IMG/VR virus record: IMGVR_UViG_3300046810_000299
Location: 1 to 36,231 of that record
Length of the DNA stretch: 36,231 nucleotides
Strand: one strand, 5' to 3'
Source: a virus
This document shows positions 1 to 36,231 of this stretch, piece after piece. Below the pieces are notes generated by a model. It ran no database searches. It had not been told where the DNA came from and saw nothing but the letters and a program-made list of their open reading frames with translations. The translations under genes were made by a program, and so were the position numbers. The first letter of the stretch is position 1; each line of letters starts with the position of its first letter.

Positions 1-1
1 C

Positions 2-238
2 GTCGTGGTCGATATCGACACCGAGGTCGATAACGACCTCGACAAGATCATCGGGGAAATGGACTCGTTCGACCTCGCACTGCATGGCCTTGCGCGTGGC
101 GAAGACACCGAAGTGATCGAAGCCACGTGGCTGAACATCCGCAATGCCATGCGCCGCGGCGACCGCGGCGCCGCCAGCCAGATGATCGCCGACATGGCCT
201 ACAGCCAGGCCGGCGTGATCCTTCCTCCCCTGCATTGA
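2..238 (+). CDS. Small acidic phage protein, possibly 5'-truncated by the window edge
   Basis: The frame is open from the first bases of the window and ends with TGA at 236-238. The first possible start visible is GTG at 5, with no room to see a ribosome binding site, so the gene may begin outside the window. The product is about 77 residues and acidic at its N-terminus, with helical-looking leucine/alanine-rich sequence. No domain is recognised. It opens a + strand series of small genes and is followed after 12 bases by the next one. Function unknown; real gene likely from codon usage and spacing. Confidence 0.6.
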   Translation, partial: VVVDIDTEVDNDLDKIIGEMDSFDLALHGLARGEDTEVIEATWLNIRNAMRRGDRGAASQMIADMAYSQAGVILPPLH

Positions 239-250
239 CCGGAGTAGCCA

Positions 251-631
251 ATGCCCACTTCCGCCCTTACCCCCGCCAACGTCACCGCGACCATCAGCGA
301 AGCCGCTGAGAAGCTGCGCGAAGCGGGCAATCAAGATCTCGCCGGCCGTCTCATCCTCGCCGGCGCCAGCGTCTCGATCGGAAACGACAGCGCCGTGGTG
401 CAGGCGCTGGTAAGCGCACTCGTGCACGAGTGCCGCGCCGCCTCCGCGATCCTCCAGGCCACCTTGGCGGTCATGACGACGGAGCAGAAGAACGACCTCG
501 CGAAACGCGTCGACGAGCGTGGATTCATCGGCAAGGAGGGTGGCACGACCAGGCACTGGGACCGCAACGAAGTCGTCGCCCGAGCTGAATGTTTCCTCTA
601 CGTCACCAACAAACCCGGCGTCCTTCACTGA
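251..631 (+). CDS. Hypothetical early phage protein, 126 aa
   Basis: ATG at 251 is preceded by GGAG about 7 bases upstream, a good ribosome binding site. The product is alanine-rich and mostly helical in character, with one Cys near residue 57 and one near residue 114. There is no signal peptide or membrane segment. It lies 12 bases after the first small gene and 31 bases before the next, so the three are probably one operon. I do not recognise the family. Confidence 0.7.
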   Translation: MPTSALTPANVTATISEAAEKLREAGNQDLAGRLILAGASVSIGNDSAVVQALVSALVHECRAASAILQATLAVMTTEQKNDLAKRVDERGFIGKEGGTTRHWDRNEVVARAECFLYVTNKPGVLH

Positions 632-662
632 CGCCCTGCCCCCGCGCAACCACGGAGATTCC

Positions 663-965
663 ATGAACTCAGTAGCAGCTTCCAACCGTCTTGCAAGTGC
701 GCAACCTGCTCCCCTGGCAGCCGTTCCCGCCGCGATCGAGTCGCTCGGCGGCAGCCTGTCCTATCTCCAGGATCGTCTCTCCGTCCTGCGCACGCGACTC
801 GAACCGGTACTTGCCCCGCCTGACGTCGCTGGTCAGACCGCGAGCAAGAGCATTGGCGATTCGCGTTACCTCGTCGCGGTCGCCGATCAGGTAAGCGATC
901 ACGACGCCATCGTGCGCAGCCTCTCGGCGACTGTCGACGATCTCATCCAGCGCGCAGCGCTTTGA
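663..965 (+). CDS. Hypothetical early phage protein, 100 aa, helical
   Basis: The ATG at 663 is chosen over an earlier in-frame ATG at 519 because it has GGAG 6-7 bases upstream and avoids a 113-base overlap with the preceding gene. The product has an alanine/proline-rich start and then a heptad-like stretch (about residues 30-50, L/R/V spacing) suggesting a short coiled coil. The C-terminal third is also helical. It is the last gene before the structured non-coding stretch that starts at 973. No known domain; function unknown. Confidence 0.65.
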   Translation: MNSVAASNRLASAQPAPLAAVPAAIESLGGSLSYLQDRLSVLRTRLEPVLAPPDVAGQTASKSIGDSRYLVAVADQVSDHDAIVRSLSATVDDLIQRAAL

Positions 966-972
966 CCTCCCC

Positions 973-1152
973 GCCCCGTGGAGGAGCACGGGGCACAAGT
1001 GAGGTGGTTGCCTCTGGGCGGTTCCCGGGGGACGCAACAGCCACCTCACTTGTAACGAACTGGCTGAAAGGCCTCCGAGGTGGAGTGACGCGAGCCGCTG
1101 CCGACCGACCACAGAAACGGGAACAAGCGCGGCGTGGGGTGATGGACCACTG
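973..1152 (+). ncRNA. Candidate structured RNA element, copy A
   Basis: This stretch has no gene of its own and folds by eye into a layered structure. An 8-bp hairpin 973-980/987-994 has a GAGGAG loop. It is followed directly by a perfect 13-bp long-range stem 995-1007/1041-1053, with an extension GTTGC 1007-1011/GCAAC 1034-1038 inside. A GCCGC/GCGGC pairing (1094-1098/1129-1133) and the motif GATGGACCACTG (1141-1152) close the unit. The same order of parts, with different stem sequence, recurs in copy B at 1291. The strand is assumed from the neighbouring genes; the fold is symmetric enough that the minus strand is possible. Not matched to any RNA family I know. No obvious terminator or promoter was found. 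Confidence 0.5.
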
Positions 1153-1290
1153 GCAAAGCATCTGACAGCTGGGAAAGACCAGCACTGAACAGAGGGCCCG
1201 GCGAGCCCAGCGATAGATCCCAGGAGTTGGGGCAACGGCAGATCAGAGAGCGTGTACCTGCCGGCACGATCGCAATCAATCGTCCTCGCC
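1153..1290. other. Spacer between the two structured elements
   Basis: These 138 bases separate copies A and B. I see no convincing gene, promoter or terminator here. Short self-complementary runs such as GGGCCC (1194-1199) and a GCCGGCA run near 1260 are present but do not form an extended stem. Confidence 0.4.
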
Positions 1291-1498
1291 GCCCTGTCGA
1301 GTAGCACAGGGCACAAGCAAGTCACCTGGGTCATCCGATGTACGGGTGCGACGACCTGGAAGCCCCCGGGGCGTACCTCTCCAAGGTGACTTGCTTGTCT
1401 GACCGCTCGACAGCGTGCGCTAACCCTGGAGCGCGAATACCGGGATTTGTCACTCGTGTCTTGACGGACCACTGAGGTGTAACGGCCTCGGTCGAGCG
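1291..1498 (+). ncRNA. Candidate structured RNA element, copy B
   Basis: Second copy of the element at 973. The apical hairpin 1291-1297/1306-1312 matches copy A except that one C-G pair (977-990) is replaced by T-A (1295-1308), a compensatory change. The following stem is a perfect 15-bp pair, 1313-1327/1384-1398, whose sequence differs from copy A beyond its first five bases while pairing is kept. Inside it lies GTACG 1340-1344/CGTAC 1372-1376. A 5-bp hairpin follows at 1417-1421/1430-1434, then the shared motif GACGGACCACTG (1463-1474). An 8-bp closing stem 1404-1411/1491-1498 encloses the 3' half. The spacing from first hairpin to shared motif is 172 bases, against 168 in copy A. The next gene starts 51 bases later, so it could also act as a 5' leader. 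Confidence 0.5.
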
Positions 1499-1548
1499 TT
1501 CAGCGTTCTCTTTCAATGCGCTCCGGCACTGCCAGCAAGGAATCGAAC

Positions 1549-1905
1549 ATGTCGAAATTCGCCGAAGGCTACATCAACGTGACAGGCCTCAACGTGCGTG
1601 CGTTCGCGACGGCAGCGTTCGATCTCAGTCCACCACCGCGGCTGGCGCATCTTGGCCTCGCGCCTCGCCAGATATCGCCCGACGTGCTCGATCAGATTCT
1701 TGCCGACTTCGACGAGGGTGCGCAGGAAGGAATCCTGCTTGCCTTGCGTCTCGACTACGTCGAAGGCCGCGGATGCAAGATCAGCATCTGGCGCGAACAT
1801 GACGGACAGCTTTACATCCGCGATACCTGGTACGACCACGACGAAGACGATCTCACCGCCCTTCTGGCGCGCGCCCTTACCAGCGCCAGCGCATCGGTTG
1901 CTTGA
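1549..1905 (+). CDS. Hypothetical phage protein, 118 aa
   Basis: ATG at 1549 has AAGGA about 7 bases upstream; the earlier in-frame ATG at 1516 lacks such a site. It is the first gene after the two structured elements, whose last stem ends at 1498, so its 5' leader may include part of copy B. The product has a mixed alpha/beta look, with a strand-rich centre (about residues 60-95) rich in W, Y and acidic residues, and an alanine-rich C-terminal helix. No family recognised. Confidence 0.65.
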   Translation: MSKFAEGYINVTGLNVRAFATAAFDLSPPPRLAHLGLAPRQISPDVLDQILADFDEGAQEGILLALRLDYVEGRGCKISIWREHDGQLYIRDTWYDHDEDDLTALLARALTSASASVA

Positions 1906-1911
1906 CGCGTG

Positions 1912-2172
1912 ATGTCCGGCATTCCTGTCCGCCACCGCGAGCGCCCGCGAATCATCCTCGACGCCAGTGATCTTCGCTGGGCCGAATCGTTCGCCGTGCC
2001 CGCTCCCAGGCCTTGCCGCGAATGCGGCGCGTGCCAGCACTTCCTTCCCAACCCTCTCAACCCGCAGGCCGGTCTCGGCTGGTGCAACGGCGAACGCGCC
2101 GGCATCGGCCAGTACCCCGGCGCAGATCCGATGTGCCCGGGTTGGTCAGCCGCCAATGGAGATAATCAGTGA
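1912..2172 (+). CDS. Small Cys-rich protein, probable zinc-binding
   Basis: Starts GTG at 1909 and ATG at 1912 are adjacent; the ATG is chosen. The product of 86 residues carries a cluster C35-x2-C38-x2-C41, then a single Cys near residue 58 and another near 75, with conserved-looking W and G residues. This is the pattern of a small metal-binding or Fe-S-like phage protein, but the ligand is inferred. Its stop codon overlaps the GTG of the next gene (GTGA, 2169-2172), so the two are probably translationally coupled. Confidence 0.65.
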   Translation: MSGIPVRHRERPRIILDASDLRWAESFAVPAPRPCRECGACQHFLPNPLNPQAGLGWCNGERAGIGQYPGADPMCPGWSAANGDNQ

Positions 2173-2867
2173 CGCAAACCAGCGACATCCTCGAAGCCAT
2201 TCGTGGCGCCGGCATCCCGCTCAATACGACGCAGCTCGCAGAGCAGTTGCCGCACATCCCGAAACCCAGCATCTCGGCTGTTTGCAGCCAGCTGCGTCAG
2301 CAGGGCGTACTCACCGGCGCCGTCGAGGACGGACGTGTCGCCTTCCGAGTCGTCGCCGGCGCCGGCCCCAGCGACGCGTACAACGTCAACGTCGACGATG
2401 AAGCTGCCGACGCAGGGGACGACGAGCCCGCCGGCGCGATCCAGGGCCTGCTGTCCGGAGACGTAAAGCCGATTGACGTCGGTCCTGCCGCGGTGAAACC
2501 GCCGACGCAGTCGTTCAGCCCGCGCAGCATGGAACATCGTCAGCGCCGGGAACCCGATATGTCCATCGAAATCTCGCAGGATCCGCGCTCCTTCAGTGCC
2601 GTCCTTGAGGCGCTGACGAGCCAGGGCGACACCATGCGCCGGTACACCTTCGATCGGGACGAGCCCGAGAAGGACAACACGCAGGCAAATCCCGAGTTGG
2701 CGGCAGTTCGTTCCGAACGCCCGCGCGGGACCGTTACCACGCGCCCCGCGCGCAACGACGGCCGCCTGTGCCGCGAGCTCGCCGCGGCCGTCCTCGCGCG
2801 CTGGCCCGGCGAGATCCCCTACGACGTCCAGCTCCTGGTCAACAGCGCCGCCACCCTCCCCCTCTGA
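2169..2867 (+). CDS. N-terminal winged-helix protein, putative regulator
   Basis: A GTG start overlaps the previous stop by four bases. Residues 1-60 read like a winged helix-turn-helix (helix, PKPSISAV recognition-like helix, then a GVLT...GRVAFRVV wing), as in small MarR/LexA-like DNA-binding modules. Residues 70-130 form an acidic, proline-containing linker. The C-terminal 100 residues hold a mixed segment and a helical end (RLCRELAAAVLARW). It lies 13 bases upstream of the ParB-like gene. A role in controlling early genes or in cooperation with the ParB-like protein is inference. A downstream ATG at 2560 could give a shorter product. Confidence 0.65.
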   Translation: MTQTSDILEAIRGAGIPLNTTQLAEQLPHIPKPSISAVCSQLRQQGVLTGAVEDGRVAFRVVAGAGPSDAYNVNVDDEAADAGDDEPAGAIQGLLSGDVKPIDVGPAAVKPPTQSFSPRSMEHRQRREPDMSIEISQDPRSFSAVLEALTSQGDTMRRYTFDRDEPEKDNTQANPELAAVRSERPRGTVTTRPARNDGRLCRELAAAVLARWPGEIPYDVQLLVNSAATLPL

Positions 2868-2880
2868 GCAGGAGCTCTCC

Positions 2881-5031
2881 ATGAACGCTGTTACTGCCGA
2901 CGAAGTCATCTATGTCCCGCTGTCGAAGCTGCGGGTGTCCGAAAAGAACGTGCGCAAGAAGGGTGAGCTGGGTATCGAACAGCTCGCTGCGCAGATCCAC
3001 GCAGAGGGCCTGCTGCAGAACCTGGTCGTAGTCGCCAACAAGGGCGGCGTGTACGACATCGTCGACGGCAAGCGTCGTTTCCTCGCCCTGCAGCACCTCT
3101 CGAAGGGCATGCTTCTCGACCTTGATCGCGAAGTGGCCGTGAAGATCGTCGACGCGTCTCACGCGACGTCCGCCAGCCTGTCCGCTGCCTTCAGTCAGCT
3201 GCCTCTGCACCCTGTTGACCAGTTCGATGCCTTCCAGGCTCTCGTGGACGAGGGCAAGTCGGCCGCTGAAGTTGCCGCGGCTTTCGGCATCCAGGAGCGC
3301 GCGGTCCTGCAGAGCCTTCGCCTGGCTGGCGTAGCACGCCCGATCATCGAGGCATACCGGAACGACGAGATCGGCATGTCCGTGCTGCAGGCCTTCACCC
3401 TGACCGACGATCCGAGGCGCCAGCTGCAGGCGTTCAAGAGCCTGCCGAAATATGGCGACGACGACGACCACGTCCGCCATGTGCGTGACCATCTCACACA
3501 GAAAGAGGTTTCGCTCGGCACGAGCCGACTTGCGAAGCTCGTTGGCGTGGATGCGTACGAAGCTGCCGGCGGCGCAACCCGCCGCGACATGTTCTCTACG
3601 GATGTCTTCTTTTCAGACACCGCGCTCGTCCAGCGAATCGCCGATGCAAAGGTGGCCGATCTTACGGAGCGTGTACGGGCAGAGGGATGGGCGTGGGTCG
3701 ATGTGCGCTTGGAGAATGCCAGGCTCTACGAGTACCAGGCGCGCAAGCCCAAGATCTCGCCGACGACGCCAGAGCAGGACAAGGAACTCAAATCGATAAA
3801 GAACCGTCAGGAGCAGCTCGGCAAAGAGCTCGCCGAGCATCGGAAGTCCGAGCCCACCGACGGCGACGAGAGCTCGCCAGCCTATCTAGAGTGGGCGCAG
3901 GTCGTTGGGTGGCGGGAACGCGAGCATGCGCAGCTCGGCGCGCGCGATAGTCAGATTCGGGCCGAGTGCGAGACCTGGAGCTCTCGCACGCTTTCTGAGG
4001 GTGGCGCGTTGATCACACTGACCCATGACGGCGAGCTCGTCGTGCACAGGGGCCTGATCGATGAGAAGACATCGAAGCGGCTCGCCAAAGCAAAAGCCGC
4101 GAAGCCGGCTGCAGGATCCGCAGCAGACGCAAACATGACCGAACTGCCAGAGATCTCCGACTCGCTACATCAGCGACTCGCTGCCTATCGCTCAAGCGTG
4201 ATCCGGCGCCAACTGCAGCTGAATACCGGCGCGATGTTGGCTGTGCTTGCGCACTCTCTGGTCCGGGGCACTTTTGGCCACCACAACTGGGGAAATGGCG
4301 TCACGACGATCTCGTGTAGCCCGACGGACTCGAATCACGCGATGGCCGGGGTCGACATGGATCAGTTCACTCCGCACCTCAACCTCTCGCTTGATCGATC
4401 AGCGAGCTCGAAAACCCTTCCGGATGCGTCCGTGCCGGCACTGCAGGAGTTGTTGTCATGGAGTGACGCGCACCTTCTAGAACTTATCGCTAGCTGCGTG
4501 GCAACGTCGTTCAGCGGCATCTACGGAAAGGGGTTCGGCGGGGAGCGTGCCGACCTTATCGACCTTCTGGTCGAATTCCTCGACATCGACATGCGCGACC
4601 ACTGGCAGGCCGACCAAGACCGGTATCTCGGCCACGTGCCGAAGCCCTTGATCATCCAGGCTGTGACTGAAGCGAAGGGCGCCGTCGCAGCCAAGCCGCT
4701 CGCCACCATGAAGAAGACCGAGGCTGCCGAGGCTGCCGAGATCCACCTCGAGGACGCAGAGTGGTTGCCGGCGTTGTATCGCCGCAAGAGCTCGCCCGCT
4801 GGCATTTCCCAAGAGGAGGCTGTCGCACATATCCAGCAACTGCTAGAGACAAAGCGCCAGCGAGACGGGAAGCCCTCATCGTGGCCCGCGAATCCCGAAG
4901 CCGCTCCGATCACGGATAAAGCGCGCCCGAAGCTCAAGGCCCCTCCCATCACAAAGGTCACTGGCAAGAACGCCACGGTCAAGAAGACAGCGGTGAAGAA
5001 GGTCGCCGCCAAGAAGGTTGCGAAGGCATGA
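2881..5031 (+). CDS. Large ParB/Srx-fold DNA-binding protein
   Basis: ATG at 2881 has AGGAG upstream. Residues 10-90 match the ParB N-terminal domain: PLSKLRVSEKNVR, then EQLAAQIHAEGLLQNLVV, then YDIVDGKRRFLAL with G63-K64-R65-R66 in place of the usual GERR nucleotide-binding box. Residues 100-190 contain HPVDQFDAF and a helix-turn-helix-like segment (SAAEVAAAFGIQERAVLQSL), as in ParB/KorB/Spo0J. At 716 residues it is over twice the length of chromosomal ParB. It has a charged coiled-coil-like middle (300-360) and a basic C-terminal tail of repeated KK-[TV]-A units, which may bind DNA non-specifically. No ParA is nearby, so a role as phage regulator or DNA-coating CTPase is as likely as partition. 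Its stop overlaps the next start (ATGA). Confidence 0.88.
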   Translation: MNAVTADEVIYVPLSKLRVSEKNVRKKGELGIEQLAAQIHAEGLLQNLVVVANKGGVYDIVDGKRRFLALQHLSKGMLLDLDREVAVKIVDASHATSASLSAAFSQLPLHPVDQFDAFQALVDEGKSAAEVAAAFGIQERAVLQSLRLAGVARPIIEAYRNDEIGMSVLQAFTLTDDPRRQLQAFKSLPKYGDDDDHVRHVRDHLTQKEVSLGTSRLAKLVGVDAYEAAGGATRRDMFSTDVFFSDTALVQRIADAKVADLTERVRAEGWAWVDVRLENARLYEYQARKPKISPTTPEQDKELKSIKNRQEQLGKELAEHRKSEPTDGDESSPAYLEWAQVVGWREREHAQLGARDSQIRAECETWSSRTLSEGGALITLTHDGELVVHRGLIDEKTSKRLAKAKAAKPAAGSAADANMTELPEISDSLHQRLAAYRSSVIRRQLQLNTGAMLAVLAHSLVRGTFGHHNWGNGVTTISCSPTDSNHAMAGVDMDQFTPHLNLSLDRSASSKTLPDASVPALQELLSWSDAHLLELIASCVATSFSGIYGKGFGGERADLIDLLVEFLDIDMRDHWQADQDRYLGHVPKPLIIQAVTEAKGAVAAKPLATMKKTEAAEAAEIHLEDAEWLPALYRRKSSPAGISQEEAVAHIQQLLETKRQRDGKPSSWPANPEAAPITDKARPKLKAPPITKVTGKNATVKKTAVKKVAAKKVAKA

Positions 5032-5480
5032 GCGTTGACGAACCCATGCCTGAAGCCGCCGCAGGTCCAGACCGGGCCAACTTCCTTTTCCATCGCTTCA
5101 CCTTCGACCTGCGTCAACGGTGGATTGAGAACGAATTCAGGGTTTACCTGCTGACGCTTGCGACGCCGGTTGACCGTCATGCACTCACTTGTCATGACCT
5201 TCTCGAAGGGTCTGGCTACGAGCCTCAGCCTCTCACTGGGCGGCGGATAGCCTACGGAGCTCTCGACGCTGACGGTGTCAGGTTTCAGGCGATCGCGGGT
5301 ACCCGTCTTATCCACTCATTGCTCATCGCGGAGATCAGTCCGGAAGGGACGCCATTGCCGGCGCTCTTCGTCGGCATGTCCCCCGGCTTACCGATGACGC
5401 CTAACGGTGGTGACGTACTCATCTCATGGGACGCGGGCGCGGAGCGCATCTGCCGACCCCATCCGCGGGAGCTGCAATGA
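5028..5480 (+). CDS. Hypothetical protein coupled to the ParB-like gene
   Basis: ATG at 5028 overlaps the ParB-like stop by four bases, indicating translational coupling. The 150-residue product looks like a soluble alpha/beta protein: an FDLRQRWIENEFRVYLLT segment near residues 25-45, then strand-rich sequence with glycine turns. No catalytic motif, signal peptide or membrane segment is visible. The stop (TGA 5478-5480) overlaps the ATG of the J-domain gene at 5477. Function unknown; coupling suggests it works with one of its neighbours. Confidence 0.65.
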   Translation: MSVDEPMPEAAAGPDRANFLFHRFTFDLRQRWIENEFRVYLLTLATPVDRHALTCHDLLEGSGYEPQPLTGRRIAYGALDADGVRFQAIAGTRLIHSLLIAEISPEGTPLPALFVGMSPGLPMTPNGGDVLISWDAGAERICRPHPRELQ

Positions 5481-6124
5481 CGATCCCCGCCTTCCCTCTC
5501 GCCTGGCCAGACGGCTGGAAGCGTTGCCCCGAGCATGGCCGCCACCCGGCCAAGTTTGGGCGCAAGACCCAGTCCACCACTGGCAGCTGGCAGACCCGCA
5601 GCGCGTTGACCATCAGTCAAGCCGTCGACCGCGTGCGTGCCGAACTTGTTCGTATGGATGTCAGCGGCGACGACCTGGTCATCAGTTCGAACCTACTGCT
5701 CCGTCTCGACGGCCTGCCCCGGTCGGGCCAGGCCGAACCTCGTGACCCCGGTGTTGCCGTGTACTGGCAGCGCCGGAACGAGCGCAACGACCCGCCCAAG
5801 TGCATGGCCATCGACCGCTACGACCGTGTTGCCGACAACCTCGCGGCCATCGCTGCGACGCTCGAGGCGATGCGCGCGATCGAGCGCCACGGCGGTGCCG
5901 CAATCCTCGAGCGCGCATTCACCGGGTTCGTCGCGATCGAGAACCACTCGAAGCCGTGGCCCCAGGTGCTCGGTGTCACTCCCGAGGCCCTCGATGTCGA
6001 CGTCGTCGAGGCGTATCGCCGGCGGCGCTCTGCGACCCACCCAGACGTCGAAGGTGGCGACGCGGAGGCCTTCCAGCGCATTCAGGATGCCTACGCGGCG
6101 TTCCGCAAGGAGCGTGGCCTGTGA
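5477..6124 (+). CDS. J-domain (DnaJ-like) phage protein
   Basis: ATG at 5477 overlaps the previous stop; an upstream in-frame start at 5426 would overlap more and is not used. The last 50 residues are a J-domain: helix, the invariant H188-P189-D190 (in ATHPDVEGGD), then a helix ending FQRIQDAYAAFRK. The first 150 residues are a separate domain with WPDGWKRCPEHGRHPAKFG near the N-terminus and a SISQAVDRV-like helix. J-domains stimulate Hsp70 ATPase, so the protein probably recruits host DnaK to a phage substrate held by the N-terminal domain. That substrate is unknown. The J-domain sits at the C-terminus rather than the usual N-terminus. Confidence 0.85.
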   Translation: MTIPAFPLAWPDGWKRCPEHGRHPAKFGRKTQSTTGSWQTRSALTISQAVDRVRAELVRMDVSGDDLVISSNLLLRLDGLPRSGQAEPRDPGVAVYWQRRNERNDPPKCMAIDRYDRVADNLAAIAATLEAMRAIERHGGAAILERAFTGFVAIENHSKPWPQVLGVTPEALDVDVVEAYRRRRSATHPDVEGGDAEAFQRIQDAYAAFRKERGL

Positions 6125-6525
6125 CAGACGAGACGACACCGGCACCGGAGCCGAAGAAGGTCAGCGGCGGGTTGCGGATGGCGAAAGCCACGCCCGAAGA
6201 CATAGAGAACGCGTTCGAGCTGGCCAGCCTTCTGGATCAGGTCGACCGCGGAGACTGGCCGTACCTCGGCGCCGAAGAACCCGAAGACGCCCCGGACCGG
6301 ATCGACGACGAGGACATCGAGCACCTGCAGCACGTCTACGAGCTCGTTCGGACGTTGGCACGTCGCGGCGGACTGTGGCGCGTCGTCATGGGCTTCGACA
6401 TGGTCCTGCGCAGCGACCTGCTGAATCCCGCGGTGGATTACATCGAGGTGAACCCGGTCATCAATGCGCTCGTGGACAAGTCGAACGCCGCAGACTCCGC
6501 GGCGGAGCAGGAGCCCAGCACGTGA
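6121..6525 (+). CDS. Hypothetical acidic phage protein, 134 aa
   Basis: GTG at 6121 overlaps the preceding stop (GTGA). The product has a P/T/E-rich N-terminus and an acidic middle (about residues 55-75, many D and E). A helical C-terminal half follows, containing LARRGGLWRVVMGFDMVL. No domain recognised. It ends overlapping the next GTG at 6522. Confidence 0.65.
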   Translation: MTDETTPAPEPKKVSGGLRMAKATPEDIENAFELASLLDQVDRGDWPYLGAEEPEDAPDRIDDEDIEHLQHVYELVRTLARRGGLWRVVMGFDMVLRSDLLNPAVDYIEVNPVINALVDKSNAADSAAEQEPST

Positions 6526-6812
6526 TCGCCCTGCTTCTCGCCACCGGCCTTGCCGGATCGCCTGCTCCCGCTCCGGCTGCACGTGCGTGGTGCGGCCACT
6601 TGGCTCACAGCGCCAGCACGATCGAAGAGGCCCGCTTGTCCGGGATCCCGCGCCTGAAGGTTGTCCTCGGAGCCACGCTCATTGCCGACGCCGGCGAGCG
6701 CTCCGCGCAGTACGAACTCATCAGCCTGGTTTACGACGGCAATGCCGGCGGCCAGGCATCGCCCGCCGAAGTCGCGGGCATCACCTACACCGCTTGCATG
6801 CGAGGAGCCTGA
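6522..6812 (+). CDS. Small protein with possible signal peptide
   Basis: GTG at 6522 overlaps the previous stop. The first 20-23 residues (IALLLATGLAGSPAP...) form a short hydrophobic stretch with small residues before an ARA-like cleavage site, which would suit export, but there is no N-terminal positive charge. The remaining 75 residues contain two Cys (residues about 24 and 92) that could form a disulphide after export. No family recognised. Alternatively it is a soluble protein with a hydrophobic N-terminus. Confidence 0.55.
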   Translation: MIALLLATGLAGSPAPAPAARAWCGHLAHSASTIEEARLSGIPRLKVVLGATLIADAGERSAQYELISLVYDGNAGGQASPAEVAGITYTACMRGA

Positions 6813-6814
6813 CC

Positions 6815-7279
6815 ATGACCGTGCTCGACATCCTTGAACAGAAATGCCGCGTCTGCGGCTGCACCGAAATGCGGGCCTGCAAGGGCGGATGCCACTGGGT
6901 CACACCCGATCTCTGCAGCGCCTGCCAGGTCGACGAAGGCGATGCCCTCGTCTTCGTCGAGAATAACGCCGGCGCTATGCGCATCGCCCGTGAGCGCCTG
7001 CGCCAGCTCGCCGAAGAGAACTACACGGTCGAGGGGGACCTTTCATACGTCACCGGCGAGCTGGCAGCAGCTGCGTGCTGCTACGCCATGCCCATGTATC
7101 TGCGCGAAATGGACGGCTTGAACATGTGGCTGCTATGGCCTTGGGGATCGGCCAGCTGGAAGCCCGCGCCTTCGCCAGTGACAACGGAGGGCCGCATCCG
7201 CGAGCTTGCGAAGGCCGGCGCTCTTATCGCGGCAGAGATCGATCGCTTGCTCGCCGCGGAGCCATCCCATGACGAGTGA
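6815..7279 (+). CDS. Zinc-ribbon-like phage protein, 154 aa
   Basis: ATG at 6815 follows GGAG nine bases upstream. Residues 11-37 contain six or more cysteines (C11, C14, C16, C22, C26, C34, C37) with the order CRVCGC...CKGGCHWV...DLCSAC, a pattern common in small phage proteins and likely to bind zinc. The C-terminal part is helical, with conserved-looking tryptophans (MWLLWPWGSASWKP) and an EGRIRELAKAGALIAAEIDRL helix like other phage proteins of unknown role. It overlaps the next gene by 11 bases. Confidence 0.72.
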   Translation: MTVLDILEQKCRVCGCTEMRACKGGCHWVTPDLCSACQVDEGDALVFVENNAGAMRIARERLRQLAEENYTVEGDLSYVTGELAAAACCYAMPMYLREMDGLNMWLLWPWGSASWKPAPSPVTTEGRIRELAKAGALIAAEIDRLLAAEPSHDE

Positions 7280-7679
7280 AGAGAAGCTCTTCGACCCGGC
7301 CCGTATGCCAGCTCGCGACGACGAGGGAAAGGCCTGGCATCCAGACTTCGACGACCGCTGGGAGCACCCCGTTTTCGGGGAAGAGTACGTCTGCACGCTG
7401 AAGCTCGCACAGGCCGGATTCGCCTTCGCCTTCCATCACATGGATCCGAACGACGAGGAATTTGACAGGGCGTGCGAAAGCAGCGACTTCTCGATGTGGA
7501 CGCCTCGCGATATGTCGGCCGAAGGCTGGTGGGGCGTCGGCATCGGCGACACCGAGGACGGCCCCTGCGCCTGGTACGTCCGCCCCGTCGAAGGCGAGGC
7601 CCAGGCCGCTCTGATCGCCAAGGAGCGCGAGGCGCTCGACAAGCTTCAGGACCCTCGCTCCAACACGGGGCATCACTGA
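7269..7679 (+). CDS. Hypothetical phage protein, 136 aa
   Basis: ATG at 7269 lies inside the end of the zinc-ribbon gene. The product is acidic and rich in W, F and D. Notable segments are DFDDRWEHPVFGEEYVC (about residues 25-41) and DMSAEGWWGVGIGD (about 80-93). The sequence looks like a compact soluble fold. No known family; encoded in the middle of the early operon. Confidence 0.62.
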   Translation: MTSEEKLFDPARMPARDDEGKAWHPDFDDRWEHPVFGEEYVCTLKLAQAGFAFAFHHMDPNDEEFDRACESSDFSMWTPRDMSAEGWWGVGIGDTEDGPCAWYVRPVEGEAQAALIAKEREALDKLQDPRSNTGHH

Positions 7680-7681
7680 CT

Positions 7682-8542
7682 ATGGATACCTCGATAATGC
7701 CCATCAAATCGTTCCAAATCGGCGTCTCCCAGTGGCTGGTTGACTGCCTCGGCGTCGACTGCGCCATGGATACGCACGAGCGGAATCACCGCTTCCTCGA
7801 GGAGGCCCTCGAACTCGTGCAGTCAAAGGGCTGCACCGCGTCCGAAGCGCACCAGCTCGTCGACTACGTATTCAACCGGCCCGTCGGTGAGCCCGTCCAG
7901 GAAGTGGGTGGCGTCATGGTCACCCTCGCCGCCCTCTGCACTGCCGCGGACATCGACCTGGCTACCTCCGCCGACGACGAATTGCGCCGGATCTGGACGA
8001 AGGTGCCCGAGATCCGCGCGAAGCATGGGGCGAAGCCGAAGCACTCGCCACTTCCGGAGACGGCCACGGACTACCGGGGAAACCCGGTCGACCCGACGTA
8101 TCTTCTCGTCCGTGATCCAGCCTTCTGGGCTCGCGCAGAATCGGATGCCTGGCACCGAGCCATTCCCGACGTTCGCAAAGCGTTCCAGGATCTCGCCCGC
8201 GCTACGCCGTCGAGCACCTTGAAGTTCTTCGGTGTCGACGTTGCTGACGGCGTCAGCACCACGGTTCGTGGCCACGTCGACGCAAAGGGCAACTACCACA
8301 TCGACGACATCCAGCAGGAGCCCGTACCCAGCGTGGAAGAGACCGCCAACGCGCTATGCCTTGTCGGAGACACCGAGCACATCACCGACGAGGCGATCGT
8401 TACCTGGACGGACGCACAGCGGCAGGAAGCGTTCGACTGGGCCATTGCCCTTCACTACCGCGCCAGCGATAACGACGACGTCGAGGTGCCGCAGCGGCCC
8501 ACGTTCACCATCGCGGCCTCGGCGGAGGCAACGCGTGGCTGA
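7682..8542 (+). CDS. MazG-like nucleotide pyrophosphohydrolase family protein with extra C-terminal region
   Basis: ATG at 7682 starts two bases after the previous stop. Residues 33-110 resemble phage MazG-like proteins: RNHRFLEEALELVQ with E40-E41-x2-E44, then QEVGGVMVTLAALC starting near E74. MazG-type enzymes hydrolyse NTPs to NMP and pyrophosphate and use an ExxE...ExxD metal site. Here the last Asp position is Gly (E74-V-G-G77), so activity is uncertain. The C-terminal 170 residues are additional: a DPTYLLVRDPAFWARAESDAW segment and a D/E-rich end, which suggests a fused domain of unknown role. It overlaps the next gene by eight bases. Confidence 0.75.
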   Translation: MDTSIMPIKSFQIGVSQWLVDCLGVDCAMDTHERNHRFLEEALELVQSKGCTASEAHQLVDYVFNRPVGEPVQEVGGVMVTLAALCTAADIDLATSADDELRRIWTKVPEIRAKHGAKPKHSPLPETATDYRGNPVDPTYLLVRDPAFWARAESDAWHRAIPDVRKAFQDLARATPSSTLKFFGVDVADGVSTTVRGHVDAKGNYHIDDIQQEPVPSVEETANALCLVGDTEHITDEAIVTWTDAQRQEAFDWAIALHYRASDNDDVEVPQRPTFTIAASAEATRG

Positions 8543-8762
8543 GTACACCGCCCGCTGTGCCGCCCGAGACACCCGTCGCGCTATCGCGCGAGCCGAGAAA
8601 GCGCTCGAGCAGCTGCGCAACTGCGCCGTTCACTGGGCAGACCTCGATAGCTCATTCGAAAGCGACGTCGACAGCATCGAAGTGCCGCAGGACATCGTTC
8701 GCCTAAAGGAAGACCTCGATGGGGTGTACCCAACTCGGGCGAAGGGACGGATGTCCCAATAA
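8535..8762 (+). CDS. Small helical protein, 75 aa
   Basis: GTG at 8535 lies inside the end of the MazG-like gene, and the stop shares one base with the ATG of the next gene (TAATG). The product is an arginine/alanine-rich helix, with heptad-like ARDTRRAIARAEKALEQL near the N-terminus, followed by an acidic stretch. No domain recognised. Existence is supported by the tight overlaps on both sides. Confidence 0.55.
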   Translation: MAEYTARCAARDTRRAIARAEKALEQLRNCAVHWADLDSSFESDVDSIEVPQDIVRLKEDLDGVYPTRAKGRMSQ

Positions 8763-8968
8763 TGGACACGAAAATCGAGAAAATGAGCCCATTCGCCGAC
8801 TGGATGCAGGCCTGCGGCCTCCCCACGATCAACGCGGCCGCCAATGCGCTTGGCGTCCACCGCCATACAGCCGAGAGGATGCACAAGCGCGAACTCACGA
8901 AGTTCGAACGCCTCGCCATGGCCGCCGCCTACCACCGCATCAAGCCTTTCGACAGGACCTCGCCGTGA
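8762..8968 (+). CDS. Small helix-turn-helix protein (Cro-like)
   Basis: ATG at 8762 overlaps the previous stop by one base. In its 68 residues, TINAAANALGVHRHTAERM (about residues 21-39) reads as a helix-turn-helix with the usual ALGV turn and a polar recognition helix. It is followed by a KFERLAMAAAYHR helix. It probably binds DNA as a dimer and represses or activates a phage promoter. The stop overlaps the next GTG (8965). Confidence 0.68.
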   Translation: MDTKIEKMSPFADWMQACGLPTINAAANALGVHRHTAERMHKRELTKFERLAMAAAYHRIKPFDRTSP

Positions 8969-9675
8969 GCAGTGAAACGATTGCCCTGGACCAGCTTGCC
9001 TACCGCGCGTGCAAGCTCAACCGCATCACACGCGACGAACCGGGCGCCGGCGAGCTCGCGAAGATGGAGCGTCTGATCGAATTCCTGCGTCCTCACCTCG
9101 TTGCGCAGGAGGCCGCACAGCGGAAAGGCGCGGTGAGCTTCGATGACTGGTACGTCCAGCATTCGTTCGATTACGAACGCCACCCGCTGGGCAGCCGGGA
9201 GTGTGAGTTGCAGCGGGAAGGCTGGGATGCCGCGCTCGCCGCCAAGCCAACTGGCGACACCTGCACGTGCCCGACGTGCGGCGACTGGTACGCGGCCGAA
9301 GACATCGACAGGATGGTGAAGGAGATCTCCGACGCTCTGGGGTCGACGGCGACCCATCCGAAGCTCTGCGACATCGTCGTTGAGACGGTACGGGCCGTTC
9401 GCGAGGATGCCGCTCAGCCGCGGCCGATGGACTTGTCGGATGGGTTGCCGTTCGACGATGACGTGCAGGAGATTTTGGGGCGCATGTGCTTCCAGTGCAT
9501 CAGCATTGCTGGGGCCCTACGCAAGATGGGGCACGTCATCGACCGCAAGGCCGAGGCGGAACAGGCGTCCGTTCTGCACTGGCTCCTTGGTCACTACTTA
9601 CGCAGCGGCAAAGAATGGCGTGCGGCGGCCAGTGACGAATTGAAAGCGGCCGCGCCGGAGGTGCGCCATGGCTGA
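8965..9675 (+). CDS. Hypothetical phage protein with a central CxxC pair
   Basis: GTG at 8965 overlaps the HTH gene's stop by four bases. The product has 236 residues. A segment near residues 55-85 (SFDDWYVQHS...RECELQREGWDAAL) resembles short sequences found in many phage early proteins. Then comes a C-x-C-x2-C cluster around residue 100 (TCTCPTCGDWY). The C-terminal half is helical and resembles unknown-function phage proteins, with FDDDVQEILGRMCFQC and a final helix. Metal binding through the Cys cluster is plausible. Function unknown. Confidence 0.65.
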   Translation: MSSETIALDQLAYRACKLNRITRDEPGAGELAKMERLIEFLRPHLVAQEAAQRKGAVSFDDWYVQHSFDYERHPLGSRECELQREGWDAALAAKPTGDTCTCPTCGDWYAAEDIDRMVKEISDALGSTATHPKLCDIVVETVRAVREDAAQPRPMDLSDGLPFDDDVQEILGRMCFQCISIAGALRKMGHVIDRKAEAEQASVLHWLLGHYLRSGKEWRAAASDELKAAAPEVRHG

Positions 9676-9838
9676 TTCCTTCGTCAAGACCAAGGCCATG
9701 GCCGACCCGAACTACAACCCGTACTGCCTGCGCCATGCCGCGTGCGGCCGTATGGAGAAGGTCGAGACCATGTTTTGGCGGTGTCCCCGCTGCGGCGCCG
9801 AGCACGACGAGCGGGAGGGCACCATTGATGGCGCTTGA
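9668..9838 (+). CDS. 56-aa zinc-ribbon protein
   Basis: ATG at 9668 overlaps the end of the previous gene by eight bases, and the stop TGA is at 9836-9838. The product holds C20, H23, C26 and a second knuckle C39-P-R-C42-G, a small zinc-ribbon pattern. It overlaps the next ATG (9828) by 11 bases. A role as a nucleic-acid or protein adaptor is inferred from the motif only. Confidence 0.6.
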   Translation: MADSFVKTKAMADPNYNPYCLRHAACGRMEKVETMFWRCPRCGAEHDEREGTIDGA

Positions 9839-10061
9839 AGGCATGAGTCTTCCGGAGTTACGCAACGAACTCCGGATGTATGCCGGGCGTGCAGAGGGCA
9901 TCCACGTCAGCCCGTCCGCCTTCGTCGTAATGGCCGAAGCGATCGACGCCAATCTTGGTCGGCTTGAGCGCCTTGCCCGCCTGTGGGAACTGCCGACACG
10001 TGCCACCCGCGACACCGTGAACTGTGCGGACGCCCTGCGCGAGGTCATCGCCGATGCATGA
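9828..10061 (+). CDS. Small helical early protein, 77 aa
   Basis: ATG at 9828 lies within the end of the zinc-ribbon gene. A second ATG at 9843 is preceded by GAAGG and could be the true start. The product is helical, with leucine/arginine repeats (LPELRNELRMYAGRA, then LGRLERLARLWELP). No domain recognised. It overlaps the next gene by eight bases. Confidence 0.58.
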   Translation: MALEGMSLPELRNELRMYAGRAEGIHVSPSAFVVMAEAIDANLGRLERLARLWELPTRATRDTVNCADALREVIADA

Positions 10062-10290
10062 CGCCAACGTCACCGAGGCAACAGCCTTCGTCCGACACTT
10101 CTGGGTCGTCGAGTACGCACGTTCGTTTCGCCGGCAGGTAACGACCCACGACTTGATCGCCCGCTTCGGGTGCTCTCGCGCCTCGGCTTACCGCTACATC
10201 CACGCCCTCCGCGACCTGGGCGTGCTCGGCCAGGACAACCGGCCCGTGCGCCGTGCCGCCGATGGATCTTCGACCGTCGAGCATTGCTGA
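10054..10290 (+). CDS. Small HTH DNA-binding protein, 78 aa
   Basis: ATG at 10054 (an in-frame start at 10024 would overlap more). TTHDLIARFGCSRASAYRYIHALRDLGVL (residues about 30-58) is a clear helix-turn-helix followed by the start of a wing, as in replication or transcription regulators of phages. It is placed just before xis/int, so it may regulate the lysogeny switch. It overlaps the excisionase start region by about 30 bases. Confidence 0.7.
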   Translation: MHDANVTEATAFVRHFWVVEYARSFRRQVTTHDLIARFGCSRASAYRYIHALRDLGVLGQDNRPVRRAADGSSTVEHC

Positions 10291-10570
10291 GGAAAGTGAC
10301 GAAGTGCTTCGCTACCTGACCATCCCGAAGTTTTCCGCAGAGTCCGGGTACACCGAGGATGCGGTGCGGGCAAAGATGAAGGCTGGCGTCTGGCTCGAAG
10401 GCGTGGTGTGGGTGAAGGCGCCCGATGGGCGCATCTTGATCAGCGTGGAAGGCTACGAGACATGGGTGGAAGGAAACATGCTGGCGGCGGTGCTGGGATC
10501 CGCTCCGAGAGCGCGAAGAGCATCATCGTCGACTTCTACTATCGCGGTGTTCGGTGCCGCGAGAGGCTGA
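10262..10570 (+). CDS. xis: Excisionase (Xis)
   Basis: Starts are GTG at 10253 or ATG at 10262; the ATG is listed. The core (about residues 18-72: YLTIPKFSAESGYTEDAVRAKM, then GVVWVKAPDGRILISVEGYETWV) matches the small winged-helix excisionase family found next to tyrosine integrases. Xis bends the attachment DNA and steers Int toward excision. The C-terminal 30 residues are low-complexity and overlap the integrase gene in another frame by 109 bases, so translation past about residue 75 may be of little function. Confidence 0.85.
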   Translation: MDLRPSSIAEESDEVLRYLTIPKFSAESGYTEDAVRAKMKAGVWLEGVVWVKAPDGRILISVEGYETWVEGNMLAAVLGSAPRARRASSSTSTIAVFGAARG

Positions 10571-11649
10571 AGCTGGCGCCGACGCCGGGGAATCAGCGCT
10601 TCGTATCCAACCTCCGCGCCCGGATCCAGGACGACATCGCCCGCGGCACCTTCGACTACGCCAGCTACTTTCCCGACAGTAAGAAAGCCGTTGCCATGGC
10701 CAAAGCGCCCGGCGCGGCCGTGTTCGTTCGGGATGCCCTGCGCCAGTACCTCTCCGGACGCCGCAGCGAGCTCGAGCACACTACGTTCGGCGACTACGAG
10801 AAGGCGATCGAGAACGAATGGATTCCCTACCTTGGTGACCTTCGCCTGGTAGAGGTGACCCGAGGTGTCCTGAAGGAGTGGGTCGCCCAGAAGGGCGCCG
10901 GCATCAAGAGGATCCGCAACCTCCTGCTCCCGCTACGCGGCATGTTCGCCCAGACTTTCGACGACGGCATCATCCCCATGAACCCGTTCGTGGGTTGGAC
11001 ACCGAAGAAGATCTCCCCGCCCAAGGAGGAGGATGACGTCGACCCGTTCAGCCAGGCCGAGGTGAACCTGATCCTGGAGAACTCTGTAGGCCAGGTCCGG
11101 AACCTCTTTCAGTTCTGCTTCTGGACCGGTCTGCGCACCAGCGAGGTCATCGCCCTCCGCTGGGACGACGTCGACCTGAAGGGCCGCACCATGACCATCC
11201 GCCGCGCGAAGGTGCGCAAGCAAGAGAAGGCACCGAAGACCCGCGCAGGCCGTCGCACCGTTACGCTCCTGCAGCCGGCGTACGACGCCCTGGTCGCACA
11301 GCGCCAGCACACCCAGCTCGCCGGACTCGAGATCTTCCTGAATCCGCGAACCGGCGCTCCCTGGGAGCACGACGGCCCGATCCGGAAAACGGCATGGCAG
11401 CCTGCGCTGAAGCGCGCTGGTGTCCGCTACCGGTATCCCTACCAGACCCGTCACACCTTTGCGTCGACGCTTCTATCCGCCGGCGAGAACCCCGTCTGGG
11501 TGGCCACCATGATGGGTCACAAGGACTGGGCCATGATCATCAAAGTGTATGGCCGGTGGATCCCCTCGATCGCTCCGGACGCCGGCGACAAGGTTGCGGC
11601 GCTTTGGTCCGTTTCTAGTCCGAAGATCGCGCAAGTGGTTGATCCGTAG
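10462..11649 (+). CDS. int: Tyrosine-family phage integrase
   Basis: ATG at 10462 gives 395 residues. The N-terminus (GGGAGIRSESAKSIIVDF..., RGVRCRERLKL) is the DUF3596-type arm-site-binding domain seen in phage integrases. A SAM-like core-binding domain spans about 90-175. The catalytic domain shows R225 (in TGLRTSE), the lysine-bearing beta-hairpin (KAPKTRAGRR), R330-H331 (in YQTRHTFAS, with Tyr at the usual first His position, as in related phages), H353 (in MMGHKDW) and nucleophile Y363 (in VYGRW). It catalyses site-specific recombination between attP and attB. The gene ends 3 bases before the tmRNA 3'-end copy, and a 12-mer arm-like repeat lies inside its last codons. It looks intact. 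Confidence 0.95.
   Translation: MGGRKHAGGGAGIRSESAKSIIVDFYYRGVRCRERLKLAPTPGNQRFVSNLRARIQDDIARGTFDYASYFPDSKKAVAMAKAPGAAVFVRDALRQYLSGRRSELEHTTFGDYEKAIENEWIPYLGDLRLVEVTRGVLKEWVAQKGAGIKRIRNLLLPLRGMFAQTFDDGIIPMNPFVGWTPKKISPPKEEDDVDPFSQAEVNLILENSVGQVRNLFQFCFWTGLRTSEVIALRWDDVDLKGRTMTIRRAKVRKQEKAPKTRAGRRTVTLLQPAYDALVAQRQHTQLAGLEIFLNPRTGAPWEHDGPIRKTAWQPALKRAGVRYRYPYQTRHTFASTLLSAGENPVWVATMMGHKDWAMIIKVYGRWIPSIAPDAGDKVAALWSVSSPKIAQVVDP
11603..11614 (+). repeat. Arm-type repeat TTTGGTCCGTTT (left of core)
   Basis: This 12-mer lies within the 3' end of int and recurs exactly twice on the other side of the att core. Eleven bases further on there is a degenerate copy containing TAGTCCG (11616-11622). This is the likely P-arm integrase binding site; the function is inferred from symmetry and spacing. 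Confidence 0.55.
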
Positions 11650-11651
11650 GG

Positions 11652-11686
<35 letters not shown>

Positions 11687-11691
11687 ATATG

Positions 11692-11727
11692 GCCCTCTAA
11701 GTAATTGATTTGCTTAGGGGGCTTTTT
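11692..11727 (+). terminator. Rho-independent terminator after the att core
   Basis: A 10-bp stem, G11692-G11701 with C11713-C11722 (one G-U pair), has an 11-base loop and is followed by TTTTT at 11723-11727. It would terminate int transcription. After integration it would sit directly after the reconstituted ssrA gene and serve as its terminator. Confidence 0.85.
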
Positions 11728-11763
11728 CGTTGGTAGGTGTGGAATGGTGTGGATTGGCCTACG

Positions 11764-11786
11764 TTTGGTCCGTTTTTGGTCCGTTT
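11764..11786 (+). repeat. Two tandem arm-type repeats TTTGGTCCGTTT (right of core)
   Basis: Two exact copies, 11764-11775 and 11775-11786, have an 11-base period, so they lie on the same face of the helix. They match the copy at 11603-11614. This is the pattern expected for P'-arm binding sites of a tyrosine integrase; no footprint is available. Confidence 0.6.
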
Positions 11787-11830
11787 TTTCTGGCTTCTCA
11801 ATCTCTCAACGCCCGCGAAGGAAGTTCACG

Positions 11831-12166
11831 ATGAAGGCAAACGCATACGCGACGGTAATGATGATGGCCCTCTCCTGTGATGTCGAAGGAGAAGGGTTTC
11901 TTTTCTCAGTTCGCCGCGTCGACGGGACGAGCGATGACAAGTTCTTCAAATTCGGTCAGGCGAAAACGATAGAGAGCAGCGAAGTGGCTGCTTTCATCCC
12001 TGAGTGGCGAGACCTCGATTGGTCCACGATTCCGGACTCCATGCTTTCCAAGAGCGAGTCCTTTGCGATCGGATCGAAGTACCGATTCAATGTCAGGGCT
12101 ACAGAAGGCAGCGGCCTCAATCACGATGCGGCGCGAAGCGCATTCCTGGCATTTTTGGCAAGCTGA
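11831..12166 (+). CDS. Accessory (moron-like) protein next to attP, 111 aa
   Basis: ATG at 11831 has AGGAAG upstream; the longer frame from 11705 would cross the arm repeats and is rejected. The product starts KANAYATVMMMALSCDVEG and then resembles a small beta-rich soluble domain (GFLFSVRR...FFKFGQ). Base composition is visibly less GC-rich than in neighbouring genes. A position just inside the phage end, flanked by terminators, is typical of lysogenic-conversion genes. No family recognised. Confidence 0.6.
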   Translation: MKANAYATVMMMALSCDVEGEGFLFSVRRVDGTSDDKFFKFGQAKTIESSEVAAFIPEWRDLDWSTIPDSMLSKSESFAIGSKYRFNVRATEGSGLNHDAARSAFLAFLAS

Positions 12167-12207
12167 CTAATGCAGTTGTGTGCCGGATTTCGAGTCGGTT
12201 ATACGGG

Positions 12208-12225
12208 GGCTCTACAGAGCCTTTT
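12208..12225 (+). terminator. Rho-independent terminator
   Basis: GGCTCT (12208-12213), two-base loop, AGAGCC (12216-12221), then TTTT. It lies 42 bases after the stop of the 111-aa gene and probably ends its transcript. Confidence 0.7.
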
Positions 12226-12228
12226 GTC

Positions 12229-12252
12229 GGCCATTCTTTTTAGGGAATGGCC
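12229..12252. repeat. Perfect 8-bp inverted repeat with T-rich loop
   Basis: GGCCATTC (12229-12236) pairs with GAATGGCC (12245-12252) around TTTTTAGG. It sits directly after the terminator. With no T-run outside the stem it is not a second classic terminator; it may be a protein-binding palindrome. Confidence 0.45.
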
Positions 12253-12368
12253 CCTCCTAAGCCCCGGATTGGTATGAGAGTGCCCGGTTATTTTTAGGGG
12301 GCTTCTAGCTCCTGAATCGCCCCATGAGACGGCTCCGCGCGACGCTTCCCACATCCCAAGGAGGCAGC

Positions 12369-12593
12369 ATGCGCCAGCGATATAACCGACCTCAAACCAG
12401 CGCCCAGATCCGCGCCGTAGCCGACCGCGAGAAGCTCAGCGAATCCCGGCCCTGCCTCAAGCACAACGTCTACTACCAGACCCACCGCCGCATAGGCGCA
12501 CGGATCGTGAAGACGGCTGGGTGCGAGAAGTGCCAGGAGGAACGTCTAGCCGAGTGGCGAGCCCGCGAGGCGACCGACGCTGCGCCCCTATGA
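12369..12593 (+). CDS. Small basic protein, 74 aa
   Basis: ATG at 12369 has an excellent ribosome binding site (AAGGAGG six bases upstream), which decides the start. The product is basic, with one Cys near residue 35 and a C-x2-C pair near residues 56-59 (GCEKCQEE), possibly a metal knuckle. No domain recognised. It converges with the - strand gene ending at 12588, overlapping it by six bases. Confidence 0.65.
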   Translation: MRQRYNRPQTSAQIRAVADREKLSESRPCLKHNVYYQTHRRIGARIVKTAGCEKCQEERLAEWRAREATDAAPL

Positions 12594-12911
12594 CCGGTCG
12601 TCGCTACCCTTCGGCTTCCGTGGTGGAAGCTCGCCTTCATGGGGCATCCGAACCCTTTTCGGAGCCGGGTAGCTAATTGTCCGATTTGCGGCCCATCGTT
12701 CTATCCACCGCTTTGCCTGCGGCTCAGACGCGGCAACAACCTCGATCGCGTTCTCTCGGTTCCCATCGGGAAACACGCTAACCCGCCAGCCAGTGTCGTC
12801 CGCTCTCGGGCGGACCATGGCAAACGTCTGGCCCTGATCGGTGGCGGCATAGCGCTGAGGAAGAAGCCTACCCATGGATTCTTCACGGGGAAGCCAGATC
12901 ACGTTGGTCAT
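12588..12911 (-). CDS. Hypothetical phage protein, 107 aa, last gene of the late strand
   Basis: The start at 12911 has no clear ribosome binding site; an internal ATG at 12875 is possible. The sequence has a WRVSVFPDG beta-hairpin-like segment and an AKRWIERWAAN helix, with a basic proline-rich tail (APKRVRMPHEGELPPRKPKG). It follows the SRAP gene by 27 bases and converges with the + strand gene at 12593. Function unknown. Confidence 0.6.
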   Translation of the reverse strand: MTNVIWLPREESMGRLLPQRYAATDQGQTFAMVRPRADDTGWRVSVFPDGNRENAIEVVAASEPQAKRWIERWAANRTISYPAPKRVRMPHEGELPPRKPKGSDDRS

Positions 12912-12938
12912 AGCGAAACAGAGTAGCCGGCGACCGTC

Positions 12939-13634
12939 TCATAGACTGATGGGCTGGACGACGTCCCTATCTTTGTTCGACGGAGTTCCGACTGCCTTCG
13001 TCACTGGGTAGTAGACCAACGCGGCCTCTGGTACCACCGTCAATACGGAGGCTGCCGCATCGGGCGTTCCCTCTACCCAAACGGCCCACAGGTCTGGCGG
13101 AAGGATGACCGGCTGTCGATCGTGGATATCGCTGGAGACCTTTCCGGGCTCGCCAGTGATGATGGTGTAGGTGTGGGTCCATTCCTCGTCCTGCGAGGCA
13201 CGCCAGCCCTCCCACAAGCCGGCGAACATCAGGAGGTGACCGGCAGGGTCGTGGATGAAATACGGCTGCTTGTTGGGCGACTCGCCCTTCCATTCGAAGT
13301 AGCCGCTCGCCGGCACCAGGCAGCGGCGTTTCTGGAAAGCCGCGGCGTAGGCCTTCGTGGTCCCGGCAAGCAGGCCCTCAGCCCTCGCGTTAATCATGCG
13401 CGCGCCGATTTTCGGGTCCTTGGCCCAGCGCGGAACCAGTCCCCATCGAAAGGCCTTTGCCTCGTAACCTTTTTCGCCGTGAGATACCACCAGCGCCTTC
13501 TGGGTCGGGGCAATATTGAACTGGTCGTCCCGCTGGTTTATCTCGCTGACGATATCCAGCTCAAGCTGGTCCAACACGTCCTTAGCCTCACGGCTAAGGG
13601 ATACGGGTCCGAAGGTGGCGTAGCGTCCGCACAT
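12939..13634 (-). CDS. SRAP (YedK/HMCES-like) abasic-site protein
   Basis: The 231-residue product has all SRAP hallmarks in order. They are Cys2 exposed after Met removal (MCGRYA), the NARAE motif (about residue 82), RRCLVPASGYFEWKG with its catalytic Glu, and SSDIHDRQPVIL with the catalytic His. SRAP proteins cross-link covalently through Cys2 to abasic sites in single-stranded DNA and shield them. Length is normal for the family. In a phage this may protect incoming or replicating DNA, or the gene may be cargo. It is located downstream of virion genes on the same strand. Confidence 0.93.
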   Translation of the reverse strand: MCGRYATFGPVSLSREAKDVLDQLELDIVSEINQRDDQFNIAPTQKALVVSHGEKGYEAKAFRWGLVPRWAKDPKIGARMINARAEGLLAGTTKAYAAAFQKRRCLVPASGYFEWKGESPNKQPYFIHDPAGHLLMFAGLWEGWRASQDEEWTHTYTIITGEPGKVSSDIHDRQPVILPPDLWAVWVEGTPDAAASVLTVVPEAALVYYPVTKAVGTPSNKDRDVVQPISL

Positions 13635-13679
13635 GCTGAAAGCATACCGCGCCGCCGTGAAGGCGACGCGGCCGACCAG

Positions 13680-14192
13680 CTAGGGAACGAAGAAAGACCT
13701 GGAGGTCACCCCAGAAGGTTGTGACACCGCGAGAGTGGAGCGCACCCCATCGCGTACGGCGACTATCTCCCAGTCTTGGAACCACATGTGCTCGTATGGC
13801 GATCCATCGATAGCATTTGGCCGGCATGTCTGGATGTCGAAAAGCATTCGCTCCCATTCGGCCTGCGGGAAGGGGCGAACGAACGCCGCAAGAGATAACG
13901 CTCCACCCACCGAAAGGACGAGGTAGCCGGCGCCCCATTTGGGGTCTTGATCGTATTTCACGGGGTCCCCGAGCGAAACCTCGAACTCGATGCCTTTCAG
14001 GCCCATAAGCATCGATGATTCCAAGTCAGGCACCTCGACGAACGGAGCCTCACCCACCATGGGTATGAATCGATCACCGGCAGGCGTATGGACAACCATC
14101 AGTTGGTTGCCCGGCGCGAAGTAATACCCCGGCTTTGCATCTTTGGTGCGCACCAGTTCGAGATTCGCTGGTGCCATTGGTCCAAATGCCAT
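13680..14192 (-). CDS. Hypothetical protein downstream of the giant gene, 170 aa
   Basis: The start at 14192 is chosen because AGGAG lies seven bases upstream; the longer frame from 14225 has none. The product begins AFGPMAPANLELVRTKDA and reads as a beta-rich soluble protein. No signal peptide or known domain. It is separated by 161 bases from the end of the polyvalent gene, so it may have its own promoter, although none is clear. Confidence 0.68.
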   Translation of the reverse strand: MAFGPMAPANLELVRTKDAKPGYYFAPGNQLMVVHTPAGDRFIPMVGEAPFVEVPDLESSMLMGLKGIEFEVSLGDPVKYDQDPKWGAGYLVLSVGGALSLAAFVRPFPQAEWERMLFDIQTCRPNAIDGSPYEHMWFQDWEIVAVRDGVRSTLAVSQPSGVTSRSFFVP

Positions 14193-14353
14193 GAAATTCT
14201 CCTGTCTCCCCCGAGAGGTCGACATCGTATCGCACCCTTCGGACCGATGATCCCAGCCATTTGGCGGACTACTTTCAGCCGCAAACCGACCAACTCGGCC
14301 ACTGATCGTGCAACGCCATGTTTCATGGGCTGATTTTCAGTGGACGAATCGGC
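14193..14353. other. Gap between the giant gene and the 170-aa gene
   Basis: The gap of 161 bases holds the ribosome binding site of the 170-aa gene and no recognisable coding sequence or strong terminator. Short runs such as CGGACCG are present but do not form a long stem. Confidence 0.35.
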
Positions 14354-17300
14354 CTAATTGGCAGCAAATCCTCCCACCTCGGCGCGGATCCGCGGCGCCA
14401 GCTTCCGGTTGAGCTGGATGCCGTTCTCGGCTTGCGCGGACTGATGAGCCCGCCGACGCAGCGACGCCTGCAGGTTGCCCATCCCGATCGAGATCTCAGG
14501 GTACTTCTTGTTGAACGTGCGGATCTTCGCCAGCGCCTCCGATCGCGACCCGCTGTCGCCGCTATTGGTTGCCATGGCGAAGGCGTTCATCAGGGACTGC
14601 CGGCGATCCTGGACGCCCTGCTGATAGTTCATCATCGCGCTGTTGACCCGCTGTTGCTCGGCGATTTTGGTCGGCTGGAACCCGATCGCCTGAATAAGTT
14701 TTTCCGGGCCGCTGACGTCCGACACGATCGGGTCGCCACGCAGGTTGTTTACGCCTTCCTTGGCGAAGCGCACCGACTTCATCGCATTCTTGATGAAGGT
14801 CGGCATCATGGTTTCGACGCCGCGCTCGGTGTGGCCCTGGCTGACCATGTTCGAGCCGACGAACAGGTTCTTCGTCAGTCCGCCGATCGGCCCTGCCATC
14901 GATTCCAGGAACTGGTCATACGCGGGACCGCCAACGAGCTGCTTATCGGGCTCGCGAAACCACAGGTCACTGGTACCGACGCGGCCCGAAATGTTCGCGC
15001 CGAGCTGGTCGACAACACCGTCGGCGATCACCGAAGCGGCGCGCGCCCCGAGGTGATCACTCAGCCAGGCGCGGAACTCGGTGTTGAAGTCCCATGGCGT
15101 GTCGTCGTCACCGGTGGCGGCGTGGTACGCGTTCGCGCCAGCGGACAGCAGATTGTTGATCGGTGTACCCATGATGCCGGCGAAGAGAGTGGTCATGCCG
15201 AGCACGCCCGTCAGCGTGCGGCGGGCCACGCGGCGCACCTCTGGCGTCTCGCCGCGGAGGGACTGTTCGAGGTTCCGATACAGCACCCAGCTCATGCCCA
15301 GGGCGTAGTTCTTGAACTGGAAAAGCACCTTCTGGGCGTTCCCCTGCATGAATCGCGCGCGGTTCGCGTTCGAGTAGTCGAAGTGTGTGCCGTTCACGAT
15401 CTCATCGGCGTACTTGATCGCCTCGTTGAAGCTCTTCCCATCCTTCGTAGCCAGGCGGAACGCCGCGATGCCGGCGGACTCGCGGTTGATCACTTCGGCC
15501 TTCTGGAACATGTAGCCCATGGCCGTCATCACCTTGGCGTAGGCCGGGTTCATCTTGAGCGCGTCGCCCTCGGCGATGCCGCCGAGGCTGTGAGTCGCGG
15601 TACGAGCGAACGTGCCGTTTGCTTCGAGTGTATCGAACGCCCGACGCTCGTCGTCCGTGGCGAGTACCTTGCGGATATTCCCGAAGGTCCGCATGGCATC
15701 GCGCGTGGCGAATCCCATCTCCCTCATGGCCGCTGGCCACCCGTGGCGCGCGCCAAGAACAGGGAGCGTCACCATGGCGCCCTGCGAGAGGTTGACCAGG
15801 GCGGACGCCGGTGACGCACTCAGGTAGTAAGTGAATCCGACCGAGTTGATCATGGTCGCCAGCTTCGAGTTGGTCGGGTTCATGATCCACTGGTGGCGTT
15901 TGGCCAACTCCCCGACCAGCGCATCGGCATGCGCGGCCTGGCCGACGCCCATCAGCGGCCGGTTGCCTTCCACGGTCGCGCGCATGTGCTCCATGGAGTC
16001 CTCCAGCTGGTACCCATACCGGGCCCGTGCGATCTGGTGGGCACCATGCAGGACGTTGCTGGCGAAGATCCGCGGCACGTTGTCGGTGTAGCCGGCCACG
16101 TTGCTGCGGTGGATTCCGCTTTTGCGCAGGGAAAGCTCCGGCAACGTGCGCAGGAACATCTGATGAATGTCGTCCAGAACCTTATCCGGCGCACCGCCCT
16201 GCCGCAGCATGCCCGTCAACTGGCCCATGAAGGTGCCTGTAACCGGCTTCTGAGTCTCGTAGTCCTTGTTCTGGCGGCCGGTTGCTTCGATGGTGTGGCC
16301 CGCGGCTAGCAGCTTCTTCTCTGCCCGCTGCGCGGCATACGCATCCTCGTACTTCGTGAAGTGGTACTCGCCGCCCTCCCCGTCCTCGCCAGGCAGGCGC
16401 GAGGCGATCCAGTAATCGCCGAAGCGCGCCAGCGGGAAGTACACGCCACCTACCTTGTTGTCGGCGAAGTTGGTTCGGACCATTTCCGCGGCCGCGCGTT
16501 TGTTCTGCTCGGGGATATCGAGAGCCTGGATCCGCGCCAGTGTCGCCTCCTCGAGGCGCTCCGACGTCTCCCGATAGTGGTCGCGCATCATGGTGAACAT
16601 CTCTTTCGCCTCGGGCGACAGCGCGTTCCACTTGGCGACCTGCTCCGGGTACTTCAGCTCGCGCACCTTCTCGCGTGCCGGGAGCTTCCGGAGATCCTTG
16701 ATCTGGTCGAGGAGTGCCGTCTTGTCGTCGCCGGCGCGGCCGCGCATCTGCTCCTGCAGAGTCTTGATCCGCTGCTTGCGCAGATCTTCGGTCCACGGCG
16801 TCTGCTCGCCGCGGTCGTCCCGCATGAGCAGCCGCTCGTAGTCGCTCGTCGGGTCGACGGTGACCTGCGTGACCTCGTGCATGAACTTGAACAGACCCTT
16901 GGCTTCCTCCGTGAGTTTGCCTGCCCAGCCAGCCGGTCCGTGCTCGAACGACCACTTATTCAACCGGTCGGCCTTGGCGGAACCCTCCATCGTCATGGTG
17001 TTGCGGTCGGCGTCCATGCGCTGAAAGGTGTCGGCGTAGAAATCGGCGTGCCGCTTGAGCACCTTCGTATCGCTGGCCAGCTCGAGCACGTGACGCAGTT
17101 GCAGGGCGCCCAGCAGATGTGGCTCGGCATCCAGGAGCTTGCCCTTGGCCCACTCTTTCGCGCGCTGGAAGGCACCGTCGTCGAGCTTGGGCATAACCTC
17201 GTTCATCGACTCGATCGAGGCGGAGGCTTTGCTGAAGGGTTTGCGGGTGGTGCCTGGCTCTTCGCGTTCGCCGCGGTCGTCCAGGGAGAAGTCGCTGCGC

Positions 17301-20300
17301 GGTTTCGGCGGCGCTTCCTTTACGGGGCCGGCTTCGTCCCGCCCGCCGGCCCCAGGTGCTTGAGCTCCGGATCGATCGCCAACTGCTCCCTCGCCCACTT
17401 CGCCGAGGCCTGGGATTCGGTGCGCAATGACTCTATCTCGGAGGGCGTCAGGCGAGAGCCTGCCTCTGTCATAGGTGAGGATGGTTCGGGCTTCGGATTC
17501 GGTGAGGCCGTCGAAGCCATGGCCGAATTGCCGACGCCACCAACCTTCGATGCGGCCGAAGCGGTCACGTACGTTGCCAAGTGTGGTGGGATCTAGGGCG
17601 AGCTTGCGCGAGTAATCCTTACCGGTCAAGGACGTCGCCAGCACCACGTGGCCGCCTTCACGCTCGATGTGGGTCTTCAGCTGCGCCAGCGTCCCGCCTT
17701 GGGTAAGGGTGTCGTCCAGCAGGACGTAGTCCTTCCCGGCCGTCACCTTGCCCTCGAACGTCGGCTGGTTGGCCAGCCGGTGCATGGCATCGCCGGCGCC
17801 GCGCCCGACCTTCTCCGCCTGGATCATGCCGTGGTCGACCTCGAGGCCGAGCCGCTTAGCCAAGACCTCTGCCGTCATGATCGGGATCCGGTTGTTTCCG
17901 GTCGCTTCCATGGCCACCACCGGCACGATCGTGGGTTCGCTCCCTTCAGGGATCGCGGCCTTCACGCGATCGGCAAAGTCCTTCGTCACAGTGTCGCGCG
18001 CGAGCCGGAGCGCTGCCGAATCGTCGCCCGCCTTGGCAGCCGCGTAGTCCGGGTGCTCGCGGACGGTACCGAGCTTGTGACCGAGTACAACGTCGGGGAA
18101 ACCTTCGGGCCAGCCGTCGCGGGAGAACGACATCGTCGACTGGCGCTCAACGCGTTCCTCGTATGATTCCCCACGTTCCAGGTACTCGCTCGAGCGCACC
18201 AACAGCTGGCGAAGCTCCGCGGGGAGCAGCTTGAGGTCCGGCATGATCCGGCGAAGGAACGCCTGCACCGCACTGACCGCGCGATCGAGCAGCCCGTTGC
18301 GCACCCCACGCTCTGCCATGACCGCAATCGTCTCGCGAGCGAACGTGGTGTTGTCGACGTCCCCGTATCGCCGACGAACCTCGCCCAGGATGCCCTGCAT
18401 CTGCTTGCCGCCGGCGCCATCCTTTTCGAGTCGTAGCACGGAGGCCTCGATCTTTTTCCAGGCGTCGGCGCCGAGTTCGCGATTCACCACGCGATCGACA
18501 CCGAAGTGGCCGACCGCTTCGTGCGCGAGCGTACGTGAGAGCCTCGCGTGGCCCGCGGCATCGTCCCTATGAGCGCTGGCCACCAGCCAGATGGTCTTGC
18601 CGTCATGAAACCCACTGGCCCGCTTGTAGCTCGGGTCCGGTTTGCCTGTGTTCGGGTCGACCTTGGCCGAATAAGGCAGTTGCTCCGGCGTCGCCACCAC
18701 TTCGACGTGGGGAATGTCGTCGCCATGCCACGCCTTCGTCGCTTCCCTGGCCACCTCAGTCATGCGCTCGGCGTGTTCGTTCTGCGTCGGCGTGGCCGCA
18801 TCGCCTTCCGAACGTGACCCAGCGCCATCCCGGAAGCGAACAATCTGCTCGCTGCGAGGCACATCCTGTGTCTCGGTTGGAGGGGTGCTCCTGCGGTCCT
18901 CCGCAGTCATGTCCACGCGCCGCTGCGTGTCACGGGCTTCGACCTCACCGGCCAGGCGCCGATACTGCTCAGTGGCCACGCTCCGCACGCTCTCCTCGGA
19001 CTGCAGGCGCGATCCGCTCAGCTCGTCATTTACCCTTTGCCGCTCCACCTCCAAGCTACGAACGCGCGCGGCGTCGTCGGCCTCGCGCGCGTTCTTCTGC
19101 ATCTGTTCGATGGTCTGCTTTCGCAAAAGCAGGGCCTTTCGCTGGCGCTGCAAGGGCTCTGCAAACTCGGCCGAGCTGCCACCGCGGGCGAACCCTTCCT
19201 TCTCCTGGACGGCGTGCTGGATCTCATGAAGGAGCACGGACTTGAACGAACGATTGCCCGTCCTCGGGTAGTCCGCCGGCGGACGCATCGTTACCTGGTT
19301 CCGGTTCGAGTCGTAGGATCCCCAGTGCCCCATCTCGCCGTTGATCTTCAGCGGCACGCTGGCCAGCTCCGGATACGCTTTGAAGAGGTCAGGGTGATCG
19401 AGTACATCACCCACTGTCGCAACTGTCGCTTTTGCGGCTGCAGCGGAGCTGGCGCGACTCGCCTCTGTCGCAGCGGTATTTCCTTCCTCGTCGCCAGCGG
19501 CACGCGCAGCGAGCGCACGATCGCTGTGCTCTATCGCGCTGCGAAAGTGTGTTGCCGCGTCCACGGCTTCCGGTTTCACCGTCGCTTTGCTGTCGTCGAT
19601 CTCAAAACGCCATTTCCCGTCGGCACCCCTGTGCCAGCCTGTCTCGGTATGCGTGTCCTCCACCGACCCAACGCGATGCCCAAAGCGATCGGGATCGGTA
19701 CCGAAGCCCTCGCGCTCTCTGTCCCGGGCGCGATCCAGCGCCTCGAGGTCGGCCGTTCGGGCTGACTCGCCGGCAAAGCTGAAATCGTGCACCGGCGCGT
19801 TCGCGCTCGCCCTGCCTGCAGGCGCCCCTTTCGCGGGTAGCTCAGGCTTGCCCAAGACAGCGCGAAGATCGCGCGACGTTGGCGCAGTGGAGTGTGTCCG
19901 CTGCTCGCCTTGGCGTGCTGGCAGGTCGGAACCGTCGTCCCGTACGGAGTGCACGGTGACGTTCCATCGTCCATCGTTCCAGTTGAAGGCGTCGATCTTC
20001 TGCTTGCCGGCGTACCCGGGCCGAACTTCACCGGGCTTGAAGTAAGCCTCCAAGGTCTCCCTGGCATGCGGTACGTATTCGAGCTTGCCGCCGGCGACGC
20101 GCACGCGAGCACCGTTGGTGGCGAGGCCGCCTCGGCGAGGGGCGGCGACGGCTGCTTTAGCCGCGGGAGCCGCCGGATTTGCGGCTGGAGCCGTCGCCGG
20201 CGTCACCGGCGCGTCGATTGCCGGGCTCTTCGTGTCGCCGGACTTCAACCAGTCCTTGAACTGGTCCATGGTGAAGTCCCGCACCGGACCGACCTTCCAC

Positions 20301-23300
20301 CCCTTGTCGAAGTTGCTCCGGTAGGCGGTGAGCGCGTCGCGCTTGCTGGCGAAGCCCATCATCGCTTTGTGTTCATCGAACTTTCCCGTGTCCTGGTGGA
20401 TCTGGTCGACAACGAACACGCGACGCGCTTCAGGCTTCGGCCCAACGTACACGTCGACGTGATCACCATCTGCGCCAACGGTGCCGCGCACGTAGCCATA
20501 GTGGTCGCTCATTGCGTGGGACCACGGCTTTCCGCCGGCGTCGACGCCGCTGCGAACGGATCCGCGCGGATTCTCGATGCTGACGTCCAGGCCGTGGATC
20601 TGCACGTGACCCATCTTGTAGTTGCCGGCTTCCTTCTGCGCCTGCGTCGGCTCGGGGCGGTCGTTATGCGGAGAGGTGGCCGCCTCGGCAGCGGCGACAT
20701 CGACCGGGTGCACCGGTGCCGCTTCGGCATGCGCAGCGACTGCCTCGGCCGTCGGGGCCTTTGCGGGCTCCGGCGCCGTGGCGTTGCGCTCGTTGCGCGC
20801 CGTCGCATCCTTGGCTGCAACACGGGCCGATGCGATCGCCTCCTGTGCGTAAGGGAGAATGCCCGCGGGCAGCGGAACCTTCTCGCCCTCTGCGTTGACC
20901 AGGCGATGCTGCAGCTTGTCGCCCATGCGCTGGCTTTCGACCTGGTCGAATCCGGCGGCCACACGGCCATCGACGAAGCGCTTCGCGTTCATCTCGCCGT
21001 CGGCGGTCTTCACGCGCAAGCTGTCGGCCCGCTTGGCCGCCGGCGTCGGTTCGGGCAAGACCGCACGCGTGCCCGCGGTGTCAGCCTGCTCGATAGGCGT
21101 AGCAGCTGCGCGCGACGATGTCTCTGGAACGCGATCAGGGCCTTTTGTTCCGCTTTCAACCGGTTTTGTTCCGCTTTGTGCCGGTTCTGTTCCAGTTTCT
21201 GGCGAATTTTCCCCATCGACGCCGGCATTCGCTGCATCGATCGGTGAGCCACCATCCGGTGCCACCGGCTGCTCCGATCCACCCGCTTCAGCCGGGGGAG
21301 CGGCACCTGCGTCAACGGCATCGGCCGTTCCGTCAACGGGTTTCGGGCTTTCGTCAACGCTATGGGCCGATTTGTCATCGCCGACGACCGGCGTCTCTTC
21401 TGCAGAAGCGGCGGCTGGTTCGCCGCCAAGCGCTGCGTTCAGACGATCGCGGGATGCGTCGAGGCCGGCATTCATGTTGCGCTCGACATCGTCGAACGTC
21501 CGAGCAGGCTCATCGCCGGCTTCCTGCGATGCACGCGCACGAGCGTCCATTTCCGCGTCGAGTGAAGCGTCAGTCGGCGCGGCTTGGTCACGACCGGCTC
21601 CGGCCGCGATGTCGTCTTGTACCGGTGCTGCGTCAGCCTCTGGGGCCGGGGCCGGCGAACGCTCGCGCTTGGCAATCGCATCGAGTGCACTGAGCTCGGC
21701 GGGACGCCGCGCCCGCTTCACGTCATTCGCCGATACGCCCCACGCATCCGCAAGAGCGCCAGAGTTAATGCGGAGAATGCCCGATGCGTCGTACTGGGCC
21801 CGCATTTGCTGAGCGATGGCGCCGACCAGGTCGTCCTTGGTGGGCACACCGACTTCGCCCGTATCCGGATTAACCCATGAGGGCGTAATTGGATCGACCG
21901 GGCGGCGATCGGCGGTAGCGGCATCCGCGGCCTGCGCCTGCCGTCCCGCTTGCACTGCAGGCGCCGGTGCGGCCGCCGGCGGCTGCGCGCTATTGGGGTC
22001 TGGGATCCCAGCTGCGGCGACCGGTGGAGCTTCACCGTTCCTTGCGGCCTGCGCGCGCTGGACGTCGGGAGTGAGACCGTAGTCGGCGCGGGCCTGTGCC
22101 ACCTGACGAGCCCGCTCCATGTCCGCGGTGTTAGCGACGCGGCCGTCGCTGTCGACGGGGAATACTGGCGCAGGAAGAGCGAGGCGCACAGCGGGGTCGC
22201 GCACGAGCGTGGCCGCTTCGCTGAGACTTCCCGGCGCGGGTCGGTGGAGACCACCCAACCCGCCGAAGACAGCACCGGGCAGAGCGCCGGCGCCGAACGT
22301 AGCGAGTGAATCCTCCAACGGATCCCGGGTCTCACCGGTGGCGCTGTTGGCTGCTGCCGTCTGAGCTGCCGTCTGCCCAACTGCGATCGCACCCTGGACA
22401 GGCGCCTCGAGCGCAGCGCCAGCACCAGCGCGGCGCAGCGCACTCTCGCCGACGACCTTCGCCAGCGTGCCCTGTGCTTCGTGGAGCAGCGGCGCCGTCG
22501 TGATGGCGCCGGCGGCGGTGGCCACCGGCAGCGTCGTCGCGAACACCCGGGCGCGCACCTGGTCAGCGAGTGCGGTACGCGCATCCTCGGGCTTCATGCC
22601 GCGCGCGATCATGGAACTGTATGCGGGGAGCTTCTGCAGGTCAGCATCCGACATCTGCTGGACACGCTGTGACTCACCCTGGGCTGCGTCCTCGGCACCC
22701 TGGACGCCACCGGTGGCCGCGCCAGCTGCAACTGACGCGCGGCCGCTGCGAGTGAGAGCCGCCTGGGCGACTTGCTGTGCTTCCGGCGCCAGCTCGGCGA
22801 CCTTGCCCGCACGCACGGCGGCTAGGATCTCCGCGGTCATCCCAGGGGCACGCGCGAGTGCTCGCGCACCGGTCGCTTCGCTGCCAAGGATCATCGGTGC
22901 CAGGTTGCCAACGAGGTCGGTACCCTTGAGCGTCCAGTTCATGGGCGACGATGCGCCCTCCCCGAAGCTCCAGCTCTTCGGGTCGAGCAGCTTGCCCTGG
23001 ACGAGCGGCGCCTGCTGCGCGGCCTTCGCCTTGTCGCTTTCGGTGCCCTTGATCCAATCGCCGACCTTCTCGATCGGTGAACCGATGAAATCGCCGATCG
23101 TGGTGCCCGGACGCTGGATCCATTGCGGCGTGTCGTCGCTCATGACCTTGCGCGAAATGATGCCCGTCGGATTCAGGGTGTCCGAGGCCTCGCCGAGACC
23201 GCGCACCGTCGCGCCGATGCCATGCACAACACCGCCGACGAGCGCCTTCGGCACGTCCAGGATGCCGTAGCCGTCGTCCTTCGGTGCAGCCTTGGTCGTC

Positions 23301-23533
23301 TCCGGTTCGGGCGTGTCATAGGAGAAGCCAGCCGGTGCAGCGGGGCGTGTGAGCATGCTCGCGCCGGCCGGCGCTGCAGACGCTGCCGCCATGGGTGCCG
23401 GCGCCGCGCGCGTCAGCGTCGGCGCAGCTGCTGGCGCGCTGGGTGTTGCCGCTGCCGCCGGCGCCGAATCGTCGTCGTGCAGATAGTCGAACCCGGGCGG
23501 AGGTGCCGGTCGTGCAGCAGTCGAGCCGTCCAT
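14354..23533 (-). CDS. Giant polyvalent PLxRFG protein, ~3059 aa, probably ejected with DNA
   Basis: The start at 23533 has GGAGGG seven bases upstream and overlaps the previous stop (TGATG). Visible parts, with approximate positions: an Ala/Pro-rich N-terminus and small-residue helices (1-450); low-complexity linkers (450-960); an inorganic-pyrophosphatase-like (InPase) domain (about 965-1095, GADGDHVDVYVGP); a zincin-like motif HEIQH with EGFARGGS (about 1435); a second zincin-like motif LAHEAVGH (about 1669); a phosphoribosyltransferase-like domain (about 1815-1990) with LLDDTLTQGGT; the PLARFG motif (about 2366), an exact PLxRFG match; and a long helical C-terminus (about 2550-2950) resembling LPD38-type regions. 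Such polyvalent proteins occur in phages and conjugative elements, and comparable giants are virion components of Bcep22-like phages. Each enzymatic role is inferred from motifs. Confidence 0.92.
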   Translation of the reverse strand: MDGSTAARPAPPPGFDYLHDDDSAPAAAATPSAPAAAPTLTRAAPAPMAAASAAPAGASMLTRPAAPAGFSYDTPEPETTKAAPKDDGYGILDVPKALVGGVVHGIGATVRGLGEASDTLNPTGIISRKVMSDDTPQWIQRPGTTIGDFIGSPIEKVGDWIKGTESDKAKAAQQAPLVQGKLLDPKSWSFGEGASSPMNWTLKGTDLVGNLAPMILGSEATGARALARAPGMTAEILAAVRAGKVAELAPEAQQVAQAALTRSGRASVAAGAATGGVQGAEDAAQGESQRVQQMSDADLQKLPAYSSMIARGMKPEDARTALADQVRARVFATTLPVATAAGAITTAPLLHEAQGTLAKVVGESALRRAGAGAALEAPVQGAIAVGQTAAQTAAANSATGETRDPLEDSLATFGAGALPGAVFGGLGGLHRPAPGSLSEAATLVRDPAVRLALPAPVFPVDSDGRVANTADMERARQVAQARADYGLTPDVQRAQAARNGEAPPVAAAGIPDPNSAQPPAAAPAPAVQAGRQAQAADAATADRRPVDPITPSWVNPDTGEVGVPTKDDLVGAIAQQMRAQYDASGILRINSGALADAWGVSANDVKRARRPAELSALDAIAKRERSPAPAPEADAAPVQDDIAAGAGRDQAAPTDASLDAEMDARARASQEAGDEPARTFDDVERNMNAGLDASRDRLNAALGGEPAAASAEETPVVGDDKSAHSVDESPKPVDGTADAVDAGAAPPAEAGGSEQPVAPDGGSPIDAANAGVDGENSPETGTEPAQSGTKPVESGTKGPDRVPETSSRAAATPIEQADTAGTRAVLPEPTPAAKRADSLRVKTADGEMNAKRFVDGRVAAGFDQVESQRMGDKLQHRLVNAEGEKVPLPAGILPYAQEAIASARVAAKDATARNERNATAPEPAKAPTAEAVAAHAEAAPVHPVDVAAAEAATSPHNDRPEPTQAQKEAGNYKMGHVQIHGLDVSIENPRGSVRSGVDAGGKPWSHAMSDHYGYVRGTVGADGDHVDVYVGPKPEARRVFVVDQIHQDTGKFDEHKAMMGFASKRDALTAYRSNFDKGWKVGPVRDFTMDQFKDWLKSGDTKSPAIDAPVTPATAPAANPAAPAAKAAVAAPRRGGLATNGARVRVAGGKLEYVPHARETLEAYFKPGEVRPGYAGKQKIDAFNWNDGRWNVTVHSVRDDGSDLPARQGEQRTHSTAPTSRDLRAVLGKPELPAKGAPAGRASANAPVHDFSFAGESARTADLEALDRARDREREGFGTDPDRFGHRVGSVEDTHTETGWHRGADGKWRFEIDDSKATVKPEAVDAATHFRSAIEHSDRALAARAAGDEEGNTAATEASRASSAAAAKATVATVGDVLDHPDLFKAYPELASVPLKINGEMGHWGSYDSNRNQVTMRPPADYPRTGNRSFKSVLLHEIQHAVQEKEGFARGGSSAEFAEPLQRQRKALLLRKQTIEQMQKNAREADDAARVRSLEVERQRVNDELSGSRLQSEESVRSVATEQYRRLAGEVEARDTQRRVDMTAEDRRSTPPTETQDVPRSEQIVRFRDGAGSRSEGDAATPTQNEHAERMTEVAREATKAWHGDDIPHVEVVATPEQLPYSAKVDPNTGKPDPSYKRASGFHDGKTIWLVASAHRDDAAGHARLSRTLAHEAVGHFGVDRVVNRELGADAWKKIEASVLRLEKDGAGGKQMQGILGEVRRRYGDVDNTTFARETIAVMAERGVRNGLLDRAVSAVQAFLRRIMPDLKLLPAELRQLLVRSSEYLERGESYEERVERQSTMSFSRDGWPEGFPDVVLGHKLGTVREHPDYAAAKAGDDSAALRLARDTVTKDFADRVKAAIPEGSEPTIVPVVAMEATGNNRIPIMTAEVLAKRLGLEVDHGMIQAEKVGRGAGDAMHRLANQPTFEGKVTAGKDYVLLDDTLTQGGTLAQLKTHIEREGGHVVLATSLTGKDYSRKLALDPTTLGNVRDRFGRIEGWWRRQFGHGFDGLTESEARTILTYDRGRLSPDALRDRVIAHRIPGLGEVGEGAVGDRSGAQAPGAGGRDEAGPVKEAPPKPRSDFSLDDRGEREEPGTTRKPFSKASASIESMNEVMPKLDDGAFQRAKEWAKGKLLDAEPHLLGALQLRHVLELASDTKVLKRHADFYADTFQRMDADRNTMTMEGSAKADRLNKWSFEHGPAGWAGKLTEEAKGLFKFMHEVTQVTVDPTSDYERLLMRDDRGEQTPWTEDLRKQRIKTLQEQMRGRAGDDKTALLDQIKDLRKLPAREKVRELKYPEQVAKWNALSPEAKEMFTMMRDHYRETSERLEEATLARIQALDIPEQNKRAAAEMVRTNFADNKVGGVYFPLARFGDYWIASRLPGEDGEGGEYHFTKYEDAYAAQRAEKKLLAAGHTIEATGRQNKDYETQKPVTGTFMGQLTGMLRQGGAPDKVLDDIHQMFLRTLPELSLRKSGIHRSNVAGYTDNVPRIFASNVLHGAHQIARARYGYQLEDSMEHMRATVEGNRPLMGVGQAAHADALVGELAKRHQWIMNPTNSKLATMINSVGFTYYLSASPASALVNLSQGAMVTLPVLGARHGWPAAMREMGFATRDAMRTFGNIRKVLATDDERRAFDTLEANGTFARTATHSLGGIAEGDALKMNPAYAKVMTAMGYMFQKAEVINRESAGIAAFRLATKDGKSFNEAIKYADEIVNGTHFDYSNANRARFMQGNAQKVLFQFKNYALGMSWVLYRNLEQSLRGETPEVRRVARRTLTGVLGMTTLFAGIMGTPINNLLSAGANAYHAATGDDDTPWDFNTEFRAWLSDHLGARAASVIADGVVDQLGANISGRVGTSDLWFREPDKQLVGGPAYDQFLESMAGPIGGLTKNLFVGSNMVSQGHTERGVETMMPTFIKNAMKSVRFAKEGVNNLRGDPIVSDVSGPEKLIQAIGFQPTKIAEQQRVNSAMMNYQQGVQDRRQSLMNAFAMATNSGDSGSRSEALAKIRTFNKKYPEISIGMGNLQASLRRRAHQSAQAENGIQLNRKLAPRIRAEVGGFAAN
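21139..21205 (-). repeat. Short degenerate tandem repeats inside the giant gene
   Basis: Units built on GTTCCGCTTT and CCGGTT recur with a period near 21 bases. On the coding strand they give repeated SGT-K/E-P linkers (TEPAQSGTKPVESGTKG). This is a low-complexity linker, likely to vary in copy number between relatives. Confidence 0.5.
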
Positions 23534-25146
23534 CAGAGCGCCCTCCACGAACCATTGAGAAAGACCTGCTGCTCACCGGTCTTCGGATTCGTCACCAGCG
23601 GCAGACCCACCGCACGCGCCTGCTGGCCACGCCAGTCGGCGATCTGCTTCGGGCTGGCCTGCGTTCGCTCGTTTTCCGGAAGCAGCGCCTGCGCCTTCGT
23701 GTGTTCTTCCATCTGCGTCTGGACGCCCTTGGCTACCTGGTCGAGCAGATCGTTCTCCCGGCGAGTAGCAGAATCGTCGCGAGTGACGGCGGTGCGCGCC
23801 GGCGTGCCGTCCGGAAGACGCGTCGGTGTCACCACGCCGTTCTGCCCAATCTGGGCGATCGTTCCGTCCTGCAGCGTGGTCTGCGGCAACTGCCGGGTCA
23901 GAACTGCACGCGCCGTCTCGAGCGCGCTCTGCTGCAGGCCGTACTGCCCGCGGAGGTTTTCGACGGCCAGTGCGCCGTTTCGCTGGGCGGCACCGTTTGC
24001 TGCCTCGGCGTCGGCCGTCGCTGCTTGCTCGCCGGCACGGAGGCCACCGGCCAGCTGGGCACCAGCAGCGGTTGCTGCCGCGCGACGGAGCCTCGGAGTT
24101 CCTGCGTACTGCGCGTCCATGGTCAGGTTGTTGGCCACGGTACCGGCCGAGCTGCGCCAGTCGCCGCTCGCGATCGCGTCGCGATCAGATGCGGCGAACT
24201 GAGCGGCGGTGGGCCGACTACCCGTGATCGGCTGCGCCGCGGGCTGACGAAGCGCCGCCGCCTGCTCGGACGTCGGCGTGTAGCCGAGCACGTCGCTGGC
24301 CAGCGGAGCCTTCGGCGCCGGCGCCGTCTGCAGGTTCGCGCCCAAGTTCCGGATCGTCTCGTCCGTCATCGTGCGCGGGATGCTTCCAGCGACCCCAGGA
24401 ATGCCACTGCTTCCGTCGCTGAAGGTCGGCACGCCGTTGACCATCGCCCCGTACGGCAGATGACGACCGTCCGTCGTGGTAACACCGCCGTACACATCGC
24501 TCGGGAGGTCGCCCTTGACCGTTCCGAGACCGGAGCCCTGCACGCCGGCGAGCGAAGGCCTCTGCAGCGCCGGCATCGCCGCCGCCGGCGCAGCGGGATC
24601 GATCGGCCCACGAGCTGGACCCGACGTGTCCACGCCGCCCGTAACGCCGGCGAGCGACGCGACAGCGCCGCCGCTACCCGCAGCCGACGTACCGCCCGCA
24701 GGGAACGGCCGCGACAACGGCGTCGGGCTCGCACCCGGCAGCGGATTGCCTGCATCCGGCGATTCGGGATTTCCTGCAATGCCGTTGTAGACATCGCGAG
24801 CCACGGGTGCGGCGTAGCGCACTGGGGCGGTGATCGTGTTCACCACGCCGGCACCGATGTTCCGACCCGTGTTCACCAGGTCGACGCCACCGTTAATGAC
24901 GTCGCGGCCCTCACCGCCGATCGCGCGGCCGATGCGCGTGCCGATGGCGGCATCCGGGGACAGGGATGGATCCGGCTTGCTGGCCAGCGCGGCGATCGAG
25001 CGAGCGTCCGCAGCTTGGGCACCGCCGAATGCCAGGGGTGTGCGCGTGAGCGTGGGCGTTACTGGCGTTGAAGGAACGCCAGCACCAGCGGTGACATCGT
25101 CGTCGGTAAGCGGGCTGGGACGGCGGAGAAGCGAAGTCGTGGCCAT
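23533..25146 (-). CDS. Virion-associated protein, 537 aa, possible ejection protein
   Basis: ATG at 25146 lies 14 bases after the previous stop. The product is Ala/Gly/Thr/Pro-rich, with a flexible N-terminus (first 100 residues), a glycine-rich middle with many PGASP-like turns, and a helical C-terminal third (about 330-500) containing Q/A/E-rich sequence. No catalytic motif seen. It is translated directly before the giant protein with overlapping stop/start, which suggests that both are assembled together, perhaps as internal or ejected virion proteins. Function inferred from context only. Confidence 0.72.
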   Translation of the reverse strand: MATTSLLRRPSPLTDDDVTAGAGVPSTPVTPTLTRTPLAFGGAQAADARSIAALASKPDPSLSPDAAIGTRIGRAIGGEGRDVINGGVDLVNTGRNIGAGVVNTITAPVRYAAPVARDVYNGIAGNPESPDAGNPLPGASPTPLSRPFPAGGTSAAGSGGAVASLAGVTGGVDTSGPARGPIDPAAPAAAMPALQRPSLAGVQGSGLGTVKGDLPSDVYGGVTTTDGRHLPYGAMVNGVPTFSDGSSGIPGVAGSIPRTMTDETIRNLGANLQTAPAPKAPLASDVLGYTPTSEQAAALRQPAAQPITGSRPTAAQFAASDRDAIASGDWRSSAGTVANNLTMDAQYAGTPRLRRAAATAAGAQLAGGLRAGEQAATADAEAANGAAQRNGALAVENLRGQYGLQQSALETARAVLTRQLPQTTLQDGTIAQIGQNGVVTPTRLPDGTPARTAVTRDDSATRRENDLLDQVAKGVQTQMEEHTKAQALLPENERTQASPKQIADWRGQQARAVGLPLVTNPKTGEQQVFLNGSWRAL

Positions 25147-25160
25147 GGCGGGTTCCCGAG

Positions 25161-27089
25161 TCAGGAGGAAGAGGAATCGTCGTCGTTGCTGTTGAGCGAA
25201 TTGCTGACGCTGTAGCTGTTGCTGGCGCTGAGGCTGGCGCTGCCGCTCCCGGAGATCGAGGCAGCGACATGCGTCGCGCTCATGGCTCCGGCCGCAAGCT
25301 GGCTGGCCATGCCGCCGGCCGCTTGAATCGCACCCAGAAGGATCCGGGCCTGCTCGATCATTCGCTGCATACGTGAGTCGAACTGGCGCGAGAGGACCTC
25401 GAAGTACGCCACGTTGTTCCGGGCATTGGCCTCGGTCGCTCGCACGGCCACTTCACCCTTCTGCGCTTCGAAGTTCGCCTGCGCTGAGTAGCGACCGGTG
25501 TCGGCTGCAAAGGTCGACACTGCAGCCTGCAGCTGGGACACGCCTGCCTGTACCTGCTCCCGTTCGGCCTGCACGAGGCCAAGGAACTTCGTCGTCCCCG
25601 TCTCGATGGCGCGAAGGCGCGCCTGAACGACCTGAATCTTCACGTTGTTGCCCGTCTCGTATGCCTGCACCGTGGATGCGAATGCGCGGGCTTCCGCCTC
25701 GAGGATGTTTGCCTTGGACGACTCACCAGCCACCTGGGTGGCATAGGCATCAAAGCGGGTCTTTTCCGCGGTGATCTTTTCGGACCAGGCCTGCACGTCG
25801 ACGCGATACATGTCGATCTTGCCGCGCTCCAGGTCGGCTGCGACCCGGACCGCGTCGACCTTCGCCTTGAAGATTTCGACGGTGGTGCTGAGCGCCTGCA
25901 GGCGCGCGGTATAGATCCGCACGGTCGCCTCGTTCACGCCAGTCTTGAGCTGCTCCGCTTCGATCTCCGCCTTGAAGATTTCCAGCTTCGACAGCTCCGC
26001 CTGGACCTTTGTCTGGAACACGCGGACCAACTTGTCGACCGACTGCATCTGCGCGTTGAAGGCGGAAACGCGGAGGTTGTAGCGATCGAACTCAACCTGC
26101 ACACGCTGCCGCGCCAGCTCGAAGCTTCGGCGTGCCATGTTGTCGAACTGGTTGATCAGTACCGTCTCCAGGGCGATGCCTTGCTGCACGGCCTGTCGAA
26201 GGTTCTCGATCTGCCACTCGGCCGCCTTGGTGAAGACATCGCGGCTGAGCGAATTCACTGCCAGTTGGTTCGCCTCTCGTACGGCATTGACCTGCGCCAC
26301 GAGCATTCCTGGCGGCATCGAGAACCCGCGACCGGCATAGTCGTCGAATGCATCCTGCGTTGCCTTGTGGGCGGTCATGTCCTCGCGCTCACGCGCGGCA
26401 CCGAATAGTGCGTTCTGCACGATGGTGGGCATGGCGAAGTCGCCAGCCAGCATGGCTCGCACCGTTGTGGCCACGTCGTTGAGGACGGTGGGGCTGTAAC
26501 TCGGCTCCGCCCAGTCCAGCCCGAGCGCCGGTACCGGATCATCGAACGTCGGCACGACCGCATCGAACGTCGGCAATGTGATCGTGGGGCGGTCGGGAAT
26601 GTCGATCGTCAGAAGCTGGTCGACGGCGGGCATCGTCGTATCCGGCGCGTCAGGCAGCACGACCGCGGCGATGTCCGGCCGCTCGGGTGCACCGGAGTAG
26701 TCGATCGGCGCGGGAGCATCCGGGATGTTGATCGAGATAATGCTCGGGTCCCACGTCGGCGGCGGATCCGTGCCGATCCCATCGATGAGTGACTGGAAGT
26801 CCTCGAACGCCGGCGCGATGAAGTCAGGTACCCGGCCGAAGAGCTGGGCGCTGGGTAACGTGACGTCGCCGATATCGCCACCCGTGACGACCAGGGGCTT
26901 GAGGTCCGGCGGCGTGCCTTCCTGGGGCATCTGCACGTTCGACAGCTTCGTCAGCTCGTCGTACGTCGTGTTGAGGGCGGTGTCCGCGCGCGCGTTCATT
27001 TGCGCGACCTGGTCCTGCACGATGCTGTACGGCCGGTCGTAGACGTCCGGTGGGATATTGACGAGCGGGATGATGATCGGGTCGGCCAT
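25161..27089 (-). CDS. Coiled-coil virion protein, 642 aa
   Basis: The start at 27089 is set by the one-base overlap with the upstream stop (TAATG). Residues 1-210 are rich in P, D and I, with repeated PDxPxI-type segments. Residues about 220-590 are long amphipathic helices rich in A, Q, E and K, predicted by eye to form coiled coils. The last 60 residues turn small and polar, ending in runs of S, N and D. This layout fits a tail tube, tail needle or internal ejection protein of a short-tailed phage. No homologous family named with confidence. Confidence 0.75.
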   Translation of the reverse strand: MADPIIIPLVNIPPDVYDRPYSIVQDQVAQMNARADTALNTTYDELTKLSNVQMPQEGTPPDLKPLVVTGGDIGDVTLPSAQLFGRVPDFIAPAFEDFQSLIDGIGTDPPPTWDPSIISINIPDAPAPIDYSGAPERPDIAAVVLPDAPDTTMPAVDQLLTIDIPDRPTITLPTFDAVVPTFDDPVPALGLDWAEPSYSPTVLNDVATTVRAMLAGDFAMPTIVQNALFGAAREREDMTAHKATQDAFDDYAGRGFSMPPGMLVAQVNAVREANQLAVNSLSRDVFTKAAEWQIENLRQAVQQGIALETVLINQFDNMARRSFELARQRVQVEFDRYNLRVSAFNAQMQSVDKLVRVFQTKVQAELSKLEIFKAEIEAEQLKTGVNEATVRIYTARLQALSTTVEIFKAKVDAVRVAADLERGKIDMYRVDVQAWSEKITAEKTRFDAYATQVAGESSKANILEAEARAFASTVQAYETGNNVKIQVVQARLRAIETGTTKFLGLVQAEREQVQAGVSQLQAAVSTFAADTGRYSAQANFEAQKGEVAVRATEANARNNVAYFEVLSRQFDSRMQRMIEQARILLGAIQAAGGMASQLAAGAMSATHVAASISGSGSASLSASNSYSVSNSLNSNDDDSSSS

Positions 27090-28249
27090 TACACTCTCCG
27101 GGAACCTTGGTCGATGGCCCACAAGAGGCTGCCCGCCGTGCGGAAATCAGCGCCCTCCAGGTTGAAGATCTCGAACTGCCACATGAGCGACTTCACGCCG
27201 CGGCCGTACTTCACACGCATAGGGCCGAGCTCGTCGTTTCGGCGCAGTTCGAAGGTGTAGGTATGCGCGTGGCGCTGGCCACCGGCGGTATCGAACACGC
27301 GGGCGCCCATGAGGCCATCGGTTTTCATGGTGCCGTAGAGGTAGCCGCCGCGGCGCAAACTGGCCTCTGGCCCACCGGCACGCTGGTCCGTGATGAGTGA
27401 GGCATCGATCGCGATGCCGGCGTCGTCCGCACCGTCGATGGCGTAGAGACCCGCGGGACCCGCCCCGTAAAGGCTTCCATCAATCGCCGCCAGCGAGTTG
27501 AGGTCGAAGCCGCTGTATCGGCTCCCTGCCCAGGTGTCGGTGTTAGCCGTCCACGCGCCGCCGGTGGCCGGGAGGGACGCGAGATCTTCGATGACGAGCT
27601 CGTCGCGGACGATGACGACGCTGTGCAGTGCCACGGCAGCCGAATCACGGACGCGCAGGACGTCGGCGACGAGGATCTCCTTGCTACCTTCCAGGATCGG
27701 CCCGTCCGAAACCGTCAGCACGTCGCCCACGGTGAACGAGCGTCCGAAGGTGTATCCGTCCCTGGCGCGGAGTCCATCGTGAACCACGAGTGCGACAGCG
27801 ACGGTTGCGCGGTCCCTCACGGTCAACGCATCGCGCGCAGCGAGGGCGATATGGACCTGCGGTTGTACTGCGCTGGTCACGCGCAGCCGGTCAGCAGCGA
27901 CCATACCAAGGACGACCGTCGCGGCATCCGACACGACGAGCGTGTCCACGACCGTCTCGTTGAAACCCATGGACGCCCGATCGCGCACAACCAGGGCATC
28001 GGCGGCCGCGGCGCGCATCGAAAGCTTAACGTCTGCTGCAGCTGCCACTCGCAACGCATCGGCCGCGCCGATCGTCACCTGGAAGGTGGCGCCATCGCTT
28101 ACCCGGAGGGTGTCACCCACGGACATCGCGCGATTGAACACGAAACCATCTGAGGCCTGCAGATGGTCGGCGGCGACGATGGAGAAGCCGAGGGACGCCG
28201 CATCGCTGACGTGCAACTGGTCCTCGATCATGATGCATTGGTCAGCCAT
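27089..28249 (-). CDS. Repeat-built tail protein, 386 aa
   Basis: ATG at 28249 overlaps the previous stop by eight bases. Residues about 8-235 consist of 12 consecutive units of 18-20 residues with the pattern D-x-L-x-V-x-D-x-A followed by alternating hydrophobics (for example DTLRVSDGATF, DALTVRDRATV, DVLRVRDSAAV). This suits a beta-solenoid or stacked beta-hairpin shaft. Residues 240-386 form a different, globular region (GGAWTANTDTWAGSRYSGFDL... MWQFEIFNLEG) resembling C-terminal modules of phage tail proteins. Probably a tail appendage or spacer whose length is set by repeat number. Confidence 0.78.
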   Translation of the reverse strand: MADQCIMIEDQLHVSDAASLGFSIVAADHLQASDGFVFNRAMSVGDTLRVSDGATFQVTIGAADALRVAAAADVKLSMRAAAADALVVRDRASMGFNETVVDTLVVSDAATVVLGMVAADRLRVTSAVQPQVHIALAARDALTVRDRATVAVALVVHDGLRARDGYTFGRSFTVGDVLTVSDGPILEGSKEILVADVLRVRDSAAVALHSVVIVRDELVIEDLASLPATGGAWTANTDTWAGSRYSGFDLNSLAAIDGSLYGAGPAGLYAIDGADDAGIAIDASLITDQRAGGPEASLRRGGYLYGTMKTDGLMGARVFDTAGGQRHAHTYTFELRRNDELGPMRVKYGRGVKSLMWQFEIFNLEGADFRTAGSLLWAIDQGSRRV

Positions 28250-30818
28250 TGATCACCCCGATGTAGGTGAGGAAGCCGGCTTCCATTCCGGACCATTGCG
28301 GACCGCCGACGATCGCCAGCCCACCGTTGAGGTTCGTGCTGTATCGAGCCACGGCACTCGTGCCACAGGCATTTGCGGTGCTCTCGATGTACTGGTTCGA
28401 GCTCTCACCGTCGCCGCTGTCCGGCGATGGAATGCCCCACTCACCAAACGTGAGGCTGTCCACAGCAGCGGTGCGCACCGCGCCGAAGCCATTCGAGCTG
28501 ATGAGGTAGACGTCGTAGTGCCCGGTCGGACCGGTCTGCTCGTTGACCGGCGCCGGCAGCGGTGGAGGTGGTATCGAGTAAAGCTTCGCGTCGATGTTGT
28601 CGCCGCCGAAGGCCCACGGCCCGGAGTCGGCGATGTCACGGCACGGCCCTGAGCTGTCGTACAGAGGTGAGCTGGGATCCGCAGTGCGGTACTCGTTCGG
28701 CCCGTACCCGTTGACGTCTTGAAGATGCAGCGGCCGCCACGGGTCGTTAGGCTCACCGGAGCCCACATATGTGCCGTAGTAGCCGGGGAAATTGCGCTTG
28801 TAAGTGCAGTACCACGGGTCGGGCAGCTCCTGATACGCGGTGGAGACTGTATGCGTAGTGGCCTGGCTCGATCGCTGAACGGCGTAGTACACGGCCTCGC
28901 GATCGTAGAACGGCACTGCGATACCGGTACCGATACCCGGTGAGGTGACCGTTCGAATATCTGTGGTGAGTCGAAACCGCTTCACCCGGGATGCCGAGCC
29001 CCGCGATGGATTCACGATGTCGTCGTTCGGCGAGATCCTGCAGTACCCAAGGTCAATGCCACGGATTGACGCGTCGAGGGTGGATCCAGCCAACTCGGCG
29101 CGATCGTCCAGGTCGTTGGTGTAGAACATCGGCGGGACCGCGACCGAGCCACCATCTGCGTGCTGCGACCACTGGCCGATGTACATGCACGCCTCGAAGT
29201 TATCCGTTGCATCGCCGGGAATCGACCCGGAGTCACGGAAGAACTTCACCCACTTGAGCTCGTCGCCGGCGAAGAACACATGCACCGTCGTGTCGCAGCG
29301 CTTCGGCTCGGCGGCCGTCTCGCTTGCCGGCTTCATGCTGTGTGCGACCAGGAGACCGAGAGAAGCATCGGGCCACCGAGCAACAGTACCGGTCTCGATC
29401 TTGGCCCGGGGTGGATACCACAGTGTTCCCTCGCTGACCGAGGACAAATGGCCTGATGCCGGTGCCAGTGGATTGAGCACGAGCCCATCGACGTACGCCA
29501 GCGCGTCGGCGGTGCCGTACCGGGCCAGCTCGCCTGCAGCGTGCGCGAGCTGGTCCGCGTCGAGGCGCGCAAGCTTCCAGATGGCGGCGTCCCGAATGTC
29601 CGTCGAGGAGGACGTGCGGAAGGCCCGGGCCAGCGCGTCCGTCGCGCCAGCCGGCTTCAACTGGCCCACGGCGCCGATGCTGATCGGAACCATGAAGTGG
29701 ACGCCGCGCTGGACGTCGTCGTCGCCGTAACGCCATGCCGTGTTGTGAGCCTCGTCCCCTCGACGGTTGAATGCCCAGCCCATCGCTTGGCTGTAGGCGG
29801 TGTGCGCGTAAAAGGGCTGCAGGTCCTCATGGGCCACAAGGCGCAGAATCCGCCCTGCCCGGATCCACGCCGGCAGCTGCTCGGCAGGTGGAAAGGCCTC
29901 GCCGGTCGGGAAACCACCGAATTGATTAAGGAGAGTCAGGCCGTCGTCGTCGCCTGCCTTCTCAAGGCGCTGGCGGAATGCCGCTGTCGTGGTCTCTGGG
30001 TGAACCTGCAAGGGCATCGCGACGACGCCTTGGGTGATCCCAATTTCGACGAGCCACGGCTGCGCGTCTGCCCCGTAGGTGATGCCGTGGGTGCGGGTGA
30101 AGTGCCAGTCGTATCGGACCTGAAGACCCGTCTTCAGGAGCTGCTTGTCATACGCCGTAAGCGGCTGCAGACGCGGCTGGTCTTTATGCTTCGGCGGCTC
30201 GTCATAGATGCTGAACGACCGACCCTTCCGCAGGGTGCTCCGTGCGAAGCCCATGAGCGCCTGCACTAGCGAGCGCATGGTCCCGGAATACATCGTCGGC
30301 TTCAGTCGGGTGTACTGGGAATACACCCGTGTCCCATTCTCTTGCGGGTTGGCCAGGTCGCCGGCGAGCACGCTGTATGGCTCAACCGCCAGGCGTCGGA
30401 CGTCCTGATAATTCGCGGAAAGGCCATACCGCTTCGCACAGCCGACCGTCGGGTGAAAGCTGGCCAGGGTTTTGTAGGCGGCGATCGGCGGATCGGCCGG
30501 GACGTCCTGGATAAAGCCGTTCTGTACGGCACCCGACAGAAAATCGGGAATGCCGACCGGCGTGGCGATCTCCTCGAGGAGCGTCTCCTCCCCGTCGCCG
30601 ACAACGATGTGTACCGCATTGATTCCGCCCGCAAGGCTGACGTATGCATAGGCGCCGTCGTCGAACCGTTCCTGGGCGGATAGCTGGGCCAGATGACCCA
30701 GGCGCCGACGTTCCTGCGTCTTACGAAGAAGCGCCAGCGCCGCGGGCACGTACAGCTGCCCGCGGCGCTGATCGCCGGTAACGGAGATACGAGCGACATC
30801 GTCGTCCGGCGTCCGCAT
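28242..30818 (-). CDS. Large virion structural protein, 858 aa
   Basis: ATG at 30818 is one base after the stop of the upstream gene. The sequence is rich in W, Y, G and P, and reads as a beta-rich structural protein without signal peptide or membrane segments. Near residues 360-440 there is a HEAT-like helical patch (ATDALARAFRTSSSTDIRDA). The C-terminus has proline and glycine turns. It lies in the middle of the tail operon. A tail or adsorption component is likely from context; the family is not recognised. Confidence 0.75.
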   Translation of the reverse strand: MRTPDDDVARISVTGDQRRGQLYVPAALALLRKTQERRRLGHLAQLSAQERFDDGAYAYVSLAGGINAVHIVVGDGEETLLEEIATPVGIPDFLSGAVQNGFIQDVPADPPIAAYKTLASFHPTVGCAKRYGLSANYQDVRRLAVEPYSVLAGDLANPQENGTRVYSQYTRLKPTMYSGTMRSLVQALMGFARSTLRKGRSFSIYDEPPKHKDQPRLQPLTAYDKQLLKTGLQVRYDWHFTRTHGITYGADAQPWLVEIGITQGVVAMPLQVHPETTTAAFRQRLEKAGDDDGLTLLNQFGGFPTGEAFPPAEQLPAWIRAGRILRLVAHEDLQPFYAHTAYSQAMGWAFNRRGDEAHNTAWRYGDDDVQRGVHFMVPISIGAVGQLKPAGATDALARAFRTSSSTDIRDAAIWKLARLDADQLAHAAGELARYGTADALAYVDGLVLNPLAPASGHLSSVSEGTLWYPPRAKIETGTVARWPDASLGLLVAHSMKPASETAAEPKRCDTTVHVFFAGDELKWVKFFRDSGSIPGDATDNFEACMYIGQWSQHADGGSVAVPPMFYTNDLDDRAELAGSTLDASIRGIDLGYCRISPNDDIVNPSRGSASRVKRFRLTTDIRTVTSPGIGTGIAVPFYDREAVYYAVQRSSQATTHTVSTAYQELPDPWYCTYKRNFPGYYGTYVGSGEPNDPWRPLHLQDVNGYGPNEYRTADPSSPLYDSSGPCRDIADSGPWAFGGDNIDAKLYSIPPPPLPAPVNEQTGPTGHYDVYLISSNGFGAVRTAAVDSLTFGEWGIPSPDSGDGESSNQYIESTANACGTSAVARYSTNLNGGLAIVGGPQWSGMEAGFLTYIGVING

Positions 30819-30819
30819 G

Positions 30820-31455
30820 TCAGTCGGTCAGGCTGACCTGGTAGCCGAGCGTGATCGTCTCGCCGTTGAACGCAGTGCGCGCGTTGTCGAACTTGGTGGC
30901 CGACATTAAGACACCGGCAGTGCTCCCGCGCCCGTTATCGCTCAGCAGGCCGCAGCCGGTGATCGTGACGCTGGCTGCGGTGGCGAACGTGAAGGTCGCC
31001 TTGTTCGCATTGCTGTCGACCACGCCGGCGACAGGCGCGCCTGGGACCCACTGCGGGCGCGTCGGGCTGGTGTAGCCCTCGGATGTGCTGACGATTTCGC
31101 CCTGCGTCGCAGCGAAGCTGGCTGCGGTCAGGCCTGCCGCCGGAACGGCTGCGCCGTTGGTCAGCGCGAGGTAGAACTTCGGGAGCTTCGCCGCATCGGT
31201 TAGCGCGATGGCAAGGATCGTCGCGATGCCCTGGTCGGGGACGAGGTTGTGATCGAGGGTGAACTCGCTTTCGTGCTCGTTGAGGCGATGGAAGTATTCG
31301 CCGGCGACGCGAAGAGAGTCGGCGACGATGATCGCGCCACCCGAGATCCTGTACTTGCCGCCCAGGAGGCACTTGGCGAAGTGGAGCCGGTAGCGCTCGA
31401 TTTCACGAGCGACGCGGCGCGTGGGGACGTGGATGAGCTGAAGTGGGTTGCGCAT
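30820..31455 (-). CDS. Virion protein, 211 aa, with start codon inside a hairpin
   Basis: The start at 31455 is chosen because GAGGAAGG lies just upstream; GTG at 31485 in the same frame is weaker. The N-terminal 60 residues are basic and helical (RRVAREIERYRLHFAKCLLGGKY). The rest is beta-rich and Ala/Thr/Gly-rich (LALTNGAAVPAAGLTAASF... SVTITGCGLLS), like small phage tail proteins. The ribosome binding site and ATG are buried in the 13-bp inverted repeat at 31450-31493, which suggests translational control. Confidence 0.75.
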   Translation of the reverse strand: MRNPLQLIHVPTRRVAREIERYRLHFAKCLLGGKYRISGGAIIVADSLRVAGEYFHRLNEHESEFTLDHNLVPDQGIATILAIALTDAAKLPKFYLALTNGAAVPAAGLTAASFAATQGEIVSTSEGYTSPTRPQWVPGAPVAGVVDSNANKATFTFATAASVTITGCGLLSDNGRGSTAGVLMSATKFDNARTAFNGETITLGYQVSLTD

Positions 31456-31493
31456 GAGTGCCTTCCTCGTGAGGATGAAGGGCACTCATGCGC
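31450..31493 (-). promoter_or_regulatory. 13-bp perfect inverted repeat burying a start codon
   Basis: Arm 31450-31462 is the exact reverse complement of arm 31481-31493, with an 18-base spacer whose inner CCTC/GAGG can extend the stem. In the - strand mRNA the right arm comes first, and the left arm contains the ATG at 31455-31453. The ribosome binding site GAGGAAGG is at the edge of the loop. Folding would hide both. Confidence 0.65.
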
Positions 31494-31507
31494 CACGTGA
31501 CGTAGTA

Positions 31508-31524
31508 CGCCGCACCAGGCGGCG
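31508..31524. repeat. Intergenic 6-bp hairpin
   Basis: CGCCGC (31508-31513) and GCGGCG (31519-31524) have a five-base loop. It is the middle of three consecutive hairpins between the 420-aa and 211-aa genes. It lacks a T-run, so it is not a clear terminator. Confidence 0.5.
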
Positions 31525-31530
31525 GTTTGT

Positions 31531-31550
31531 CCGCTACGTGAGTGTAGCGG
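31531..31550. repeat. 7-bp hairpin straddling a stop codon
   Basis: CCGCTAC (31531-31537) and GTAGCGG (31544-31550) have a six-base loop and overlap the end of the 420-aa gene. With the two neighbouring hairpins it could stabilise or process the late mRNA at this junction. Confidence 0.45.
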
Positions 31551-32721
31551 TGACGCGCCGGGAAAGCGCGCAGATTGAAGCGGTGCCGGAGGCCTCGATC
31601 GAGAGGCGATCCCCTTGCGGTTCGATGAGACTTCCGTCGTCGCAGCCAAGGACAAACCCGTTGCCAGCTATCCAGACAGCGACACGTCGACCAGCCTGCT
31701 GGTAGGTCGCTGGCAGCTGATTGCCATCGATGTACGCCACGCCGCCCGTGGCCGGTGGAAGCGCGCCTTTGCGCTCAAGTGTCCATTCACCAGGGCGACC
31801 GCCTCGAAGGAACTGCACGCCAAGCCGCGTGCCGACGTAAAGGCCGCCCTCGACAGCCGCGACCATGGTGATCCGGTTCGCAAACTGCACGAAGCCATGC
31901 CGCGGCGAGTGCAGGCCCGGGTTCATGGGCTGGCTCATGATCAGCGTGCGTCCTTTCGCGACAAGGAGCAGGCCGCGCCACGCGGTGATGAAGCTGCCCC
32001 CCGGCAGGCGTGCAAGGAGCTGGGTGGTGGCCTGGCGCCCGAGCTGGCCCTGTCCGATAAGAAACGTCGTCATGCCCAGTGGTACGTCGGCGCAGTGATA
32101 CAGGACGGCACCGTTTGGCTCTGTGCGGTAAACCCTCGCCGTATCCGCATCGGCGATGGCCTCGATAAGGCCCAGGGCAATGCCCTGCCCGTCAGCCAAC
32201 GTCAACGTTCGAGCGGCCGATAACGCGCCCTCCTGCCCCTCGCGTACGTAGGCGACGGCCATGGAATAACGTCCCGCGACCAGGCCGCCGATGGCATTGG
32301 CCGTGAGGTCCGGGAAGGGACCATCGGGAGGCGCCAGCGGCCGCACCTGGTCGCCTACGATCTCGAACACGCCAAGGCGTTGGCTACCGACCGTCCTATC
32401 GTCAAGGTCGGCGAAGGAACACGGCTCGTCGGAAGGAAGGTCGCCCAGCGCGGTGGCGCCGACGGTGGTGAGACGGTAAAGGATCGAGCTCGCGACGCCG
32501 AACGTTCCACGCAACCCGGTCCACACGCTATGTAGCCCGGGCAGCGGAACCACGAGCCGCAGGCCTCGACGGCGCTGCGCGTCACCGCTGCGGTCGATGT
32601 CGACGTTCAACGCGTCCACCAGCGCTATCGGGCGGCCCTTGTCGTCCGAGCGGACGGACGTCGGGTCCGAGACGTTGTCGATACCGAGAGGCCAGGGACC
32701 GATCGCGACGGGCTTCTTCAT
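31534..32721 (-). CDS. Virion protein, ~395 aa, beta-rich
   Basis: The start at 32721 overlaps the previous stop (ATGA); the frame continues upstream to 32796, but that part lies inside the 1012-aa gene and is a shadow. The sequence KKPVAIGPWPLGIDNVSDPTS at the N-terminus resembles phage tail proteins that decorate or connect fibres. The body alternates short strands and GG/GRR turns (MVAAVEGGLYVGTRLGVQFLRGG), in the style of a beta-propeller or similar repeat fold. Role in the tail tip or adsorption apparatus inferred from its operon. Confidence 0.78.
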   Translation of the reverse strand: MKKPVAIGPWPLGIDNVSDPTSVRSDDKGRPIALVDALNVDIDRSGDAQRRRGLRLVVPLPGLHSVWTGLRGTFGVASSILYRLTTVGATALGDLPSDEPCSFADLDDRTVGSQRLGVFEIVGDQVRPLAPPDGPFPDLTANAIGGLVAGRYSMAVAYVREGQEGALSAARTLTLADGQGIALGLIEAIADADTARVYRTEPNGAVLYHCADVPLGMTTFLIGQGQLGRQATTQLLARLPGGSFITAWRGLLLVAKGRTLIMSQPMNPGLHSPRHGFVQFANRITMVAAVEGGLYVGTRLGVQFLRGGRPGEWTLERKGALPPATGGVAYIDGNQLPATYQQAGRRVAVWIAGNGFVLGCDDGSLIEPQGDRLSIEASGTASICALSRRVTATLT

Positions 32722-35700
32722 GTGCTGACCTCGAGCTTGGGTTGACCGAAGACGCCGGCGGCGCCCTCGTGAACTGCAATAGCGCGGTTTCCACACCAGC
32801 TGGCCACGAGCGTTGGCCCGCCGATCTCGCCCTCATCGATGGCAGCGGGGCCCACTGGCATTCCCATACGGGGTGAACCAACAGCCCCGACCATGCCCGT
32901 TGGGCGCACGAGACTGCCGATGACCGCCCTGCCGTATGCGGCCAGGTCGTCGCCGTACGGCTTCACCTTGCCCGCCTCCCATCGCTGCACGTCCCCGAAG
33001 ACGCCGTCTTCGAACCCGTCCGGATTGATCCGAGAGACCGGTGCCACCGCGACGCGTCCCATCCCCGGCGGTTCCATTCCAGCTGGCGCGATGCCGTGTC
33101 GCCCGAGCGAGGTCCACGGTGTGCCCATCACCGACGTGGAGCCCACGGAAATGTCGGTGATGCGCATCTGCTTAGTGACCCGCATGCGGTCACGGAACGA
33201 ACCCGGGCTGTCGGCTGCCACTGCCTCAGACTGCCATCCAGCAGGGTCGAGGTAGCGGATGTAATTGCTGACCCATGGATTGCCGAAGCTCGACTGGTCG
33301 ATCCCGACGAAGGGAAACGGCGCATACGCGTTGCTGATCCAGCTCGACGTGCGTGGCCACACCGGCGCCGCGGGTGGACTGATCAGGAAGGCGTTGAATC
33401 CCGACACCAGCAGCTGGCGGTTGAAGAGCTGTACATCCTGCCGCGGCATCGTACTGGCGGCGAGGCCGCCGGGACGAATCGTGCGAGGGCCCAGGTCCTC
33501 AGCGTGATTGACCGCGTAGCTGCCAAACACTGACATGTCGAAGCCGTAGAGGCCAACGTCCCCACCGCCGTTCAATGTCGGGAAGCCCAGCTTCTGGAAC
33601 GTCGATCCCTGGGCACGGATGTAGAGCGGTCGCTGGACCAGGCCCGGCGCGCCGAACGATCCGTGCGACGAGCCAGTGAGCCGGAGTTCGCGATCGCGGT
33701 GCGTGACTACGGCACTACCGAAGACAGGGCGCTCTGGATGGTCGGCACCGTGCACGCCGGCGTCCATTTGCTGACCTTGCTCTTGCCAGTAGCCCGTCGT
33801 GTAGGGGTAGCCCTGCGGTGCCCAGATGTAGCGCGGACCAACATCTGCCGCCGGAACGGTCGCGTTGCTCGGCGCTTCGATGCCCGCCGGGAACAGGAAG
33901 CGCGTGCCGTTGAACGTCGGGATGCCGCACTGGACGCCGGTCGTCTCGTCATAAGGCGGAGTGATGCCCTTCGCAAGGATTCCGTTGTTTACGAACCGCG
34001 CTGATCCGAAGATGGACGAATCGCTGCCTGACGCGTAGAGCACGTTGATCTGAACACCCGGGTGTCCAACCAAGCCCGTGTCGGTGCCCGTGGGAGCCAA
34101 TATCTGCGGCGACGGCGGATCCGGCGAAACCTTGCGCACCTGGTGAAGCTGCGAGATAGGCAACGGGCCAACGCCGAGCGGCAACACCGTGATTCGACGA
34201 TCCTTGACGACATGCCGCCCGAAGGTTTCGCCCCCGAACGACTGGAACGCGAAGTGTTCGAACTGGTTGTGGATGGCGGCGGTACCGAACATCGTCGCCG
34301 TCCACCCGAAGATCGGCAGTTCCGGCGTGACGTTCTGGACGCGGCCCTCACCGAAGGCATTCGCCGGCGGGAGCGTGGAACTCGGCGCGATGATCGTGAA
34401 GTGCTGCTCGAGCGTGGGAACGCCGGCGCCGCCGGCGGCAAAGCCTGGAGCCCGGACATACCGGATCCAGTTCTCGACATCGACATTGCCGAACGGCGGT
34501 GGCCCGGAGAGCGAGAACGGGCTGATCGTGCGGATGGCGAAGTCGACCATCTGGGTGCCGAACACCGACTGATCGGCACCGACCAGGCGCAGGGTCTGCA
34601 GGTTGCTCCAGACCCTGCTGGGCTTGCCCATCGTTCCAGGATCGATCCCGTTCGGAGCCAGCACGCGGGCGCCGTTGTAAACGATCGTGCCCACGACACT
34701 CCCCCAGCCGGTCGTCTCAGTGCCGACGAACTGGATCGTCCGAATCGCTGGCGCGACCAAGCTGTTCCCCCACAGCGTGAAGTCGATGAACGCTGGCGTG
34801 GCCACAATCCTCGCAGCGTTTCGAAGGTCGGGAGTGCCATACCGCCCTGCGGCCAGGCCGTCAGGGCGCGGCATCTGGTTCCGATTCATCACCAGGTTGA
34901 AGTCGCCGAACACGCCGCCGTCGCTTGGCGTCACCTCAAACTGCTGCTCGATGACCTGCTTGAGGTTGTAGATCTGGGTGCGGCCGAACTGTTCGGCCGA
35001 CGTCGGGCCGCCACCGATCCAACCAGGAGGGGCAACGAACTGCTTGGCCAGCCGCAGCGTCGTCTCGCCCCACACCGTGCCGCGGATCCCGAGATCCTGC
35101 ATGTCCACGATAAACCGGGGCCGGTACACCTCGGCCTGGCCGAACGTCTCGCTCCCGAAGGGCGCGGGGAAGACGTTGTGCTGAAAGTCCATGAGAGGCC
35201 TGCCCCACTGCGTGGCAATGAACCACGCAGGGAAGATCTCCCTTACCCGAAACGTCAGGACAGGCGCCGGCGCTGCGATTGGCGTAATCCCGCGACTCGC
35301 CATATCGACGATACGGACGCCGCCCGACAGGGTCGCGGCGCCGAAGTGGCTGGTATCAGCGAGAGTTACCGCGGTGAGCCGCCTCGTGCCCAGGCTTACC
35401 CATGCCGTACCAAACGCGAACGCGCTGATGCCGCCAAGGCGAACTTCCTGACTGAGGTTGTAAAGCTTTGCTTGACCGAACGCTCCCGGCGCGATGCCTG
35501 GAACCAATACGCTCTTCGTGAGAACCAGGTTGCCACTGACGGAACCGGAGTCCCAGCCAGCCGCGAAGATCTGCGCGGTTGCGTTCCGCAACGAAGCGGT
35601 GCCAAACAGGCTCGCATCGAAGCCCGCCGCAAACACGGTACCGGGCAAGCCGCCGAAGCGGAATGACACCTTGTCGCCTGCCGGGATAGCGTAGGCCGCT

Positions 35701-35756
35701 CCCGACACGAAAGGGACCGCTACCTTGTCACCGGGCGGGATCGTGTAGGTAGCCAT
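32718..35756 (-). CDS. FG-repeat tail protein, 1012 aa
   Basis: ATG at 35756 follows the previous stop by three bases. The whole chain is a loose tandem repeat of about 30-45 residues with the core G-h-x4-FG-x3-V/L-x4-R-x-h (for example ASLFGTASLRNA, GAFGQAKLYN, HFGAATLSGG, SVFGTQMVDFAIR, SSIFGSARFVN, GVFGQPKLEV). More than 20 units can be picked out, in beta-strand-rich sequence with few Cys and no enzyme motif. This suits a long tail-fibre, sheath-like or decorating appendage. Bcep22-like phages are reported to carry tandemly repeated fibre genes; homology to those is not established here. Confidence 0.8.
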   Translation of the reverse strand: MATYTIPPGDKVAVPFVSGAAYAIPAGDKVSFRFGGLPGTVFAAGFDASLFGTASLRNATAQIFAAGWDSGSVSGNLVLTKSVLVPGIAPGAFGQAKLYNLSQEVRLGGISAFAFGTAWVSLGTRRLTAVTLADTSHFGAATLSGGVRIVDMASRGITPIAAPAPVLTFRVREIFPAWFIATQWGRPLMDFQHNVFPAPFGSETFGQAEVYRPRFIVDMQDLGIRGTVWGETTLRLAKQFVAPPGWIGGGPTSAEQFGRTQIYNLKQVIEQQFEVTPSDGGVFGDFNLVMNRNQMPRPDGLAAGRYGTPDLRNAARIVATPAFIDFTLWGNSLVAPAIRTIQFVGTETTGWGSVVGTIVYNGARVLAPNGIDPGTMGKPSRVWSNLQTLRLVGADQSVFGTQMVDFAIRTISPFSLSGPPPFGNVDVENWIRYVRAPGFAAGGAGVPTLEQHFTIIAPSSTLPPANAFGEGRVQNVTPELPIFGWTATMFGTAAIHNQFEHFAFQSFGGETFGRHVVKDRRITVLPLGVGPLPISQLHQVRKVSPDPPSPQILAPTGTDTGLVGHPGVQINVLYASGSDSSIFGSARFVNNGILAKGITPPYDETTGVQCGIPTFNGTRFLFPAGIEAPSNATVPAADVGPRYIWAPQGYPYTTGYWQEQGQQMDAGVHGADHPERPVFGSAVVTHRDRELRLTGSSHGSFGAPGLVQRPLYIRAQGSTFQKLGFPTLNGGGDVGLYGFDMSVFGSYAVNHAEDLGPRTIRPGGLAASTMPRQDVQLFNRQLLVSGFNAFLISPPAAPVWPRTSSWISNAYAPFPFVGIDQSSFGNPWVSNYIRYLDPAGWQSEAVAADSPGSFRDRMRVTKQMRITDISVGSTSVMGTPWTSLGRHGIAPAGMEPPGMGRVAVAPVSRINPDGFEDGVFGDVQRWEAGKVKPYGDDLAAYGRAVIGSLVRPTGMVGAVGSPRMGMPVGPAAIDEGEIGGPTLVASWCGNRAIAVHEGAAGVFGQPKLEVST

Positions 35757-35759
35757 AAC

Positions 35760-36230
35760 TTAGATGACGAACCGGCGGACTTCGGTCGGAGCCCATGCGG
35801 TTTGTCCGGTGACCGTCTTTTTGACGATCCACGTTACTGTGTCGTTGCTGGCCTCGATGGTGAAGTCCTTCGGCGCATAACCAGGATGGTCGTTCGATGC
35901 ATGGCTACCCATGATCGCCACCTCGGCCACATGAGTGAACGTGCCAAAGTCGTAACTAATCCAGCCTTGCGGGATGGCCAGGGCATTAGACGTCCACTCG
36001 TTCGTCGAGTTGTCATCAAACGCCATGTAGTAGGCATTGATCGAGTTGGCGTCGCCGCTCGATGCGGCTTTCGTGATCGCTCCGCTTGGAGTGGTCATGT
36101 CGGCACCACCCACGGTGGCGCGGAATTCCAGCTCGACAACGACGACATAGTTCGTCAGGCCGTTGTTGGCGGTGATGTTGACGCGCCAGTAGCGGTACCC
36201 ATCAACCCCGGCAAGCGCCTGTGCGCTGGT
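35760..36230 (-). CDS. Partial tail protein with F5/8-type-C (discoidin-like) domain
   Basis: The frame is open to the right edge: beyond GTG at 36113 it reads upstream as ...DGYRYWRVNITANN... without a stop, so the 5' end is missing. YWRVNIT, then LEFRAT and GGADMT, then SINAYYMAFDDNSTNEW, WISYDFG and FTIEASNDTVTW give the usual order of a discoidin-like galactose-binding fold found in phage receptor-binding proteins. It probably binds a cell-surface polysaccharide. It ends four bases before the FG-repeat gene. Confidence 0.78.
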   Translation of the reverse strand, partial: TSAQALAGVDGYRYWRVNITANNGLTNYVVVVELEFRATVGGADMTTPSGAITKAASSGDANSINAYYMAFDDNSTNEWTSNALAIPQGWISYDFGTFTHVAEVAIMGSHASNDHPGYAPKDFTIEASNDTVTWIVKKTVTGQTAWAPTEVRRFVI

Positions 36231-36231
36231 C

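Follow-up and report, generated by a model that had tools for sequence, protein, structure and literature searches.

Just upstream of an early gene of a temperate phage, two stretches of DNA appear to specify the same folded RNA, which raises the questions of what this RNA is and what it may do. The window, meaning the whole 36,231-nucleotide stretch of a virus record that was analysed, belongs to a temperate phage that encodes a tyrosine integrase, a polyvalent protein of 3064 aa and an SRAP protein. A blastn search against GenBank phages gave no match.

The two copies in the window

An earlier note, made from the letters alone, had described a structured element present twice in tandem, the copies having diverged. 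Their presence is confirmed by repeats found without guidance, by folding and by covariation in homologues. An unguided repeat search of the window returned the direct repeats 966-999/1284-1317 (85%) and 1133-1152/1455-1474 (80%), together with the inverted repeats 995-1010/1038-1053 and 1313-1330/1381-1398 (94% each). Positions 973-1055 fold at -58.4 kcal/mol (z = -7.0) and positions 1288-1400 at -58.0 kcal/mol (z = -5.0), and in neither case was any shuffle equally stable. The element starts at 967 and 1285 rather than at 973 and 1291 as first proposed, since CTCC and CTCG pair with GGAG and CGAG in what had been taken for a loop. The covarying pair C977-G990 versus T1295-A1308 was read correctly. 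The loop of the first hairpin is not open, and the hairpin is one half of an H-type pseudoknot. The parts of both copies and the genes around them are as follows.

663-965, upstream gene in the window; S1 of copy A starts 1 nt past its stop codon
967-1053, + strand, copy A, whole
967-970, + strand, copy A, S1 5' strand CTCC, first half of the pseudoknot helix
973-979, + strand, copy A, S2 5' strand GCCCCGT
980-983, + strand, copy A, S1 3' strand GGAG, pairing with 967-970 (covariation, alignment columns 3-6 with 16-19)
988-994, + strand, copy A, S2 3' strand ACGGGGC
995-1053, + strand, copy A, stem III and enclosed hairpin (arms 995-1010 and 1038-1053)
1054-1283, + strand, spacer between A and B, holding the GATGGACCACTG motif (1141-1152), with no assignable conserved structure
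1285-1398, + strand, copy B, whole
1285-1288, + strand, copy B, S1 5' strand CTCG
1291-1297, + strand, copy B, S2 5' strand GCCCTGT
1298-1301, + strand, copy B, S1 3' strand CGAG
1306-1312, + strand, copy B, S2 3' strand ACAGGGC
1313-1398, + strand, copy B, stem III and enclosed structure (arms 1313-1330 and 1381-1398)
1404-1498, + strand, copy B, 3' domain closed by stem IV (1404-1411, CGCTCGAC, with 1491-1498, GTCGAGCG)
1549-1905, + strand, downstream early gene, 118 aa, weak phrog_12532 match, ribosome site AAGGA at 1537
10408-11649, + strand, tyrosine integrase, at the far end of the same-strand early block

Both copies had also been said to end in GA[T/C]GGACCACTG. This ending is common to A and B but is not a feature of the family, and around B it lies in the separate 3' domain (about 1404-1498). 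The gene at 1549-1905 is not kept beside the element in other phages.

A close relative of the window is G002, a 64-kb contig that bears both copies. The two differ at 28 positions in 661-854 and at only 5 in 855-1905, a clustering that suggests a recent recombination edge just 5' of the element. The polyvalent protein (14354-23548, - strand) has inorganic pyrophosphatase, LPD23 and LPD39 domains and is related to DarB-like antirestriction proteins. A 716-aa protein with a ParB-like N-terminus (2881-5031, + strand; phrog_7783) shares about 30% identity with proteins in four other viral contigs. Hairpin promoters for an N4-like virion RNA polymerase were considered and rejected, since similarity to phrog_2206 in the 3064-aa protein is confined to the N-terminal part. 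A retron or DGR RNA was likewise rejected for the window, in which no reverse transcriptase was recognised. Contig G004, and no other, does have a DGR-like reverse transcriptase near the element, read from translation and some 2 kb away (L087, 7015-8436, - strand).

Fold of the element

In the aligned heads, four bases that lie 2 nt 5' of the first hairpin pair with that hairpin's loop to give S1. The head is thus an H-type pseudoknot, composed of S1 (4 bp), a 2-nt linker, S2 (7 bp), no second linker, S1', 1-8 nt and S2'. The S1 variants are CTCC/GGAG, CTCG/CGAG, CGCC/GGCG (in L166 and L169), GCCC/GGGC (in L168, L171, L173, G115 and G125) and CAGG/CCTG. Two of these, CGCC/GGCG and GCCC/GGGC, provide independent support for the pseudoknot.

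Stem III starts right after S2'. Its base is always ACA...TGT, the sequence above is nearly free, and the whole unit ranges from 58 to 119 nt across relatives with no constant reading frame. About 10 copies have a stem IV that starts exactly 2 nt 3' of stem III (for example GGCAGTG..CACTGCC, GGATCGG..CCGATCC and GGACCGG..CCGGTCC); all 70 of its 70 cells pair, and four pairs are changed on both sides. This fourth helix had been missed in the first description. The 3' part of copy A, 1055-1160, folds with z = +1.1, such that its structure is not above chance.

Relatives and covariation

Covariance models R1 and R2 were built from the copies and used for searching, and further viral contigs were found by pattern scans for parts of the head. 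Besides the window, 25 viral contigs carry the element, and so do 7 bacterial genomes from a single family of soil bacteria, Rhodanobacteraceae. The bacterial carriers are G006, G057, G094, G115, G125, G131 (with two copies) and G170; the genome of Rhodanobacteraceae bacterium ZG21-1 was recognised as a carrier by the head pattern scan. Some viral contigs are evidently prophages of carrier genomes, with identical element sequence (for example G240/G170 and G244/G057). R1 and R2 find a single element in each contig except the window and G002, which have two; in G525 a second one, diverged, accompanies the first.

All accepted R1 or R2 matches in 399 genomes of the order fall within Rhodanobacteraceae, and G006 alone has any among 369 genomes of the class, with the proviso that both models include head sequence and may miss diverged relatives elsewhere. 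The head is nearly invariant among phages of this one host family that are otherwise unrelated. Weak model matches in G148, G235, G213, G212, G062, G658, G556, G876, G576, G643 and G814 were inspected and rejected, as none has the head; most are ordinary intrinsic terminators (ACAAAAAAGCC..GGCTTTTTTGT). G121 and G211, outside this inspected set, gave similarly weak matches. Most pattern matches in genome contigs were set aside as chance.

Across 24 distinct copies 97.7% of cells pair, a percentage that is inflated by picking the 3' arm of stem III as best partner, although such picking cannot create variety in pair type, and 14 of the 25 pairs are changed on both sides. In a control with slid structures at most 43% of cells pair. 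The covariation score is 0.444, whereas slid structures score no higher than 0.12 and shuffled ones no higher than 0.141. The early suspicion that pairing is conserved while sequence changes therefore holds in homologues, including independent swaps of the pseudoknot helix. What is preserved, as far as natural base-pair swaps reveal it, is shape rather than sequence.

The swaps also speak to the strand. Stem III cells contain 24 G-U but only 4 A-C combinations, which indicates that the selected molecule is RNA of the sense strand. Gene orientation likewise places the element on the + strand. A conserved coding region was rejected, given that stem III units are unrelated in length and share no conserved frame; translation from the minus strand, which the earlier note had raised as a possible undoing of its reading, also finds no conserved coding frame.

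Searches of Rfam 15 gave no match at gathering score for the window and 7 relatives, and none at E <= 10 for window positions 940-1560, in a collection that includes EAR, GOLLD, ROOL, ribozymes and riboswitches. The description of the element as unrecognised and likely a new phage RNA is supported by these searches and by homologues in many phages. Judged from sequence comparison, the two tandem elements are almost certainly members of a new structured RNA family with this fold. The family is new in that it is absent from the catalogues searched.

Geometry without sequence

One diverged copy was reached by way of a gene. Searching the genomes of the family for a KOW-like upstream gene, rather than for element sequence, uncovered L248 in G094, where about 200 nt 3' of the KOW-like gene stands CAGG-TG-ACCCCTT-CCTG-CGCGGCAC-AAGGGGT-ACAGATCAGG...CCTGATCTGT-AC-GGCAGTG...CACTGCC. 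No helix of the head or stem III keeps its sequence, and the geometry is the same. A descriptor devoid of sequence except ACA/TGT matches 27 distinct copies in the fetched data, which are enriched in elements: 25 of known type and two diverged, namely L248, obtained independently via its gene, and the second element of L162. The same descriptor has no match in 1.5 Mb of shuffled sequence. Because the shape outlives total replacement of its sequence, ordinary similarity searches miss the element, and it may be far commoner than its known carriers suggest.

The KOW-like family (61-65 aa, SGE.G.VIARAEY) is possibly RNA-binding, and its relatives include gp32 of Bcep176 and L33 of P2-like phages. 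The gene lies directly 5' of the element in nine contigs (G004, G057, G241, G244, G246, G247, G249, G526 and G528), and copies were noted at L248 1500-1690 and Bcep176 11989-12165. As a partner protein it was rejected, since it is absent from more than 20 contigs and occurs without the RNA in L249-L251. In Bcep176 the genes come in the same order and a non-coding stretch occupies the matching position, yet the architecture was not found there. That stretch, after gp32 (NC_007497, 12165-13022), carries strong inverted repeats, GAGGGCGCCTC/GAGGCGCCCTC, in another architecture, and is perhaps another early-operon RNA.

Genomic setting and possible function

Wherever neighbouring genes can be read, the element is intergenic and on their coding strand. 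By gene names read from translations, 15 contigs have a same-strand repressor-like gene 3-6.5 kb 5' of the element, and 10 have a DnaB-like gene on the opposite strand. About 1.6 kb 5' of the element in G532, repeated ATGGAATNCCAT motifs (operators) flank a TTGACA promoter-like site that was recognised by eye. Downstream come RdgC-, YqaJ- or ERF-like recombination genes and then, in the window, G005 and G006, a same-strand integrase. The element sits where a lambda-type phage would have its PL operon. The widest gene family occurs in 15 of the 33 element-bearing contigs, several of which are fragments, and none is common to all, which points to a reader supplied by the host.

The function tentatively favoured here, by analogy, is action in cis through a host factor that reads the element, as with put of HK022 or EAR of B. 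subtilis. The proposal is drawn from the location within the early transcript region, from a head that spans a host family and from the lack of a common phage partner. The element would be transcribed inside the early-operon mRNA, fold as it emerges and act in cis. RNA polymerase, or a factor associated with it, would read the rigid head and so keep transcription going into the distal genes for recombination and integration, much as the RNA-only antiterminator put or the mid-operon EAR acts, the element being neither. Stems III and IV would serve as stabilising, exchangeable ballast. The fold, the covariation, the geometry of L248, the descriptor, the sense strand and the position in the operon are all counted for this proposal. 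Strict intrinsic terminators number 14 on the + strand within 4 kb upstream of the element, and from 0 to +8 kb downstream none was found on either strand of about 30 contigs, in a scan to which Rho-dependent terminators are invisible. There is therefore no visible terminator to overcome, which counts against antitermination by a host reader. Also against a put-like model, the element is usually single in a genome and absent from the divergent operon, in G532 it comes about 1.6 kb past the promoter-like site rather than at the operon start, and the sequence of stem III is free.

Nearly as likely as the host-read cis element is punctuation of the mRNA, and the same holds for a trans-acting decoy. 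As punctuation, the element could be a processing or exonuclease-blocking barrier that sets, within one transcript, the lifetime of the upstream small genes relative to that of the downstream recombination genes. Its helices are very stable (-58 kcal/mol over about 83-113 nt), and in most copies with a callable upstream gene it starts 1-13 nt past the stop codon, as 3' stabilisers do. Many downstream genes moreover carry a GCCGGC-loop-GCCGGC hairpin of their own right before the ribosome site. A plain hairpin would suffice for such a barrier, and the pseudoknot geometry, the near-invariant head and the single copy are left unexplained. The GCCGGC hairpins are themselves a repeated leader structure in these phages (L007, L009, L104, L109, L162 and others), lying 15-60 nt before early-gene start codons and adjoining AA(A)GGA ribosome sites.

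The contents of stem III bear on the trans-acting alternative. The 3' domain of copy B (...GTGCGCTAACCCTGGAGCGCGAATACCGGGAT...GACGGACCACTGAGG...GGCCTC...) closely resembles the stem III content of L103, L104, L117, L119 and the first element of L162, so that one domain can lie either inside or after stem III. Other units (L100, L109, L114 and G057) hold a tRNA-like cargo. Sub-threshold matches only were found for L109 in Rfam, the best being a full-length match of 7275-7354 to the tRNA-Sec model (24.1 bits, E 0.008 in a small search, below the gathering score of 47), and L100 and L109 differ by one compensatory change in this cargo. The tRNA-like identity is a lead. A tRNA gene was rejected, as ARAGORN detects no tRNA in the window or in 11 relatives, and a pattern match in L121 is by eye an ordinary tRNA-Met. 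The cargo has no sequence similarity to those of the host's own tRNA genes that were examined.

Such an RNA might be cut from the early transcript and then inhibit a host factor or divert it as a decoy, the target being for instance a defence nuclease or an RNA-binding protein and the exchangeable cargo being the part that works. This reading, possible to the same degree as punctuation, would account for a shape kept while sequence is free and for swapped cargo (the domain of copy B within stem III, of the L103 type and in L162), one of which matches tRNA-Sec over its full length. The tandem copies in the window and G002, the two elements of G525 and the location in an early, fast-evolving region also fit. 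Against it, no promoter-like site was found in window 1-10500, and none of the element's own near copies A and B, nor was a terminator of its own found in the window. The longest complement to the phage's own transcripts is 11-15 nt, in the same range as random windows, and there is no partner gene. The earlier note had listed leader or regulatory RNA and decoy among the roles; these keep their place among the readings weighed here, whereas the searches for an own promoter-like site and antisense complementarity came back empty. Rather less probable is that the RNA is defined by its geometry, as a platform of rigid pseudoknot and coaxial stem for interchangeable domains that acts early on a host machine or defence factor. 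The domains plugged into such a platform would be a tRNA-like fold, a second pseudoknot-like domain and plain hairpins.

The genes beside the element vary nearly every time; a lipoprotein gene, for instance, is 3' of it in L007 and 5' in L132. This variety, and the recombination edge just before the element in the comparison with G002, would suit a conserved joint for gene exchange in mosaic genomes, or a mobile cassette in the form of a small selfish RNA inserting behind stop codons. A joint in DNA needs no compensatory base changes, however, L248 shares no head sequence through which recombination could occur, and no empty, element-free site was found. A linker or cassette of this kind is improbable.

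Comparison with known systems

The put RNA of HK022 needs no phage protein (PMC9378689). It is about 70 nt long, with two stem-loops and no pseudoknot described, and is found just after PL and 270 nt after PR; both stems contact RNA polymerase, in which put binds to the zinc-binding domain of beta' (PMC9378689). Like put, the element is an early-operon phage RNA with two adjacent helical domains; no phage protein partner was found in the element-bearing contigs, several of them fragments, and reading by host polymerase would explain its conservation within one host family. Unlike put, it has a pseudoknot head and a stem III unit of 58-119 nt, often with stem IV. Whereas putL and putR lie near PL and PR, it is usually a single copy well inside the operon, with none in the divergent one and no intrinsic terminators seen downstream. 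In architecture and in copy number and placement, the element fails the defining features of put.

The eps-associated RNA (EAR) of Bacillus acts in cis on elongation and antiterminates distal intrinsic terminators (PMC7858274). Like EAR, the element is intergenic, on the coding strand and inside a long operon. It differs from EAR in lacking an Rfam match, in its hosts and genes, and in having no strict intrinsic terminators within 8 kb downstream that need read-through. REP and BIME sequences are stable intergenic palindromic hairpins that lie right after stop codons in many scattered copies per genome. The element, by contrast, has one copy per genome as a rule, a fixed orientation and a pseudoknot, and is phage-borne.

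GOLLD RNAs are associated with tRNAs. The ornate RNAs ROOL and GOLLD (PMC12286853; Rfam) are large structured RNAs that likewise belong to phages and prophages, but the element matches neither in Rfam, is a fraction of their size and is intercistronic in an early operon. It also differs from antisense regulatory RNAs of the c4 and P4 CI type, given that extended complementarity to its own phage's transcripts was not found beyond the 11-15 nt noted above. Structured RNAs of temperate phages with a known job are few, and those that have one, such as put, nut/boxB and the P4-type immunity RNAs, have taught much about transcription control. The present element has about 30 homologues, an unambiguous fold and natural compensatory variants; its host genomes are identified and its place in the operon is defined, all of which make its function testable at once.
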